A DNA stretch of 64,000 bases from Bradyrhizobium sp. CB1015 (GTDB lineage Bacteria; Pseudomonadota; Alphaproteobacteria; Rhizobiales; Xanthobacteraceae). This document shows positions 1 to 64,000 of this stretch, one piece after another. The stretch lies in contig NZ_CP104174.1 of NCBI RefSeq assembly GCF_025200925.1, positions 5,642,001 through 5,706,000 on the forward strand, given 5' to 3'. Both the position numbers and the translations under genes were made by a program. The stretch's first letter is position 1; every line of letters starts with the position of its first letter. Under the pieces are notes generated by a model that was given only the letters and a program-made list of their open reading frames with translations, searched no databases and was not told the DNA's origin.

Positions 1-660
1 ATCGGCGATCTCGGCTGCTTCAGCTTTTATCCCGGCAAGAACCTGGGCGCGTTTGGTGAAGGCGGGGCACTCGTGACGGATCAGCCCGAACTTGCGAATC
101 GCGTCTCGCTGTTGCGCGATTGGGGTCAAGAGGCCAAATACAATCACGTGATCGCCGGATATAACTACCGCATGGACGGCATTCAGGGAGCGGTGCTGAA
201 CGTTAAGATGAACTACATTGAAGCTTGGACGGAGGCGCGCCGGGCAGTTGCCGCGGAATACGATCGGTTGCTATCGAGTCTCTCGTGCGCTCGTCCTCGG
301 TCACCGTGGAACAGCCGCCATGTCTACCATGTTTATGCTGTCAGGCTGTCGCGCCGCAACGAAGCGCTGAGCGCCCTCCAAGAGGCCGGCATTGGCGCCG
401 CCATCCATTACCCCGTTCCCGTGCATCTGCAGAAAGCATACGCAGAGCTCGGATATGGCCTGGGCGATCTTCCCGTCACTGAGCGGCTTGCGAACGAGTT
501 CCTCTCGCTCCCCATTTATCCGGAGCTGTTGTCGGAGCAGGTGGCCGAAATCGTTTCCACGTTGAAAAAGGTGATTGCCCCAGAGTTCGCGCGGTCCATC
601 GACGGCGAACGGGAAGATATTCTGGCACTGGCAAGGCCCAGCAATAGGAGCGCAAGTTGA
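1..660 (+). CDS. DegT/DnrJ/EryC1/StrS sugar aminotransferase, 5'-truncated by the window edge
   Basis: The frame is open from base 1, so only the C-terminal 219 residues are visible; the family is normally about 370-400 aa. Near the left edge is FSFYPGKNLGAFGEGG, the segment with the lysine (codon 13 of the window) that binds pyridoxal phosphate in this family. Family members transfer an amino group from glutamate to a keto-sugar nucleotide in the cytoplasm. The stop overlaps the next start by 4 nt, so the two are probably co-transcribed and translationally coupled. The neighbouring epimerase suggests a role in making an amino-sugar precursor for the polysaccharide. The exact substrate cannot be read from this part. 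It is a different gene from the aminotransferase at 3.05-4.27 kb. Confidence 0.9.
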   Translation: MGDLGCFSFYPGKNLGAFGEGGALVTDQPELANRVSLLRDWGQEAKYNHVIAGYNYRMDGIQGAVLNVKMNYIEAWTEARRAVAAEYDRLLSSLSCARPRSPWNSRHVYHVYAVRLSRRNEALSALQEAGIGAAIHYPVPVHLQKAYAELGYGLGDLPVTERLANEFLSLPIYPELLSEQVAEIVSTLKKVIAPEFARSIDGEREDILALARPSNRSAS

Positions 661-1658
661 TCGATCTCAAGGGCAAACGTATTCTGGTCACCGGGGGCGC
701 GGGCTTCATCGGGTCCCATATTATCGACCTGTTGTGCGACGAGGGCTGCATCGAAATCGTCGCTCTCGATAACATGGTCCGAGGTCGGCCGGAAAATCTC
801 CGACGGGCACTGGGACGCGGACCGGTGCGGCTAGTCCAGGGCGATATACGCGATGGCAAGCTGATGGGCGCACTGGTCAAGGCGGCCGATATTGTGTTTC
901 ACCAGGCTGCACTGCGCATCACTCACTGCGCCGCCGAACCTCATCTCGCCAAGGAAGTCATGGTTGACGCCACGTTCGACCTCCTTGACCTCTGCGTCAA
1001 GCACGATGTCGAAAAGGTGATTGCCGCCTCCTCTGCATCTGTGTACGGCATGGCGGAGGAGTTTCCCACGACCGAGCGACAGAATCCGTACGATAACCGA
1101 ACTCTGTACGGGGCCGCTAAGGCCTTCAATGAAGGGCTGCTCCGCGCGTACAATGACATGTACGGCCTCGACTACGTCGCTTTCCGATATTTCAACGTGT
1201 ATGGCAGCCGTATGGACATCCATGGACGTTACACCGAGGTGCTGATCCGCTGGATGGAGCGGCTGGAGGCCGGCCTGCCTCCTGTTATCTTCGGTGAGGG
1301 CGGCCATACTATGGATTTCGTGCACGTACGCGATGTCGCCCGCGCCAATATCCTCGCGGCGAGGTCGAAGGTGACGGACGAGGTGTTCAACGTAGGCAGC
1401 GGCACCGAGACAAGTTTGGTGCAGCTCGCTCAAGTCCTCGCGTCGGTAATGGGAAAGCAGGGGATAGACCTAGAATTCGCACCAGAGCGTTCGATCAATC
1501 CAGTGCCACGCCGGCAGGCATCTACCGGAAAAGCGGAGCGCCTGCTGGGATTCCGGGCTACCACTGCGCTTGACCACGGCCTCTCAGAGCTTGTCAAATG
1601 GTGGCGCGCGGAGCGCGAGCTCGCTGCCGGTGCTCCACGACAGGTAGCTGCATCATGA
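657..1658 (+). CDS. NAD-dependent epimerase/dehydratase (extended SDR, sugar nucleotide)
   Basis: A 333-aa extended short-chain dehydrogenase acting on a sugar nucleotide in the cytoplasm. The Rossmann motif TGGAGFIGSH covers residues 12-21. The active-site pair is Tyr151/Lys155 in LYGAAKAFNEG, with a serine-rich strand (ASSASVYG) before it. Length and motifs fit UDP-glucose/UDP-GlcNAc 4-epimerase-like enzymes. I chose a TTG start at 657 because AGGAG lies at 646-650 and the first residues lead straight into the Rossmann strand. It overlaps the upstream aminotransferase by 4 nt. The precise sugar is not determinable here; a 4-epimerase, 5-epimerase or 4,6-dehydratase role is possible. Confidence 0.9.
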   Translation: MIDLKGKRILVTGGAGFIGSHIIDLLCDEGCIEIVALDNMVRGRPENLRRALGRGPVRLVQGDIRDGKLMGALVKAADIVFHQAALRITHCAAEPHLAKEVMVDATFDLLDLCVKHDVEKVIAASSASVYGMAEEFPTTERQNPYDNRTLYGAAKAFNEGLLRAYNDMYGLDYVAFRYFNVYGSRMDIHGRYTEVLIRWMERLEAGLPPVIFGEGGHTMDFVHVRDVARANILAARSKVTDEVFNVGSGTETSLVQLAQVLASVMGKQGIDLEFAPERSINPVPRRQASTGKAERLLGFRATTALDHGLSELVKWWRAERELAAGAPRQVAAS

Positions 1659-1855
1659 TTCGGACCGAAATGTTGCTGCTGGCCGACGAAAAGGCCGGGG
1701 CTGCGAGCAGCCGTCCTGTCTGCTTGAGTTTTCATAAGGTCGGCGAGTGGCCGCTTTCGAGCGCGAGTTCGCCGCCCTTGCCGGCGTCCCTTTCGCATCA
1801 GCTCGCTAAAAATTCCGCACAACGACGTGATTACGCTGAATCAATTACCGGATGA
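1655..1855 (+). pseudogene. Probable remnant of a DegT-type aminotransferase 5' end
   Basis: Just after the epimerase an ATG at 1655 overlaps its stop. It opens a 66-codon frame whose product looks like no protein I know. In another frame, from 1747, the translation VAAFEREFAALAGVPFASAR runs into a stop. That resembles the conserved N-terminal stretch of DegT aminotransferases; compare VAVFEREFATVVGAPHACAV in the intact gene at 3.05-4.27 kb. Seen: the short match and the disrupted frame. Inferred: a third aminotransferase gene once followed the epimerase and was deleted or recombined away. No function is expected. Confidence 0.35.
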
Positions 1856-1906
1856 CTGTCATCGAGGCTGCGTCCCGGGCGGCTCTCGAAGCGGCGCCCG
1901 CCACCG

Positions 1907-3031
1907 CTAATGAGACTTGGAGTTCGCCAGAGTTTCGCGAATTTCTGCCATTCTGTCCCTCAAGGCGACCACGACGTCTCCTGCGCCGAGACCAAGAAGT
2001 GCTTGTTTAACCGTGATCGCGAGTCGCGCGCCATCATACTTGCGGCTCAGCGCGTAGTAACTTCTTGCCCGCTGGAATTCGCGCCTAGCAAAGCAACGGT
2101 CCGCCACAATTTCCCAGGTCCGAGCGCGAATGGCATTCTCTTCGAGCGGGTCGATTGTGTTCTCATGAAGAGAGTCCTCGAATTCCTGCACGGTCATAAG
2201 AAAGGTCGACTTCCCGAACTCTCTGCCAACAATGTTGTGCCCGTATTGATAGGCGATACGATATCGGCACAATCCCACAACGTCCAAATACCCTAGCGCA
2301 CGTGCCTCATTGTGAATTCGCCATAAAACCGCCAAGCCGTCTTTAAAACGGACGGCGAAATGTTCGCCGGTGAGGTGATTTGTCATGCTGAGATCATGCT
2401 TGCGGTAGTTCACCATGGGCTCGCTGAAGTAGGCGACATCATAGTGTAAAGCGAAAAGGCACCATAGGAACCAGTCCGCGGCATAGGGCAGGTCCAATGG
2501 AAACGCTCCCAGCTTGTCGTAGCATTCTCGGCGTACCATGCCCGACGCAGCGATCACAAAATTCCCTGCCCGCAACAGTCGTTTTGTAAACTTCTTGCCC
2601 GAAAAAATTGTGTCGCGCTTCGAAATGGATCCTTCCAGTTCTGTTTCAACGTCATTCTCGAGACTGATAGCGGGGCAACAAGCATAACCCACGCCCGGGT
2701 TTGTCTCCATAATTCCAAGATAGCGCTCCAGAATGTAGGCGTTTCGCAACCTGTCATCCGCAGAGATGAGCCACACATACCGGCCCCGCGCCATCGCAAT
2801 TCCGTAGTTATAGTTTTTAAGGTGACCGATGTTTTTGTCATGTCGAACAGATTTTACGCGCGGGTCGTTAAACGAGCGTGCAACATCCGGAGTGTTGTCC
2901 GGAGAGCAATCATCCAGAATGAGAACCTCGAAGTCGCGATAAGACTGGGCAAGAATCGAATTTACGCAATCCCGAAGCACATGCGCCAGTTTGTAGCACG
3001 GAACTATGAAACTGACTGTCGGGGCATCCAT
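1907..3031 (-). CDS. Family 2 glycosyltransferase
   Basis: A 374-aa GT-A fold glycosyltransferase, probably adding a sugar to the lipid-linked repeat unit at the inner membrane face. The N-terminus SFIVPCYKLAHVLRDC followed by VLILDDCSPDN is the nucleotide-sugar-binding start of family 2 enzymes. LISADDRLRN carries the metal-binding DxD-like site. The start was set at 3031 because the protein homologous to the family begins there (MDAPTVSF); the frame extends upstream only inside the preceding aminotransferase gene. It lies 20 nt downstream of that gene and is the last gene of the minus-strand block. The donor and acceptor sugars are unknown. Confidence 0.88.
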   Translation of the reverse strand: MDAPTVSFIVPCYKLAHVLRDCVNSILAQSYRDFEVLILDDCSPDNTPDVARSFNDPRVKSVRHDKNIGHLKNYNYGIAMARGRYVWLISADDRLRNAYILERYLGIMETNPGVGYACCPAISLENDVETELEGSISKRDTIFSGKKFTKRLLRAGNFVIAASGMVRRECYDKLGAFPLDLPYAADWFLWCLFALHYDVAYFSEPMVNYRKHDLSMTNHLTGEHFAVRFKDGLAVLWRIHNEARALGYLDVVGLCRYRIAYQYGHNIVGREFGKSTFLMTVQEFEDSLHENTIDPLEENAIRARTWEIVADRCFARREFQRARSYYALSRKYDGARLAITVKQALLGLGAGDVVVALRDRMAEIRETLANSKSH

Positions 3032-3051
3032 AGGTACGATCTTTCCAGCTG

Positions 3052-4266
3052 CTATATTGCGTTTCGCAACGCATCGGCAATCCGAACCTGATCTCCTTCG
3101 CTCATCTGAGCGTAAATCGGAAGCAGGATCGAACGATCCTGCGCGATCTCTGATTGGCGCAGGCCATGGCGTTGCGTTTCGCCAGCATAAGGAGGCTCCC
3201 GGTGCGAACACATGATGCCTCGGCGCGTCGCAATGCCCTGGTCCAACAGGCTCTGCATCACCGTGCGCTGATTGACGCGATCCGGCAGGCGCACGCAATA
3301 GCTCTGCCAATTGGATCGCGCCCATGATGGCTCGAGCGGCAGTCTCAGCCCCTCGATGTTTCCGAGCAATTCGGCATAGCGGGAGGCTATCGTGCGGCGG
3401 CGCGCGACAAGCTGCGCCAGCCTCTCAAGCTGCTTGCGACCGACGGCCGCCTGAATATCCGTCATCCGGTAGTTGAAAGCGACCATCAGATAATCCTCCA
3501 AGATTACCTGCCGCGCCCCGTGCCGAACTGTATCTGGCACGCTCATGCCGTGTTGGCGTAGCAGTCTGAACTTGGGATCGAGGTCTGCGTCGGACGTAGT
3601 TAGCATGCCCCCTTCACCAGTTGTAATGACCTTGCGCGGATGGAATGAGAAGCAGGCGATGTCGCCATGCGGCTTGCCGATGGGGTCCCATCGGCCATCG
3701 ATGCGGATCTGGCTTCCTGCAGCACAAGCGGCGTCCTCGATCAGCAGGATACCATGGCGCTTGGCGAGGGCCAACAGCGCCCCCAGATCGCACGGCATGC
3801 CCATCTGGTGGACGGCGAGTATCGCACGCGTACGCGGCGTGATTGCTTCAGCCGCGCATGCCGGATCAATATTATAGGTCTCCGGATCAATATCGACGAA
3901 AACCGGCGTGGCACCGCAGTATCTGATTGAGTTTGCCGTCGCGATGAAGGAGTGACTGGCGGTAATCACCTCGTCGCCGGGCCCGACATTCACGGCCATC
4001 AAAGCGAGGTGTAGCGCGGTCGTGCAGTTTGAGACCGCGCACGCGTGAGGCGCGCCCACCACGGTTGCAAACTCGCGCTCGAACACTGCGACCTGCGGTC
4101 CTTGCGAAACCCAGCCGGACAGTACAGCCTCGCGGGCCGCATTGGCCTCGTCCTCACCAAGCAGCGGCAACGCAATCGGGATATCGATTTCCGATTTGAT
4201 CTGGTGTTGAGCGTTCGAACCGTGGAAAGGATTCAAGGTGATAGCCTCTTGCGTCGGAGAAACCAC
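3052..4266 (-). CDS. DegT/DnrJ/EryC1/StrS aminotransferase (WbpE/WlbC-like)
   Basis: A complete 404-aa PLP-dependent aminotransferase. The cofactor lysine is in CFSFHPRKVITTGEGG, and the aspartate that contacts the pyridine ring is in LLIEDAACAAGS. The substrate-binding start GWVSQGPQVAVFEREF is typical of the sugar-aminotransferase family. Together with the Gfo/Idh dehydrogenase (7.7-8.7 kb) and hexapeptide acetyltransferase (5.55-6.05 kb) of the same block, it fits the step that aminates UDP-3-keto-GlcNAcA to UDP-GlcNAc3NA. That pathway assignment is inference from the gene trio. About 15 extra residues precede the family's usual N-terminus, so a later start is possible. An AT-rich 140-bp gap lies upstream. 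Confidence 0.88.
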   Translation of the reverse strand: MVSPTQEAITLNPFHGSNAQHQIKSEIDIPIALPLLGEDEANAAREAVLSGWVSQGPQVAVFEREFATVVGAPHACAVSNCTTALHLALMAVNVGPGDEVITASHSFIATANSIRYCGATPVFVDIDPETYNIDPACAAEAITPRTRAILAVHQMGMPCDLGALLALAKRHGILLIEDAACAAGSQIRIDGRWDPIGKPHGDIACFSFHPRKVITTGEGGMLTTSDADLDPKFRLLRQHGMSVPDTVRHGARQVILEDYLMVAFNYRMTDIQAAVGRKQLERLAQLVARRRTIASRYAELLGNIEGLRLPLEPSWARSNWQSYCVRLPDRVNQRTVMQSLLDQGIATRRGIMCSHREPPYAGETQRHGLRQSEIAQDRSILLPIYAQMSEGDQVRIADALRNAI

Positions 4267-4406
4267 TTTAGCGATTAAATCACATCAAACAACGTAAATA
4301 AATGTTTTAATCAAGCGGGTGCTCCGTCCTCAACTCGAATGTTCGTTGCACTCCGCGGCTGCCGTAGTTTGCTGCTGTTATGCTGTTGCAATAGCCTGCT
4401 GCGGTT

Positions 4407-5525
4407 TTACATTCCGGTGAACCGCCACAGCCGCCAACCCAATTTTCCGCTGAACATCCGAACTTGCTCACGGCCCAGAAAAATGGGATTGCGCCGGGCG
4501 CTTTCGATTCCGGCTTTTCGCCGCCGTTCGAGGGCGGCCCATTCTCGCGATTCAGCCACTTTCGGATCGAGCCGCAAGGCAAACGACTTGTATGAGTCTA
4601 CGCGTCCGGATCCTCCCGCATCCGACATGAAATCAGCGATTGCAAAATGAAGGGCCTGCCGCGCGAGCGTTTGATAAACTGTTCTGCGCAGGTCCAAATC
4701 CTGGGCTGCGGTCAGCGCCGCGTCGAACGCCCTCTTCGTCTCCTCCAGATTGATCAGTGTCGTGCCATACTGCACCCTGCTCATGTTCGAGCCGTGAAGC
4801 CGGTAATACATCTGATCCACACCACCGACGATGCCGACGTCCGATACCAGGGCCGCGCGGAGCCACCACTCCAGATCACCACTATGAGGAAGATCTTTTC
4901 GGTAACCTCCAACTTTCTCGAGCACACTGCGCCTGATCAGCGCATCACTGGATCGGATGACGTTGCCCCCCCGCCGGCACAAAGCAGACACCCATTGCTT
5001 ACCGTTCCACACCGTCCAGCGCCTCGCCTCGGTGCGCGCCGGCGGCAAAATCGAGGTGAAGGGCACCGACCAACCATAGGCAAACCCGACTGTCGGATGC
5101 ATTTCCATAAGCGTCGCCGCGCGAGCCAACGCGCCAGGAGTCAGAACATCGTCGGCTGAGAGAAGGAAAACATATGTTCCTGTGGCTTGAGCGAATCCGA
5201 TATTATAGGTCTCGATATGTCCCTTGTTTCGGCTGTTACGAATGAGCTTCACTCTTGAATCCGCGTCGGTGAAGCGATGCGCAATTTGACTGCTTTGGTC
5301 AGTAGACGCGTCATCCACGACGATGATGTCGATGTCGACGCCTTCCTGGGTCAGGATACTCTTCAGGCAATCGGGTAGGAAGCGGCCATAGTTGTAGCAC
5401 GGCACAACAACCGAGACTCGAGCTGGCGCAGACTCCAGGCGCGAAGGCCGCAGAATGCGCGGCGAACCTCTGCGCGAGGCAACTAGTTTCTGAAGTGCCA
5501 GATCAAGCATCGAGGTGCACGCCAA
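4407..5525 (-). CDS. Family 2 glycosyltransferase
   Basis: A 372-aa cytoplasmic GT2 enzyme. Residues ARVSVVVPCYNYGRFLPDCL, then IIVVDDASTDQS, form the nucleotide-binding N-terminal half. LLSADDVLTPGALA contains the metal-binding acidic site, and SGDLEWWLRAA is a typical acceptor-side motif. About 35 residues precede the catalytic domain. It starts 26 nt downstream of the acetyltransferase gene, so both are probably in one transcript with the flippase. It most likely adds one sugar of the repeat unit. The C-terminal 60 residues are rich in basic residues and may help membrane association (inference). Confidence 0.87.
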   Translation of the reverse strand: MACTSMLDLALQKLVASRRGSPRILRPSRLESAPARVSVVVPCYNYGRFLPDCLKSILTQEGVDIDIIVVDDASTDQSSQIAHRFTDADSRVKLIRNSRNKGHIETYNIGFAQATGTYVFLLSADDVLTPGALARAATLMEMHPTVGFAYGWSVPFTSILPPARTEARRWTVWNGKQWVSALCRRGGNVIRSSDALIRRSVLEKVGGYRKDLPHSGDLEWWLRAALVSDVGIVGGVDQMYYRLHGSNMSRVQYGTTLINLEETKRAFDAALTAAQDLDLRRTVYQTLARQALHFAIADFMSDAGGSGRVDSYKSFALRLDPKVAESREWAALERRRKAGIESARRNPIFLGREQVRMFSGKLGWRLWRFTGM

Positions 5526-5551
5526 TGTCCCTCCTGCTCAGACACAGACTC

Positions 5552-6049
5552 CTATGTCGGTGCGGCCGCTGAACGTATATTGTCAGCGACGGACATCGTC
5601 CGGGCGGGCACCCCTGCCACGATCGCTCCTGCCGGAACGTCACGCGTCACCACCGCGCCGGCCCCGATCATGGCTCCGGGGCCGATCGTTATGCCGCACA
5701 GGATAGTAGCATTCGACCCAATCGACGCTCTCGCGCCGACCCGGGTCGGCTCGACCGCCCAATCGGCAGAGCCCTGAAGCCGTCCGTCGGCGGTAGTGGC
5801 CTGGGGGTATTTGTCGTTAGTGAACATGACTCCATGCCCGATGAACACTCCATCCTCGATCGTTACGCCCTCGCAAATGAATGTGTGCGAGGATATTTTG
5901 CAGCGTGATCCGATCTTCGCGCCCGACTGGATTTCGACGAAGGTACCGATCTTCGTCTCATCCCCGATTGCGCACCCATAAAGGTTGACCAACTCCAAGT
6001 GAAAGATCTTCACATCCGTGCCTAGTCTTACGTCCTTCGAAATGGGCAT
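5552..6049 (-). CDS. Hexapeptide-repeat N-acetyltransferase (WbpD/WlbB-like)
   Basis: A 165-aa left-handed beta-helix acyltransferase. Imperfect hexapeptide repeats run through most of the protein (IGDETKIGTFVEIQSGAKIG, then IGSNATILCGITIGPGAMIG). CEGVTIEDGVFIGHGVMFTN with the following DKYP is characteristic of the WbpD/WlbB branch, which acetylates the 3-amino group of UDP-GlcNAc3NA using acetyl-CoA. Normal length for that branch is about 190 aa; this one is slightly short. It sits 25 nt after the flippase gene. The dehydrogenase and aminotransferase needed for the same pathway are in this block, which supports the call. Confidence 0.88.
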   Translation of the reverse strand: MPISKDVRLGTDVKIFHLELVNLYGCAIGDETKIGTFVEIQSGAKIGSRCKISSHTFICEGVTIEDGVFIGHGVMFTNDKYPQATTADGRLQGSADWAVEPTRVGARASIGSNATILCGITIGPGAMIGAGAVVTRDVPAGAIVAGVPARTMSVADNIRSAAAPT

Positions 6050-6074
6050 CTACGCCTCCAACCCTTGTGAATGA

Positions 6075-7550
6075 CTATAATGCCGACCGTGACAACAGTC
6101 TCGGTGCAAAGCGAGCGAGACCGGCTGCGGTGCGATGGACATGATGCAGAAGCGGATGATTGGTCAGCGCCAGCCCCAACCACCACCCCAGCGCACCAAC
6201 CGACAACGACAAAGCAAGCCCGAAAGGCGAAGAGAGCACACCCGCAGTCGTCAGCGCCGCACAACCTGCTACCCCGGTAGCCGTTGTGGCCGCGACAATA
6301 CTGCTCTTCATCAACGCGAGAGCAACCTCCGCTAGTCGAAGGCGCAGATGCCGCCCGATGAAGTAGATCGCGACCGCCGCCTGAAACGGCAATGTTAGAA
6401 GTGTGGATGCGGCGACAGCTTGCACACCGAAGAAGGATGCGCCCAACACCACAAGAACGGATGGCGGGACCGAGATCATTGAGGAGATCAATGCATCTCG
6501 CACACTTCCAACAGCTACAAGCATCGGATAGCTCAAGCACGCGGCGAATAGTGCCATGCTTGCGATACAAAGCAGACGCACGAGCGGCACGATCTCAAGC
6601 CAGGACTGGCCGAGCCAGATCGAAATGATCGGTTCCGCCATTAGCGCAATGAATATCATGAATGGCCATTGCACGGCCGAAAGCAGCCCAATCGAGTTCA
6701 GGTAAATGGTCTTGAGGTCTTCCCCGGCCTTTCGCCTTTCGACAATTGCCGGCATGATGACTGGATCCAACACTCGCGAGACAAGCTTGTCAAACATCTG
6801 CGTCAGGTTGATTGCGCGGCTGTACAGACCCAACGACATGAAATCGAGAATCTTCCCGAGAAACAGCTGGGGCGCGAGATTGTAGAACACGTTAATGACG
6901 CTCACGCCGCTCGAATAGAGGCCAAAGCTGACGACCTCTCGATATCCGCTGAGCGAGGGACGCAGGAGTGCGCCAACACCCTGCTGCCTGGCAAGCAGCA
7001 TCGCTGTAAGGATGATGCTCCCCGCTACGCCGCCCCAGATCGGCGCCATATAGCTAAATCCCGCCATCGCAAGGCCGATCGAAACCACGACTCCGCCCGC
7101 GCTGGACGCGAGATTGTAAGTAGCGAGCGCGCCGAATTTCAGTTCTCTGCGCAACAGCGCGGATATCGTCCCGGAGAACGGCGCCAGCAGAAAGTTCAAT
7201 GAGGTAACCTCAAGACCTCTCTTCAGCTCGTGCTCCGCGTACCAATGCGATAGAGGGCCGCCGAGGGCGAACAGAAGGCCCGCAATTCCCAACGAGATCC
7301 CCAACGTGACGGTGAATGCCGAACGAACGTCTTCAGACGATAATTCATCTTTCTGAATAAGATAGTTCGCGCCGCCGAATTCCTGAAAAGATGCCGTAAG
7401 AACGGCAGCGATGGCATTTACTACAGCAAAGACCCCGAACTCTGCCGGTGACAAGAGGCGGGAAAGAACTGCCGTCGCAAAAAAAATCAGGATCACGCCG
7501 CCATAGCGATCGGCCGCCGAAAGCAAGATCGACCGTTGCACCGAAGTCAT
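6075..7550 (-). CDS. wzx: Wzx-type oligosaccharide flippase
   Basis: A 491-aa polytopic inner-membrane protein of the MATE/Wzx superfamily. It has many hydrophobic segments and a start typical of WzxC-like polysaccharide exporters (AVLSRLLSPAEFGVFAVVNA; FQEFGGANYLIQ). These proteins flip the undecaprenyl-linked repeat unit from the cytoplasmic to the periplasmic face. It forms a system with the polymerase candidate and Wzc-like kinase encoded at 22.5-26.9 kb. It is followed after 25 nt by the acetyltransferase gene. No frameshift is seen. Substrate specificity cannot be read from the sequence. Confidence 0.87.
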   Translation of the reverse strand: MTSVQRSILLSAADRYGGVILIFFATAVLSRLLSPAEFGVFAVVNAIAAVLTASFQEFGGANYLIQKDELSSEDVRSAFTVTLGISLGIAGLLFALGGPLSHWYAEHELKRGLEVTSLNFLLAPFSGTISALLRRELKFGALATYNLASSAGGVVVSIGLAMAGFSYMAPIWGGVAGSIILTAMLLARQQGVGALLRPSLSGYREVVSFGLYSSGVSVINVFYNLAPQLFLGKILDFMSLGLYSRAINLTQMFDKLVSRVLDPVIMPAIVERRKAGEDLKTIYLNSIGLLSAVQWPFMIFIALMAEPIISIWLGQSWLEIVPLVRLLCIASMALFAACLSYPMLVAVGSVRDALISSMISVPPSVLVVLGASFFGVQAVAASTLLTLPFQAAVAIYFIGRHLRLRLAEVALALMKSSIVAATTATGVAGCAALTTAGVLSSPFGLALSLSVGALGWWLGLALTNHPLLHHVHRTAAGLARFAPRLLSRSAL

Positions 7551-7685
7551 TGCGGCTCGCTCGCAAACTTGTTCCGAGTTTTGATGCCCGAGCGTCTTGG
7601 CCGCCAGCTATCGGTCCGGCCGCTCTCGCTCCTAGCTCGATCTGATGAGTGTATTCTGATTCTGTCGCCCATGTTGTACGTCAGC

Positions 7686-8732
7686 TCAGCCAGCCAGCTC
7701 TTTCTCTGGACGGGCCAAGCGAACCGGATTGCCTTGCTTGGCAATGGAGCGGGAAGCTGCCTCCAAGATTTGCACGACCTGTAATCCAGTAGTCCCGCTG
7801 CTTAGAGGACTGTCACCGCTGCGGATACATTCGACGAAGTGCTTTGCCTCAACGCTGAGCGCCTCGTTTGCTCCGAGATGGGGGGCCCACATGTCTCCGG
7901 CTCGGTATCCGATCCGAAGCTGGTGCGCCGCCTGGGGGGAGTGGTTGACCGAAATGCCCTTATCATAGACTTTTATCTTTTCGGTCGGCTCAAGATCATC
8001 GTACACAATCATCTTGCGACTACCGCCGATGAAGGTCTGCCTGACCTTGATTGGAGAAAGCCAGTTGACATTGATCTGAGCGATACAACTGTTGTCGAAG
8101 AACAGCGTCACGTGCGCCATGTTTTCCGGTGTTCCACGGACGTGCGTCGCTCCGGTTGCAGAAACGGCAATCGGCGCCTCTTTCAAAATGTACTGGATGA
8201 TCGATATGTCATGCACGGCCAGATCCCAGATAACATTGACATCCTGCTGAAATAGCCCGAGGCTTGCACGATTCCCATTGTAGTAGAGAATGTCGCCCAA
8301 CTCGTCTTCGCGAATCAGCTGACGAATCTTCTGTACGGCCGACGTATAGATGAACGTGTGGTCGACCATAAGAGTCAGATTACGGAGCTGGGCTTCATCG
8401 ATTAGCCGACGGACTTGATCCGCACTCTGCGCCAACGGCTTTTCGACCAAAACGTGCTTCCCCGCTTTGAGCGCTGCCATCGCAATTTCAAAGTGACTAT
8501 GTACAGGCGTTGCGATTGCCACCGCGTCGACTTTCGTACTCTCGATGACATCGTGGATCCTGGTCGTAGTTGTAGTACGAGGGTACAAGCGCGCACATGA
8601 TGCGAGTCTAGCAGGGTCCAGGTCGCAGACCGCCACAAGCTCGCAGCCTTCCGTGTTCACAAAATTGCGCACGAGATTGGGACCCCAATAACCGTACCCT
8701 ATAACCGCGACTCTGATTCGCCCGCTCAACAT
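7686..8732 (-). CDS. Gfo/Idh/MocA sugar-nucleotide dehydrogenase (WbpB/WlbA-like)
   Basis: A 348-aa NAD(P)-dependent oxidoreductase. The N-terminal Rossmann motif is VAVIGYGYWGPNLVRNF. The catalytic lysine is in the family motif HVLVEKPLAQS, and an active-site histidine is likely in WDLAVHDISII. WlbA/WbpB members oxidise C3 of UDP-GlcNAc-uronate before transamination. Co-occurrence with WbpE-like and WbpD-like genes in the same minus-strand block supports that substrate, by inference. An inositol- or other sugar-dehydrogenase role is the alternative. The ribosome-binding site is weak. A 135-bp gap separates it from the flippase gene. Confidence 0.85.
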   Translation of the reverse strand: MLSGRIRVAVIGYGYWGPNLVRNFVNTEGCELVAVCDLDPARLASCARLYPRTTTTTRIHDVIESTKVDAVAIATPVHSHFEIAMAALKAGKHVLVEKPLAQSADQVRRLIDEAQLRNLTLMVDHTFIYTSAVQKIRQLIREDELGDILYYNGNRASLGLFQQDVNVIWDLAVHDISIIQYILKEAPIAVSATGATHVRGTPENMAHVTLFFDNSCIAQINVNWLSPIKVRQTFIGGSRKMIVYDDLEPTEKIKVYDKGISVNHSPQAAHQLRIGYRAGDMWAPHLGANEALSVEAKHFVECIRSGDSPLSSGTTGLQVVQILEAASRSIAKQGNPVRLARPEKELAG

Positions 8733-8939
8733 CTTTCATGTCCCTATCAGTGATCTCAGCGCATTGACTGCCTGAGGGATAAAGAAGTGCACCCTCCGCA
8801 TTTAATAGTAAATAGTATTTATACATTAATATCACAAAAATAATTAAATCCACACTTATAATGAGTTCAGGAAGCTTCGATGGTTTCTATAGCCACGCAA
8901 CTGCAGACGCATACGCCTAGGCCGCGGGCCCTTGCTGGC
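8733..8939. promoter_or_regulatory. AT-rich gap upstream of the Gfo/Idh gene
   Basis: From about 8795 to 8875 the sequence is almost entirely A and T (ttaatagtaaatagtattta, then aattaaatcc), in sharp contrast to the GC-rich genes around it. It lies between the stop of one minus-strand gene and the start of the next. It is a likely promoter or H-NS-type binding region. No single -35/-10 pair stands out. Confidence 0.4.
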
Positions 8940-9929
8940 TCAGCTAAGCTGCCCCGCAGTCTTGGAACCTTCCCCAGACACGGCGTTTACGGCGGCGTCT
9001 GTCCAGCCATTTACCCAGCGCCAGCGATTTTCCCAGACCCGATACCATTCACGCGCACTCGCGCGACAATTCCTCCTCCGCAACAGCGGAGCCGCCGCTG
9101 CATAGCCAAGCCATCGCGTTAACGGCATGAGCAAATACAATCTCCTCCCGATCACGCGGGAAAGGGGCGACCAGTGGCGGTCCATCAGGGTCACGCGGCC
9201 AGCCAGCAGGTGAATTCGGAGCTCGCTTTTCTGGGGATATGAAGCTCCACCGTGATGTATGATGGTTGCTGCTGGAGTTATCTTAGGCCGCGCACCAAGT
9301 TTTCGCGCCCGAACGCACAGATCAGCCTCCTCCGCATACATGAAGAACACCGGATCAAACCCTCCGAGATCCTGCCAGAGTGGGCGGTCAATCAGAAAAA
9401 AGCAGCCCGATACGATGTCGACCGATCGGACCGAATCCCGCTTCCAGCCTGGATAACCTTCCGGGTTGAATAGCACGCTGCGCTTGAACAGGTTTAAACC
9501 GACGGCCCAGCAGAACACGCTCCATAAGGTCGCGAACTTCCAGCATGATGCCGGATTTAGAGATCCATCGGCAAAGACGGTGCGTCCTCCCCATATCCGA
9601 CATTCGGGAGTCGAATCGGCAAATTCGTTGAGACGATCGATCGCGCGATCCAAGACCACAGTATCCGGATTAATGAGCAACAGCCGACGTCCCTGTGCAC
9701 CTTTCGCTGCGATGTTGTTGGCCCTGCCGAAACCAACATCTCGTTCGGACGTGATCAGTTTGACGGCCGGGAAACGTTCCCTGATCGCTTCAGAAGATCC
9801 GTCAGTGGATCCGCTATCAAATACGATCAGCTCATATCGAACCCTGGTCGTTTGCTCTAAAATCGAACGGAGACATTCAATCGTCATCTCGCGTGTGTTG
9901 TGGGTTACGACGATGATACTAACGTCCAT
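8940..9929 (-). CDS. Family 2 glycosyltransferase (rhamnosyltransferase/WcaE type)
   Basis: A 329-aa GT2 glycosyltransferase. The nucleotide-binding start is VSIIVVTHNTREMTIECLRS, then IVFDSGSTDGSSEAI. LLLINPDTVVLDRAIDR holds the metal site, and ADLCVRARKLG with the HHGGASY segment is typical of the COG1216 branch, which contains many rhamnosyltransferases. I chose the ATG at 9929 over one eight codons upstream (9953). GGAGG precedes the 9929 start by 6-7 bases, whereas in the longer version that sequence would be coding. It probably builds the repeat unit at the cytoplasmic membrane face. The acceptor is unknown. Confidence 0.88.
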   Translation of the reverse strand: MDVSIIVVTHNTREMTIECLRSILEQTTRVRYELIVFDSGSTDGSSEAIRERFPAVKLITSERDVGFGRANNIAAKGAQGRRLLLINPDTVVLDRAIDRLNEFADSTPECRIWGGRTVFADGSLNPASCWKFATLWSVFCWAVGLNLFKRSVLFNPEGYPGWKRDSVRSVDIVSGCFFLIDRPLWQDLGGFDPVFFMYAEEADLCVRARKLGARPKITPAATIIHHGGASYPQKSELRIHLLAGRVTLMDRHWSPLSRVIGRRLYLLMPLTRWLGYAAAAPLLRRRNCRASAREWYRVWENRWRWVNGWTDAAVNAVSGEGSKTAGQLS

Positions 9930-10054
9930 TGCAAGCCTCCGAAAACGATACAAACGTTCTCAACCGGGGTAGCTAGTCGGGTGAGGCATTATCCGTCCAA
10001 CCCGGCAACAAAGGCCAAGGATTCCCTCGTTCAAGATAGCGTCACCTCCGGCCA

Positions 10055-10558
10055 TTACGTTCTATTCTCAACACGAATATGTTCCGCGTCGATGAACGTC
10101 CGAATGGTGTCGATGAGATGAGATGATGCCTGCCCACCGAGCCGCTCGGCGTTTTCAGCGGAGCCGACTCGATCCAGCTTATCGACCAATTCTTTCTCAT
10201 TGAGAGCAACGATGATCCGGCCTTGTTCGGCGAAACGCTTTGCGCTTGCGACTTGATGATCATTTCGATGCTCGCCCAGCTCCGCTCGGCGAGGCATGAC
10301 AATGATCTGCTTCCCCAGCTCAAGAGCCGTGATGATCGACCCCATGCCCGCATGGGCGACCACAAGGCTTGCTGATTCCACGCATTTCCTGAATTCGCTG
10401 GGATCAATAAACCGTTCGACGCGAATGTGCCGGGCGTGATAGTTTGACGGACCCGTTTGGGCGAACACGTCCGTTCTTCCACGCAGGCGGGCCCATTCAT
10501 CGATGGTCCGGATCAAGCGGTCGAATTGCCCCTGCGTTCCGACTGTCACGAAAATCAT
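10055..10558 (-). CDS. pssE: PssE-like glycosyltransferase catalytic half (Alg13/GT28 C-terminal type)
   Basis: A 167-aa soluble protein matching the C-terminal GT28 domain: it starts MIFVTVGTQGQFDRLIRTI and has VVAHAGMGSIITALELGKQI, the UDP-sugar-binding loop. In rhizobia PssE pairs with membrane-linked PssD to form a glucuronosyl-(beta-1,4)-glucuronosyltransferase, like eukaryotic Alg13/Alg14. The start was set at 10558 because it gives an ATGA overlap with pssD and the exact family N-terminus; an earlier in-frame ATG would lie deep in pssD. The pairing implies translation coupling and a stoichiometric complex. Confidence 0.88.
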   Translation of the reverse strand: MIFVTVGTQGQFDRLIRTIDEWARLRGRTDVFAQTGPSNYHARHIRVERFIDPSEFRKCVESASLVVAHAGMGSIITALELGKQIIVMPRRAELGEHRNDHQVASAKRFAEQGRIIVALNEKELVDKLDRVGSAENAERLGGQASSHLIDTIRTFIDAEHIRVENRT

Positions 10559-11052
10559 AGCACTGCGCCTTCGTAATGGGGGCCGTCGGGGCGCGCCAGG
10601 TGGGGCCACTGCGTCAGCCAAAGGTCGGCAGAACGACCAATCCTGAACCCGGACATCGAGAGATGTTCTACGTTGGCGATGCTATCGAGCCAGACGGTTC
10701 GCGCACCCATGATCCGTCCGAGTCGGAGCGCCAAATATCCCGGAGCGGCCCCCGTAGAAATGACGATATCAGGCCTCTCACTCCAAATGATCCGCGCGAG
10801 GCTTCGCGCGGTTCTTAAAAGCCTGATCTTGGTCCAACGGTTGGCATCATTCACCACGTGAAATTTGTGACCGGCCACTTGCGCGCGATAGGACTCGTGA
10901 ACAGTCACGAAAACGACTTCGCACCCTTCAAAGGCGTCCTTGATGCGCAAGAGTTGCACCCAGTGCCCTCCTCCCGAGGAAACCGCCAACAGCTTTGGAC
11001 GATGTCGAGCCGACACACTTGGGTGTTGCTGCAATATGAAGCCTCGAAACAT
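10555..11052 (-). CDS. pssD: PssD-like glycosyltransferase membrane-anchor half (Alg14 type)
   Basis: A 165-aa Alg14-family protein. KLLAVSSGGGHWVQLLRI near residue 20 is the conserved glycine-rich N-terminal motif, and DIVISTGAAPGYLALRLG lies in the middle. It lacks the UDP-sugar-binding domain, which is supplied by the adjacent PssE-like protein; pssD comes first and overlaps pssE by 4 nt. The pair suggests uronic acid (glucuronic in known cases) in the polymer, which is inference from rhizobial homologues. The first 15 residues are variable, so the start could be slightly later. Confidence 0.87.
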   Translation of the reverse strand: MFRGFILQQHPSVSARHRPKLLAVSSGGGHWVQLLRIKDAFEGCEVVFVTVHESYRAQVAGHKFHVVNDANRWTKIRLLRTARSLARIIWSERPDIVISTGAAPGYLALRLGRIMGARTVWLDSIANVEHLSMSGFRIGRSADLWLTQWPHLARPDGPHYEGAVL

Positions 11053-11309
11053 GGGCTGCCTCCTTTACAGTCGTGAATCGGAAATCGCCGATTGCAGACG
11101 AGCAAAATGAGTTCGAACACTCATGCGGAGTTAGGCTAGAAAAAACTTCTCGGCAGTTATTAAATAGCATTAAACAATTTAACTGTCAAAAATGTATTTT
11201 ATTTATTTAACACGGATCCAGTGGCTTTGAGGTAGGAGCCGCGAGAATCGGTCGTTTTCTCCGCGGCGACTTTGCGCACCGCGAGGCAAGGTCCGGTATT
11301 GCAGACTTT
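11053..11309. promoter_or_regulatory. AT-rich promoter region of the pssDE genes
   Basis: This 257-bp gap lies between the end of the secretion operon and pssD, all on the minus strand. From about 11150 to 11212 it is a near-continuous AT tract (ttattaaatagcattaaaca and following). That fits a promoter for pssD and a binding site for H-NS or MucR-like proteins. No exact operator is recognisable, and no strong terminator hairpin is seen for the gene upstream. Confidence 0.4.
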
Positions 11310-12737
11310 TCAGTACTCCCGGATGCTTTCGTCCAGGCCGCGAAGCAGGGGGTAGAGGAAATATGAAATCACCGTCCGCTGTCCGACCTTCATCTCGGCG
11401 GTAACCGCCATACCGGGCATCAACTGAACGCGTTCGGACGGCAGCCGAAGGTGCGTGTCCCGTAAATCGATCAGTACGCGGTAATAGGGAGCTGATGAAC
11501 GGCGCGCACCTTCGGCTTTCGCGTCCGGCGAAAATGAGTCCCGGCTGATGACGCCGACCTCGCCAGTCGCGGTGCCGTACTTCTGGAATGGAAATGCCTC
11601 GAACTTGACTCGTACGGTCTGCCCCACGGCCACCTGCCCGATATCCCTGCCCTCAACATTGACCTCCGCGCGGAGCGCCTCGTCCCGAGGGACCAGCACA
11701 AACAAGGTTTCAGCCTCGCGGACCACCGAACCCACCGTCCGATTGGCAATTTCGAGGACCACCGCATCGGCGGGTGCGTTCAGGACGATCAAATGCCGCC
11801 GGAGCTCCGCCTTCTTGAACTCCTCGGCAGTGCCGTTGCGTTTGGCCAAGGTTTCAACAAGTTCCTGATAGGCAGTGCGGCGAAACTCGGCGGCGAACAC
11901 CTTCTGGTCTGCACTGGCCTTGTCCAGCCGATGCATGTTGTCCGCGATGCTGCCGCGGACTCGCGCCAGGTTACTTTCAACCTCCAACCGCGCGTCCCGG
12001 GACAGCAGGAAGTTCAGTCTTGAACCGACCTCCTTGGCCATCAATGTATTGCGCATGGCTTCGATGGACTGCATGGTGTCCAGCCGCTGGGTCAGGACCA
12101 GCTCTTCGTTCTGAGCCGTCTTCAGATTGGCCTGCGCGGACGCAATCTGCGCATCGAAGTTCTGGATCTGGAGGTCGTAAGCGGCCTTCCTCTGCAGGAA
12201 TACTCTTCTCTGCAGAGCCTGGTCGGCATTCGCGCTCTCATCGACGACGTAATCGGCGCCGTCCAACTCGGCTCGAAGCCGGTCGATGGAGGCATCGAAA
12301 GCCGTCAAGCGGCCGCGCAGCTGAGCAAGATCGGCCTCGGAGAATGTCGGATCGAGTATCGCTAGGACGTCACCGCGGTTGACGGAGTCGCCGGCCCTCA
12401 CGCGGATTTCCCGAATGACCGACGTTTCCAACGGTTGCACGACCAGGTTTGGATGCATCGTGATCAGCTTACCTTGTGCCGTCACAATCATATCGACGTG
12501 CGACACACACGCAAAAATGATCGCGGCAACGATGAGTGCGGCAACACAATAGAGTGTGATCCGTCCCACACGCGGTGGGGTCATCTGCTCGATTTCGGCT
12601 GCGTCTGTCTGGAATTGCGCAACAACGCGAGACCCTGTTGTCGCAGGCCTCGAAATGCGGCGTCTCCCCCGCGAAACGGGCCGAGGCCGTGATCTGCCCG
12701 GGGCGCTCTCCACTCCGGTCTTGTCAGCCGCCGTCAT
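11310..12737 (-). CDS. HlyD-family periplasmic adaptor of a type I secretion system
   Basis: A 475-aa membrane-fusion protein bridging the ABC exporter and an outer-membrane TolC-like channel. One transmembrane helix (TLYCVAALIVAAIIFACVSH) follows a cytoplasmic, basic N-terminus. Next comes the lipoyl/barrel half-motif VQPLETSVIREIRVRAGDSV, a long coiled-coil (about residues 140-320), and the C-terminal beta-barrel ending with MPGMAVTAEMKVGQRTVISY, the classic HlyD ending. I chose 12737 because it makes an ATGA overlap with the ABC gene; a start 16 codons earlier is possible. No TolC-like outer-membrane gene is in the window. Confidence 0.92.
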   Translation of the reverse strand: MTAADKTGVESAPGRSRPRPVSRGRRRISRPATTGSRVVAQFQTDAAEIEQMTPPRVGRITLYCVAALIVAAIIFACVSHVDMIVTAQGKLITMHPNLVVQPLETSVIREIRVRAGDSVNRGDVLAILDPTFSEADLAQLRGRLTAFDASIDRLRAELDGADYVVDESANADQALQRRVFLQRKAAYDLQIQNFDAQIASAQANLKTAQNEELVLTQRLDTMQSIEAMRNTLMAKEVGSRLNFLLSRDARLEVESNLARVRGSIADNMHRLDKASADQKVFAAEFRRTAYQELVETLAKRNGTAEEFKKAELRRHLIVLNAPADAVVLEIANRTVGSVVREAETLFVLVPRDEALRAEVNVEGRDIGQVAVGQTVRVKFEAFPFQKYGTATGEVGVISRDSFSPDAKAEGARRSSAPYYRVLIDLRDTHLRLPSERVQLMPGMAVTAEMKVGQRTVISYFLYPLLRGLDESIREY

Positions 12738-14938
12738 GCGACCTGCCTCGTCTGCTGGTTCCAGAGATGTCGGTAGAAGGTGCACTTCGACAGCAGCGCG
12801 TCGTGACGATCCACATCGACGATCCGTCCACGGTCGATCACCAGGATTTGGCTTGCGTCCGAAAGCATCGAAAGCCGATGCGATACGATGATGACGGTTC
12901 GCCCCTCCGCAATGCGTCGCAGATTACGCCGAATGATCGCTTCGCTCTCGGAATCCAGTGCGCTGGTGGCTTCGTCGAGGATCAGGATACGCGGGTTCAC
13001 CATCAATGCCCGCGCGATCGCAAGCCGCTGCCTTTGCCCGCCCGACAAGTTCGATGCTTGCTCCTCGAGCAGGGTATCGAATCCCCTGGGCAACCGCTCA
13101 ATGAACTCGTCGGCGCCGGCAAGCTGAGCGGCCCGGACGACCTCCTCGAAAGTCGCGTCACGCCTCACGCAAGCGATATTTTCCCGGACCGTGCCGCGGA
13201 ATAGGAAATTCTCCTGGAGCACGACCCCGAGATTTCGCCGCAGATGGGTGAGATCGATCTCGCGCGAATCGTGACCGTCGATCCGCACCAATCCCTGCTG
13301 CACCGGATACATTCCCGCGATAAGCCGTGTCAGCGTCGTCTTTCCCGAACCGCTCCGGCCGACAATTCCAAAGATCGAACCCGGCGAGATCGAGAACGAC
13401 ACATCGTCCAAGGTCGGCGCACCCTCGCCATAGCGGAACGTGACGTTTTCGAACTCGATCCGGCCGGCGAAGTCGGGCCGCAGGCCTTCGCGATGATCGT
13501 CCCGTTCCAACTCCTTGTTCATGACTTCACCGAGCATCTTAACGGCCAGCGCCACTTCCTGATACTCGTGCACCATGGTCACCATCTGTACCAGCGGCCC
13601 AGAAACCCGCCCCGCCAGCATGTTGAAGGCAACCAGTGCGCCGATCGTCATCTCGCCGGCGAAGACGTCGAGCGCACCCAAGGCCACGATGCCGAGCGTC
13701 ATCATTTTCTCGAGGAAGGCGGTCAACGCCTGAGCGCCCGCCGAGATTTTTTCGACGCCAAACCGCATCGATACCGCCTGCGCGCAACGATCGTCCCATG
13801 TCCTGTTCTGGCTCGGCTCCATCGCCAGCGACTTCACCGTGCGCATGCCGTGCACGGTCTCGACGAGAAGCGCCTGGCGCCCGGCCTCGGCCTGATAAAG
13901 CTGGTAGAGCCGCCGCCGGAACGGTCCCATCAAAATGGCAATCACGCTCGCGCTGGTGGCGGTGAACGCCAGCACGACGCAGGTCAGCTTCATGCTGTAT
14001 AGCGCAAGGATAGGCAGGAAGACCAATAGCGAAAGCGCGTCCAAGGCAGTCAGGAACAGTCGGCCGGTCAGGAACTCCCGGATTCGTCCGGCCTGCTGCA
14101 TGTGCTTAACCAGGACGCCGGCCGAGATGCGCTCGAAGAACGTTACCGGAAGCCCCAAAAGATGCCGAAACGTCCTGGTCGCGACGCGGATGTCGATCTT
14201 GTTCGTGGCGTAGAGCAGCAGGTAGCGCCGCAAGAAGCTGAAGATTGCGTCGAAGCAGAGCGCAAGGATGGCGCCGGCCGAGAGCACGTAGAGCGTCGTA
14301 AGACTCTCGTGGACCAGAACCTTGTCGATGACGAGTTGAAAGAAAATCGGAAGCGCCAGCCCCAGCGCATACAGGAACACCGCAGCGATTGCGACGTCGG
14401 AAAACAATCGCCACTCGCGCAGCATTTCGGGCACGAACCACCGCAGCCCAAAGGACCTCTGGTTCTGCACTGGAGCGCTCTCGCGCTTGAACAGAACACC
14501 CTGCCCCAACCATCTGGCACAAAAGCGGTCCGCATCGACCACCAGATGCTCGCCGCTCCGCTCGGCCAGCGGATCGAAAACCGTTACAGCGTCGCGTTCC
14601 TGCCTCGCGTCGATGACCAAGACCCAGTTCCGGTTCGAGAGCTGAACCAGGACTGGGTAGGCGTCGCCGAGCCGGCATATCGCCTCCCAATCGAGCTGCA
14701 CCGCGCTGGCGCGAAGGCCCGCATCATGCGCCATGCGCAGCAAGAGGTCGGTCGAGATGCCGGTCTCGTCGACAGCGTAGGCGTGCCGCAGGCGGTCGGG
14801 AGGCAGATCGACACCGTGATGGGTAGCAACCCTCGACAGGCATTCGAGCGCGGTTTGAGCAGCCCGACGCGGCTCCTCCTCCGAGATAGGCGCTGCCGGT
14901 TCACACCCGACAATTTCAACGGAAGTTGGTTGAAACAT
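12734..14938 (-). CDS. Type I secretion ABC transporter (HlyB-like) with degenerate C39 domain
   Basis: A 734-aa fused permease-ATPase. Residues 1-145 form a C39-peptidase-like domain. The catalytic Cys context is replaced by ALECLSRVATHHG, as in HlyB, so it probably binds cargo rather than cleaving a leader. A six-helix membrane domain covers about 165-450. The nucleotide-binding domain has Walker A GRSGSGKTT (near residue 530), signature LSGGQRQRLAIARAL, Walker B ILILDEATSALD and the H-loop VIIVSHRL. It exports proteins from the cytoplasm in one step. It lies directly downstream of the 1881-aa protein and an 111-aa protein gene, which suggests they are its cargo and helper. Confidence 0.94.
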   Translation of the reverse strand: MFQPTSVEIVGCEPAAPISEEEPRRAAQTALECLSRVATHHGVDLPPDRLRHAYAVDETGISTDLLLRMAHDAGLRASAVQLDWEAICRLGDAYPVLVQLSNRNWVLVIDARQERDAVTVFDPLAERSGEHLVVDADRFCARWLGQGVLFKRESAPVQNQRSFGLRWFVPEMLREWRLFSDVAIAAVFLYALGLALPIFFQLVIDKVLVHESLTTLYVLSAGAILALCFDAIFSFLRRYLLLYATNKIDIRVATRTFRHLLGLPVTFFERISAGVLVKHMQQAGRIREFLTGRLFLTALDALSLLVFLPILALYSMKLTCVVLAFTATSASVIAILMGPFRRRLYQLYQAEAGRQALLVETVHGMRTVKSLAMEPSQNRTWDDRCAQAVSMRFGVEKISAGAQALTAFLEKMMTLGIVALGALDVFAGEMTIGALVAFNMLAGRVSGPLVQMVTMVHEYQEVALAVKMLGEVMNKELERDDHREGLRPDFAGRIEFENVTFRYGEGAPTLDDVSFSISPGSIFGIVGRSGSGKTTLTRLIAGMYPVQQGLVRIDGHDSREIDLTHLRRNLGVVLQENFLFRGTVRENIACVRRDATFEEVVRAAQLAGADEFIERLPRGFDTLLEEQASNLSGGQRQRLAIARALMVNPRILILDEATSALDSESEAIIRRNLRRIAEGRTVIIVSHRLSMLSDASQILVIDRGRIVDVDRHDALLSKCTFYRHLWNQQTRQVA

Positions 14939-15251
14939 TTGGAGATCGTGAGTTGTCGGAAACTGGCGACGCCGGCTCGACTCGCGCGCTCGCCTGTGGC
15001 GCGGCCATCGGCGTCCTGGGCCGAGAGCGCTGGACGACGCCGGCGTCGACCAGACCCTGAAGCGCGTTCTGCATCACCTCCACGGAGTTTGCGAATGATT
15101 CCGCGGAGAAGATCAGCCTTTGGCAGAAGACTTTCTTGGGCGCGTTGCTGGCGTCGCGTTCCGTGGGCGAGAGACTGATCAGGTCCACCCGCACGATCGA
15201 CCCGCCAATCGTAATCTCGTCCACCCCGTCGGTGTAAATCTCGGCATGCAT
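14916..15251 (-). CDS. Small conserved-looking protein in the type I secretion operon
   Basis: A 111-aa protein I do not recognise. It sits 10 nt after the giant cargo gene and overlaps the ABC transporter start by 23 nt, so it is clearly part of the operon. Residues 1-70 look folded (an alternating beta-type ITIGGSIVRVDLISLSP, then an amphipathic helix SFANSVEVMQNALQGLVDAG). The last 40 residues are Pro/Ser/Arg-rich and probably disordered. It has no signal peptide. The start at 15251 was preferred because the in-frame extension upstream lies inside the cargo gene. It could be a secretion chaperone or cargo-coupling factor, by position only. Confidence 0.6.
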   Translation of the reverse strand: MHAEIYTDGVDEITIGGSIVRVDLISLSPTERDASNAPKKVFCQRLIFSAESFANSVEVMQNALQGLVDAGVVQRSRPRTPMAAPQASARVEPASPVSDNSRSPNVSTNFR

Positions 15252-15261
15252 TGCGGTTCTC

Positions 15262-18200
15262 CTATGCTGCGAGCTGCGGCCTGAAGAGGACGTCAACCGC
15301 ATAGCTTGTCGCGTTGAAGGTGTTGGTCGGGAACAGGCTTCCAGATCCGTACGCATAGACCCCGTTCCCGCCGCTCGAAGAGGACGACGGGGCTGTCAAC
15401 GGACCATTGGTCACTGAACTGGCGAACAGGTTGGGATCGGCCGAGTAATTGCCCGCAGTGTGGTAGGATGCGATATAGGTTGTCCCCGCCGCTATCGTCA
15501 CCGGCGTACCGAAATTGACCTGCTGCCAGCCGCTTGCTGTCTCGTTCGTGAAGGTAGCAGTAGCTAGCAGCGTGCCCGTGCTGGTCCATAGATCGGCAAC
15601 GTGTGTGCCCGTATTGTTCGGACCTTTGTAGAAGCGCAAGCCGATGATGTCGCCCGCGGTGGAAGCCTGGAACTTCATGCCAAGTTCCACCGAGTTCGGA
15701 TCATTGGCCGAGACGATGCTCGGCGTGGGATTGGAGCTGAACAGGCTCACGGTGCTAGCCGAGGGCGCGTTGATAGTGACGCTTGCTGTTGCGCTGGCGG
15801 TACCACCCCGGCCATCAGAGATGGCGTAGTTGAATGAGGCCGGTCCGGTATAGCCGCTGGCCGGACTGAACGTCACCGTGTTGTTCTGAGCGTTGAAACT
15901 GGCGGTGCCGTTGACGGCGCCACTGACACCCGTAATCGTTAGAGCGTCCCCGTTGGGATCGGTATCGTTTGCTAGAAGTGATGCTCCGGGAATGCTGAGC
16001 GCCACGTCTTTGGTCGCATTGAAGCCGCTGTCGTTACTGGCGATCGGCGGCTGGTTGGTTCCGGAATTGCTGAAGACGACATCCACCCAGTAGTTGGTAG
16101 CGTTGAACGTGCTCGTCGGAAACAGATTCCCCGTTCCATAGGTGTAGACACCATTGTTGTTCGCGGAGGCCGTAAGCGGCCCATTCGCACGAGCAGTGGT
16201 GAAGTAGCTGGGCGTATCGGCATAGTGGCCGTTGCTATGGAAGCTCGCGATATAGGTGGTGCCGGCCGTGATCGAGACCGGGCTACTGAAAGTCACGGTT
16301 TGCCAACCGCTGCTGGTCTCGTTGGTGAAGGTGGCGGTCGCCAGAAGCGTGCCTGTGCTGCTCCACAGTGATCCGGTGTGGGTGCCGATGTCGTTCGCAC
16401 TCTTGTAATACTTAATGCCGGTAATCGTGCCGGCGGCCGAGGACGTAAATCGTACCCCCAAATTAACCTGCGACGTGTCGGAGTCCGATAGCACCGAGGG
16501 CGTATCGGAGGTCGAGAATAGACTGACCGTGGAGGGAGCTGTGCTCACCGCGATATTGAACGTTTCGCTCGCGGAGAGGCTACCGAGATCGGTGGCGGTC
16601 GCCTTCACACTGACCGTGCCGACATCCGCAGACGTGGGTGTGCCGCTGAAGGTCCGGGTCGTCGCGTTGAATGTCAGCCATGTAGGAAGTGGCGAGCCAT
16701 CGGCCTTGGTTGCGGCGTAGGCGAGCGAATCGCCGGAATCCACATCGGTGAAGGTGCCGGCGGGCAGCGTCAGCGAGAAAGCCGAGCCGACGGTTGCCGT
16801 CTGGTTGCCGGTCTGGACCGCCAGCACAGGTGCGTCATTGGCGCCATGAATCGTGATGGTGACCGTCGACGATGATGTCGCACCAGCAGTATCGCGCATC
16901 GTGTAGTTGAAGGCATCTGTCAGCGTATTGGTCGAGAGCCGCAATGCCTGCACGGCGGGATCCGTTTCATTGACCGTGTAGGTGAACGCACCCGAGGCGC
17001 TGAGGACCAAGCTGCCGTGTGCGCCATTGAGTGACGATCCGAGCGTGCCAGACGTCGAACCAAAGCTGACTGCGGTCACGGTCTTGGTGTCGCCGGAATC
17101 CGGATCGGTATCATTCGTCAGCACGTTCCCAGTCCCGGGCGAGCCACCCGTGCCATTGTTAGTCCCACCCTTCTCCGTGGCATCGGCGGTATCGGCGACG
17201 GCTGTCGGCGGCCTGTTGGCAGACGTGCTCACCGCGATATTGAACGTTTCGCTCGCGGAGAGGCTACCGAGATCGGTGGCGGTCGCCTTCACACTGACCG
17301 TGCCGACATCCGCAGACGTGGGTGTGCCGCTGAAGGTCCGGGTCGTCGCGTTGAATGTCAGCCATGTAGGAAGTGGCGAGCCATCGGCCTTGGTTGCGGC
17401 GTAGGCGAGCGAATCGCCGGAATCCACATCGGTGAAGGTGCCGGCGGGCAGCGTCAGCGAGAAAGCCGAGCCGACGGTTGCCGTCTGGTTGCCGGTCTGG
17501 ACCGCCAGCACAGGTGCGTCATTGGCGCCATGAATCGTGATGGTGACCGTCGACGATGACGTCGCACCAGCAGTATCGCGCATCGTGTAGTTGAAGGCAT
17601 CTGTCAGCGTATTGGTCGAGAGCCGCAATGCCTGCACGGCGGGATCCGTTTCATTGACCGTGTAGGTGAACGCACCCGAGGCGCTGAGGACCAAGCTGCC
17701 GTGTGCGCCATTGAGTGACGATCCGAGCGTGCCAGACGTCGAACCAAAGCTGACTGCGGTCACGGTCTTGGTGTCGCCGGAATCCGGATCGGTATCATTC
17801 GTCAGCACGTTCCCAGTCCCGGGCGAGCCACCCGTGCCATTGTTAGTCCCACCCTTCTCCGTGGCATCGGCGGTATCGGCGACGGCTGTCGGCGGCCTGT
17901 TGGTACCATTGCTGGGAACAAACACCACGTCAGCCCAGTAGTTCGAAGAAGCAAACGTACTCGTCGGGAAGATACCAGCCGTGCTGGTACCACCGTAGGA
18001 ATAGACGCCGTTGCCGCCGGATGTGGCGGACGAAGGCGCCGTCAAATTCCCGCTCGTAATGGAATTGGCGAAGAAATTGTTCGTGGCGACATACGCACCA
18101 TTGGTGTGATACGAGGCGATATAGGTTGTATTGGCGCTGATCGTGACCGGGGTAGCCAGATTGACCGTTTGCCAGCCGCTCGCCGTCGTGTTGGTGAAGC

Positions 18201-20907
18201 TCGCGCTGGCAAGCTTAGTTCCGGTCGCGGTCCAGAGGTCGACGAGATCGGCCCCTCCGTCGCTCGGACTGCGATAGAATTTCAGCGCGGTGATTTGACC
18301 GGCCGTGGCGGAGGTAAACTTCACGCCGACTTCAAGCGGCGTGCCATCGTTCAAACTGGTCTGCGCCGGTACGTTGGAAGCCGTGAAAAGGCTTCCTGTA
18401 CTGCTCCCGCCTGTGACATTGACGCTGACCGTGGCAGGTGTCGCCTGCATATTGACACTGTCATCAGTCGCTCGCGCTTCGATGACTCGCGTACCAGAGC
18501 CCGAAGCAACCCACGTATAGCTCCAGTTTGTCGTGCCAGTCGCCGGGTGCCACGTCGTACCGCCATCGGTGGAAACTTCGATCCCGGCAACACGTCCGCC
18601 GGTGTCCGAGGCAGTGCCGGTAATCGTGACAGTCTGGCCCTGGCTGATGTTGGTCCCACCTGTCGGGGAGTTGATGACTGCTGTTGGCGCGGTATGGTCT
18701 GTGGACGCCTGGGCGCTCACAAGGCCCGCCTGCAACGTTTGTGGCATCACCCCCATGTCGGCGAGGAGATTCACCATCGATTGCTGCACGGCCGAGCTGA
18801 CTGGGGCGGTAAGGCCCTTATACGGGACGTATTGATCTGACAATCCCCACGGATACATGACCGTGCCGGCACCGAAAACCAAGGCACCGCTCTCGGGATC
18901 ACGGTAGAGCGTGAGATTGTGCGTGGCCGTCCCGGGGCCGGTGATCGAACCATTATCCAACAGCAACGAGTTGACATTTCTTGTCGTCGACGACATGTCG
19001 ATCAATCCGGCTGGCCGGAAGCCGTTGTCCAGATCACTGTCCCACTCGTAGCCAAGCAGGCGCGTCAGCGTTCCACCGTTGCCACTAGCAATGCTGGTGT
19101 TACGCCAAAAGCGCAGCTGCGACATGCTTGCCGGAACGGTGATGTTATCGAGCGTACCGGTGTCGTCGACGGTAAAAATCGTACCCGAGAGAGAGTTTTC
19201 CGGAGTGCCCGGCCCATAAACTGGATCACGAAACAGGCCCGCTCCTCCGTTAGCGGTGCCATTCGGGTCGAGTTGCGCGCCGCTCCAAATGTCCTTGTAC
19301 TCGACAATCGTTCGATTTGCCGTATGGCTCGCGTCGAAGCTCGCAGCAAGCTCGATGTCCCAATAGATTTCGTTGCCGCTCAAGAAGGCGAGGTCGACTC
19401 CCGCGTCGCGGGCAGCAGTGACATTGGCGAATTGCGATTGCGACCAATATTCGTCGTGGCCAGCGTCCATGTAGGCGCTGGCGTTCAGCAGCAATCCTGG
19501 ATTGGTTGAGGCGTCGATGCCGGAAATGTAACTGACGTCGTAGCCGTTCCGCTCCAACCAATAGATCGCTGCGTATTCCTCGCCAAATAAGAAATCTGTC
19601 GGCTGAGCAAGGTTGGAGTTGACATTCATAGCGATTGGACGGTTGTAGCTGACAGCATACGCACGATCGCTATTGGTTCCGCTGGGACCTTGATAAAGAT
19701 TATAGCCGCCCCACGGATTGTACGCCTCCCAAGTCGTGTCGCTGGTTTGGTACAAGATGCCCGTTGAAGTGCCGTCGTTCCGGACGATGAAGGGAATCAT
19801 GTTCTGGAAGTTGCCGGTATCTGACGTCAGCTTTGCGAAGTAGACGCCCGACACGGCCGTGCTTGGGATCGTCCATGAATCCGTCACGGACCAATTGCCG
19901 GCGTCGACAGTCCTGGTTGCGGAATTGAAGATCGGGTTTGGCTGATTGACCGTTCCAGTGTGATGCATGCTGGTGATCAGGCGTGCACCATTGCCACCAT
20001 AGTAACCCAGCCGGTAGATATCGAGCGTATAGCCGTTCACACTGGAATCGGTATCGATCTTGAAGGAAACAGTTTGTCCAGCATTGGTGCTGATCTGCGT
20101 CGTGAAGCCTTCAATCTGCGAGTCGCCCTCGTTGTTGATCGAACCGTGGATCGCCCACGTACTCTTCGGCGTACCCGGTAGTTGATTCTCCGTGACGATC
20201 TTGTTGCTCGCGTCGCTGAAGGTCGCCGTCGCAGTCTGGCCGTCGGAAGTGGCGGTGAGCTGCAATGTCGCACCTGTAGAGCGGCCGTCCGCTGGCACCT
20301 GCCATTGCGCGACAACCCTGCCATTTGCCATTCCGTCCAGATCGCCACTGCCGCCGTCCTTCACCGTGAACGGCGCATAAACATCAGCAATGCCGTTAGC
20401 GCCTGGTGCGCTCAACAGGTCCGCAATCCTGAATGTGACCGACGCTCCCGACCTGATGCCGGTTGCAGTGAACGTTGCCGTGCTGCCGGGCGCGTAGTCT
20501 CCGTTATCCGTAGCTACGGACATCGATCCTGTTCGGAGAGAATTGAAGGCCGAGGCGCCATGTGCGCCGACGGGCTGGACCATCTCGGCGGCATTGTCTC
20601 CGGGACGCCAGCCGGAAACGAAATTGTTCGAGTCCCAGCCGATATTCGAGCTCTGCGTCCTAAGATCGCCCGCCGTTTGGTCGGGGGAGGCAACTAACGG
20701 CACACCTTGCCATCGGAATGATGCCGTTCCGCCGAAAAAGCCCTTCCATGAAGCCAGCTTCGGGCTGGCCAAATCAGAATCCAGGAGCCTTCTCAATCCA
20801 GTACCCTGCGGTCCGATTCCGCCGCCGTAGAGACTGCCCTCCGATCGCCCTGGAAGAAGCCGCTGCGCGATTCGTACGCTCGCCAAAATGTCTGGACTGT
20901 TCCACAT
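15262..20907 (-). CDS. Giant modular protein: DMF-amidase-like domain, three DUF4082-type and Ig/cadherin-like modules; likely T1SS cargo
   Basis: An 1881-aa protein with no signal peptide, encoded first in the type I secretion operon and so its probable cargo. Visible modules in order: an N-terminal region of about 290 residues; a domain like the large subunit of N,N-dimethylformamidase (about 290-730; DTTWEAYNPWGGYNLYQG near 385 and AGHDEYWSQSQF near 480); an Ig-like module (735-830); a DUF4082-like sandwich (about 835-1000); two almost identical 227-residue units (1002-1228, 1230-1456), each with a VCBS/cadherin-like part and a putative-Ig part; a second DUF4082; a cadherin-like module (1616-1714); and a third DUF4082 at the C-terminus. 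Classical RTX nonapeptides are absent. It may be a surface adhesin or polymer-modifying enzyme; activity is unproven. Confidence 0.85.
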   Translation of the reverse strand: MWNSPDILASVRIAQRLLPGRSEGSLYGGGIGPQGTGLRRLLDSDLASPKLASWKGFFGGTASFRWQGVPLVASPDQTAGDLRTQSSNIGWDSNNFVSGWRPGDNAAEMVQPVGAHGASAFNSLRTGSMSVATDNGDYAPGSTATFTATGIRSGASVTFRIADLLSAPGANGIADVYAPFTVKDGGSGDLDGMANGRVVAQWQVPADGRSTGATLQLTATSDGQTATATFSDASNKIVTENQLPGTPKSTWAIHGSINNEGDSQIEGFTTQISTNAGQTVSFKIDTDSSVNGYTLDIYRLGYYGGNGARLITSMHHTGTVNQPNPIFNSATRTVDAGNWSVTDSWTIPSTAVSGVYFAKLTSDTGNFQNMIPFIVRNDGTSTGILYQTSDTTWEAYNPWGGYNLYQGPSGTNSDRAYAVSYNRPIAMNVNSNLAQPTDFLFGEEYAAIYWLERNGYDVSYISGIDASTNPGLLLNASAYMDAGHDEYWSQSQFANVTAARDAGVDLAFLSGNEIYWDIELAASFDASHTANRTIVEYKDIWSGAQLDPNGTANGGAGLFRDPVYGPGTPENSLSGTIFTVDDTGTLDNITVPASMSQLRFWRNTSIASGNGGTLTRLLGYEWDSDLDNGFRPAGLIDMSSTTRNVNSLLLDNGSITGPGTATHNLTLYRDPESGALVFGAGTVMYPWGLSDQYVPYKGLTAPVSSAVQQSMVNLLADMGVMPQTLQAGLVSAQASTDHTAPTAVINSPTGGTNISQGQTVTITGTASDTGGRVAGIEVSTDGGTTWHPATGTTNWSYTWVASGSGTRVIEARATDDSVNMQATPATVSVNVTGGSSTGSLFTASNVPAQTSLNDGTPLEVGVKFTSATAGQITALKFYRSPSDGGADLVDLWTATGTKLASASFTNTTASGWQTVNLATPVTISANTTYIASYHTNGAYVATNNFFANSITSGNLTAPSSATSGGNGVYSYGGTSTAGIFPTSTFASSNYWADVVFVPSNGTNRPPTAVADTADATEKGGTNNGTGGSPGTGNVLTNDTDPDSGDTKTVTAVSFGSTSGTLGSSLNGAHGSLVLSASGAFTYTVNETDPAVQALRLSTNTLTDAFNYTMRDTAGATSSSTVTITIHGANDAPVLAVQTGNQTATVGSAFSLTLPAGTFTDVDSGDSLAYAATKADGSPLPTWLTFNATTRTFSGTPTSADVGTVSVKATATDLGSLSASETFNIAVSTSANRPPTAVADTADATEKGGTNNGTGGSPGTGNVLTNDTDPDSGDTKTVTAVSFGSTSGTLGSSLNGAHGSLVLSASGAFTYTVNETDPAVQALRLSTNTLTDAFNYTMRDTAGATSSSTVTITIHGANDAPVLAVQTGNQTATVGSAFSLTLPAGTFTDVDSGDSLAYAATKADGSPLPTWLTFNATTRTFSGTPTSADVGTVSVKATATDLGSLSASETFNIAVSTAPSTVSLFSTSDTPSVLSDSDTSQVNLGVRFTSSAAGTITGIKYYKSANDIGTHTGSLWSSTGTLLATATFTNETSSGWQTVTFSSPVSITAGTTYIASFHSNGHYADTPSYFTTARANGPLTASANNNGVYTYGTGNLFPTSTFNATNYWVDVVFSNSGTNQPPIASNDSGFNATKDVALSIPGASLLANDTDPNGDALTITGVSGAVNGTASFNAQNNTVTFSPASGYTGPASFNYAISDGRGGTASATASVTINAPSASTVSLFSSNPTPSIVSANDPNSVELGMKFQASTAGDIIGLRFYKGPNNTGTHVADLWTSTGTLLATATFTNETASGWQQVNFGTPVTIAAGTTYIASYHTAGNYSADPNLFASSVTNGPLTAPSSSSSGGNGVYAYGSGSLFPTNTFNATSYAVDVLFRPQLAA
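16541..17903. repeat. Near-perfect tandem duplication of 679 bp inside the giant gene
   Basis: Bases 16541-17219 recur at 17225-17903 (period 684 bp, 228 codons, in frame). By eye I find one difference: T at 16876 versus C at 17560. Each copy encodes one cadherin/VCBS-like plus one putative-Ig module. The near identity at DNA level, including silent positions, points to a very recent duplication or ongoing gene conversion. Confidence 0.92.
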
Positions 20908-22468
20908 GGCCGACCCCTAAAATACAACTTTAAATAATTAAAATACGGATCAATTAAATCGTCAACTCACATTATCAAATTGTTCTCTTATTATAATGGA
21001 ACCCCTCATTCAGCAAAGTATCTCTCTCGCGACCTCCCCGCATATCGGCCATCCAGGGTGCCATACACCCCATTCGAGGCGTCGCAGCGGCCAGGATTCG
21101 CATGCAGCGAGCATCAGCTTCCACACGGCTAAGAGCAGGCAATCAAGTTCCGCTGCCGCCAGAGGACGCTTGCCTTGAGCATCGAGTTGATGGAGGCAAG
21201 TTTCAAAGACAGTGCCGCCAGGGCGGCAATCGAATTCCGAACACGCGTTCCGCCAGTCGGCCATCCACGCCGGGACAGAGCGTCGAACCCGCCACCGCAA
21301 AACGGTGCCAGGTCGCAGCCTCATGGCCGGTCGGATGACAGATGCCGGCTACGATGCGAAGATGATAGCGACCGATCGCGAGATCGAAGGCAGGTGTCGG
21401 ATTTGCTTGCTATTACGGTGGGCATCATTTCGGATAACCGCAGCATAGTTCGGACAAAGTTGCTGCCATGTGGACTGTAATCCAAGAGGATCTGATCACC
21501 GTCACACGGATGCACCGCCAGTAGCGCCGTCGCGATTGATGCTGATGGCTCTTCCGAGCTCGCGGCCAGATCCCCCGCCGTGTACGCGCTTCGTTGATAA
21601 TCACGCATGGGGCGATCGAGGGGATCGTTCTTCTCGATTCCTCGCGGCCCATTTAGTCGAGTCCCTGCCGCCCAAGAGCCATCGCAGGAACACCAAGGAG
21701 GGCGGCGACTTCGCGAAGACACCTGGCCAGCCCCGACCGGCAATGAGGATGGGTCGTCCGTCTAAGCGGCCTCAGTGCTGGATAGCGTAATCTGTCAAAT
21801 GCGAGCCCTCGTACGCGCGCACCGGGCGCCGCTGGCCAGATACTCCGTGGCCTCGGCGAGGCCCCGCTCTCAGCTTCGGACTTCCAGCATCAGCGTGCCC
21901 TCCGGTATTCTGGCTCCTCGGTCTTCCCAGCCGGGATCAAGGTTTCAATCACCGTCCTAAGTTGCTCTCGCCGCTGCTGGAAGCTCCAACCTCCCTCCAG
22001 GACCCGGTGACGCGGTAACCGGGACCAAGCTCTGATGCGGGCCCGCAACATCGAACCTTGCCCAGCATTCTCTCCGAAGCAAAAGGCGCGCTCGAATGCG
22101 TCGCACCAGCGAATGCAGTATTCGGCCCGCCGCTCTGCTCTGATTCGCAAGCCATGGACCGACACTCAAGAGATCCAGTTGCTGTCAATGCACTCGGCTC
22201 CAATCGTTCCGCATGAACCAAATTCGGCTCATGAGCAAGACCGGTCGAACCTGTCATATGTTGAGCGCCACCGTCTACCAAAACCCAATAAATGATCGCC
22301 GACGCTAATAATTTGCGCTACCAGTCTAAAATACGAGCGGATTAAATACTATCTGATTTAATTTGGCAACTCGACTTTCATGAGATATATTCCCTTTAAA
22401 TATGAATGTGCACGGCTCAATCTCACACTGGTGCCGTGTGACCGCATCGGCGCCCAGATAGGTACGGA
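20908..22468. other. 1.56-kb region without a convincing gene
   Basis: It separates the minus-strand secretion operon from the plus-strand wzc-like gene, so it holds both promoters. AT-rich tracts at about 20925-20985 and 22310-22375 flank a GC-normal middle. Short open frames exist in the middle, but none has a recognisable domain and a good ribosome-binding site. Two minus-strand frames look mildly protein-like: 21010-21324, with VFETCLHQLDAQGKRPLAAA, and about 21321-21608, with ILLDYSPHGSNFVRTMLRLS. They may be relics of lost genes. I see no transposase, tRNA or repeat array. Confidence 0.5.
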
Positions 22469-24802
22469 ATGCTTCAGAGCAATCTTCTACAGACCGACAG
22501 CACACGCCTCCCATTCGGGGCGCCGGCGCAATCCGATCAAATGGAGAGTGGGGGGATCGGCGATCTCATCAATTTCGGACTAGCCTTTCTCCGCCGCCGA
22601 TACCTGATGATTATTGTTACCACGGTGCTCGCAACGGCGATCAGTCTGCTATACCTGAGAGTGACGCCTCCAACCTATACCGCACAGGTTCAGGTGCTGC
22701 TGGGCAATCCCCGGGCGCAGTTCGTCCAGCAACAATCGATCCTCGCCGAGCAGGCCTTCGACGGCACTCAAATTGAGACGCAGCTTCAACTCCTGAAATC
22801 AAGGGCCACCGCCGCTGCCGTGATCAATCAGCTGAAGCTAACCGATGATCCGGAGTTCAATGGATCCGGGGCATCTCTGCTGTCACTGTGGCAGCGGGTC
22901 CGAACATTGCTCTCGTCGGCCCCCAAAGAACGGCAATCCGACGCGCACGGCGGGCAATTAGAAAGCGTCATAGACACATTTCTGGATCGGCTCTCGGCAA
23001 GCCGCGTCGGATACAGCAACGTGATTGAGATCAGCTTCAATTCCAGTAGCGCCTCCCGAGCGGCGGAGATCGTCAATGCCGTGGCCAATGCCTATGTCAC
23101 AGACCAACTGGAACAGAAATTTGAGGCCAATCGCAGCGCGACCAGCTGGTTGCGGGAGAGGCTGCACGATCTTGACGAGCAAGCGCTGACTGCACAACGT
23201 GCGGTCGACGCCTACAAAGCCCAGAACAATATTGTTTCCACGGATGGTAAACCTATCGGTGATCAGCAAATCACCGACCTTAACGCCCGATTGGCAGCCG
23301 CCCGCGCGCATACTTCCGAAGCTAGGGCCAAGTTAACTCGCTATGAGAATCTCCTTGGCTCTGATCCAGCGAAACTCACGTCGATTGACGGTCTGGATGC
23401 TGTCGGACCTGACGCGATGAATAGTTCGATCATCACTGCCCTGCGCCAGCAATATCTCGAGATGTCGAGGCGGGAGGCGGAATTGTCGGCCCGCGTCGGT
23501 CGCGACCATCTGGCGGTCGTCAACGTGCGGAATCGTATGCGCGAGTTTCGCGTCTCAATATTCGAGGAAGTCAAGAGACTGGCCGGAATCAGCCAAAGCG
23601 AATTCGAACTGGCCAAACAGCGCCAGCAGGAAATCGAGAAGCAATTGGCTCAGGCCGTGTCGCAGTCACGGTCGACGAATTCCGCGGAATTGACCATCAA
23701 GGACCTGGAAAGCCGCGCGAAAGGCTTACGAAGTCTCTACGAGACTTTCCTGCAGCGTTACGTGGGCTCGGCACAGCAGGAGACATTTCCCATCTCAGAG
23801 ACTCGGGTGATCTTTCCCGCGTCGCCACCCCCGAGCAAAAGCAAGCCCAAGACAATTCGGGTGCTGGGATTCGGCCTAATCGGAGGCTTGGCGCTTGGCA
23901 TAGCCTTGGCATTTCTTAGAGACGTCATGGACCGCGTCTTTCGCACCTCGTCACAGCTCGAAGCCGCGTTAGAGCTGCCGTGCCTGTCCCTTGTGCCGCT
24001 GCTGCAGCTCCCAAGCCCGACGAAATCAACAAATCGCGCTGCGCAAACGGTCGAGGATCTGCGACAACGGACGATCTCGAACGCGCCAGCGGTTCACCAG
24101 ACAGTTGTTGGGATGCCGCTATCTCGGTTCACCGAAGCAATCCGCTCAATTAAGCTCGCCATCGACCACAATCCGGCAAAAACTTCCAATCAGGTCATCG
24201 GCATCACCTCGGCTCTGCCGAATGAAGGCAAGACGACGATTGCTGCGTCTCTTGCTCAACTGGTCGGGCACAGCGGGAAGAGAGCGATCATTGTCGATTG
24301 CGATCTCAGGAATCCGTCGCTCTCCGGCACTCTTACGCCCAAAGCGGTTGATGGGATCATAGAAGTCGCAAACGGCAACTGCTCGCTCGAGGAAACGATC
24401 TGGCGAGATCCCAAGACCAATCTTGCCTTCCTACCAGCGGTGCGGCGTAGGCCCCTGATCCACACAAGTGAGATTCTTTCCGCCGAGACCATAAGTACTT
24501 TGTTCGATCATTTGCGCGCCAACTACGATTACGTGATCGTGGATCTACCGCCATTGATCCCCTTGGTCGATGTACGAGCGTGCGCGCCGCTGATTGACTG
24601 CTTCGTTCTCGTTGTCGAGTGGGGACGGACTAAGATTGATGTGGTTCAGCACGCTCTACACACGGCGCCGGACATTCATGAGTCGTTGATAGGTGCAGTC
24701 CTTAACAAGACCGATATCAAGGCGATGGCTCGATACGATGCATACCGGAGCGACTACTATGATGATAGCCATTATATCCGTTACGGCTTTTCCGGTTCGT
24801 GA
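22469..24802 (+). CDS. Wzc/GumC-like polysaccharide co-polymerase with BY-kinase domain
   Basis: A 777-aa inner-membrane protein that controls chain length and export of polysaccharide. A Wzz-type domain starts with a transmembrane helix (YLMIIVTTVLATAISLLYL, about residues 45-65), followed by a long periplasmic coiled coil (about 230-470) and a second helix (about 465-490, VLGFGLIGGLALGIALAF). The cytoplasmic bacterial tyrosine kinase has Walker A LPNEGKTTIAAS (Lys588), Walker A' IIVDCDLRNPS and Walker B-like VIVDLPPLIPL. The last 25 residues hold six tyrosines, the autophosphorylation cluster of BY-kinases. No cognate phosphatase gene is in the window. It is followed after 40 nt by the polymerase candidate. 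Confidence 0.92.
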   Translation: MLQSNLLQTDSTRLPFGAPAQSDQMESGGIGDLINFGLAFLRRRYLMIIVTTVLATAISLLYLRVTPPTYTAQVQVLLGNPRAQFVQQQSILAEQAFDGTQIETQLQLLKSRATAAAVINQLKLTDDPEFNGSGASLLSLWQRVRTLLSSAPKERQSDAHGGQLESVIDTFLDRLSASRVGYSNVIEISFNSSSASRAAEIVNAVANAYVTDQLEQKFEANRSATSWLRERLHDLDEQALTAQRAVDAYKAQNNIVSTDGKPIGDQQITDLNARLAAARAHTSEARAKLTRYENLLGSDPAKLTSIDGLDAVGPDAMNSSIITALRQQYLEMSRREAELSARVGRDHLAVVNVRNRMREFRVSIFEEVKRLAGISQSEFELAKQRQQEIEKQLAQAVSQSRSTNSAELTIKDLESRAKGLRSLYETFLQRYVGSAQQETFPISETRVIFPASPPPSKSKPKTIRVLGFGLIGGLALGIALAFLRDVMDRVFRTSSQLEAALELPCLSLVPLLQLPSPTKSTNRAAQTVEDLRQRTISNAPAVHQTVVGMPLSRFTEAIRSIKLAIDHNPAKTSNQVIGITSALPNEGKTTIAASLAQLVGHSGKRAIIVDCDLRNPSLSGTLTPKAVDGIIEVANGNCSLEETIWRDPKTNLAFLPAVRRRPLIHTSEILSAETISTLFDHLRANYDYVIVDLPPLIPLVDVRACAPLIDCFVLVVEWGRTKIDVVQHALHTAPDIHESLIGAVLNKTDIKAMARYDAYRSDYYDDSHYIRYGFSGS

Positions 24803-24842
24803 GATTACCTAGGCCACCCTTGGCCAGCTCGCTGGTTCTTCG

Positions 24843-26855
24843 GTGGCCGCCGCCGCCAGAGATGATGACTCCATGATTGTACGGCCCGCAATGCTGAGTC
24901 TGCTGTTGGCCCCCTCCTCATTAGCCATGGCCGCAACTCTGCAGAGGGCGGCGGTGGTATCGGTTTTGCTAGCGACAGCAACGCTGACGGCAGCCTTTTT
25001 CCTGCCGGCCATCAATATCAGCCGGCTTGGCAGGCTTTTGCGACCTTTTCTCATGATGAGCCTCGTGGCGCCGGCGCTCTGGATGGTTTTGCAGCTAGTT
25101 CCGATCCCGGTGCGCGGGTTAGGGCACTCCATTTGGACAATCGCCTCGGCCGCTTTGAATGAACCGCTCGCCGAACGGTTCACCGTTGATCTTTGCGCAA
25201 CTATGCTCTCGTTCGCACAATACAATGTCATTCTGAGCACTGCCCTGATCACCGCGGTCCTCACTGTGGAAAAGCAACGTGCGGCGCAGGTCCTTTACGG
25301 CCTTGCGGGGATTACGACGCTCAGTTCCGGACTAACGATTTGGATCACATTTAACCCCTCGCATGATTCCTTACCTAGCGAGCATACCTCGGTTATCACG
25401 ACAGCATCGATCGCAGCGACAATCGGGGTCCTCGTCTCTACCGCGGTGGCCATCCGGGCGTTCGATCAACTGCAGCGTCGCGGGCCGCAACCACGCTCCC
25501 AGGCCGGTCCGACGATCAGACTTTTGCTGGCCATTCTATCGCTGATCGTCTCCATGGCGGCAGTTTCAATCGGTACCGATTTCACCACCATGGTCGCTGT
25601 CCTACTCGGTGACGGGACGTTGCTGGCCGTCGTCGCTATTCGTAGATGGTTCTTCGGGCCCTGGGGCACAGCGGGTGTTCTCGCAACCATAGCAATCGTT
25701 TTCGTCGCGAGCTTCACCATTATTCCGATCAATCGAAATGCCGACCTGACGATCGCGCTGGCGACGCAGAGTCAGACCGCAACCGAACGTATGCTGCAAG
25801 ACGTTGGGCCGATTGGCTCCGGGGCAGGAACGTTCAATGCGCTGCTGCCGATCTATCGAGAGATTGGCACCACCGCGACGCCGGAACGAACGACGGCCGC
25901 CGCTACCATCGCCATCGAGATGGGACGGGCGTTCCTTTGCGGGCTGCTGGTCGTAACATTGGCGGGTGCCTGCACCCTGTTCAAACGTTCCCTATCAAGA
26001 GGGTACGATTACGTATACGCAGCCCTAGGCGCCGGCACCTCAGTCGCGCTACCAATCTTGGCGTTCGCGGAAGATGGTGTCCTCAATTTTGGCGTATCGC
26101 TATTGATCGCGGTCCTCTATGGCTTGGCCTTCGGTCAAAGCCTCTCCTCGCAACAGCTTTTGGAAAACGCGAGTGCCCGACAATCGACTGGTTGGCGAGC
26201 CCATTTGGCCACAGCTCACAAGAGCTGGGCGCGCCTAGCACTGGCTTCTGTCGGTATAGTACTGATCGCCCAAGCAGCCTGGATGATCTCACAGTGGTGG
26301 TATTCCGGCGACAGCATCTCAACCATGCCAGCTACCATTTCAAGCGGAGCTGCGACCGACGAAGCGTGGAACGCGGCCTTAATGGAGCCCGCGCGCAAAG
26401 AGGCGTGGACGACGACGCAATCTTCAGCCGCAGCGCAAACTAAGTCGGATGGCGCTGAGGCTTTTGGCCGCCCATCGGCGATGAGCGCTTTCGCAAACGC
26501 GCTACATTATTCGCCACTTCGCGGTGATAACTGGCTCATGCTTGCGGCAATTTCAAAGCAGCAAAATTCAGCCGGATACAACTCAGCGGCCTTGCTCAAG
26601 ATGTCATATTATACTTCACCAAACGATCTAGATTTAATTCCATTAAGGGTGTCAGTTGCTCTTAGCACGGATACTGTGACTAAGGAGCCCGAGCTTCGTG
26701 ATCTGGTTAGGCGCGATCTCAAGGTTGCAATAGCGCGTCGGCCTGCTTTCAAGTCAGTTATCATAGCTGTGTACCGATCCGCATCACCCGACAGCAAGTC
26801 CCTCATCGAGGGTCTGATCTCCGAGTATGATCCGAGCTACCTTCGAGGTCCTTAG
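24843..26855 (+). CDS. Wzy/O-antigen-ligase-like membrane protein with C-terminal soluble tail
   Basis: A 670-aa protein. Roughly residues 10-490 are a dozen hydrophobic helices separated by short loops; the remaining about 180 residues are soluble and helical (FANALHYSPLRGDNWLMLAA resembles a tetratricopeptide-like helix pair). The loop with GPIGSGAGTFNALLPIYREI matches the conserved periplasmic loop of the O-antigen ligase/polymerase superfamily. Its position directly after wzc supports a role in polymerising the flipped repeat unit. The longest frame begins with GTG at 24843 without a clear ribosome-binding site. ATG codons at 24873 or 24888 are alternatives. A ligase role is the main alternative function. 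Confidence 0.8.
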   Translation: MAAAARDDDSMIVRPAMLSLLLAPSSLAMAATLQRAAVVSVLLATATLTAAFFLPAINISRLGRLLRPFLMMSLVAPALWMVLQLVPIPVRGLGHSIWTIASAALNEPLAERFTVDLCATMLSFAQYNVILSTALITAVLTVEKQRAAQVLYGLAGITTLSSGLTIWITFNPSHDSLPSEHTSVITTASIAATIGVLVSTAVAIRAFDQLQRRGPQPRSQAGPTIRLLLAILSLIVSMAAVSIGTDFTTMVAVLLGDGTLLAVVAIRRWFFGPWGTAGVLATIAIVFVASFTIIPINRNADLTIALATQSQTATERMLQDVGPIGSGAGTFNALLPIYREIGTTATPERTTAAATIAIEMGRAFLCGLLVVTLAGACTLFKRSLSRGYDYVYAALGAGTSVALPILAFAEDGVLNFGVSLLIAVLYGLAFGQSLSSQQLLENASARQSTGWRAHLATAHKSWARLALASVGIVLIAQAAWMISQWWYSGDSISTMPATISSGAATDEAWNAALMEPARKEAWTTTQSSAAAQTKSDGAEAFGRPSAMSAFANALHYSPLRGDNWLMLAAISKQQNSAGYNSAALLKMSYYTSPNDLDLIPLRVSVALSTDTVTKEPELRDLVRRDLKVAIARRPAFKSVIIAVYRSASPDSKSLIEGLISEYDPSYLRGP

Positions 26856-27075
26856 TTTGTCCCCGGAGAATAGACGGCTTCGCTGCGCCTGCGAATAGAT
26901 CCGCAACGCGCCACGCCCGCGCCTATTCGAGACATCGATCTCGCGTTGCGAGTGTCCAAAAGCGAAGCATGAGAATTCAAATTTCATAGTTTATCTTAGA
27001 TGATTTTTTTCTTGATAAAATTAATAGATCTATAATAAATTAAATTATACCCGAAATATCGAACCACCTCTCGCA
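26856..27075 (+). promoter_or_regulatory. AT-rich promoter region of the sugar transferase gene
   Basis: From about 26985 to 27055 the sequence is strongly AT-rich. TATAAT at 27031-27036 is a candidate -10 element, but no -35 box is well spaced from it. The stretch is the kind of DNA that H-NS-like proteins bind; two such proteins are encoded just downstream. Confidence 0.4.
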
Positions 27076-28548
27076 ATGAATTTTGTCAACCGAGATGTCA
27101 GAAATCGTGGCAGCCCCGTGGCTAGCCTCGGGCTAGATTTGTCGGGGACTGCGGAGCGAAAATGGCCGGTCCGATACGAGTGGATTGAATTGGTCGCGCT
27201 TTGCGCGGACGCGGCAACCATCCTGTTCGCAGGTATTTTTTCCACATTGCTCTACCAGCTCCATAACGGCGGAGCCGCCGGCGATGGGGGTAAGGTCTTG
27301 GGCTCCGCTATCCTTGCGACTGTAATCTTCGTTTCGGTATGGAAGGCAAACGGTCTGTATAGAGTGACTGAACTCCTGGCGCTGCGAAGCCAAATCCGCC
27401 GCGTGTGCATGGCTTGGGGATGGTTACTTCTTCTCGCCGGCATGATGGACACATTCAATTTTTGCCCTGACTTGTCCCAAGGGGCTGGCCCGCTCTTTGC
27501 CATACTCGGTTTGCTCGCGTTGATCGCCGAGCGGTATACTACGAGGGCATTGCTGCTCAGGTGCGTCACCGGAAGAAAGTTCGCCAGCACGAACATCGTT
27601 CTGATCAGCGATCAGCCGCTGTCCAAAAATGCAGGCCTGCCCGAAGCCCTGGCTATGCACGGTTATTCCGTCAAGCGACGGTTCAGCCTACCCCCAATTG
27701 GCTTCGGTCCTGCCGGTCGGAGGCGGCTGGGTTCCCGGGTGATCGACTACGTTCGCAACACTCGGCTCGACCACGTGGTGGTCGAAGCCAGCCCGGAACG
27801 ATGGCCCGAGCTCCGGGCCTTTGTTGCCGAGTTGCGGGTATTGCCGTTCCCGATCATGTTCGTGCCGGTCGGCACAACAGCCGAATTGCTTCGACATCCT
27901 ACGCGCAGCCTTGGAAGTGCCGTTTGCGTAGAATTGCAGCGCGGAGCCCTTACCCCGTTCGAGTGCGCGACTAAACGAATCGTCGATATTCTTGGCGCGG
28001 GCCTCGCTTTGGCAATAGCCGCACCGCTGCTTGCGCTTGCCGCAATCGCGATCAAGCTGGATTCTCCCGGCCCCGTGTTGTTCCGACAAAAACGCTGTGG
28101 CTTCAATGGTCGGACATTCTTGATCCGCAAATTTCGGACCATGCATGTGCTCGAGGATGGTCCCGTGATCCTTCAGGCCACCCCCGTCGACCAACGCATC
28201 ACCCGCGTGGGCAGGTGGCTACGTCGGACAAGTTTCGATGAATTGCCGCAGCTGCTGAATGTGCTCGAGGGCAGCATGTCCTTGGTGGGGCCGCGCCCGC
28301 ACGCCTTGGCCCACGACGGACAGTTTGACAAGCTCGTGCGAAACTACGCCTTTCGTCGCAGGGTCAGGCCAGGATTGACCGGATGGGCCCAGATCCACGG
28401 CTGCCGCGGCGCAACACCCACAGCATCCATGATCGAAGCACGTGTACAATACGACCTCTGGTATATCGATAATTGGAGTCTTCGGCTGGATCTCGCAATC
28501 CTGCTGCAAACTCCGCTGGAGGTCTTGCGAGGCCGCAACGCCTACTAG
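27076..28548 (+). CDS. Polyprenyl-phosphate sugar-1-phosphate transferase (WcaJ/ExoY superfamily)
   Basis: A 490-aa membrane enzyme that starts polysaccharide synthesis by moving a hexose-1-phosphate from UDP-sugar to undecaprenyl phosphate. The N-terminal part has about four membrane helices, then a CoA-binding-like domain. The catalytic C-terminal third has a membrane-inserted helix ([20 protein letters not shown]), the conserved [38 protein letters not shown] and [12 protein letters not shown]. Length equals the usual 460-490 aa for the WcaJ type. The sugar (glucose or galactose) cannot be assigned. It faces the first H-NS-like gene, 36 nt away and convergent. Confidence 0.93.
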
Positions 28549-28584
28549 GCTCGATCCCCGCTCCGGCGCCCTGCTGGCGCAGCC

Positions 28585-28947
28585 TCACGCGCGCTGCCGA
28601 AGCTTCGGAGTCGCTGCCGCGATGCGAAACTCCTCGATCCGACGGCCGGATTTCATGGCCGCAACCAACCACCGCGGCCGCTTGCCACGTCCTGACCAGG
28701 TTTCGGAAGTCTGAGGATTGCGGTACTTGGGCAGCACGCGCGGATATTTGCGCCTCTGCTTGCCGGTCGGGGAGACGCCCGCTGCTTCGGCCAACACAGC
28801 CATCCCCCCGCCGAGAACCGCCAGGCGTTTCTCCAGTTCCTGCTTCTCCGCCTTGATCCGATCCGACAAGATGCCGCTAATCTCCTCGTGAAGCGACCAG
28901 AGATCATCGAGGGACATCTCTTCGAGCTCGAGCTTCTTAGTCGACAT
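28585..28947 (-). CDS. H-NS histone-family DNA-binding protein (HvrA-like)
   Basis: A 120-aa nucleoid protein. The N-terminal half (1-50) is a helical, coiled-coil oligomerisation region (LEEMSLDDLWSLHEEISGIL). The C-terminal half holds RRKYPRVLPKYRNP and the DNA-contact motif WSGRGKRPRWL (84-94), the alphaproteobacterial form of the H-NS W-x-GxGRxP core. Such proteins bind the minor groove of AT-rich DNA and silence acquired genes. It is a paralogue of the gene at 29.6 kb. Its AT-rich surroundings fit autoregulation and control of the polysaccharide genes (inference). Confidence 0.93.
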   Translation of the reverse strand: MSTKKLELEEMSLDDLWSLHEEISGILSDRIKAEKQELEKRLAVLGGGMAVLAEAAGVSPTGKQRRKYPRVLPKYRNPQTSETWSGRGKRPRWLVAAMKSGRRIEEFRIAAATPKLRQRA

Positions 28948-29643
28948 GCCGGCACCCTGTGGTTGCGCTCATTTAATATCATCCCGACTTGGTAATCAAC
29001 ACCCAGGTTGGGTCAGTGTAGAAAAACGTGGAACTGGACGGGCGAGTTTCGGTGCCCCACATAGCTGCGTCGCTGGTTCCAATCAAGATCAAAAAGCATT
29101 TATCCGCTGAATTTAACGGCGGCTGTAACAACGCGCCATACAACCGAGGCTCTGTTCAAGCGAGCAGTGTGTGCGCAAGAGCCCCTGCTCCGCTGCGCCC
29201 TCGACGCATATGACCGGCGCGCTAGACTGCTTTTCTCGGTTGGCAATCCTTCTAAAATCCGGCCGTCCGCCCGCCGCAATGGCGCTTATGATTGCGATTT
29301 CTACCAGCGCCAATTGTCACAGGTGGTTTCGTAACTCCGATGGATTGTTATCGGCCGCGGCCGAAGGAGGATGGACCGACTGATCGCCACTTGAAGGCGG
29401 ACCAGTGGACTGGACCACTGATAATCTCCGTTGCTTCTCCTCGTGCCTTCAGCAAGATTTCCTCGCCCTTGGAATAAATGGATGAAAATAATCCTCGCTA
29501 TATATATTAAATAATTATATCATTTATTTATTGTCGCGCGATTTTTGAAGTCCAAGCCTTGCTCCCTGTCCATTGTCGGGCGCGTGATTCGACGCAGCTG
29601 GGGACTGGTAGCAAGGTGCCGGTCGAACGGTGCCGAGAATACT
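28948..29643. other. Gap between the two H-NS-like genes
   Basis: About 700 bp with no convincing gene; only short frames without domains. The two ends are AT-rich, especially 29495-29535, and probably carry the divergent promoters of the two paralogous genes. The middle is of normal GC content. I see no hairpin, tRNA or repeat array. Confidence 0.5.
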
Positions 29644-30027
29644 ATGCGAAGGCAGGATCTCGAAGCCATGGATTTTGAAGAACTTTGGCTCCTCCACGAG
29701 GAGCTGACAAAGATTCTGGCTGAAAAGATCACAGCCGAAAAGCGGGAATTGGAAAAGCGCCTGGCGCAACTCAATCAGACGGATCAATTAGGCGCGACGG
29801 AGGGTGGGGCGACAGCGGCTGGCTCAAGTCAGGCCCCTCGGCGTAAATACCCGAAGGTCGTTCCGAAATACTTCAACCCCCTCAAGCCCACAGAGACCTG
29901 GTCCGGGCGTGGCAAACAGCCACGCTGGTTGGTCGCAGCGCTCCAATCGGGGCACACGCTGGAGGAGTTCAGGATCCCCGAGAACGGCGAAGCGCCGAGC
30001 CGGAATGCTGGAGGTCACGAGCATTGA
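29644..30027 (+). CDS. H-NS histone-family DNA-binding protein, second paralogue
   Basis: A 127-aa protein with the same plan as the gene at 28.6-28.9 kb: helical N-terminus (MDFEELWLLHEELTKILAEK), a Gly/Thr-rich linker (50-63), and RRKYPKVVPKYFNP followed by WSGRGKQPRWL (86-96). The start at 29644 was chosen to match the paralogue's N-terminus; an earlier in-frame ATG at 29545 would add 33 unrelated residues. The two proteins could form mixed oligomers. Which targets each silences cannot be read from the sequence. Confidence 0.92.
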   Translation: MRRQDLEAMDFEELWLLHEELTKILAEKITAEKRELEKRLAQLNQTDQLGATEGGATAAGSSQAPRRKYPKVVPKYFNPLKPTETWSGRGKQPRWLVAALQSGHTLEEFRIPENGEAPSRNAGGHEH

Positions 30028-30146
30028 TGGCGGCGCCCCCCGCAAATACTGTTAGGAGCGAAATGTTGGCTCCATTCGCTGCGCTCCCAGTCGATTGAAG
30101 ACGTCAGCCCTGGGGATTTGCCAGGCACACCGAAGGCGCTCCTGGT

Positions 30147-31223
30147 TTAGACCTTCCCTGCGCGCTCGGCGAAGGCCGTCTTCAACAGGAACTGCACGGT
30201 GCCCACTCTCGGCAAGGACCACAGTCCACGTGGATGCGCGGCGGCTTGCCGGGCGCCGCGTGCCGCTTTCCGGTAATTTCCGAGATCCAGCGCCATCAAT
30301 GCGAGGAAGGGAACGCGCGTAGCCGGAAACCGTGCTTGCATCGACTGTCGCATGAACTGCAGGCGAGGGATCAGTCGGGAGCGTAACGCGCGCGGAATAT
30401 CGACGCCAAGCAGCTCGGCAAGAGCAATCAGCTGGGTTTCAACCGCGTTCTTCATCAATTCGCCCGAGACAAGAGCGGCAAGCTTCTCCCAATCGAGAGG
30501 TTCGGCGGAATCGTTTAAATCGCGTAATTCTACAAGATGCCGCAGGTCGAGGTCGCCGAGCCAGTACCCATAGTCTTGAAATTGATCATGGATGATCAAG
30601 GTGAGCGCCCGGTAGATTGGCTTGGGAATATGCACTCTCCCCGATCTCAACATTGCCGCGACGCAGTGGCTCAGAGCAAGTCCGGGGCCTCGGTAGAGAC
30701 ACATAGGGCCAGGAGCGGCCTGTTGCAGATCGATGGCTCCGACGTCGCCCGGCCGGTTCATGTCGACACACCATCGCTGGCTTCCCGGCAGCGCCTGATC
30801 ATGAATTTCATAGCCAATTGCCCGTAGAGCGGCGACTCCGCGTTCGGTTTCGTTCGGCTGAACCATGATATCAAGATCACACATCAGCCGAACGCCTCGT
30901 CGCTCGGGCGGCGTCGTGCCCAGCGTCGCTGCTCCCTTGATCAATATCGGCGTAACTCCCTCGCCATTCATCGCAACGACGGCCTCCTCGAGTTGAGCGA
31001 CGAGGCGATCATTTCGCAGCACGTTTCGGCGGTGGACATGGCGAACATATGTGCAGACGTCCTCCGGCAGCATCCGTTCGTATTTGTCCACAAAGTCGAT
31101 GAGAGCCGGCGTCGTCAGGGTCTGATTTGCGAGCCCGATGACGGACGTCCACTCTACGTCGGCGGGCGGCATGCCCCGCAAGCAATTGCAGAGGCTCGTC
31201 AGCGCGCCGCTATGCCTTGCCAT
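30147..31223 (-). CDS. Nucleotidyltransferase-like protein (NTP_transf_5 family) of the PqqD-HprK cassette
   Basis: A 358-aa protein of the family annotated as uncharacterised nucleotidyltransferase. ILIKGAATLGTT (Lys96) precedes RGVRLMCDLDIMVQP, which carries the acidic pair Asp116/Asp118 expected to hold metal. The rest is mostly helical and includes DYGYWLGDLDLRHLVELRDL. Related genes stand beside HPr-kinase-like enzymes in some lasso-peptide clusters (for example PadeN of paeninodin) and in HprK-related kinase A loci. It overlaps the kinase gene by 14 nt, so they are one operon. Proposed role: adding a nucleotidyl or sugar-phosphate group to a target first phosphorylated by the kinase; not demonstrated. 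Confidence 0.85.
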   Translation of the reverse strand: MARHSGALTSLCNCLRGMPPADVEWTSVIGLANQTLTTPALIDFVDKYERMLPEDVCTYVRHVHRRNVLRNDRLVAQLEEAVVAMNGEGVTPILIKGAATLGTTPPERRGVRLMCDLDIMVQPNETERGVAALRAIGYEIHDQALPGSQRWCVDMNRPGDVGAIDLQQAAPGPMCLYRGPGLALSHCVAAMLRSGRVHIPKPIYRALTLIIHDQFQDYGYWLGDLDLRHLVELRDLNDSAEPLDWEKLAALVSGELMKNAVETQLIALAELLGVDIPRALRSRLIPRLQFMRQSMQARFPATRVPFLALMALDLGNYRKAARGARQAAAHPRGLWSLPRVGTVQFLLKTAFAERAGKV

Positions 31224-32439
31224 GGCACAATTCCATCAGCAGGCGCCGCGCCTCTCCGGCCTCGGAGTAGGTTAGCTGAAGCGATTGCGCGCGCGCGACC
31301 ATCCGCTTTAAAGCAAAAAAGCCCGCCTGCGACAGTCTACCATCGCCCGCAAATGCGTTCTCGATGAGCCGCTTCATCGATTCCAAACGATCTAATACGG
31401 TTAGTTCGGCCGGACCGCCCGTGACCCGGTTCAAGAAGATGATCCAGCCTGCGGAGAAGCACTGGGCCTGCGCATCCGGAATGGGTACGTACCGCACCCG
31501 AACGCCGTCGGAGCGGCGATGCGTCGCGTCGTAGCGGTCGCCATGTAGTCGCGAGAGCAAGCCCCACGATCCTTCCTTGAGGGTGAGCGCAAACGGGACT
31601 CCGCAGATCGTTCCGTCGCCGCCAACCAGCGCGACGTCATCGCCGGCGTACCGAAATCCGGCGTCAACCAGCTGCAGCGTGAGGGTCGACTTCCCAGCTC
31701 CCGGATGGCCGCATAACAGCAGGCCCATGCCCTCATTCACGAGGGAAGCGGCATGAAGGGAGAACACCCAACGATTGCTTCGAATAAGCCGCTCGGTGAC
31801 GTGAGCTTTGATCGTAGGGGCCAGCGCCTCGACTTCGCATCTGGAAACGCTGGAATCCTCTGCGCGCAAGAACACTTGCTCATCCAGCATCATTGCCTCG
31901 ATCGCGATGTCGCCGTCGCCGCTGGCGCCCTGGTCCGAAACACAGAACGGCGAAAGCAGCCGTCGCATGAGGTCCCGATTTGCCGCCCGGACGCTTATTC
32001 TGTGTCCACCGAGTCTTGCCGAGAAGGCCCCATCGTTCGGCATCTGCCAATCGACCTTGAGCATTGCCCGATCGATCCAGGTATTTACGGCCTCTCGCGT
32101 GAACTGGCGTGCCGTGTGCTCGTCGATGCCCTGCGCTTCAAGCCCCCGATAAATGTCTCCTATAGAGGCGCCTTCCCCTAACTTACACCAGATGAATGCC
32201 CCTACTCGGTCGAGTTCAAAGATCTTCTGCCCGGCTTCGCTGAAGATCATTGATCGCCCATCAAGCAGTGCGAATACTGCATCCGGAGCCGGTCTCAACA
32301 CGATCTCTGCCCACGATCTTTCCAGCACGGCTTCCACCAATACGAATACAAATATGAACCCTTCCGCCTCGCCTTTGCTGGCAAGAGCCTCCGGGATGGT
32401 CGCGATACCCGACGAGCGGATGGCGGCCGCCTGCGACAT
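31210..32439 (-). CDS. PqqD-like / HPr-kinase-like fusion protein
   Basis: A 409-aa fusion. Residues about 45-130 are a PqqD-like peptide-binding domain (VFALLDGRSMIFSEAGQKIF; WCKLGEGASIGDIYRGLEAQ), a winged-helix fold that in RiPP pathways binds a leader peptide. Residues about 225-330 resemble the HPr kinase P-loop domain: LLCGHPGAGKSTLTLQLVD (Gly244-Ser251) and the Walker-B-like AGDDVALVGGDG (Asp267/Asp268). In related systems PqqD-like and HprK-like parts are separate genes. No HPr (PtsH) gene is nearby, so a peptide or protein substrate bound by the PqqD part is more likely. An 81-aa protein gene lies 84 nt upstream. Confidence 0.85.
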   Translation of the reverse strand: MSQAAAIRSSGIATIPEALASKGEAEGFIFVFVLVEAVLERSWAEIVLRPAPDAVFALLDGRSMIFSEAGQKIFELDRVGAFIWCKLGEGASIGDIYRGLEAQGIDEHTARQFTREAVNTWIDRAMLKVDWQMPNDGAFSARLGGHRISVRAANRDLMRRLLSPFCVSDQGASGDGDIAIEAMMLDEQVFLRAEDSSVSRCEVEALAPTIKAHVTERLIRSNRWVFSLHAASLVNEGMGLLLCGHPGAGKSTLTLQLVDAGFRYAGDDVALVGGDGTICGVPFALTLKEGSWGLLSRLHGDRYDATHRRSDGVRVRYVPIPDAQAQCFSAGWIIFLNRVTGGPAELTVLDRLESMKRLIENAFAGDGRLSQAGFFALKRMVARAQSLQLTYSEAGEARRLLMELCHGKA

Positions 32440-32523
32440 TCATTAGCCCGGCCCGTGGCGCTGCGGTTTCCGCCGAACACACGCCACCCCGTCCGGCTCG
32501 TTTCGACATGTCCATCCGGCCGG

Positions 32524-32769
32524 TTATGCCGCGAGCTGACCGTCCTTGTCCCCGTCTTGAGGAGAAACGCTCAACCCCTGCTTTCCAAGGAGGCTCGCTC
32601 TGGCGATCGACCGATGAGCATCCAATAGGTACCGATAAGCTTCGCGATCGGCACTCCGTTCTCTCAGAATGCGCTCCTTCTCGCCAATGCTCACCAATTC
32701 CGCGCGCATCTCAGCCAACTGCAGCGTCTCCGAGGTGAGGTTGTGCTCACTAAGAATTAATTCCCACAT
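32524..32769 (-). CDS. 81-aa orphan protein heading the PqqD-HprK cassette; candidate substrate
   Basis: A small acidic, helical protein (residues 1-65 predicted helical: LQLAEMRAELVSIGEKERIL) with a flexible polar tail, SVSPQDGDKDGQLAA. The ribosome-binding site is strong: GGAGGAG just upstream of the ATG. The gene precedes the PqqD-HprK fusion by 84 nt on the same strand. I recognise no family. Tail serines (residues 67, 69) are possible phosphorylation sites if it is the kinase's substrate. It could equally be a structural partner. It is too long and has no leader/core pattern typical of a lasso precursor. Confidence 0.65.
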   Translation of the reverse strand: MWELILSEHNLTSETLQLAEMRAELVSIGEKERILRERSADREAYRYLLDAHRSIARASLLGKQGLSVSPQDGDKDGQLAA

Positions 32770-33456
32770 CGTCTCCTCCAGCCGAAGAAACTTAGACGAG
32801 TTTAGCTTACGTGATCGGCAGCAATTAACAACGAAATTTACGGATTTTAACTATAATAAACATTTGTTTCACAATTGAACCTCGGGCGACCATTCAGCAC
32901 CAACGCGCAGACGCCTCACGCGCGAACCGCCCTGGGAATGAGGGACCCCTAGGAAAAAGGACTGACGTTTTTCGGCGACGCATCGCATCGCGCAAAAAAA
33001 TAGACCAGCCGAGAGTCGCAAAGCAGACCGACAACGCCACTTTTAATTTGCACATTAAATAAAAAACGAGAATAGTTAACGAACTGCACCGTGGGGAGTG
33101 ACACCAGTGATCCGGTTGGCTGATCTGTCCGTCGAGGGAAAATTGATGGTTTCGTTGCAGGGGGAACGTTCCGCACGGAGTCGCGGGTATTTCGACACCA
33201 CGGTCATTAGACGCCCAGATGCTTCCGGTTGAGGCCGGACACCATTCAGTGTTGCGGCGAAAGCCGGCAGTATCCCAAGAATTCGCCAAGCAGGAATCCG
33301 GTCGGTTGGAGAAGCGTCGTCACGAGCAAGCTGCCCTTTGCTCGAACAACGACCCCAGGTGCGATGCCCCCCAAGTCACCCGCACCGACGAGAGCGCACT
33401 CCAGCCGACCGGCCCTTTTACTCGACAAAACAAATAGATGTTTCAGGGAGGCTCGT
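32770..33456. other. Gap upstream of the 71-aa protein gene and the PqqD-HprK cassette
   Basis: About 690 bp with no convincing gene. It probably carries the divergent promoters: an AT-rich stretch at 32825-32875 lies just upstream of the minus-strand cassette, and another at about 33040-33080. I see no hairpin, RNA gene or mobile-element remnant. Confidence 0.5.
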
Positions 33457-33672
33457 ATGGGCATGATCATGGTCAAGTGTCCGCAATCCGGCCGCGCGAT
33501 TCCGACCGGCATCAAATCCGATCGTGAGACTTTCCTGCGAAGCATCGTGTTTTTCGGCAATACTCTTTGTCCCGACTGTCGGGCCAATCACAACTGGTTT
33601 GCCCGCGAGGCCTGGGTCGAGGAGCCGATGGTCAGAACAGTAGCGGCCGCTCGTACGGCGCCAACGTGCTGA
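33457..33672 (+). CDS. 71-aa conserved-type protein with a CPDC zinc-ribbon-like motif
   Basis: A small protein starting MGMIMVKCPQSGRAIPTGI. Cysteines 8, 38 and 41 (the latter two as CPDC) with a nearby histidine (His45) could bind one metal ion. Similar short proteins occur in Bradyrhizobium-type genomes as far as I recall; function unknown. The ATG at 33457 is preceded by AGGGAG at 33445-33450, ideal spacing, which decides the start within a longer open frame. It stands alone. Confidence 0.65.
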   Translation: MGMIMVKCPQSGRAIPTGIKSDRETFLRSIVFFGNTLCPDCRANHNWFAREAWVEEPMVRTVAAARTAPTC

Positions 33673-34534
33673 TGCAAAATGACGCGCGCTTCGGAGAGTG
33701 TATCCAAATTCCCCTTCCGATAGCGCGTTGCTGCTGCAACGCATTGCAACCCCTGAGAATATTTTCGCGCATTGTCGCAAAACGAACCGACGCCTCCGGC
33801 GGCCATCGGTTAGACGTCGTTGGCACGTCGCCACAAATCCGAGCTTCCGTCACGAATTCGGCAAAGGCCTGTTTGGGGGTGTTGTAGTGAGTAGTGGGGT
33901 TTGCAGCCTGGCTGTTCTGCGTGACACAAAAATCGAGCTCGTTAGCCTGCTGGCTCAATTGAAGCGGCTCCGCGAGAGAGTACGAAGGGCGGAGGCACGG
34001 CGCTCCGGACAAAGACGACGATCAGCGTCGGCATCGCGCGCCCGAAGGCCCCGAAGGATGAAACACTAATAGTTTTCATCTCCCTTCACTGGAGCGACAC
34101 CTGAACACCGTGGTTGAACGATCAGCGCGGCACTCTCACCCGTGTCAATCCGCATTCGAGTTTGCGGTCGCCAGCGCAGAGGCTGACCCCAAACGCGCTG
34201 GGTCGCACTCGGAACGATTGGCGTCGCGTGATGGGGAAGAGCGCAGCCTGAACTCTCACGCTGTAGGAGAGACGTCCTGCCGCGGCGTCCGGCAAAGGTT
34301 ATACAAGCTGACCTGGCTCGGGCCATCCGTGCCGCCCAGGAAGCCGGCGCGAGCGCGGTCAACTACATCGCGCAGGCGAATCGAGGGAGGCTCAGCGGAA
34401 CGGAGGGGATCGTCACGTTCGATCAGAGCCCTCGAAGGCTTTGTGCCGGCGAGAGAGGCGAACAGCGCAGGAATGGAAACATTCCAGGGGAACCCGGAAA
34501 AAGCCTAGCGACTTCAATGCAAAATGTGGGTTTA
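33673..34534. other. Low-coding region between the small zinc protein gene and tRNA-Leu
   Basis: About 860 bp of decayed-looking sequence. A basic 60-codon plus-strand frame at 33887-34069 (GTG start, RRAEARRSGQRRRSAS tail) could be a small gene but has no family I know. Around 34293-34380 the translation VIQADLARAIRAAQEAG resembles the N-terminal helix of small Bradyrhizobium proteins, then loses the pattern, so it is probably a fragment. The position beside the 3' end of a tRNA gene fits a scarred integration site. Confidence 0.4.
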
Positions 34535-34619
34535 TGGTGCGCTCGGAGGGACTCGAACCCCCACGGTGTTACCCACTGCCACCTCAAGGCAGCGCGTCTA
34601 CCAGTTCCGCCACGAGCGC
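34535..34619 (-). tRNA. tRNA-Leu (anticodon GAG)
   Basis: Read on the minus strand, this 85-nt stretch folds as a class II tRNA. The acceptor stem GCGCTCG (34613-34619) pairs with CGAGCGC (34539-34545), followed by discriminator A and an encoded CCA. The D-arm GGCGGAACTGGTAGACGC and T-arm GGGGGTTCGAGTCCCTC are normal. The anticodon stem CTGCC/GGCAG encloses loop TTGAGGT, so the anticodon is GAG. The variable arm is long, as in leucine tRNAs. Its 3' end faces the polysaccharide region. Confidence 0.95.
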
Positions 34620-34796
34620 TAGGAGATGCCGGCCTGAGGCTTGAAGGCTGGCCGGATCAGCGGCCGCCGATCTAACAAATCCATCAGGGGGATACAAGCC
34701 TGCAAAGACCCTGAATTTCACAAGCTTGGAAGGAAGTTCTCACCCGCCCGGATCGGCCCTATCAGGTGCCCGGGCGCCACCCGCGTGCCTCGGCCG

Positions 34797-35039
34797 CTAC
34801 CGGGTCCCCGGCGAGCGCGGCAGCATCTGCTTCACCTCGACCGCGATGCGGTTGCGGTCGACCAGCACGACACCGGAGGCGACAGGCAGATTATTGGCGA
34901 GCACCTTGACCTCGTCGGCCTCGGTTGCGTCCAGCTCGATGATGGCGCCGCGGGAAAGACGTAATACCTGATGGATCGGCATGGTGGTCGTCCCGAGGAC
35001 GACCATGAGATCCACGGTGACTTTATCGAGAGTGGGCAC
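34797..35039 (-). CDS. FliN/SpoA-domain flagellar motor-switch-like protein
   Basis: An 80-aa protein consisting almost wholly of one SpoA (FliN C-terminal) domain: VTVDLMVVLGTTTMPIHQVL, then LDATEADEVKVLANNLPVAS and VEVKQMLPRS at the end. FliN-type proteins form the C-ring of the flagellar motor. No other flagellar gene is in the window, and the protein lacks the N-terminal extension of full FliN (usually about 100-140 aa). The start is GTG at 35039. It is divergent from lipB. Confidence 0.85.
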   Translation of the reverse strand: MPTLDKVTVDLMVVLGTTTMPIHQVLRLSRGAIIELDATEADEVKVLANNLPVASGVVLVDRNRIAVEVKQMLPRSPGTR

Positions 35040-35121
35040 TGTCAGGACCGCCGCAACTTGAGACCTAGGACTTGGGACTCTTCATTTGCTCCCGAGATCA
35101 TCACCACGTTATGGTTAGCCA

Positions 35122-35883
35122 ATGGTTAATTCGCCGCACCCCCCCCGCCAAGACCAGCGTCAAGACCAGCGCCAAGACCTCGATCTGACGTCGTTTTCCG
35201 CCGCGGGCGGCGAAGTCGTCGAATGGCGGATTTCGGACGCTCCGGTGCCCTATCCGGACGCGGTGGCCGCCATGGAGGCGCGCGTTGCGGCGATTGCCGT
35301 CGGCGAGGCGCCGGAGCTGGTCTGGCTGCTCGAGCATCCCCCGCTCTACACCTCAGGCACCTCGGGCAAGGAAAGCGACCTGCTCGATGCCCGATTCCCG
35401 ACCTTCGCGACCGGGCGCGGCGGGCAGCTCACCTATCACGGACCCGGCCAGCGCGTGGCCTACATCATGCTCGACCTCAAGCGCCGCCGGCCGGACGTGC
35501 GGGCCTATGTCGCGAGCCTGGAGGAGCTGATCCTGCGCACGCTCGCCGCCTTCAACGTCCGCGGCGAGCGGCGCGAGGACCGGGTCGGCGTCTGGGTCAA
35601 GCGGCCCGACAAGGGACCTGAGCACGAAGACAAGATCGCGGCGATCGGCGTCCGCCTGAAGCGCTGGGTCTCGTTCCACGGCATCGCGATCAATGTCGAG
35701 CCGGAGCTGTCGCATTTCGCCGGCATCGTGCCCTGTGGTGTCGTCGACCCCCGCTACGGCGTCACCTCGCTGGTCGATCTCGGCCAGCTCGTGACCATGG
35801 CCGATGTCGATATCGCGCTCAGGCAGGCATTCGAAGAGCTGTTCGGACCGACCCGCGCGCTGCTGCCTGAAGCGGCTGTCTGA
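35122..35883 (+). CDS. lipB: Octanoyl-[acyl-carrier-protein]:protein transferase LipB
   Basis: A 253-aa cytoplasmic enzyme that moves octanoyl from ACP to lipoyl domains, the first step of lipoate synthesis. The signature [20 protein letters not shown] is present. The acyl-thioester cysteine is Cys205 ([10 protein letters not shown]) and the catalytic lysine Lys171 ([12 protein letters not shown]). The N-terminus carries an unusual low-complexity DQRQ repeat from a 12-bp DNA repeat (35149-35179), absent from the conserved core. A later functional start is therefore possible. Confidence 0.95.
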
Positions 35884-36053
35884 TACTTTTTCTGTTTGAG
35901 CTGACCGCGCCTGTCTATTCTGGTGCCGCCCGCGCCTCCCCCCTCCGCCGGGAAAGCAGACCTCATGCCGGGCGAGTTGATCTTCGGCCGACTGTTCGAG
36001 CGCCAGGCATAAGGAGGGGTTGCGATCCACGCTCGCAGTGGGAGGTTCTGACC

Positions 36054-36759
36054 ATGAAACTGTCTGCACCCATCTACCATCTGAAGCGCACGGCGAACGC
36101 CTGTCCCGCGAAGCCGGCATTCCGCTCCACGACGCACTTGACCGTGTCGCTGCGACGGAAGGGTTTTCCGCCTGGAGCATGCTGGCGGCGAAGGCAGCTG
36201 CGCTGACACCGGCTCACAAGTTGTTCCCGCAATTGCGTCCCGGCGATTTGGTGCTGGTTGGGGCTCGTCCCGGCCAGGGCAAGACGTTGATGAGCCTCGA
36301 ACTGGCCCTCGAAGCCATGAAGTCCGGCCATCGCGCCGCGTTCTTCTCGCTCGAATATACCGCGAAGGATGTGCTGGCGCGTCTGCGGGTCATCGGCGTG
36401 GAGCCGGCGCAGTTCGACAAGCTGTTCGAGGTCGATTGCTCGGACGTCATCAGCGCCGACTACATCGTGAAACAAATGGCCTCGGCGCCGCGCTCGTCGT
36501 GATCGACTATCTGCAACTACTCGACCAGCGGCGGGAGAATCCCGACCTCACCGTTCAGGTGCGCGCGCTGAAATCGTTTGCACGCGACATGAGGCTGATC
36601 GTCGTCTTCATCTCGCAGATCGACCGGTCCTACGATCCCGCGGTCAAGCCACGCCCCGATCTCGGCGATGTCCGGTTGCCGAACCCGCTGGACCTGAAGC
36701 TGTTCGACAAGACGTGCTTCATCAACAACGCCGAAGTGCAGTTCCGCGCCGCGAGCTGA
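36054..36759 (+). pseudogene. DnaB-like RecA-fold ATPase, broken by two frameshifts
   Basis: Three frames together encode about 235 residues. MKLSAPIYHLKRTA starts at 36054 after GGGAGG. The frame then shifts near 36095 into LSREAGIPLHDALDRVAATE and the P-loop VGARPGQGKTLMSLELA, and shifts again near 36475 into ALVVIDYLQLLDQR, a Walker B of replicative-helicase type. Each shift is what loss of one base would give. Without them it would be a small DnaB-C-terminal-like ATPase. Because the sequence is otherwise well kept, either recent inactivation or sequencing error could explain it. Confidence 0.75.
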
Positions 36760-36804
36760 TGGCTTCGGGCCGCGGGTGAGATTGTTCACCTGCGGCTTGC
36801 AACG

Positions 36805-37219
36805 TCATGCCGCCTTCAGCGTAACCTCGAGCTTGCCGGCGATGTAGCTGTGTCAAGCCGCCAAAACCGTAAGCGTCGCCCTTGACCTCGTCGACATGCA
36901 GATAGGTCTCGGGATGCAGCGGCCCCAGGATCTCGGCCATGCGCTTGAACATAGCGGCGAGATAGGCCGCCTTCTCGTCCTTGGTGTTGGTGCCCTCGGT
37001 GACGTGGATGTCGATCCAGTAGCTGGCGAGCTTCTGCTCGGCGAGCGGCTTGCCGCCGGCGAACCAGTCGCCGGCATCCACGGACTTCACGATGATCGCG
37101 GTGACCTTAGGATCCTTGTGCAGGATCTTTGCGGTGAGCTCGGATACGGCGCTCGCGATATCGGCCTTCAGCGAGGGGGACTGGCGGGACGTGGTGTAGG
37201 ACGCGGTGATCAGGGGCAT
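36805..37219 (-). pseudogene. Tautomerase-family protein with a C-terminal frameshift
   Basis: From the ATG at 37219 the protein (MPLITASYTTSRQSPSLKAD) matches the 4-oxalocrotonate tautomerase superfamily, with N-terminal catalytic Pro2 exposed after Met removal. The family's conserved ending YIAGKLEVTLKAA and stop at 36805-36807 are in another frame, shifted near GGLTQ (about 36850). In the current frame translation would run on with unrelated residues to 36722. Catalysis by Pro2 could survive, so it may be partly active or a sequencing artefact. It is divergent from the LysR gene and is its likely target. Confidence 0.7.
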
Positions 37220-37290
37220 TGTCGTTCTCCTCGATGTGCCGCGCAATGCGTGCGGCGTCGGGAAGAAACTAGACCTGCCACTATCATTTT

Positions 37291-37313
37291 GGTATCTTAT
37301 CAAGGCTGATACC
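37291..37313. promoter_or_regulatory. Perfect GGTATC-N11-GATACC inverted repeat, probable LysR box
   Basis: GGTATC (37291-37296) and GATACC (37308-37313) are an exact inverted repeat with an 11-base spacer. This contains the T-N11-A pattern of LysR-type regulator sites. It lies between the divergent tautomerase gene and the lysR-type gene (start 37331), 18 bp from the latter's start, as expected for autoregulation plus control of the neighbour. Confidence 0.75.
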
Positions 37314-37330
37314 AGTGATAACATATATTA

Positions 37331-38182
37331 ATGAAAGCAGCACTCGACATCACCACCGTCCAGGCCTTCCTGCTGGTCGCCGACCTCCAGAGCTTTACGC
37401 GTGCCGCCGAATCGCTCGGCACGACGCAGGCCGCCGTCAGTCTCAAGCTGCAGCGGCTGGAGACCTTGCTGGACAAGCGCCTCGTCGAGCGCTCGCCGCG
37501 CGCAGTCCGCCTCACGGCCGATGGCGCCGCGTTCCTCGATCGCGCCCGCGCGCTGATGACGGCACACGATCTCGCACTGTCGGGCGACGCGCCGGCCGCG
37601 CAGTCGCTCTCGCTCGGCATTTCCGATCATGCCGCGGGGCCCGAACTGGTGCCGCTGCTCGAACGGCTGCACGCGATGTCGTCGAACCTCACCATCGCCG
37701 TCACCATCGGCTTCTCGCGCGAGATGCAGGATGCCTATGATTCGGGCGAGCTCGATGCGGTGATCGTGCGTCAGGAAGGCAGCCGCCGCGGCGGCGAAAA
37801 ATTGGCCGAGGACGAGTTCGGCTGGTTCGCCGCACGCCGCTTCACCCTGCCGAAGGGGGAGCCGTTGCCGCTCGCAACCCTCGCCCCGCCCTGCGGCGTC
37901 CGCGCCGTCGCCGTGCGCGCGCTCGACAGGGCCGGCATCGGCTGGCGCGAGCGCTTCGTCGGCGGCGGCGTCACCGCGGTAGTGGCAGCCGCGCTCGCGG
38001 GTCTCGCAATTGCGCCGCTCGCGCGGCGGATCGCGCCGCCCGGGTTGACCGACGTCGGCCCTGCGCACAAGCTGCCGAAACTCGGCAGCTCGAAGGTGAT
38101 GCTGCACTCGAACGTGAGCGATCCCGCCAAGCTCGCTGCGTTGCGCGCAGTGGCGGCGACATTTCGGAGCTTGCCGGCTTGA
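37331..38182 (+). CDS. LysR-family transcriptional regulator
   Basis: A 283-aa regulator. Residues 5-65 form the winged helix-turn-helix (FLLVADLQSFTRAAESLGTT then QAAVSLKLQRLETLLDKRLV). The rest is the periplasmic-binding-like effector domain. It is divergently placed from the tautomerase gene, with a perfect inverted repeat between them, which suggests it controls that gene and itself. The inducer is unknown. Length is slightly below the usual 290-310 aa. Confidence 0.92.
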   Translation: MKAALDITTVQAFLLVADLQSFTRAAESLGTTQAAVSLKLQRLETLLDKRLVERSPRAVRLTADGAAFLDRARALMTAHDLALSGDAPAAQSLSLGISDHAAGPELVPLLERLHAMSSNLTIAVTIGFSREMQDAYDSGELDAVIVRQEGSRRGGEKLAEDEFGWFAARRFTLPKGEPLPLATLAPPCGVRAVAVRALDRAGIGWRERFVGGGVTAVVAAALAGLAIAPLARRIAPPGLTDVGPAHKLPKLGSSKVMLHSNVSDPAKLAALRAVAATFRSLPA

Positions 38183-38195
38183 GCCCGCCTAACGC

Positions 38196-38417
38196 TCACA
38201 AGATCGCCTCGAACGCGCTGCGCAGCGTCTCGTGGCGGTGCCGCGGCTCAGCGCCTTGTTCGGCAGCACGCGCTGGCCGCCGGACACCGATGTCGCGGCC
38301 GGTCGGCAATGGGCCGCCGATCAGGCGCGCGGCCGGTCGTCGAGCAATCTCATGTGAGCGGAGGTCGACGCGTTGGAGCCTGATAGTCTTGCCGACGTCA
38401 TCGCACCCTCCTCGACA
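38196..38417 (-). pseudogene. Possible degraded coding remnant downstream of the GbsR-like gene
   Basis: On the minus strand short protein-like pieces occur in different frames: LIGGPLPTGRDI, then SGGQRVLPNKALSR, then ETLRSAFEAIL followed by a stop at 38196-38198. No single frame joins them. They look like the tail of one gene broken by small indels, in line with frameshifts in neighbouring genes. I cannot name the family. Confidence 0.25.
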
Positions 38418-38974
38418 CTATTTGACCTTGCCCAGCGGCAGCAGGTTGGCGATCTTCTCGCCAAGCCGCATCAAGGCGACCAGCCGCGGCCGCGGCACTT
38501 TCAGCATCTGCACGAACCAGTGGTCGGCGAGCTCGGTGAACGCGAGCATCTCCTTCAGGCGCTTGGCTGCGACGGGACTGATGCCGGGATCGTCCGTGGC
38601 ATCGGACACGCAGGCGCGCAGCACTGCGATCGCCGGGTCGATCTCCCGCTCCTTGCGCCGCGCCGCGATCCTCGCGGCAATCTCCCAGACGTCGGTCTCG
38701 GCCTCGTAATGGTCGCGGCGGTCGCCCAGGATCGGCACCCGCCGGATCAGGTTCCAGGCGAGCCGCTCCTTCAGCGAATTGGAGACGTTGGAGCGTGCCA
38801 TGCCGAGCGTGTCGGCAATGTCCTCGGCCGTCATCGGCGCCTCGGCGAGATAAAGCAGCCCATGAATCTGGCTCACCGAGCGGTTGCCCCCCACTCGTCG
38901 CCCATGTCGCCCCAATGCAGGATGAAGCGTTCGACGGCGGCTGGAAGTTTCTTCTTTCCGGTTATTTCTGTCAT
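38418..38974 (-). pseudogene. GbsR/MarR-type transcriptional regulator, frameshifted near the start
   Basis: The natural start appears to be ATG at 38974: MTEITGKKKLPAAVERFILH and WGDMGDEWG are in that frame. One base is missing in a run of six G at about 38887-38892, after which the protein continues in another frame (NRSVSQIHGLLYLAEAPMTA, winged helix MARSNVSNSLKE). Restored, it would be about 185 aa, typical for GbsR-like regulators of osmolyte or exporter genes. A TTG-started shorter frame could be made but lacks the first helix. A homopolymer miscall is a real possibility. Confidence 0.75.
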
Positions 38975-39108
38975 AACAGAAATGGACGGGCGCGCCCTCT
39001 GGTCCAGAAGCTTTGCATACGGTCCGTCAGGCCTGCCTAAAAATGTCCCAGAGGGCGGGAACCATCCCGCGGTCTTCGGCGTTTGCTCCCGTCGAGGCGG
39101 GGTCCGGA

Positions 39109-40626
39109 ATGGCCGAAAAGTTCAGTCAACAGAGAGACCTGTTCGAGAGCGAGCGCAGTTTCCGGCTGTTGGTTGAGGGCGTTGCCGATTATGCCCTCTA
39201 TATGCTTGACCCAAACGGGACCATCACCAGCTGGAACATCGGCGGCGAACGCATCAAGGGTTACTCCCCCGAGGAAATCCTCGGGCAGCATTTTTCCCGT
39301 TTCTACACCGAGAGCGACCGGGCCAATGGCAAGCCGGCGCGGGCGCTCGGGATCGCGCGCGAAAAGGGCCGATACGAGGAGGAAGGCTGGCGCGTCCGCA
39401 AGGACGGCACGTTCTTCTGGGCGAGCGTCGTGATCGACCCGATCTACGAGGACGGCAGGCTGATCGGCTTCGCCAAGATCACACGCGACATCACAGAGCG
39501 CCGCAATGCCCAGCTCAAGCTCGAGGCGATGCAGAAGCAGCTGGCCGAGTCGCAGAAATTCGATGCGCTCGGACAGCTCACCGGCGGGGTCGCCCACGAC
39601 TTCAACAATCTCCTGATGATCATCAGCGGCAGCCTTCACGTCTTGAAGAAGAGCGCCGCCGACGACCCCAAGCTCGAGCGCGCCATTTCGGCGATCGACA
39701 CCGCGACCAAGCGCGGCGCAGCGCTGACCAACCAGCTTCTCACCTTCGCCCGGCGGCAGAGCGTCAACCCGCAGGCGATCGATTTCGCCGAACGCGTCGC
39801 GGCCATCCGCGAGGTGCTCGACGCAGGCATCGGCAGTTCCGTGCGCCTCGCCTTCGACATCCACTCCGACACCTGGCCGATCAAGGCCGACATCTCCGAG
39901 CTCGAGACCGCGCTGCTCAACCTCGTCATCAATGCCCGCGACGCGATGCCGGACGGCGGCACGGTGACGATCCGGGCGCGCAACGTCGTGCTGAACGAGG
40001 CGCCCCTCGTCGGCGATTTCGTCGCAATCGACGTCCGCGATACCGGGCTCGGAATTCCGTCCGACGTTCTCGACAAGATCTTCGAGCCGTTCTTCACGAC
40101 CAAGCCGATCGGGAGAGGCACGGGCCTCGGCCTCTCGCAGGTGCACGGCTTTGCCCACCAGGCCGGCGGCACGGTGCAGGTTGCAAGCGAGCTCGGCAAG
40201 GGCACGACCTTCACTATCGTCCTGCCGCGCGGCACGGATGTGCCGTCGCGGGAGACGCCGGGAACGGCGTTCCGCGGTAGCGGCACGGTGCTGCTGGTTG
40301 AGGACAATCCCGACGTCGCTCTGGTCAGCATCGGTCTTCTGGAGCAGCTCGGCTACCAGGTGCGCCGTGTCGCCGATGCCGAGGCGGCATTGCGCGAGAT
40401 CGAGAGCGACGGCGTCGATTTCGTGTTCTCGGACATCGTCATGCCCGGCAAGATGGACGGCCTCAGCCTCGCCCATCACCTCCGCCAGATCCGTCCCGGC
40501 CTGCCGATCCTGCTCGCCACCGGTTACAGCGAGGTCGCCGCCGGCGTGCGCGGCGATTTCCCGATCTTGCGCAAGCCCTACGAGATCCATGAGCTGAGCG
40601 AGGCGATCGCGAAACTGCCGAGGTGA
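39109..40626 (+). CDS. PAS-domain hybrid histidine kinase with C-terminal receiver
   Basis: A 505-aa soluble sensor kinase. A PAS domain (about 10-125; LYMLDPNGTITSWNIGGERI) is followed by a HisKA dimer helix with phospho-His163 (GQLTGGVAHDFNNLLMI), an HATPase domain (NARDAMPDGG, then GRGTGLGLSQV) and a receiver with phospho-Asp442 (FVFSDIVMPGKMDG). No membrane segment is seen, so it senses a cytoplasmic signal. The start at 39109 was preferred because AGGCGGGG precedes it and the protein begins directly before PAS; 39043 and 39013 are alternatives. No partner regulator gene is adjacent. Confidence 0.9.
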   Translation: MAEKFSQQRDLFESERSFRLLVEGVADYALYMLDPNGTITSWNIGGERIKGYSPEEILGQHFSRFYTESDRANGKPARALGIAREKGRYEEEGWRVRKDGTFFWASVVIDPIYEDGRLIGFAKITRDITERRNAQLKLEAMQKQLAESQKFDALGQLTGGVAHDFNNLLMIISGSLHVLKKSAADDPKLERAISAIDTATKRGAALTNQLLTFARRQSVNPQAIDFAERVAAIREVLDAGIGSSVRLAFDIHSDTWPIKADISELETALLNLVINARDAMPDGGTVTIRARNVVLNEAPLVGDFVAIDVRDTGLGIPSDVLDKIFEPFFTTKPIGRGTGLGLSQVHGFAHQAGGTVQVASELGKGTTFTIVLPRGTDVPSRETPGTAFRGSGTVLLVEDNPDVALVSIGLLEQLGYQVRRVADAEAALREIESDGVDFVFSDIVMPGKMDGLSLAHHLRQIRPGLPILLATGYSEVAAGVRGDFPILRKPYEIHELSEAIAKLPR

Positions 40627-40636
40627 CGACTTCTTC

Positions 40637-40732
40637 ACCTCTCCCCGCTTGCGCCAGGGCAATTGCATATGACTTGTAGCTGCGGCCGGTTCGCACGCCT
40701 CTTCCTTCGAGACGGCGCTTGCGCGCCTCCTC
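40637..40732. repeat. Left half of a REP-like palindromic repeat interrupted by the IS
   Basis: This stretch matches, in inverted orientation, part of the intact repeat at 56.70-56.94 kb, including ATGACTTGTAG and CCTTCGAGACGGCGC. The match stops after CCTCCTC at 40732, where the IS110-type element begins. The other half resumes at 42334. The unit contains palindromes around the core CTTCGAGACG and is of the Bradyrhizobium REP/BIME type. Confidence 0.75.
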
Positions 40733-40747
40733 TCTCCATGAACACGA

Positions 40748-42079
40748 TCAGACGACGGTGGCTGGATTGGGAACGATTTGCTGGCCGAGCTGGCGTGCCA
40801 GTTGGCGCAGGATGCGGTGCTTGGTTTCCAATACCCTGGCCTCGTATTGAGCCACACCGGTCTCGACGAAGTCGAGGCCTTTGACCATCACGCGCCAGAA
40901 GAGCGTGGCTAGTTTTCTCGCAAGGGCCTTGTTCGCTACCAAGCCGCCGCGCCGTGCCGCCATACGCCTGTAGAATCCGCCGAGCGCGACGTGTTTGCTG
41001 CGCGCCAAGGCCCGGGCCATCACACAGAAGATCTGGCCGGCTCGGTTGCGGCGGCGTTTGACTGAACCCTTGCGTTTGCCGCTTTGAGCGTTTCCGGGCG
41101 CGATCCCCAACCACGAGGTGAAGTGCTTTTCGGTCCGCCATTTGGTCAGGTCCGTGCCAACCTCGCCGATCAGCTGCAAAACACTGTACTCGCTATGAGC
41201 GGGGAGTGTCGTCAGATCCTTTGCGCCACAGATCTGCGCGAGAATGTCCCGCAGATCCGCGATATCCGGCGCGTTGACGCCAGGCCGCCTGCGCGGCTTT
41301 TCTGCCTTTGTCGAAGCCCCCGATGGCGGCGCCTTCGCGTCCGGCATCTGGCGAAGGACGACCTCAATCTGGCGATCGCAGGCGGCGATGAGGCCCTGAT
41401 AATGGTCCCAGCTTTGAACGGCCTGCGCGAGGGCGAACAAGTGCTCTTCGGCCCAATTGCCGCGCAGCGATTCGACGACGCGCTCAGCCTTGGCCTTGCG
41501 GATTTGAACATCGCACAGCCCCAACAGGACCTGAGGCTCGCGTTCACCGGCAAGGATGGCCCGGATCACGGCCAGGCCGCTCGCCCCCGTCAGAGAGCTG
41601 ATGACCTCGTGCAGTTTGACGTTCATCCGCTCCAGCGCTTTTTGCATGTGTTGGACATGCCCGGCAGCCGCCGCGATGTGTTCCCCGCGAAGACGCAGAT
41701 AGTCCTGCAGACGGCGGACATGGGCCGGGGGAACGAAGCCCGCCCGCAGCAGGCCATGCGCATGCAGCGTGGCGCCCCACTGGCAGTCTTTCATGTCGGT
41801 CTTCCGTCCTGGAAGATTGCGTGTCTGGCGACCGTCGACCATGACCACTTCCAGGCCGGCAGCTTCCAGAACCCCATAAAGCGGCAACCAATAGACCCCA
41901 GTCGCTTCCATCGCGACCGAGCGCACCTGATGTTCGGCCAAATAGTCACGCAACGCATGCAACTGCGAGGTCACCGTGCCGAACACCGCGGGCGGCCCAC
42001 CCGCAATCGACACATGCATTTTCTCGCTTCCGACATCCACAAAGGCTGCACGCGGATCCAATACCGCCAAGCCACTCAT
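40748..42079 (-). CDS. IS110-family transposase (DEDD recombinase)
   Basis: A complete 443-aa transposase. The N-terminal RuvC-like DEDD domain shows acidic residues in AAFVDVGSEKMHVSI, VAMEATGVYWLPL and GRKTDMKDCQWG. The C-terminal Tnp_20 domain has LTTLPAHSEYSVLQLIGEVG and TSWLGIAPGNAQSGKRKG, with the serine expected to act as nucleophile. Typical length is 340-450 aa. The frame is intact, so the element may still move. In this family the enzyme works with a bridge RNA encoded in the element's non-coding end, here most likely 42080-42333. Confidence 0.93.
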   Translation of the reverse strand: MSGLAVLDPRAAFVDVGSEKMHVSIAGGPPAVFGTVTSQLHALRDYLAEHQVRSVAMEATGVYWLPLYGVLEAAGLEVVMVDGRQTRNLPGRKTDMKDCQWGATLHAHGLLRAGFVPPAHVRRLQDYLRLRGEHIAAAAGHVQHMQKALERMNVKLHEVISSLTGASGLAVIRAILAGEREPQVLLGLCDVQIRKAKAERVVESLRGNWAEEHLFALAQAVQSWDHYQGLIAACDRQIEVVLRQMPDAKAPPSGASTKAEKPRRRPGVNAPDIADLRDILAQICGAKDLTTLPAHSEYSVLQLIGEVGTDLTKWRTEKHFTSWLGIAPGNAQSGKRKGSVKRRRNRAGQIFCVMARALARSKHVALGGFYRRMAARRGGLVANKALARKLATLFWRVMVKGLDFVETGVAQYEARVLETKHRILRQLARQLGQQIVPNPATVV

Positions 42080-42333
42080 TTCCGGACTCCCATGCTGTCA
42101 TCTGGTGCGAAGTCCCGCCAAGAGCCCGATCGCGTCTTAAAATTGCAAACCTCTCCAACGGGAAGCGCAATGCTCGCCAAAATGTGCAATCGCCGCGATC
42201 GGAACCAACCTCAGGACCGGGCTATCAGATGCACCAGAGGATAATGCGGCCACACTGTCTCCCGGCGGAGCCCCGCAGCCCAACCATACAGCGTTCATGG
42301 TCCGTGTGCAGCGTCCGCTTTCGGCGCTGGCGA
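42080..42333 (-). ncRNA. Candidate bridge-RNA region of the IS110 element
   Basis: About 250 bp between the transposase start and the IS end holds no gene. IS110 elements of the IS621 type encode in this position an RNA that pairs with donor and target DNA. CCTCAGGA at 42209-42216 also spans the reconstructed empty target site (CCTC then AGGA), which is suggestive. I have not folded the RNA, and its ends are unknown. Confidence 0.35.
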
Positions 42334-42484
42334 CTCAGGATGAGGCTAATCAGCATCAGTGCTCGTTGAAGCTGCTGCCGCGTACTCCGCCCGCATCCTG
42401 TGAGGAGCCCGCCCAAAGCGGGCGTCTCGAAGGATGGCCGCGGAGAAAAACTCCCGAATGCGATAGCCCTGCCGCGTGCGGGGC
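42334..42484. repeat. Right half of the interrupted REP-like repeat
   Basis: It continues the repeat split by the IS: AGGATGAGGCTAATCAGCAT, then the palindrome GAGGAGCCCGCCCAAAGCGG with GCGTCTCGAAGGATGG, then AATGCGATAGCCCTGC. All have counterparts, inverted, in 56.70-56.84 kb. It ends just beyond the acylphosphatase stop region. Confidence 0.75.
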
Positions 42485-42500
42485 GACGGTGTCGATACAC

Positions 42501-42800
42501 CTACAGCGTCGGCAGCACCGAAAACGCTTCCCCTGCCCTGCGCAAATTCAGCTCATCCACGCTTGCGGTTTCACTGGTGACACTATCGACGCGCGACGAC
42601 GGCGGGCCGTGGCGGCACAGCGCGACCATGTCGGCAACGTGCGTCGGCGCGCCGGCGAACACCGCTTCCACACTGCCGTCACGGCGGTTGCGGACCCAGC
42701 CTTCGAGGCCACACGCGGTAGCCTGGGACTCCACCCAGGCCCGATAGCCGACGCCCTGCACGCGGCCGCGGATCATGACCTGGAGAATCACCCGGCTCAT
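42501..42800 (-). CDS. acyP: Acylphosphatase
   Basis: A 99-aa enzyme that hydrolyses acyl-phosphate bonds. The active-site loop is in [20 protein letters not shown]: the P-loop-like GRVQGVGYR includes the phosphate-binding arginine, and the catalytic asparagine is in [14 protein letters not shown]. The start at 42800 gives an ATGA overlap with the upstream decarboxylase gene, so the two are translated together; an ATG 6 codons upstream is less likely. The C-terminus is normal. Confidence 0.93.
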
Positions 42801-43663
42801 GTCTTCAATCCGAACCAATCGGCGCTACGCGCCTTGACCGCGGCTTCGCGCGTAACGCGGGCCATCAGCTCCGACGATGCCAGACCCTTGAGGCTTTTTG
42901 GCGCCATGCCCTCGCGCAACGCCTTCTGCGTCTCGTACACGGCTTGCGTCGCGGCGGCGATCGGCGCATGGCCCTGCAGCGCGATCCGGACGCGCTGGCC
43001 CGCGAGATAATCGAGCCCGCTCAATTCCTCCGATGCGCCGCCGAGCACGATCGGCAGACGCGTGGCGGCGGCGATCGCTTCGAGCTCGGCGCGGGACTTG
43101 ATGCCGGTGAAAAACAGCGCATCGACGCCGGCCGTCTCATAAGCCTGGGCGCGGCGAACCGCATCCTCGATCGAGGTGATCGCGGCTGCGCCCGTGCGGC
43201 CCATGATGACCAGCGAGGGATCGCTGCGGCCGCCAAGCGCCGCCTTCATCTTGCCGACGCCTTCTTCGAGGGAGATCAGCTGCGCCTTCGTCTCTCCGAA
43301 TGCGGCCGGCAGCAGCGTGTCCTCGATGGTGAGCCCGGCCGCGCCCGCCGTTTCCAGCTCCTGCACCGTGCGGCGCGCGTTCAGCGCATTGCCGTAGCCG
43401 TGATCGGCATCGACGAGCACCGGCAGCGCGGAGGCGCGAGACATTCGCCGCATCTGCTCGGCGAGCTCAGTGAGCGTGATCAGCGTGATATCGGGGTCGC
43501 CGAGCACGGCGAGAGAGGCCACCGATCCGCCGAACATGCCGAGCGGAAAGCCGAGATCCTCGGCAATGCGGATCGAGATCGCGTCATAGACCGAGCCGGG
43601 ATGGACGCAACTTGTGCCCGACAGGATGGAGCGCAGTGTCTCGCGGCGGGATCGAAAGGCCAT
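42797..43663 (-). CDS. Oxaloacetate decarboxylase, PEP-mutase/isocitrate-lyase superfamily
   Basis: A 288-aa TIM-barrel enzyme. The metal-binding segment is [32 protein letters not shown] replaces the KKCGH of isocitrate lyase, as in the oxaloacetate decarboxylase branch (PA4872 type), whose usual length is 288 aa. The reaction is oxaloacetate to pyruvate plus CO2 with Mg2+. It is probably co-transcribed with acyP through a 4-nt overlap. A different 2-keto-acid substrate remains possible, because specificity in this superfamily is hard to read. Confidence 0.85.
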
Positions 43664-43682
43664 GATTGCCTCGCTTTCAATT

Positions 43683-43788
43683 CCTCATCCTGAGGAGCGC
43701 GTTCTTGCGCGCGTCTCGAAGGATGAAGGCCCGGCTGTTGGCCTCGTCCTTCGAGACGCCGCGCAGGCGCGGCTCCTCAGGGTGAGGG
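43683..43788. repeat. Pair of REP-like palindromes (BIME-like) upstream of the decarboxylase gene
   Basis: Two inverted copies of one palindrome: CCTCATCCTGAGGAGCGCG ... CGTCTCGAAGGATGAAGG, then CCTCGTCCTTCGAGACGCCG ... CGGCTCCTCAGGGTGAGG, separated by a short spacer. The same module occurs at 42.4 and 56.75 kb. It lies in the gap between two minus-strand genes and may act in transcript stability or as a protein-binding site. Confidence 0.8.
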
Positions 43789-43811
43789 TCTACTATTGCG
43801 CTTTGGCGCGC

Positions 43812-45827
<2,016 letters not shown>

Positions 45828-45990
45828 GCTTTTCTTGAGTCTCGACCTTGGGCGGGACCCTTCCCTGGCCGTTGGGGCCTATGGGAGGGGCCGTGTGGCT
45901 CCCGTGGTACAGCAAAATGGGCCGGAGGCAACGGTCTAAATCCGGGGTTTCTGGCGTACCAGCGCTAGACGGAAATGGGCGTGGTGAGCC

Positions 45991-47082
45991 CTAGGGAAGC
46001 CGTGCAGCTTCCCGAGGCTTACCGGCCTTGGCCGCGTCCCGGACCAGGCCGTGAATGAAGCTGAGCTTGGCGACCACCGCGGGCGACAGGATGAAGGGAT
46101 AGAGGTCGCGCAGGCCCATGGCCCGGTTGACGCTGTTCATGGCGAAGGTGAAGGGCAGCCATGCGTCGACGAGCGCCTGGACGTCCCTTGCCTCGTAGGG
46201 GTTGAAACGGATGCGCGCCGTGAACTCCCCGTCGCGATCGACCTTGGGGCGCACCTCCATGCCGAACTCAGAGGCCATCTCCAGGGTGTCGACGATGTGG
46301 AGATAGTGCGCCCAGGTCTCGGCGAAGTCTTCCCAGGGATGCGTCGTTGCGTAGGCCGAGACGTAATTCTGCTGCCAGTCGGCCGGGGCGCCTTCGGCGT
46401 AATGGCGCTGCAGGGCCTGGCCGTAATCGGCCGTATCGTCGCCGAAGACCGCGCGGCATTCGTCGAGCTTGCCGCCGCCCTGAACCAGCACGTCCCAGAA
46501 ATAATGCCCGACCTCGTGGCGGAAATGCCCTAGCAGCGTCCGGTACGGCTCGCCCATCTCGAGCCGGCGCCGCTCGCGCTCGATGTCGTCGGCCTCGGTC
46601 AGCGCGATCGTGATCAGGCCATTGTCGTGGCCGGTCATAATCCTCGTGCCGCTGTTCGGATCGTCGGCGAGGAAGTTGAAGATCAGGCCATGCTCGGGAT
46701 TGTCCTGGCGGGTCTGGAGCGGCAGCTTCCAGCGGATCAGGGAATAGAATAGACGGTGTTTTGCCACCTCCAGCTCGCGCCAGCCGGCGAGCTGCGCCGG
46801 ATCCGAGAGGTTTGGCACCGTCCCATTGTGGCGGCAGGCGCGGCAATAGCCGGTGCTATCGCCTGCGTCGGTCAGCCAGTTGCAGGCGTTGTACTCGGCA
46901 TTCCGGCACAGCATCCGGCTTTCGCCCTTGTCGGCGAGGATCCTCCATGCCTCCCCGTCGGCCTCGATCGCCGACATCGTCTCCTTCTCCGGCAGGAAGG
47001 CGATCCGATGGCCGCAGCGTTCGCAGGCGCGGTTCTCGAAATAGAGGACGTTGCCGCAGGCCTGGCAGACAAAGAGCTTCAA
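45991..47082 (-). CDS. Putative zinc-dependent metallopeptidase with N-terminal zinc ribbon (COG4307)
   Basis: A 363-aa protein. The N-terminal ribbon has CQACGNVLYFENRACERCGH; a second cysteine set (CNWL, CRAC) follows at about 65-85. The active-site motif HEVGHYFWDVL is an HExxH with a following acidic context (HPWEDFAETWAHYLH), typical of the Peptidase_Mx family. The cytoplasmic substrate is unknown. It is convergent with neither neighbour and appears monocistronic. Loss of the HExxH would have suggested a non-enzyme, but it is intact. Confidence 0.88.
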   Translation of the reverse strand: MKLFVCQACGNVLYFENRACERCGHRIAFLPEKETMSAIEADGEAWRILADKGESRMLCRNAEYNACNWLTDAGDSTGYCRACRHNGTVPNLSDPAQLAGWRELEVAKHRLFYSLIRWKLPLQTRQDNPEHGLIFNFLADDPNSGTRIMTGHDNGLITIALTEADDIERERRRLEMGEPYRTLLGHFRHEVGHYFWDVLVQGGGKLDECRAVFGDDTADYGQALQRHYAEGAPADWQQNYVSAYATTHPWEDFAETWAHYLHIVDTLEMASEFGMEVRPKVDRDGEFTARIRFNPYEARDVQALVDAWLPFTFAMNSVNRAMGLRDLYPFILSPAVVAKLSFIHGLVRDAAKAGKPREAARLP

Positions 47083-47300
47083 GATTTAGCCTCAAGCTTA
47101 TGAGAGAGCTGGCGCCTCGCGACGACGCCTCAATCAGCCGATCGTTCCAGTATTCGGAACAAATTGCCAGACCGGACGTTGCCACCGCGTACTTCTCCAC
47201 GTTCAGCCACGCGCCCCCATTTCCGGGCACCACCTGCCCTCTAAACAATGGCCATCACGCCCCGTCTGTGTGAATATCGGTCCGGCACGTGCGCACCTGC

Positions 47301-49766
47301 ATGACAACGGCCGATGCCTTGAACGATCCCTTGCCCGAAACCATCGCCGCCGAAAGGCTGCGCCAGCACCTCGAAGACGTCGCGCGTGAGCGCGACAACG
47401 CCTATCGCGCGCTGCAGGAGCGCGAGGCCGAGCTGGCGCGCATCCAGCGCATCGGCAAGGTCGGTGGCGTCGAGGTCGATTTCCGCGAAGGCTTCAAGAA
47501 CCGTCGCTCGCCCGAATATTTGATGATCCACGGCCTTCCGCCGGAAGCCGCCGAGGAGTCCCACGAGGATTGGGTCAACCGCATCCATCCCGACGACCGC
47601 GACGCCGCCGTCAAGCATTTCTTCGAAGCTCTCGCCGGAGCGAGCGGAGACTACAGCGCCGAATACCGCATCATCCGCCCCAGCGACGGCGAGACCCGCT
47701 GGATCCGGGTGGTCGCCAAGATCGAGCGCGACAAGGATGGCCGCGCCATCCGGCTCGTCGGCGCCCATATCGACATGACCGATCAGGCGCTGGCGCGCGA
47801 GACGCTGCGCGAAAGCGAGGAGCGCTTCCGGCTGATCGCCGACAGCGCGCCGGTGCCGATCTGGGTCACCAAGCTCGACCGCAAGCGGTCCTTCGCCAAC
47901 CAGGCCTATGTCGATTTCGTCGGCCTGCCCTATGATCAGGCCATCGATTTCGACTGGCGCAAGGTGCTGCATCCCGACGACCTGCCGCACGTGCTGCAGC
48001 AATCCGTCCAGGGCGAAGCGTCCCTCAAGCCCTTCGTGCTGGAAGCACGTTACAAGAACGCCAGCGGCGAATGGCGCTGGCTGCGCTCGGAATCGCAGCC
48101 GCGCTGGGATGCGACCGGCAAGCATATCGGCTTCATCGGCGTGGCCCACGACGTCACCGTCGCCAAGCAGGCCGAGATCGAGCTCAGGCGGCTGAACGAG
48201 ACGCTGGAAGAGCGTATTGCCGAGCGCACCGCCGAGCTCGAAGCCAACGAGGCGCGGCTGCGCGCGATCCTGGAGACCAGCAATCAGTATCAGGGCCTGG
48301 TCAATCTCGAGGGCGAACTGGTCTACGCCAACAAGACCGCGCTCGCCGGCATCAAGGCGAATTCCGCGGATGTGATCGGAAAGCCGTTCTGGGACACGCC
48401 CTGGTTCACCGGCACCGACGGTATGAGTGCCGCCGTGCGCGAGGCCTTCGAGACGGTGCTCAAAGGCGAACCTGTGCGGCTGGAGATGCGCCTGCGCCTG
48501 CCCGTCGGCGAGCGCGATTTCGACTTCGGCATGCGCCCCGTGCTCGACCGCCACGGCAACATCACCGGCGCCGTGCCCGAGGCCGTCGACATCACCGAGC
48601 GTCGTCGCGGCGAGGAAGCGCTGCGGCAGTCGCAGAAGATGGAGGCGATCGGCCAGCTCACCGGTGGCGTCGCGCACGACTTCAACAACCTCCTCACCAT
48701 CATCCGCTCGGCGACCGATTTCCTGCGTCGGCGCGAGCTGCCGGAGGAGCGCCGCCGCCGCTACGTCGATGCCATCTCCGAGACGGTCGAGCGAGCCTCC
48801 AAGCTGACCGCGCAGCTTCTGGCCTTCGCGCGCCGGCAGCCGCTCAAGCCGCAGATCTTCAACGTGGGCAGTCAGGTCGAGGGCGTGGCGCAGCTGGTCC
48901 GGCCGCTGGTCGGCGGCCGCATCGAGATCGCCATGGAGATTCAGGATGCCGATTGCTTCACGGTGGCCGACATCGCCCAGTTCGAGGCCGCGCTGATCAA
49001 CCTCGCCATCAACGCCCGCGATGCCATGGACGGCGAAGGCCGCCTCACCATCGCCGTGCGCAAGGTCTCGGGAATACCGAGCCTGCGCGCACAATCGGCG
49101 CGCCGCGGCGACTATGTCGCGATCTCCGTCACCGACACCGGCAGTGGTATCGCGCCGGAACATCTCGACGCGATCTTCGAGCCGTTCTTCACCACCAAGG
49201 AGGTCGGCAAGGGCACCGGCCTCGGCCTCAGCCAGGCCTTCGGCTTCGCAAAGCAGTCCGAGGGCGACATTGCGGTGACGAGCACGCCGGGCAAGGGCGC
49301 GACCTTCACCATCTATCTGCCGCAGGCGCAAAGCCCGGCGACGGACAAGGAAGCCGCGGCGCTGAGCCACGAGGCGGCCACGACAGGGCGTGGCTATCGC
49401 GTGCTCGTGGTCGAGGACGATGACGAGGTCGGCCGCTTCTCCACCGAGCTCTTGGAGGATCTCGGCTATGTCGTCCGCCGCGTCGCCAATGCGAACGCGG
49501 CGCTGGCGATCCTCGGCGAGAATGAATTTGCCGTCGACCTCGTGTTCTCCGACGTCATCATGCCCGGAATGAACGGCGTCGAGCTCGCCGGAATCATCCG
49601 CGAGCGCTATCCGGGCCTGCCCGTGGTGCTCACCTCCGGCTACAGCAACGTGCTCGCCGAGAACGCCCACCGCGGATTCGAGCTGATCCAGAAGCCCTAT
49701 TCGGTGGAATCGCTCTCGCGCATCCTGCGCAAGGCGATCACGGAGAAGCTATCGGTGGCAAGGTGA
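47301..49766 (+). CDS. Multi-PAS hybrid histidine kinase with receiver
   Basis: An 821-aa cytoplasmic sensor. An N-terminal coiled coil leads to three PAS/PAC modules (about 40-165, 168-300, 310-440; for example LVGAHIDMTDQALA and FIGVAHDVTVAKQAE closing two of them). The HisKA histidine is His459 (GQLTGGVAHDFNNLLT), the ATPase has NARDAMDGEG and GKGTGLGLSQAF, and the receiver aspartate is Asp751 (LVFSDVIMPGMNG). It resembles the kinase at 39.1 kb in its catalytic part. I chose the ATG at 47301; one four codons upstream is possible. No adjacent output regulator is seen. Confidence 0.9.
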   Translation: MTTADALNDPLPETIAAERLRQHLEDVARERDNAYRALQEREAELARIQRIGKVGGVEVDFREGFKNRRSPEYLMIHGLPPEAAEESHEDWVNRIHPDDRDAAVKHFFEALAGASGDYSAEYRIIRPSDGETRWIRVVAKIERDKDGRAIRLVGAHIDMTDQALARETLRESEERFRLIADSAPVPIWVTKLDRKRSFANQAYVDFVGLPYDQAIDFDWRKVLHPDDLPHVLQQSVQGEASLKPFVLEARYKNASGEWRWLRSESQPRWDATGKHIGFIGVAHDVTVAKQAEIELRRLNETLEERIAERTAELEANEARLRAILETSNQYQGLVNLEGELVYANKTALAGIKANSADVIGKPFWDTPWFTGTDGMSAAVREAFETVLKGEPVRLEMRLRLPVGERDFDFGMRPVLDRHGNITGAVPEAVDITERRRGEEALRQSQKMEAIGQLTGGVAHDFNNLLTIIRSATDFLRRRELPEERRRRYVDAISETVERASKLTAQLLAFARRQPLKPQIFNVGSQVEGVAQLVRPLVGGRIEIAMEIQDADCFTVADIAQFEAALINLAINARDAMDGEGRLTIAVRKVSGIPSLRAQSARRGDYVAISVTDTGSGIAPEHLDAIFEPFFTTKEVGKGTGLGLSQAFGFAKQSEGDIAVTSTPGKGATFTIYLPQAQSPATDKEAAALSHEAATTGRGYRVLVVEDDDEVGRFSTELLEDLGYVVRRVANANAALAILGENEFAVDLVFSDVIMPGMNGVELAGIIRERYPGLPVVLTSGYSNVLAENAHRGFELIQKPYSVESLSRILRKAITEKLSVAR

Positions 49767-49799
49767 GTGTCACATTCGCGAGAAGCAGTCACGAATTCC

Positions 49800-49850
49800 G
49801 TCATTGCGAGCGCAGCGAAGCAATCCAGACTGTTGCCGCGGCAAGACTCT
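49800..49850. repeat. Short dispersed intergenic repeat of Bradyrhizobium type
   Basis: GTCATTGCGAGCGCAGCGAA followed by GCAATCCAGACTGTTGCCGC resembles a short element common between genes in Bradyrhizobium and Rhodopseudomonas. It contains the imperfect palindrome ATTGCGAGCGCAGCGAAGCAAT. Only one copy is visible here, so the assignment rests on recall of that family. Confidence 0.5.
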
Positions 49851-49918
49851 AGGGGAAGACAGCCGTTCCCGCATCGGTTATCGGTGCCGAATGACTGACC
49901 GAACCTCAAGGACTGACC

Positions 49919-51169
49919 GTGCCGTCTGACGCCATCTGGGCCTGGAGCATCATCGCCGTCGCGACCGCAGGCGTCATCATCCGGCCCTTATCCCTGCCCG
50001 AGGCGATCTGGGCGGTGATCGGCGCGAGCGCCCTGGTGCTATCAGGCTTGCTGCCGTGGCAGGACGCGCTTGTCGGCATCGAGAAAGGCGTCGACGTCTA
50101 TCTGTTCCTGATCGGCATGATGCTGATCGCCGAGCTGGCGCGGCTCGAAGGCCTGTTCGATTATCTGGCCGCGTTCGCGGTCGAGCATGCACGCGGCTCG
50201 CCGCAGCGGCTGTTCCTGCTGATCTATCTGGTCGGGACATTCGTGACGGTGCTGCTCTCGAACGACGCCACCGCGATCGTGTTGACGCCCGCGGTCTACG
50301 CCGCGACGCGCGCGGCCGGCGCCAAGCCGCTCCCCTACCTCTTCGTCTGTGCCTTCATTGCCAATGCCGCAAGCTTCGTCCTGCCGATCTCCAATCCGGC
50401 CAACCTCGTCGTGTTCGGCAAGAACATGCCGCATCTGGGGACTTGGCTGCGCCAGTTCGCTCTGCCGTCGCTTGCCTCGATTGTTCTCACCTATATCGCC
50501 CTACGTCTCGCCTTGCGTCGCGAGCTGAACGACGAAACCCTCGAAACGCGGGTGCCTCATCCCAAACTCAGCCGCGGTGGCCTGTTGACGGCCTATGGCA
50601 TCGGCGCCATCGGCATCGTGCTGATCTGGGCCTCGGCCCTCGACCTGCAATTGGGCCTGCCGACCTTCATCTGCGGCGTGGCGACGGCCGCTCTCGTGCT
50701 GCTGATCGGCCGGCAATCGCCCTTGCCCGTGCTGCACGGCGTCTCCTGGAGCGTGCTGCCGCTGGTCGGCGGGCTCTTTGTCATGGTGGAAGCGCTGGTG
50801 AAGACCGGCGTGATCGCGCAGCTGAGCGCGCTGCTGCACCAGGCTGTGGCGCAGTCCGTGACGGAAGCCGCCTGGAGCGTCGGCATCGCCACCGCGCTCG
50901 CCGACAACATCGCCAACAATCTTCCGGTCGGCCTCATCGCCGGCTCCGTCGCCGCCAACGATCATCTGCCCGCACCGGTGGTCAGCGCCATCCTGATCGG
51001 CGTCGATCTCGGCCCCAATCTGTCGGTGACCGGATCGCTCGCCACCATTCTCTGGCTGGTCGCGCTCCGGCGCGAGAAGATCGAGGTCGGCGCCTGGCCG
51101 TTCCTCAAGCTCGGTCTGCTGGTGACGCCGCCTGCCCTGATCGCGGCGTTAGCCGCCGCGATCAGATAG
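49919..51169 (+). CDS. ArsB/SLC13-like membrane transporter
   Basis: A 416-aa polytopic inner-membrane protein with about 10-12 helices. VLLSNDATAIVLTPAVYAAT and the matching second-half NIANNLPVGLIAGS are inverted-topology signature loops of the ion-transporter superfamily (arsenite antiporter ArsB, NhaD and SLC13 permeases). No ars regulator or reductase gene is adjacent, so arsenite is only one option; dicarboxylate or Na+ are others. The start is GTG at 49919 with AAGGA upstream. It converges with the MFS gene, 9 bp apart. Confidence 0.85.
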   Translation: MPSDAIWAWSIIAVATAGVIIRPLSLPEAIWAVIGASALVLSGLLPWQDALVGIEKGVDVYLFLIGMMLIAELARLEGLFDYLAAFAVEHARGSPQRLFLLIYLVGTFVTVLLSNDATAIVLTPAVYAATRAAGAKPLPYLFVCAFIANAASFVLPISNPANLVVFGKNMPHLGTWLRQFALPSLASIVLTYIALRLALRRELNDETLETRVPHPKLSRGGLLTAYGIGAIGIVLIWASALDLQLGLPTFICGVATAALVLLIGRQSPLPVLHGVSWSVLPLVGGLFVMVEALVKTGVIAQLSALLHQAVAQSVTEAAWSVGIATALADNIANNLPVGLIAGSVAANDHLPAPVVSAILIGVDLGPNLSVTGSLATILWLVALRREKIEVGAWPFLKLGLLVTPPALIAALAAAIR

Positions 51170-51178
51170 CACTCATCT

Positions 51179-52543
51179 TCAGTCGTTCTCGTAGCCGTAG
51201 ACTTCCGGCAGGATGAAGATTGCCGCGAGCAATCCAATCAGCGGGAAGATGGCGACGAACAGCGTGGCGTTGGCCTGACCGATCGCGGCGAACAGCGAGG
51301 GGAACAGGAAGATCGCCAGAAACGACGGCAGCTTCACGAACATGTAGGCGAAGCCGCTGGCGGTGCCGCGATATTTCGGCTTCGCGACCATGGTCGGGAT
51401 CGTCATGCAGTTCGAGGCGTCCCAGTAATGGCCCCACAGCATGGCGGCGGCCGCGAACGGCAGCAGCATCTTGTTGTCGGTGTAGAGCGCGAAGGCGGCG
51501 ACCAAAAGCGAGGCCAGCACGATGCCGAAGCCCGCGATGGCGATGCCGCGATGGCCGATCTTCGGCGTCAGCAGCGGGCCGACCCAGCCGGACAGAGCGG
51601 CGAAGCAGAACAATCCCATCGTCACCAGGTTGTTGCCGAGCACGCTCGACACGCCGACCATCACGAACAGCACTGGCAGGTAGAACGCGAAGGTCGAGAA
51701 TTCGCTCCCTTGCGCGAAGCAGGCGATCCAGCCGTACAGCGTGGCGCGCCAGCGGATCGGATCCTTCCTGAGGTCGGCCAGGAACGCGCGGGTGGAGACC
51801 TTCGGCACCTCGACGTCCCGATCCGGCAGCATATCGAGGTTGTCGTTGAACATCTCGCGCGCGACCTGCTTGGCCTCGCGATAGCGGCCCTTTTGCACCA
51901 GCCACACCGCCGTCTCCGGCACGTCGTGACGCATGATGAGAATGATCAGCGCCGGCACCGCACCGAGACCGAGCGTCACGCGCCACAGCATCTCGTGGTT
52001 CATGTCGACCAGGAGGAAGATCACGATGACGCCGATGGTGAGCACTTCACCGACGGCGAACATGAACTGCCAGCGGTTGCCCATGACCTCGCGCTCGCCC
52101 TTGGCCATGGATTCCATGATGTAGGTGTAGCCGGTCGAGATGTCGGAGCCGAGCGGAATGCCGAGCAGGAAGCGGATGACAACGAGCCAACCGACGCTGG
52201 GCACGAAGGCCTGCGCCAGCGCCAGCACGATGAACAGCACCATCGTCACCAGGAACATCACGCGGCGGCCGATCTTGTCGGACAGCCAGCCGCCGAGCAG
52301 CGCGCCGATCAGGGCACCGCCTTGCGTGCCCGCCGCAGCGAGGCCGAGCATCAACGGATCGGGATTGTACTGCTCCTTGATGAAGATCAGCACGAAGGCG
52401 ATCGAATAGAGATCCCAGGCCTCGACCAGGATGGAGGCCATCATCAGCCAGCCGACCTTGTTGCCCTTGGGACTGTAGTTCGTGATGAGGTAGCGGACCG
52501 CGGCTTCGCTCGCGGTGGCTTGTGGCATCGCCATCGTTGACAT
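51179..52543 (-). CDS. MFS transporter, metabolite/sugar-acid type
   Basis: A 454-aa twelve-helix transporter. Loop 2-3 has the MFS signature GGWLSDKIGRRVMFL, and MMASILVEAWDLYSIAFVLI opens helix 1. TGYTYIMESMAKGEREVMGN precedes the long central loop (about 225-275). It lies downstream of gntR on the same strand but behind a strong terminator-like hairpin, so it probably has its own promoter. The neighbouring catabolic genes suggest sugar acids as substrates (inference). Confidence 0.88.
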   Translation of the reverse strand: MSTMAMPQATASEAAVRYLITNYSPKGNKVGWLMMASILVEAWDLYSIAFVLIFIKEQYNPDPLMLGLAAAGTQGGALIGALLGGWLSDKIGRRVMFLVTMVLFIVLALAQAFVPSVGWLVVIRFLLGIPLGSDISTGYTYIMESMAKGEREVMGNRWQFMFAVGEVLTIGVIVIFLLVDMNHEMLWRVTLGLGAVPALIILIMRHDVPETAVWLVQKGRYREAKQVAREMFNDNLDMLPDRDVEVPKVSTRAFLADLRKDPIRWRATLYGWIACFAQGSEFSTFAFYLPVLFVMVGVSSVLGNNLVTMGLFCFAALSGWVGPLLTPKIGHRGIAIAGFGIVLASLLVAAFALYTDNKMLLPFAAAAMLWGHYWDASNCMTIPTMVAKPKYRGTASGFAYMFVKLPSFLAIFLFPSLFAAIGQANATLFVAIFPLIGLLAAIFILPEVYGYEND

Positions 52544-52566
52544 TCTTCTTCCTTTCTTCAGAACTC

Positions 52567-52605
52567 TCTAAAAAGCGCGATGAGATCAGGATCTCATCGC
52601 GCTTT
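52567..52605 (-). terminator. Rho-independent terminator downstream of gntR
   Basis: A perfect 16-bp inverted repeat (AAAGCGCGATGAGATC at 52572-52587 and its complement at 52590-52605) with a 2-nt centre is followed, on the minus strand, by TTTTT. It sits between the gntR stop and the MFS gene start. The very short loop would extend by fraying of the A/T-rich centre. An operator role is the alternative. Confidence 0.7.
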
Positions 52606-52618
52606 GGCTTGTTGTCTT

Positions 52619-52688
52619 GAGCATGATCTCTTCGGAAAACCGCTCCACACTTTGCGCTAACGCGGCCCTTCGGGTCCGGATCATGCTC
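52619..52688. repeat. Palindromic intergenic element with GAGCATGATC ends (RIME-like)
   Basis: GAGCATGATC at 52619-52628 and GATCATGCTC at 52679-52688 are exact inverted ends of a 70-bp element whose centre holds CGGAAAACCGCTCCACACTT and CGGCCCTTCGGGTCCG. Rhizobiales genomes have many such elements. It ends on the last base of the gntR stop region. Confidence 0.65.
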
Positions 52689-53455
52689 TACGCGCCGAGC
52701 AGCGGCTCGATGCTGCAATCGAGCAGGCGCGGATCGATCCCCGCCTCCATGCCGGTGAACATCTCGCCCATGTAGTCGATCAGGGCATCGCTGGCCTTCA
52801 CGGCGTCGTCGACGCGGCGGTTGGCGACGGCATTGAGAATGGCGAGATGGTGATCGATCGTGCCTGACAGATCCGCCTGCCCCGGCATGAAGCGATGGTG
52901 GATGTAGCCGATGCGCCGATACAGCGTGTGCAGCGGCCGCAGCGTGTGCACCAGGAACGGCTCGCCCGCGGCCTCCAGCACAAGCGCGTCGATGCGGCGG
53001 TCGAGATGATTGAATTCGTCGAGAGTCAGACTGGCGCGGCGCTCGCGCAATAGACGCTCGATGTGCAGCGCCTGATTGCGATGCGACAGGCTGGCGCGAT
53101 CGGCCGCGAGGCGGATGACGAAGCGCTCCATGTCGCGGCGCAGGCCGAGCAGCATGCGTTCGCGCGCCAGATCGATCGGCGCGATGGTGAGGCCATGACG
53201 GGGCCGGATGATGATGAGAGTGTCGGCGGAGAGACGATTGACGGCGTGATGCACCGGCGTGCGGCCAAAACCGGTGATTTGCTGCAATTCCAGCATGGTC
53301 ATGAATTGGCCGGGCTTGAGCTCGCAATGAACCAGGAGCTCTTCGATCCTTTGATAGGCCAACTCGAAAAAATTGAGACGGTTGCTACGGGAGCGCCGGC
53401 CTTCGCCCTCGTCGTCGTCTTTCACCACTTCGAGCGCGCGCTTGCGTCGTGCCAT
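52688..53455 (-). CDS. GntR-family regulator with FCD-type effector domain
   Basis: A 255-aa regulator. The winged helix is at about 30-95 (LAYQRIEELLVHCELKPGQF, then ITGFGRTPVHHAVNRLSADT). The helical effector domain follows; its probable metal ligands include IDHHLAILNAVANRRVDDAV. An N-terminal basic tail of about 25 residues precedes it. It is divergent from the enolase-superfamily gene, and two palindromes lie between them. It most likely represses that sugar-acid operon until an intermediate binds. Confidence 0.9.
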   Translation of the reverse strand: MARRKRALEVVKDDDEGEGRRSRSNRLNFFELAYQRIEELLVHCELKPGQFMTMLELQQITGFGRTPVHHAVNRLSADTLIIIRPRHGLTIAPIDLARERMLLGLRRDMERFVIRLAADRASLSHRNQALHIERLLRERRASLTLDEFNHLDRRIDALVLEAAGEPFLVHTLRPLHTLYRRIGYIHHRFMPGQADLSGTIDHHLAILNAVANRRVDDAVKASDALIDYMGEMFTGMEAGIDPRLLDCSIEPLLGA

Positions 53456-53516
53456 GTCGTCCTCCCGTCAGCCCGCGCTCTCGTTGCAGGATGGCGCCTT
53501 GTTGTGGCACCCTTAA

Positions 53517-53578
53517 AACATGTTGTGATATATTACAAGCAGGCGTAAGACGTCGGCACGACCTGCAACATGTTGCAG
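53517..53578. promoter_or_regulatory. Two AACATGTTG boxes and palindromes, probable GntR operators
   Basis: CTGCAACATGTTGCAG at 53563-53578 is a perfect 16-bp palindrome. The same core AACATGTTG recurs at 53517-53525, exactly 50 bp away, or about five helical turns. An imperfect palindrome TTGTGATATATTACAA (53523-53538) overlaps the first box. All lie between the divergent gntR and enolase-type genes. Confidence 0.7.
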
Positions 53579-53630
53579 CGCAAAATGAGACGTCGGGTGC
53601 GAAGCGCCTTTCGATGGGAGGATAATTGCC

Positions 53631-54830
53631 GTGAAGATCACGTCGATCGAAACACTGCGCACCGAGGAATTTTCCAACGTCATTTGGATCCGCATCCACA
53701 CCGACACTGGTCTGATCGGTCTCGGCGAAACCTTTTATGGCGCCGGCGCCGTCGAAGCGCAGATCCACGACACCTTTGCCGGCCGCCTGCTCGGCCGCAA
53801 TCCCCTGCATATCGAAGCGATCCATCGCGACATGCTGAACCTGCCGATGGCGCAGTCCTCCACCGGCGTCGAATACCGCGCGGCATCCGCGATCGACATC
53901 GCGCTGTGGGACCTGTTCGGCAAGGTCTGCAATCAGCCGGTGCACCAGATGCTCGGCGGCCTCTGCCGCGACAAGCAGCGCATCTACAACACCTGCGCCG
54001 GCACGCAATATGTGCGCTCGACCAACATTAGCCCGGTCGCCAACTGGAATCTCGGCGCCTCAAAGGGGCCCTATGAAGATCTCGACGGCTTCATGAACCA
54101 CGCCGATGCGCTGGCCGAGAGTCTCTTGGAGAGCGGCATCTCCGCGATGAAGATCTGGCCGTTCGATCCGGCGGCGCAGGAGAACAAGGGCCTCTACATC
54201 ACCGCATCGCAGATGAAGCAGGCGATCGAGCCGTTCGAGAAGATCCGGAAAGCGGTCGGCGACAAGATGGAGATCATGGTCGAGCTCCATTCGCTGTGGA
54301 ATCTGCCGACCGCCAAGCAGATCGCCCGTGCGCTCGAGCCGTACAAGCCGACCTGGTACGAGGACCCGATCCGGATGAACTCGCCGCAGGCGCTCGCCGA
54401 ATATGCCCGCTCGACCGACGTCTGGGTCTGCGCCAGCGAGACGCTGGGCTCGCGCTTCCCCTACAAGGATATGCTCGACCGCGACGCCATGCATGTGGTG
54501 ATGGCCGATCTGTGCTGGACCGGGGGTCTCACCGAAGGCCGCAAGATCGCGGCGATGGCCGAGACCTATCACCGGCCTTTTGCTCCTCATGACTGCATTG
54601 GCCCGATCGGCTTCATCGCCGCCATCCACATGTCCTTCAGCCAGCCCAACACCCTGATCCAGGAATCGGTGCGCGCCTTCTACAAAGGCTGGTACAATGA
54701 GCTCGTCACCACGATGCCCACCATCAAGGACGGCTACGTCTTTCCGATGGAAGGCCCCGGCCTTGGCGTCGACCTTCTGCCTGCTGTCTTCGAGCGCACC
54801 GATCTCACCGTGCGCCGCTCCAACGCTTGA
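53631..54830 (+). CDS. Enolase-superfamily acid-sugar dehydratase (mandelate racemase/muconate lactonizing type)
   Basis: A 399-aa TIM-barrel enzyme that abstracts the alpha proton of a sugar acid and eliminates water. The likely metal ligands are Glu218 (VELHSLWN), Glu244 (WYEDPI) and Glu270 (ASETLG). A general acid/base is His320 (FAPHDCIGP), and Lys174 (AMKIWPFD) is nearby. The pattern fits acid-sugar dehydratases, but substrate cannot be read from motifs. The start is GTG at 53631, preceded by GGGAGG. The two following genes suggest a gluconate/idonate-type pathway. Confidence 0.88.
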   Translation: MKITSIETLRTEEFSNVIWIRIHTDTGLIGLGETFYGAGAVEAQIHDTFAGRLLGRNPLHIEAIHRDMLNLPMAQSSTGVEYRAASAIDIALWDLFGKVCNQPVHQMLGGLCRDKQRIYNTCAGTQYVRSTNISPVANWNLGASKGPYEDLDGFMNHADALAESLLESGISAMKIWPFDPAAQENKGLYITASQMKQAIEPFEKIRKAVGDKMEIMVELHSLWNLPTAKQIARALEPYKPTWYEDPIRMNSPQALAEYARSTDVWVCASETLGSRFPYKDMLDRDAMHVVMADLCWTGGLTEGRKIAAMAETYHRPFAPHDCIGPIGFIAAIHMSFSQPNTLIQESVRAFYKGWYNELVTTMPTIKDGYVFPMEGPGLGVDLLPAVFERTDLTVRRSNA

Positions 54831-54842
54831 GGATCTATTGAG

Positions 54843-55610
54843 ATGAGCACTTCCCTCTTCGATCTTTCCGGCCGCACCGCGCTCGTGACCGGCTCCTCCC
54901 GCGGCCTCGGTCGAGCCATTGCCGAGGGCATGGCCAAGGCCGGCGCGAAGATCATCATCAACGGCGTCGATCCCAAGCGCGTCGAGCAGGCCGTCGCCGA
55001 ATTTCGTGCCGCCGGCCATCAGGCCGAAGGCGCCGCCTTCAACGTCACCGATGAGCCCGCAATCGTCGCCGCGTTCAACGAGTTCGACAGACAAGGCCTC
55101 GCCGTCGACATCCTCGTCAACAATGCCGGCATCCAACACCGCAAGCCGCTGGTGGAATTCACCACCGACGAATGGCGCAAGGTGATCGAGACCAACCTCA
55201 CCAGCGCCTTCGTGATCGGCCGCGAGGCGGCCAAGCGCATGATCCCGCGCAAGCACGGCAAGATCATCAACATCGGCTCGCTCGGGAGCGAGCTCGCGCG
55301 TCCCACCATCGCGCCCTACACCGCGGCCAAGGGCGGCATCAAGAACCTGACCCGTTCGATGGCGGTGGAATGGGCCCAGCACGGCATCCAGGCCAATGCG
55401 ATCGGCCCCGGCTACATGCTCACCGACATGAACGAGGCGCTGGTCAACAACGCCGATTTCAACAACTGGCTGATGGGCCGCATTCCCTCCAAGCGCTGGG
55501 GCAAGCCGGACGAGCTGGTGGGCGCCGCGATCTTCCTCGCCTCGAATGCGTCGACCTACGTCAACGGCCAGATCATCTATGTCGATGGCGGCATGATCGC
55601 CGCGATGTGA
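54843..55610 (+). CDS. Short-chain dehydrogenase, gluconate 5-dehydrogenase-like (IdnO type)
   Basis: A 255-aa classical SDR. TGSSRGLGRAIAEGMA is the cofactor motif, NNAGIQHRKPLVEF is conserved, and the catalytic Ser-Tyr-Lys includes YTAAKGG, with a serine in IGSLGSE before it. It matches the IdnO/GNO family, which interconverts gluconate and 5-ketogluconate. It follows the dehydratase gene by 12 nt and is 39 nt before the idonate-dehydrogenase-like gene, so this is one operon. Confidence 0.88.
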   Translation: MSTSLFDLSGRTALVTGSSRGLGRAIAEGMAKAGAKIIINGVDPKRVEQAVAEFRAAGHQAEGAAFNVTDEPAIVAAFNEFDRQGLAVDILVNNAGIQHRKPLVEFTTDEWRKVIETNLTSAFVIGREAAKRMIPRKHGKIINIGSLGSELARPTIAPYTAAKGGIKNLTRSMAVEWAQHGIQANAIGPGYMLTDMNEALVNNADFNNWLMGRIPSKRWGKPDELVGAAIFLASNASTYVNGQIIYVDGGMIAAM

Positions 55611-55649
55611 TCGCCAAGATAGCGAGCCAAGACAGCCAAGGAGCAAGCC

Positions 55650-56681
55650 ATGCGCGCCGTCGTCATCCACGCCCCGAAGGACCTGCGGATCGACAGCTAC
55701 GCCGATCCGGCCCCCGGCCCTGGCGAGGTCCGCGTCAAGATCGCCAATGGCGGGATCTGCGGCTCCGACCTGCACTACTACCATCACGGCGGTTTCGGCG
55801 TGGTGCGGATCCAGCAACCGATGGCGCTGGGCCATGAGATCGCCGGCGTCGTCGCTGATGTCGGTGACGGCGTCACCAGCGTCAAGCCGGGCGCGCGCGT
55901 CGCCGTCAACCCGAGCAAGCCGTGCGGGGCTTGCCTGCATTGCCAGGAAGGCCTGCGCAACCAGTGCCTCGACATGCGCTTCCTCGGGAGCGCGATGCGC
56001 TTTCCCCATGTGCAGGGCGGCTTTCGCGAGTTCATCACGATCGACGCCACGCAGGCCGTGCCGGTCGCAGACAAGCTCTCGCTGGCAGAAGCTGCCGTCG
56101 CCGAGCCGCTCGCGGTGTGCCTGCACGCCGGCAAGCAGGCCGGTCCCCTGCTCGGCAAGCGCGTGCTGATCACCGGCTGCGGTCCGATCGGCGCGCTGAT
56201 GATTTTGGTCTCACGTTTCGGCGGCGCGTCGGAGATCGTTGTCACCGATGTGGCCGAGGCGCCGCTCGCGGTCGCGAAAAAGCTCGGCGCCACGCATGCC
56301 ATCAACGTCGCGACCAATGCCATCGCGCTCGATCCCTGGCGCGCCGGCAAGGGCCTGTTCGACACGCTGTTCGAGGCGTCCGGCAACCAGGCAGCGCTCC
56401 GCACCGCGCTCGACGTGCTCAGGCCCGGCGCCACGCTGGTGCAACTCGGCCTCGGCGGCGAGATGACGCTGCCGATCAACTCGATCGTCGCCAAGGAATT
56501 GCAGCTGCGCGGCACCTTCCGCTTCGATCCCGAGTTCGAGCTCGCGGTGCGCCTGATGGGCGAAGGCCTGATCGACGTCAAGCCGCTGATCACGGCCACC
56601 ATGCCGTTCGAGAACGCGGTCGCCGCCTTCGAGCTCGCCACCGACCGCTCGCAGTCGATGAAGGTGCAGCTGACGTTCTGA
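55650..56681 (+). CDS. Zinc-dependent alcohol dehydrogenase, L-idonate 5-dehydrogenase-like (IdnD type)
   Basis: A 343-aa MDR enzyme. Catalytic zinc ligands are in NGGICGSDLHYYHHGG and ALGHEIAGVV. The structural zinc cysteine set is in PCGACLHCQEGLRNQC, and the Rossmann motif is VLITGCGPIGALMI. In known idonate pathways IdnD oxidises L-idonate to 5-ketogluconate, and IdnO then reduces it to gluconate. The dehydratase in front suggests a variant route in which an acid sugar is dehydrated. AAGGAG precedes the start. The gene is complete. Confidence 0.88.
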   Translation: MRAVVIHAPKDLRIDSYADPAPGPGEVRVKIANGGICGSDLHYYHHGGFGVVRIQQPMALGHEIAGVVADVGDGVTSVKPGARVAVNPSKPCGACLHCQEGLRNQCLDMRFLGSAMRFPHVQGGFREFITIDATQAVPVADKLSLAEAAVAEPLAVCLHAGKQAGPLLGKRVLITGCGPIGALMILVSRFGGASEIVVTDVAEAPLAVAKKLGATHAINVATNAIALDPWRAGKGLFDTLFEASGNQAALRTALDVLRPGATLVQLGLGGEMTLPINSIVAKELQLRGTFRFDPEFELAVRLMGEGLIDVKPLITATMPFENAVAAFELATDRSQSMKVQLTF

Positions 56682-57124
56682 GGGTGACGCGGCTTGCTTC
56701 ACCTCTCGCGTAGCAGGACTATCGCATTTGAGAGCTTTTCCCTGCAGCCATCCTTCGAGACGCCCGCCTTTAGGCGGGCTCCTCAGGATGATGGCAGAGT
56801 GTGTGGCTGCAGTTTGAAGAGGCACTGACGCTGATGAGCCTCATCTTGAGGAGGCGCGTACGCGCCGTCTCGAAGGACGAGGCGTGCGCACCGGCCGCCG
56901 CTACAAGTCATACGCGATAGCCTTGTCTCCCGTAGGGAGAGGTCGGATCGCATCGTCAGATGCGATCCGGGAAAGGGGTTAGTCTCACCGGTGGATGGAA
57001 CGCAATCCGGACGGGCCGCCTGAGGCCCGCAGCCGTCACCCTCCCGAGCAACGCCGGGAAAATTTCACGACGTTGCACTGCGGCAAGTCGGGAACGCTTC
57101 CCGCCGCCGGCGTTCTGCCCTTTA
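56682..57124. other. Gap holding a long REP-like repeat and the sensor-kinase promoter
   Basis: The first half (to about 56945) is the repeat described separately. The remainder (56946-57124) has no gene, and translations are not protein-like. A short hairpin GATCGCATCGTCAGATGCGATC (56946-56967) lies in it and could act as a terminator or be part of the repeat family. No clear promoter boxes. Confidence 0.4.
56701..56945. repeat. Intact composite REP-like repeat, about 245 bp
   Basis: Two palindromes (around 56747-56792 and 56838-56882, each with CTTCGAGACG or CGTCTCGAAGG arms) are separated by a spacer. The same order, inverted, is found at 40.64-40.73 plus 42.33-42.48 kb, split there by an IS110-type element. 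This intact copy serves as the empty-site reference. Confidence 0.8.
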
Positions 57125-58546
57125 ATGAGGCGCGACAAGCCCGTTCGCACCAGGTGCAAGCCGATGTGGAATCGCCCGAGATTCGATCTCAAGGTCCGTC
57201 TGACGCTGCGCGTGGCCGCAATATCGGCCGCCTGCTTCGCCGCGATCTCCACCTATTTCCTCGTCACCGCCGATAGCGCCGCGCATGCACGCATCGACGG
57301 GATCGCCGCCATCGTGGCGAAGACGCTGGAGCTGCAGCAAGGCAAGGTGCAGTGGGCGGCGAGCCCCCGCTCGGACTTTCCGAATCTCGACCCGGTGTCG
57401 GCCCATGTGATGACGCCCGGCCTCTGCCTCGGCTTCCGCAGCGCGAGCGGCGAGATGCTGCAGCGTTTCTGCAGCGGCGCGCCTGCCCCGGCCAGCCCGC
57501 CGCCGCAAGCCTTCGCCGCCTTCTATCGCAGCCTGTTCGACCCCGGCCGCGAGGCGGCGCGGCCCGTGATCGTACGCGGAACCAAGCTCGGCGAGACCGT
57601 GGTCTCGGTCGACCCGGCAGTGCAGACGGCGGACGCCTGGCACGAGGCCGGCCGGCTGATGATCGCGCTTGCGATCGCGCTGCCGCTGCTCTGCGCGCTG
57701 GTGTATGCCGCACTGGCCCGCGCCCTGCGCCCCACCCGCATGATCGGCAGCGGCCTCGAACGCATCGCCGCCGGCGACCTCACCGCGCGGCTGCCGCCGT
57801 TCGATCTCGCCGAGCTCTCCGCCATCCGCGACGTCTTCAACCATCTCGCCGAAAGCCTCGACACGGCACTCGCCGAGCGCAACGAGCTGACGCGTAAGCT
57901 GATCGCGCTCCAGGATGAGGAGCGCCGCCATCTCGCCCGCGAGCTGCATGACGAATTCGGCCAGTCGCTCGCCGCGATCCGCGCGCTGGCCGCATCCGCC
58001 CGCCAGACTGCAGCGCAGGACTGTCCCGACTTGTTGGGCGAATGCGACAGCATCGCTCGTACCGCGACCGGCATGATGGAGACGCTGCGTGGTGCGCTGT
58101 TCCGGCTGCGGCCGCCCGATGTCGACGAGCTCGGCCTGGTCGCCAGCCTCGAAGGCCTGGTGTCGGGTTGGAACGGCCGCAGCCGCGGCCAGCCCCGCTT
58201 CGAGATCCGGTTCGAAGGCGCTTTCGACAGCGTGCCCGCCTCCGTCAGTGCCAATCTCTATCGCATCGTGCAGGAGGCGCTCACCAACGCCGCCAAGCAT
58301 GCCGGCGCAACGAAGGTCAGCCTGCATCTGACGATGGCCGACAGCGAAATCGCGCTCGCGATCGAGGACGATGGCCGGCCAAACGAAGCTGCCGCCAAGT
58401 CCGGTATGGGCCTGCTCGGCATGCGCGAGCGCGTCGCCGCGCTTCGTGGCCGGCTCAGCTTTGAGACCGGCCTTCACGGCTCGGCGCTGCGCGTATCCAT
58501 TCCGCTCGCGGCTGCCGCGTCTGAGGCCCTGGAGCATGCGGCATGA
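57125..58546 (+). CDS. NarX/UhpB-type sensor histidine kinase
   Basis: A 473-aa membrane sensor. The first transmembrane helix is at about 28-46 (AAISAACFAAISTYFLVTA), a periplasmic domain follows with two cysteines (LCLGF, RFCSGA), and a second helix (about 170-190) leads to HAMP. The HisKA_3 dimer region carries phospho-His275 (RHLARELHDEFGQSLAAIRA), followed by the HATPase (NLYRIVQEALTNAAKHAGAT, MGLLGMRERV). I chose the ATG at 57125; one at 57164 is equally plausible. The 4-nt overlap with the regulator gene makes them a pair. Confidence 0.88.
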   Translation: MRRDKPVRTRCKPMWNRPRFDLKVRLTLRVAAISAACFAAISTYFLVTADSAAHARIDGIAAIVAKTLELQQGKVQWAASPRSDFPNLDPVSAHVMTPGLCLGFRSASGEMLQRFCSGAPAPASPPPQAFAAFYRSLFDPGREAARPVIVRGTKLGETVVSVDPAVQTADAWHEAGRLMIALAIALPLLCALVYAALARALRPTRMIGSGLERIAAGDLTARLPPFDLAELSAIRDVFNHLAESLDTALAERNELTRKLIALQDEERRHLARELHDEFGQSLAAIRALAASARQTAAQDCPDLLGECDSIARTATGMMETLRGALFRLRPPDVDELGLVASLEGLVSGWNGRSRGQPRFEIRFEGAFDSVPASVSANLYRIVQEALTNAAKHAGATKVSLHLTMADSEIALAIEDDGRPNEAAAKSGMGLLGMRERVAALRGRLSFETGLHGSALRVSIPLAAAASEALEHAA

Positions 58547-59205
58547 GCGCAGTTGAAGCGACGATCCTGCTGGTCGACGACCATTCCGTCGTCCGCGAGG
58601 GCTATCGCTCGGTGTTGCAGAAACAGCCGGGCTTGCGCGTCGTCGCCGAGGCGGCCGACGGTGCGGAAGCTTATCGCCTGTACAAATCCGAAACGCCCGA
58701 TCTCGTCATCATGGACCTCAGCATGCCCGGCATCGGCGGCATCGAGGCCGTCAGGCGGATCAGGCAATGGGACAAGGCGGCGCGAATCCTCGTTTTCACC
58801 ATGCACGAGAACGCCGGCTTTGCCGTGCAGGCGATCCGCGCCGGTGCACGGGGTTACGTCACCAAGACCAGTCCGCCCGAAACCTTGGTGCGCGCGGTCA
58901 AGGACGTGCTCGCCGGAAAGATCGCGATCAGCCCCGACATCGACCACGAGCTTGCGCTGAGCCGGATCAGCGGCGAGAGCTCCGCGGCCGACGTGCTGAC
59001 GCCGCGCGAGTTCGAGGTGCTGCGGCTGCTGCTCGCCGAGAACACGACGGAGCAGATCGCCGAGACGCTGCATGTCAGCCCGAAGACGGTGGCGAACCTG
59101 CATTCCCTGATCAAGGACAAGCTCGGCGTCGGCTCGGACATCGAGCTGGTCCGACTGGCGCTGCGCCAGGGGATCCTGACCGAGGTCGATCTCGGCGAGG
59201 CCTGA
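58543..59205 (+). CDS. LuxR/NarL-family response regulator
   Basis: A 220-aa regulator, partner of the overlapping sensor kinase. The receiver has phospho-Asp58 (LVIMDLSMPGIGGI) and acidic residues in LLVDDHSVVREG. The C-terminal helix-turn-helix is LTPREFEVLRLLLAENTTEQ, then IAETLHVSPKTVANLHSLIK, of the NarL type. The target genes are unknown; the convergent dioxygenase gene and the IdnD operon are nearest. Confidence 0.93.
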   Translation: MSAVEATILLVDDHSVVREGYRSVLQKQPGLRVVAEAADGAEAYRLYKSETPDLVIMDLSMPGIGGIEAVRRIRQWDKAARILVFTMHENAGFAVQAIRAGARGYVTKTSPPETLVRAVKDVLAGKIAISPDIDHELALSRISGESSAADVLTPREFEVLRLLLAENTTEQIAETLHVSPKTVANLHSLIKDKLGVGSDIELVRLALRQGILTEVDLGEA

Positions 59206-59221
59206 GCCGCGCCGCGTCGCC

Positions 59222-60205
59222 TCATTCGCGCGCGACCACCGAGTCCAGCCACGCGCAGTTGAGCGGCGGCACGCGCGGATCGGCGACGCGCACGCCGCGG
59301 GCAGCCGCGTCGAGCCGCATCTCGCGCAACCGCTTGCGCTGCTCTTCGGGCATATGCAGCCGTTCGTGGCCCCACAGTGAGGGCCCGTCAAAGGTCTCGT
59401 GCGGCTGCCAGGTCTCGGGATCGATGACGCGGCCGCCCCAGCCGTATTCGATGAAGAATCCGGACGGCGTATTCACGTAGAACGAGGTCATGTGGTCATT
59501 GGTGTGCCGGCCCAGCGTGTAGGCGATGCGTCCCTCGTCCATCTGCGCGAGGTCGTAGCCCTGCCCGACATCATCGAGGCAGCCGAGCTCGACCATGAAA
59601 TGATGCATCGCCTTCCGCCCCGAGCCGACCATCGCAAAGGAGTGGTGGCGGCCATTGACGTGGAAGAAATAAAGCCCGTAAGGCTTCAGCCCGAAATCGG
59701 AGACGTGAAGGCCGAGCACGTCGCGATAGAACGGCAACAGCGCCTCGACATTCTCCACATTGAGCACGACATGTCCCATGCCGAGCGGCCCGGTGCGGAA
59801 GCCCGAGATCGGACGGCCCGGCTTGAACGGCTCGCTCGCAAGCTCCGGCTTGCAAAACGCTTCCAACCGGTTGCCGGCAGGATCGGCAAATGCGATCAGT
59901 TCGCCGACATGCCGCTCGTCAGCGAGTGCGCGCGAGCCCCGGACCACCTTGATGCCATGGCTTTCCAGCCGTCCTGCCAACTTGCCCAGTTCGGCCGTCG
60001 AAGCAACTTCCCATCCCATCACTGCAAGGCCGGCATCGCTGCCGCCGTCGACGATCAGCCGCTGCTTGCGGTCGTCCATGCGGAAGGCCCGCATCTTGCC
60101 GCCGCGATCGACCTGCTGCATGCCGAGCAGCCCGGTCGCCATCTGGCTCCACTGGTCGAGCTGGGACGAACCGATTCCGATATAGCCGAGCGCTGCGATT
60201 TCCAT
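59222..60205 (-). CDS. Extradiol ring-cleavage dioxygenase (BphC/HsaC-like, VOC superfamily)
   Basis: A 327-aa two-domain, type I extradiol dioxygenase that opens catechol-type rings next to the diol with Fe(II). By alignment with BphC the iron ligands are His145 (MGHVVLNV), His202 (HHFMVE) and Glu253 (FIEYGWGG); a catalytic His is at 187/188 and His238/Tyr243 (NDHMTSFYV). All are kept, so it should be active. It starts with GGAGG upstream and is divergent from the IclR gene, probably its regulator. The substrate is a substituted catechol, unresolved. Confidence 0.9.
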   Translation of the reverse strand: MEIAALGYIGIGSSQLDQWSQMATGLLGMQQVDRGGKMRAFRMDDRKQRLIVDGGSDAGLAVMGWEVASTAELGKLAGRLESHGIKVVRGSRALADERHVGELIAFADPAGNRLEAFCKPELASEPFKPGRPISGFRTGPLGMGHVVLNVENVEALLPFYRDVLGLHVSDFGLKPYGLYFFHVNGRHHSFAMVGSGRKAMHHFMVELGCLDDVGQGYDLAQMDEGRIAYTLGRHTNDHMTSFYVNTPSGFFIEYGWGGRVIDPETWQPHETFDGPSLWGHERLHMPEEQRKRLREMRLDAAARGVRVADPRVPPLNCAWLDSVVARE

Positions 60206-60353
60206 CGAATTCCTCCCGAAGGCATCGCAGTCGCCGTCCTGCGACGAGCTTGATACCGGCCGCGCGCGATCCTACGGTGGCGTTCCGCAATCGCCTCGCG
60301 TTCGCAGGTGACAATAAGCGCGCCGGGATGTGCCACAAGGGAGGAAATAGCAA

Positions 60354-61145
60354 GTGTCCAAGGAGCGGACGCGGAACGGCCAGCCGCGGCAGTCTGAGGG
60401 CGTCCGCGCCTTCAAGCGCGGGCTCGACGTGCTGCACGAGGTCAACCGCTCCGGCGGCATCCGCGCCGGCGACGTCGCCCGCGCGCTCGACCTGCCCCGC
60501 CCCACGGTCTACCGCCTCCTCGAAACCCTGGAGGAGCTCGGCTATATCGCCCGCAGCGCCAGCGACGACCGATTTCGGGTCACCCGGCGCGCCCTAAGCC
60601 TCGGCGACGGCTATGATCCCGGCGTGGTGATCTGCCAGGCGGCGGCGCCTTATCTCGCCGATCTCAGCAAGAAGCTGGTCTGGCCGGTCGATCTCTCCAC
60701 GTATGAGAACGCGGCGATGGTGGTGCAGGAGACCACGCACTCTCGCAGCCCGCTCTCGATCGACCGCGGCATGATCGGCAAGCGCCTGCCGATGCTGCGT
60801 ACGTCTGCGGGCCGCGCCTATCTCGCCGCCTGCCCTGCGCGCGAACGCGATCTCATCCTCAATCATCTCCGCCGCATCGATGAGGTCGACGATCGCCCGT
60901 TCCTCGACCAGGGCCGGCTCGACCGCATGATCGCCGAAACCGCCGCGCGAGGTTACGCAATCCGAAGCGAGGGCGAATACAATCCCAAGACGGCCTCGAT
61001 AGCCGTCCCGATCGTGCGGGGTGGAGCCGTGTTCGGCTGCATCTCCATCATCTGGATCCGTTCGGCGCTGGGCATCGAGGAAGCCATCGCAACCTTTGTC
61101 GATCCGATGCGCAGCGCCGCGGCAGCCATCGACGTCGGAGCATGA
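60354..61145 (+). CDS. IclR-family regulator, MhpR-like
   Basis: A 263-aa regulator with an N-terminal winged helix (SGGIRAGDVARALDLPRPTV, then YRLLETLEELGYIARSASDD) and an effector domain (RTSAGRAYLAACPARERDLI). Among IclR proteins it looks closest to MhpR, activator of 3-(3-hydroxyphenyl)propionate degradation, which fits the nearby dioxygenase and flavin monooxygenase genes. The start is GTG at 60354 with GGAGG upstream. It is divergent from the dioxygenase gene. Confidence 0.88.
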   Translation: MSKERTRNGQPRQSEGVRAFKRGLDVLHEVNRSGGIRAGDVARALDLPRPTVYRLLETLEELGYIARSASDDRFRVTRRALSLGDGYDPGVVICQAAAPYLADLSKKLVWPVDLSTYENAAMVVQETTHSRSPLSIDRGMIGKRLPMLRTSAGRAYLAACPARERDLILNHLRRIDEVDDRPFLDQGRLDRMIAETAARGYAIRSEGEYNPKTASIAVPIVRGGAVFGCISIIWIRSALGIEEAIATFVDPMRSAAAAIDVGA

Positions 61146-61183
61146 ACTCGGAACTCCGATGACAGGGATCGACAAGGCGCGGG

Positions 61184-62368
61184 CTATGCGCGTTTCACCC
61201 GAACCGGCAAGGAAGCCAGGCCACGCAGCACGTTGTTGAGCGCCAGCACGGGTTCCCCGATCTCGAAGCAGGCCACACGCTTCACCAGGGCTTCGAGCAG
61301 TGCCGTCATCTCCAGCCGGGCCAGATGAAGGCCTGCGCACATGTGCGTCCCGTTGCCGAAGCCCAGATGGTCGTTGGCGCGGCGTGTCACGTCGAAGCGT
61401 TCCGGATCCTGCCATTTTCGCTCGTCGCGATTGGCCGACGCGTACAGCAGCAGGAGCCGGCTCTCGCGCGGAATGGCCAGGTCTGCAATCGTCGCATCGG
61501 CCGCGAGATAGCGCGTGAATCCCCGGACGGGAGATTCCAGCCGCAACGCCTCGTTGATCGCGTTCGGGATCAGGGCCGGATCGTTGCGGACCAGATCCCA
61601 TTGCGCGGGATGCCGGCCGAACAGCAAGACCAGGTTGGCCGTCGCGAAGATGGTCGTATCAAGGCTCGGGCCGAGATAGTCCCTCATCAGCACCGCGCAG
61701 CGCTCGGGCTCGACCTCGCCTCGGTCCGCAGCGGCGAAGACGCGGTCGCCCCAGCTGCCGGGCCGCAGACGAGTCCTGATCTCTTCGCCGCCGAGATAGG
61801 CGCGCATCTCCTGGACGTCCTTCAAAGCCGTGCAGGCCCGTGCATTCATGGTGCCGAGCACGTTGAAGGTCGCAGCAGCCCAGCGCAGCATGCTGCTGCG
61901 ACCATGATCCTCCAGCCCCACGAGCTCGGAGACGATCGTCAGCGGCAGGTGCTGAGCCAGATCTGATACCGCATCGAACGCGCCGCGGGCGACCAGATCG
62001 TCGACAAGCCGGTGGGCTTCCGCCCTGATCTGCGGCGCAATCTCCTCCAGAGCCCGCGGCAGCAGAGGGGCCGCTATGATCGCGCGAAGGCGATCATGCA
62101 AGGGCGCATCGCTCGCCAGCGTGGTGCCTTGCGAGATGTTGTTGACGTGGTCGTTGGCGGCAACTCCCTGTGCCGACGAGAACACGGCCGGATTTCGCAG
62201 GGCGGCGCGGACGTCGTCGAAGCGGGCCATCGCATGGAGCCCGTTACGCGGCAGCCAGACCACAGCGCCCAGATCGCGAAGGGCTCTGTAGTGCGGGTAT
62301 GGATCGAGCAGGACCTCGTCGCTGTAGAGATCGACATCATAGACAGGTTGTCCGGGATTGGCCGGCAT
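61184..62368 (-). CDS. Cytochrome P450
   Basis: A 394-aa soluble, heme-thiolate monooxygenase. The heme loop is LGFGNGTHMCAGLHLARLEM with ligand Cys344. The ExxR pair is in NEALRLESPVRGF, and the I-helix has GPSLDTTIFATANL, where the usual AG(x)DT is altered to GPSLDTT. It lies 33 nt after the binding-protein gene in the same direction. It probably hydroxylates or demethylates an aromatic compound and needs ferredoxin partners not encoded here. Confidence 0.93.
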   Translation of the reverse strand: MPANPGQPVYDVDLYSDEVLLDPYPHYRALRDLGAVVWLPRNGLHAMARFDDVRAALRNPAVFSSAQGVAANDHVNNISQGTTLASDAPLHDRLRAIIAAPLLPRALEEIAPQIRAEAHRLVDDLVARGAFDAVSDLAQHLPLTIVSELVGLEDHGRSSMLRWAAATFNVLGTMNARACTALKDVQEMRAYLGGEEIRTRLRPGSWGDRVFAAADRGEVEPERCAVLMRDYLGPSLDTTIFATANLVLLFGRHPAQWDLVRNDPALIPNAINEALRLESPVRGFTRYLAADATIADLAIPRESRLLLLYASANRDERKWQDPERFDVTRRANDHLGFGNGTHMCAGLHLARLEMTALLEALVKRVACFEIGEPVLALNNVLRGLASLPVRVKRA

Positions 62369-62401
62369 CCTCTGTTCTCCCTCACCGAACCGAGGCCCAC
62401 C

Positions 62402-63550
62402 TCAGGGCACCGCCACCCATTCACCCTTCTGGAGCTGACCAAGCGTCAGCGCGCTCTGGTCGAGGCCGGTATGGTCATTGGGACCGTAATTGTAGACGCC
62501 GCGGGAGCCGGCCAGGCCTCGGAGCCCTTCGATCGCGCTGCGGAGGCCCTCGCGAAATTCGGCGGTCCCAGGCGCTCCCACCTTGAGAGCAGCCGGTGCA
62601 GCGCGTTCGATCAGGAGCAGAGCATCGTAGGCGGATCCCGCAAAGATGTTGCGGCTTCCCGGACCGAACTTTGATTCGTAGCGCTGAATGAATTCCAGCG
62701 CAGCCTGCTTGGCGGGATGGCCATCCGGCAACGAGGCGGCGCCGACTGCCGGGCTCAGCGGCACGAAGATGCCGTCACCTTGCGCGCCAGTCAGCTTCCG
62801 GAAATCTCCGAAAGTGGCGCCGAGCGTGCCGTACACCTTGCCTGCAAATCCCTTCTCGCGAAGCTGAAGAAGCGGCAGCGCCGCGGGCGCACCGGAGGCC
62901 GCAATGAGGACGGCATCGGGATCGGCGGCGACGATCTTGAGGATCTGCCCGACGACAGTGTTATCGGTCCGTGCATATTTCTCGTCGGCGACGAGCGCGA
63001 TCCCCGCCGCCGCGCACATCTCCGCACCGACCTTGCTCCAGGCGTCACCATAGGAATCGCCGAAACCGATCAGGGCGAGTTTCTTGACGCCGCTCTTCTT
63101 CATGTGTGCGAACAACGGCGCGGCTTCGTGATCGTCGTTGGTGGTCGTCTTGAATATCCAGCGCCTCCGCGCATCGACCGGCGCCACCAGGGCGTTGACC
63201 GGGGCAAGCGTGATGACCGGAAGCCGGTATTCGACCGCAGGATCGATAACCGCGAAAGATCCGGGCGTCGTGGTCGGGCCGACGAGAATGTCGATGCTGC
63301 TGCCCTGAAACAGCTTCCGCATCGCTGCGACCGCCGCAGTGCTGTCCGAGGCTTCGTCGAGAAACAGATAGTTAACCTTGTGGCCTGCTATTTCGGTCGC
63401 GCCAAAGCTGGTCCCGTTGCGCTCCGCACTTCCAATCGCCGCGGCCGGACCGGTCGTGGACAGCAGAATTCCCACGTTGATGTCCGCGGCCGAAGCGGGC
63501 GCCACGAACAGTTGGATCGCAAGGCAGGCCACTCCCGCGCATTTCAGCAT
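62402..63550 (-). CDS. Periplasmic substrate-binding protein of a branched-chain-amino-acid-type ABC importer
   Basis: A 382-aa protein with a cleavable signal peptide (MLKCAGVACLAIQLFVAPAS, cut likely after ASA) and the start DINVGILLSTTGPAAAIGSA typical of LivJ/LivK-type proteins. In aromatic loci such proteins bring aromatic acids to the importer. No permease or ATPase gene is in the window, so it works with parts encoded elsewhere or beyond the edge. GGAGGA precedes the start. It is first in an operon with the P450. Confidence 0.9.
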   Translation of the reverse strand: MLKCAGVACLAIQLFVAPASAADINVGILLSTTGPAAAIGSAERNGTSFGATEIAGHKVNYLFLDEASDSTAAVAAMRKLFQGSSIDILVGPTTTPGSFAVIDPAVEYRLPVITLAPVNALVAPVDARRRWIFKTTTNDDHEAAPLFAHMKKSGVKKLALIGFGDSYGDAWSKVGAEMCAAAGIALVADEKYARTDNTVVGQILKIVAADPDAVLIAASGAPAALPLLQLREKGFAGKVYGTLGATFGDFRKLTGAQGDGIFVPLSPAVGAASLPDGHPAKQAALEFIQRYESKFGPGSRNIFAGSAYDALLLIERAAPAALKVGAPGTAEFREGLRSAIEGLRGLAGSRGVYNYGPNDHTGLDQSALTLGQLQKGEWVAVP

Positions 63551-63649
63551 CGTCGTTCCTCCGCGGCTGCCTCAATCGACAACCTGCACTTTTTTTCCTG
63601 ATCCTAACTAACCAAGGCAGGCCGGCTCGAAGTAGCGCGATTGCGGAAA

Positions 63650-63703
63650 TGTCCGACTGGCGGACAACACGGGTTTTGGAGGAGACCGTCCGCTGGGCGG
63701 ACA
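63650..63703. promoter_or_regulatory. Paired TGTCCG-N5-CGGACA inverted repeats, probable IclR operator
   Basis: TGTCCG (63650-63655) and CGGACA (63661-63666) form a perfect 17-bp inverted repeat. A second, CGTCCG-N5-CGGACA, lies at 63687-63703 with its centre 37 bp away. Both stand between the divergent binding-protein gene and the flavin monooxygenase gene. The size and spacing resemble IclR-type sites, so MhpR-like control is inferred. Confidence 0.6.
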
Positions 63704-63754
63704 CTTGGCACGCCGGCGTTGAAGGACCGGCCTTGCCTGGGGAAAAGATGCCCC

Positions 63755-64000
63755 ATGCAAGATAAATCCACCCCTGAAGAGTATGACGTCGTGATCGTCG
63801 GCCGCGGGCCGGTGGGCGCCACGCTTGCCAACCTGCTCGGCCTGTGCGGCGTGCGGACGCTGGTGCTGGAGCGCGAGGCACGGACCTATCATTTGCCGCG
63901 GGCTGTGCATTTCGACGATGAATGCATGCGCGTGTTCCAGACCATCGGGCTTGCCGAGGCGATCCTGCCCCATGTCCTTCTCAGTCCCGGCATGCTCTTT
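63755..64000 (+). CDS. FAD-dependent aromatic monooxygenase (MhpA-like), cut by the window end
   Basis: The first 82 codons of a flavoprotein hydroxylase. VVIVGRGPVGATLANLLG is the FAD-binding GxGxxG loop, and LVLEREARTYHLPRAVHFDD continues the Rossmann core, as in 3-(3-hydroxyphenyl)propionate hydroxylase. The family is about 500-590 aa. Paired palindromes lie 50-100 bp upstream. The frame is open to the last base. Confidence 0.85.
   Translation, partial: MQDKSTPEEYDVVIVGRGPVGATLANLLGLCGVRTLVLEREARTYHLPRAVHFDDECMRVFQTIGLAEAILPHVLLSPGMLF

Follow-up and report, generated by a model that had tools for sequence, protein, structure and literature searches.

A fused RRE-kinase and a nucleotidyltransferase of Bradyrhizobium probably act on dispersed small proteins that share an N-terminal tag

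The soil bacterium Bradyrhizobium sp. CB1015 carries a two-enzyme cassette that, judging from sequence comparison and analogy, probably recognizes scattered small proteins by a 37-residue tag and adds to them a phosphate, perhaps extended by a sugar or a nucleotide. The cassette lies in the window analyzed here, a stretch of 64,000 nucleotides (positions 5642001-5706000 of contig NZ_CP104174.1 in an 8.4-Mb genome). An earlier note on this stretch had proposed that the enzymes modify the small protein encoded beside them; our comparison of genomes points instead to a different family of proteins, most of which are encoded elsewhere.

Results

The cassette and its neighborhood

The earlier note had described three genes on the minus strand, and all are present as ORFs: an 81-aa protein (32524..32769), a protein joining a PqqD-like RRE to an HPr-kinase-like domain (31210..32439; 409 aa from the first ATG) and an NTP_transf_5 nucleotidyltransferase, or NTase (30147..31223; 358 aa). 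The 14-nt overlap reported for the last two can be read directly from the sequence at 31210-31223. In all 11 named Bradyrhizobium loci the three genes stand in this order.

Profile matches on the fusion are individually weak and stand in the expected order: 73.5 bits against HprK_rel_A (TIGR04352, curated cut-off 200), 25.9 bits against Pfam Hpr_kinase_C (cut-off 33.3) and 21.0 bits against Pfam PqqD, just below its cut-off of 23.4. A structure model of the protein has a pLDDT of 91, its RRE half lies 1.4 Å from TfuB1, and the Walker A motif and an Asp pair are invariant in the kinase domain. The model and the profile searches settle the domain identity despite the weak family scores; as modeled, the fusion is a lasso-type RRE joined to an HprK-like kinase, in line with the earlier description. 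Its start is less certain, since many homologues are 372-379 aa long, and an in-frame TTG or GTG codon at position 34, 35 or 38, which would fit these lengths, may be the true one. The assignment of the third gene is borne out by a score of 74.4 bits against Pfam NTP_transf_5 (PF14907, cut-off 31.2). An NTase homologue was found in 14 of the 24 stretches compared, 22 of which had been fetched around kinases. In L031 (Bradyrhizobium agreste) the NTase at 9220-9803 lacks its middle part, and the fusion there matches over its full length. The predicted NTase structure was too poor for use.

The cassette stands beside exopolysaccharide genes on the plus strand (22469..28548), which encode a Wzz/BY-kinase-like protein, a 670-aa protein and a WcaJ-type sugar transferase, and all 11 named loci have the same arrangement. 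The link to polysaccharide suggested earlier is a positional one. The 670-aa protein (24843-26855, plus strand) has no match in Pfam or NCBIfam and is more variable than its neighbors (about 41-53% identity over the 11 named loci). Two H-NS-type genes, at 28585-28947 (minus strand) and 29545-30027 (plus strand), separate the exopolysaccharide genes from the cassette; they too accompany it in 11 of 11 named relatives and might silence or regulate it. The gene on the other side is, in our reading, lipB, and L032 is the one locus whose fetched flank contains a homologue of it. A tRNA-Leu(gag) gene at 34535-34619 (minus strand), between the cassette and lipB, is a possible island boundary.

Further away, the minus strand encodes an 1881-aa protein with DMFA2_C, DUF4082, Ig/cadherin and VCBS-type repeats (15262-20907), a type I secretion ATPase with a C39-like N-terminus (12734-14938) and an HlyD-type adaptor (11310-12785), which together probably form a secreted adhesin system. 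Both L137 and L138 have relatives of the transporter pair, and ORFs related to the large protein are present in L137 and L213. Transporters recur near some cassettes: in a comparison of neighbor families, ORFs containing an ABC ATPase were seen in 4 of 24 stretches, one of them being the HlyB-type ATPase of the window, about 15 kb from the NTase. Besides the kinase and the NTase, no neighbor family occurs in more than 4 of the 24 stretches.

A dispersed protein family accompanies the fusion

At the more diverged loci within the genus, small proteins lie next to the fusion; they have a core in common, and their tails are mostly Gly-rich. The core tag (consensus A1, DRRxFLKxCGRFAAVTPPAxTLLLSTSLTSxAIAxS) is only mildly hydrophobic, and its profile has 37 columns with a mean column identity of 82% over 20 chosen sequences. 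When 21 candidate precursors of every type were scanned against Pfam and against NCBIfam, none matched a model above cut-off, and an NCBIfam scan of four core-type proteins returned nothing at E<=1.

A search with the fusion matched 54 of 195 genomes of the genus at E<=0.001, and a full-length fusion was counted in 40 of the 195; the broken fusions of G040 and G056 were counted as negative, as were weak matches (E 8e-15 or worse) in 12 genomes (G026, G029, G053, G055, G126, G142, G162, G167, G175, G204, G212 and G234). The core family is present in 43 of the 195 genomes, namely in 40/40 with a full-length fusion as against 3/155 without one. Among these three exceptions, the copy of G112 has a stop, that of G227 is open but degenerate, and G050 has a precursor that looks intact and no kinase. 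Neither G040 nor G056 has the core family (best E 0.51 and 0.17), and none of the 12 genomes with weak matches carries a listed core-family precursor. Some of these weak matches may represent distant systems without the core, since in L017, from G053, a distant NTase adjoins the weak kinase match.

Most precursors found in the window's genus are dispersed, away from the fusion. Up to ten core matches were found per genome, and four in the window's own genome, among the matches listed; these four all lie outside the window, about 38-40 kb before it and 198-208 kb after it. Behind the conserved tag the proteins diverge: the tails of 53 distinct core sequences comprise 16 with NNGxGN, 19 that are long and Gly/Ser-rich, 7 with WLExxL, 6 that are His-rich and 5 others. 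A Ser two residues after the AxA motif is present in all 53. At five of 19 loci (L125, L135, L142, L143 and L224) a dispersed precursor lies near an ORF resembling a response regulator, with partly conserved microsynteny.

The DRRxFLK segment resembles a twin-arginine motif, and together with the AxA end it gives the tag the look of a Tat signal. The tag could have no other role than this, and the precursors would then be ordinary Tat-exported proteins, and the kinase would co-occur with them through ecology or linkage, for example as members of one exopolysaccharide regulon. When the 21 candidate precursors were compared with the Tat model TAT_signal_seq (TIGR01409, cut-off 16.7), the sole match was the small ORF of L183, at 13.8 bits and so below cut-off. 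The high conservation of the core, the lack of NCBIfam matches for the four core-type proteins, the absence of the core from 152 of the 155 genomes without a full-length fusion and the direct adjacency of a related precursor to PqqD and kinase genes in other lineages all speak against this explanation, to which we give a small but real chance.

The 81-aa protein is probably not the main substrate

The model of the earlier note, in which the PqqD domain binds the 81-aa protein for modification in cis, draws on gene order and conservation. In all 31 genomes that have both genes, the 81-aa gene immediately precedes the fusion on the same strand, with a gap of 70-248 nt. The ORF has no family match in a Pfam and NCBIfam scan; its family comprises 61 proteins, itself included, and by its pattern of substitution, in which codon differences over 16 pairs are commoner at third positions (222 vs 144 and 107), it is a conserved gene. 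Its distribution is another matter. The protein was found in 34 of 195 genomes of the genus. Of the 40 genomes that have a full-length fusion, 31 encode it, and it was not detected in the other 9. It is intact in G040, G056 and G112, where the enzymes are broken, gone or remnants. An alignment of 28 sequences has 13 invariant columns, with no Ser or Thr among them and no YxxP-like motif, and all source names that state an organism for its homologues give Bradyrhizobium. Since the enzymes can occur without the protein and the protein can outlast the enzymes, it is probably not their main substrate, and we regard modification in cis as improbable. On these comparisons the 81-aa protein is a lineage-specific extra. 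The core family tracks the enzymes better and is the better substrate candidate.

Related loci in the order and the phylum

In the order, the fusion search matched 198 of 297 genomes, most of which we take to represent true HprK because most of the matches are short. The core family was found in 12 of the 297. Eight of the 10 genomes with a fusion match at E<=1e-45 have the core; the exceptions are G433 and G068, and in the latter the fusion has an internal stop and the genome is 84% complete. The other four core-positive genomes have a more distant kinase, which adjoins the core in G415, G450 and G454. We read 17 kinase loci at this level for adjacent small ORFs of the form [KR]R..L...G.[AYF].xPx... 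and found 9 clear and 3 doubtful cases, with none in the flank of the other 5. With a profile built largely from those ORFs, 12 of 17 wider stretches were found to contain one to seven of them. The VTPPA of the core is replaced in distant members by, for example, YMTPA or YVAPA, which is YxxPx[hydrophobic]; the Ser at AxA+2 is not universal among these more distant precursors.

Across the phylum, a kinase-profile search matched 90 of 398 genomes at E<=1e-12. Among the loci read first, 16 of 22 had an adjacent protein with this type of N-terminus and 6 did not. A precursor profile trained on 13 of those loci and tested on 20 further ones matched 13/20 at E<=3e-10, against 0/18 control stretches from 18 of the same genomes; the held-out matches divide into 4/10 for genera unseen in training and 9/10 for the remainder. 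The genes stand in the order precursor, gap of about 300 bases and kinase, followed in many loci by an NTase, with the NTase match further off in L249, L253 and L254 and the precursor on the opposite strand in L248. All six gap ORFs tested match TIGR04353 above cut-off, and kinases from two such loci score 347 and 396 bits against TIGR04352 (cut-off 200). The kinases of L225 (99.5 bits) and L207 (76.4 bits), like the window's, stay under the cut-off. Because of these differing scores, we take part of the phylum set to be HPr-rel-A by NCBIfam's own test and part to be a divergent branch. Larger precursors (160-214 aa) mostly end in a similar SCWxSF-like C-terminus (L228, L229, L231, L233, L234, L236, L237, L239, L240, L243 and L244), which suggests a shared mature domain.

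Discussion

We consider it fairly likely that the cassette encodes a modification complex acting in trans on dispersed small precursors with a shared N-terminal tag. By analogy with LppK and the paeninodin and pseudomycoidin enzymes, the RRE would hold the tag, the kinase would phosphorylate a nearby Ser and the NTase would extend the phosphate. The RRE half may bind through V-T-P-P-A-[MVIL], which aligns with the YxxPx[hydrophobic] motif bound by lasso and LPP RREs (PMC12710340, PMC13381572); the most likely acceptor of the HprK-like half would be the Ser at AxA+2; and the NTP_transf_5 protein would add a sugar or a nucleotide, as in pseudomycoidin. More speculatively, the twin-Arg, mildly hydrophobic, AxA-ended tag could then direct export and cleavage, freeing the variable Gly-rich, His-rich or amphipathic tails. 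The type I secretion pair of the window, also found in L137 and L138, could be an alternative exporter. Several observations run counter to this reading. No precursor was recognized at 7 of the 20 held-out loci (6 of the 10 from genera unseen in training) or at 6 of the 22 phylum loci read first; G433 and G068 match the fusion strongly and lack the core, G050 has the reverse, and the NTase of L031 is incomplete beside a full-length fusion. The core has V, I or F at the position of the Tyr in the published motif, the Ser at AxA+2 is not shared by all distant precursors, and the tag might serve as a Tat signal and nothing more. The earlier note's stand-alone system for phosphorylating a peptide or protein, with a leader-binding domain and an NTase, no lasso cyclase nearby and a setting in a polysaccharide locus, is supported by inference; its choice of the 81-aa protein as target is not.

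To a bolder version we would give clearly less than even credence. It holds that the cassette performs trans tagging of exported proteins, with one RRE-kinase and one NTase reading a 37-residue tag on dispersed proteins, of which a genome would have up to ten (among the matches listed), and placing a phospho-sugar or nucleotide at a fixed Ser by the site of export cleavage. Tails unrelated to each other would in this way reach the surface polysaccharide or be anchored there, and related versions whose substrates are adjacent would exist across Pseudomonadota.

Two further explanations are very improbable. A kinase acting on HPr or NPr of the phosphotransferase system, as true HprK does, would account for the HprK-like sequence and fold of the kinase half, yet the domain is fused to an RRE, scores 27.8 bits against TIGR00679 (HPr kinase/phosphorylase, cut-off 240) and occurs as a full-length fusion in just 40 of the 195 genomes of the genus. 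A degenerate lasso peptide cluster would explain the lasso-type RRE, kinase and NTase, all known lasso tailoring parts (PMC8498205), but a motif scan for the cyclase signature S[GA]G[LIVM]DS found nothing in the 64-kb window, in agreement with the earlier note, nor in 23 of 24 stretches with the window included, and no other neighbor family is widely shared.

The comparison yields a concrete family of candidate substrates that can be put to the test, with a possible recognition motif and, in the core family, a possible phosphosite. It includes natural cases in which loss or decay of the enzymes goes along with loss or decay of the substrates. It also connects a phylum-wide system with peptides that were reported in Bacillota in 2026.

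The closest counterparts are these Linear Polyphosphorylated Peptides (LPP; Popov et al., 2026, PMC13381572), whose clusters are described as containing an RRE, an HprK-like kinase and an NTP transferase, together with a SpI-like leader peptidase and an MsbA-like transporter, and as being embedded in or near capsular polysaccharide genes. LPP precursors are short, with a conserved N-terminus, a variable C-terminus and a YxxP-type recognition motif, and undergo polyphosphorylation of a core Ser, LppK acting on Ser3 of the core (PMC13381572). The cassette shares the three enzymatic parts, the polysaccharide setting and the short, variable precursors with a YxxP-type recognition motif. It differs in that the RRE is fused to the kinase, that no dedicated peptidase was recognized among the genes beside it and no exporter is common to more than 4 of 24 stretches, and that the leader reads RRxFL...VxxPx, as compared with YxxPxVLxHQxIxFETxxS given for LPP. 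The precursors found in the window's genus are, moreover, mostly dispersed and, as proposed, acted on in trans. These features (fused RRE-kinase, leader sequence, no widely shared neighbor beyond kinase and NTase, dispersed substrates) set it apart from LPP. The main text of PMC13381572 uses neither the word "Proteobacteria" nor "Pseudomonadota", and searches of one open-access library returned no paper on Pseudomonadota substrates of this kind among the matches listed.

HPr-rel-A systems (TIGR04352, TIGR04353) likewise pair a PqqD-like chaperone with HprK-related kinase A and have an NTP_transf_5-like gene in many loci. The window's fused RRE-like domain, supported by structure and profile, is such a PqqD-family partner; the differences are that both domains form one chain and that the kinase falls well short of the TIGR04352 cut-off, as given above. 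NCBIfam names HPr-rel-A with its peptide chaperone and kinase, yet its models match none of the 21 candidate substrates at cut-off. In paeninodin and pseudomycoidin, an HprK homologue phosphorylates a Ser and a nucleotidyltransferase adds hexose to the phosphate (PMC8498205). Unlike such phosphorylated or phosphoglycosylated lasso peptides, the cassette has no cyclase motif nearby, and its precursors are small proteins with signal-like tags.

A last comparison concerns the logic of the system. As in exosortase/PEP-CTERM sorting, a single set of enzymes would serve many dispersed substrates that have a short tag in common. The two differ in that the tag of the present system is N-terminal and its enzymes are a kinase and an NTase in place of a protease.
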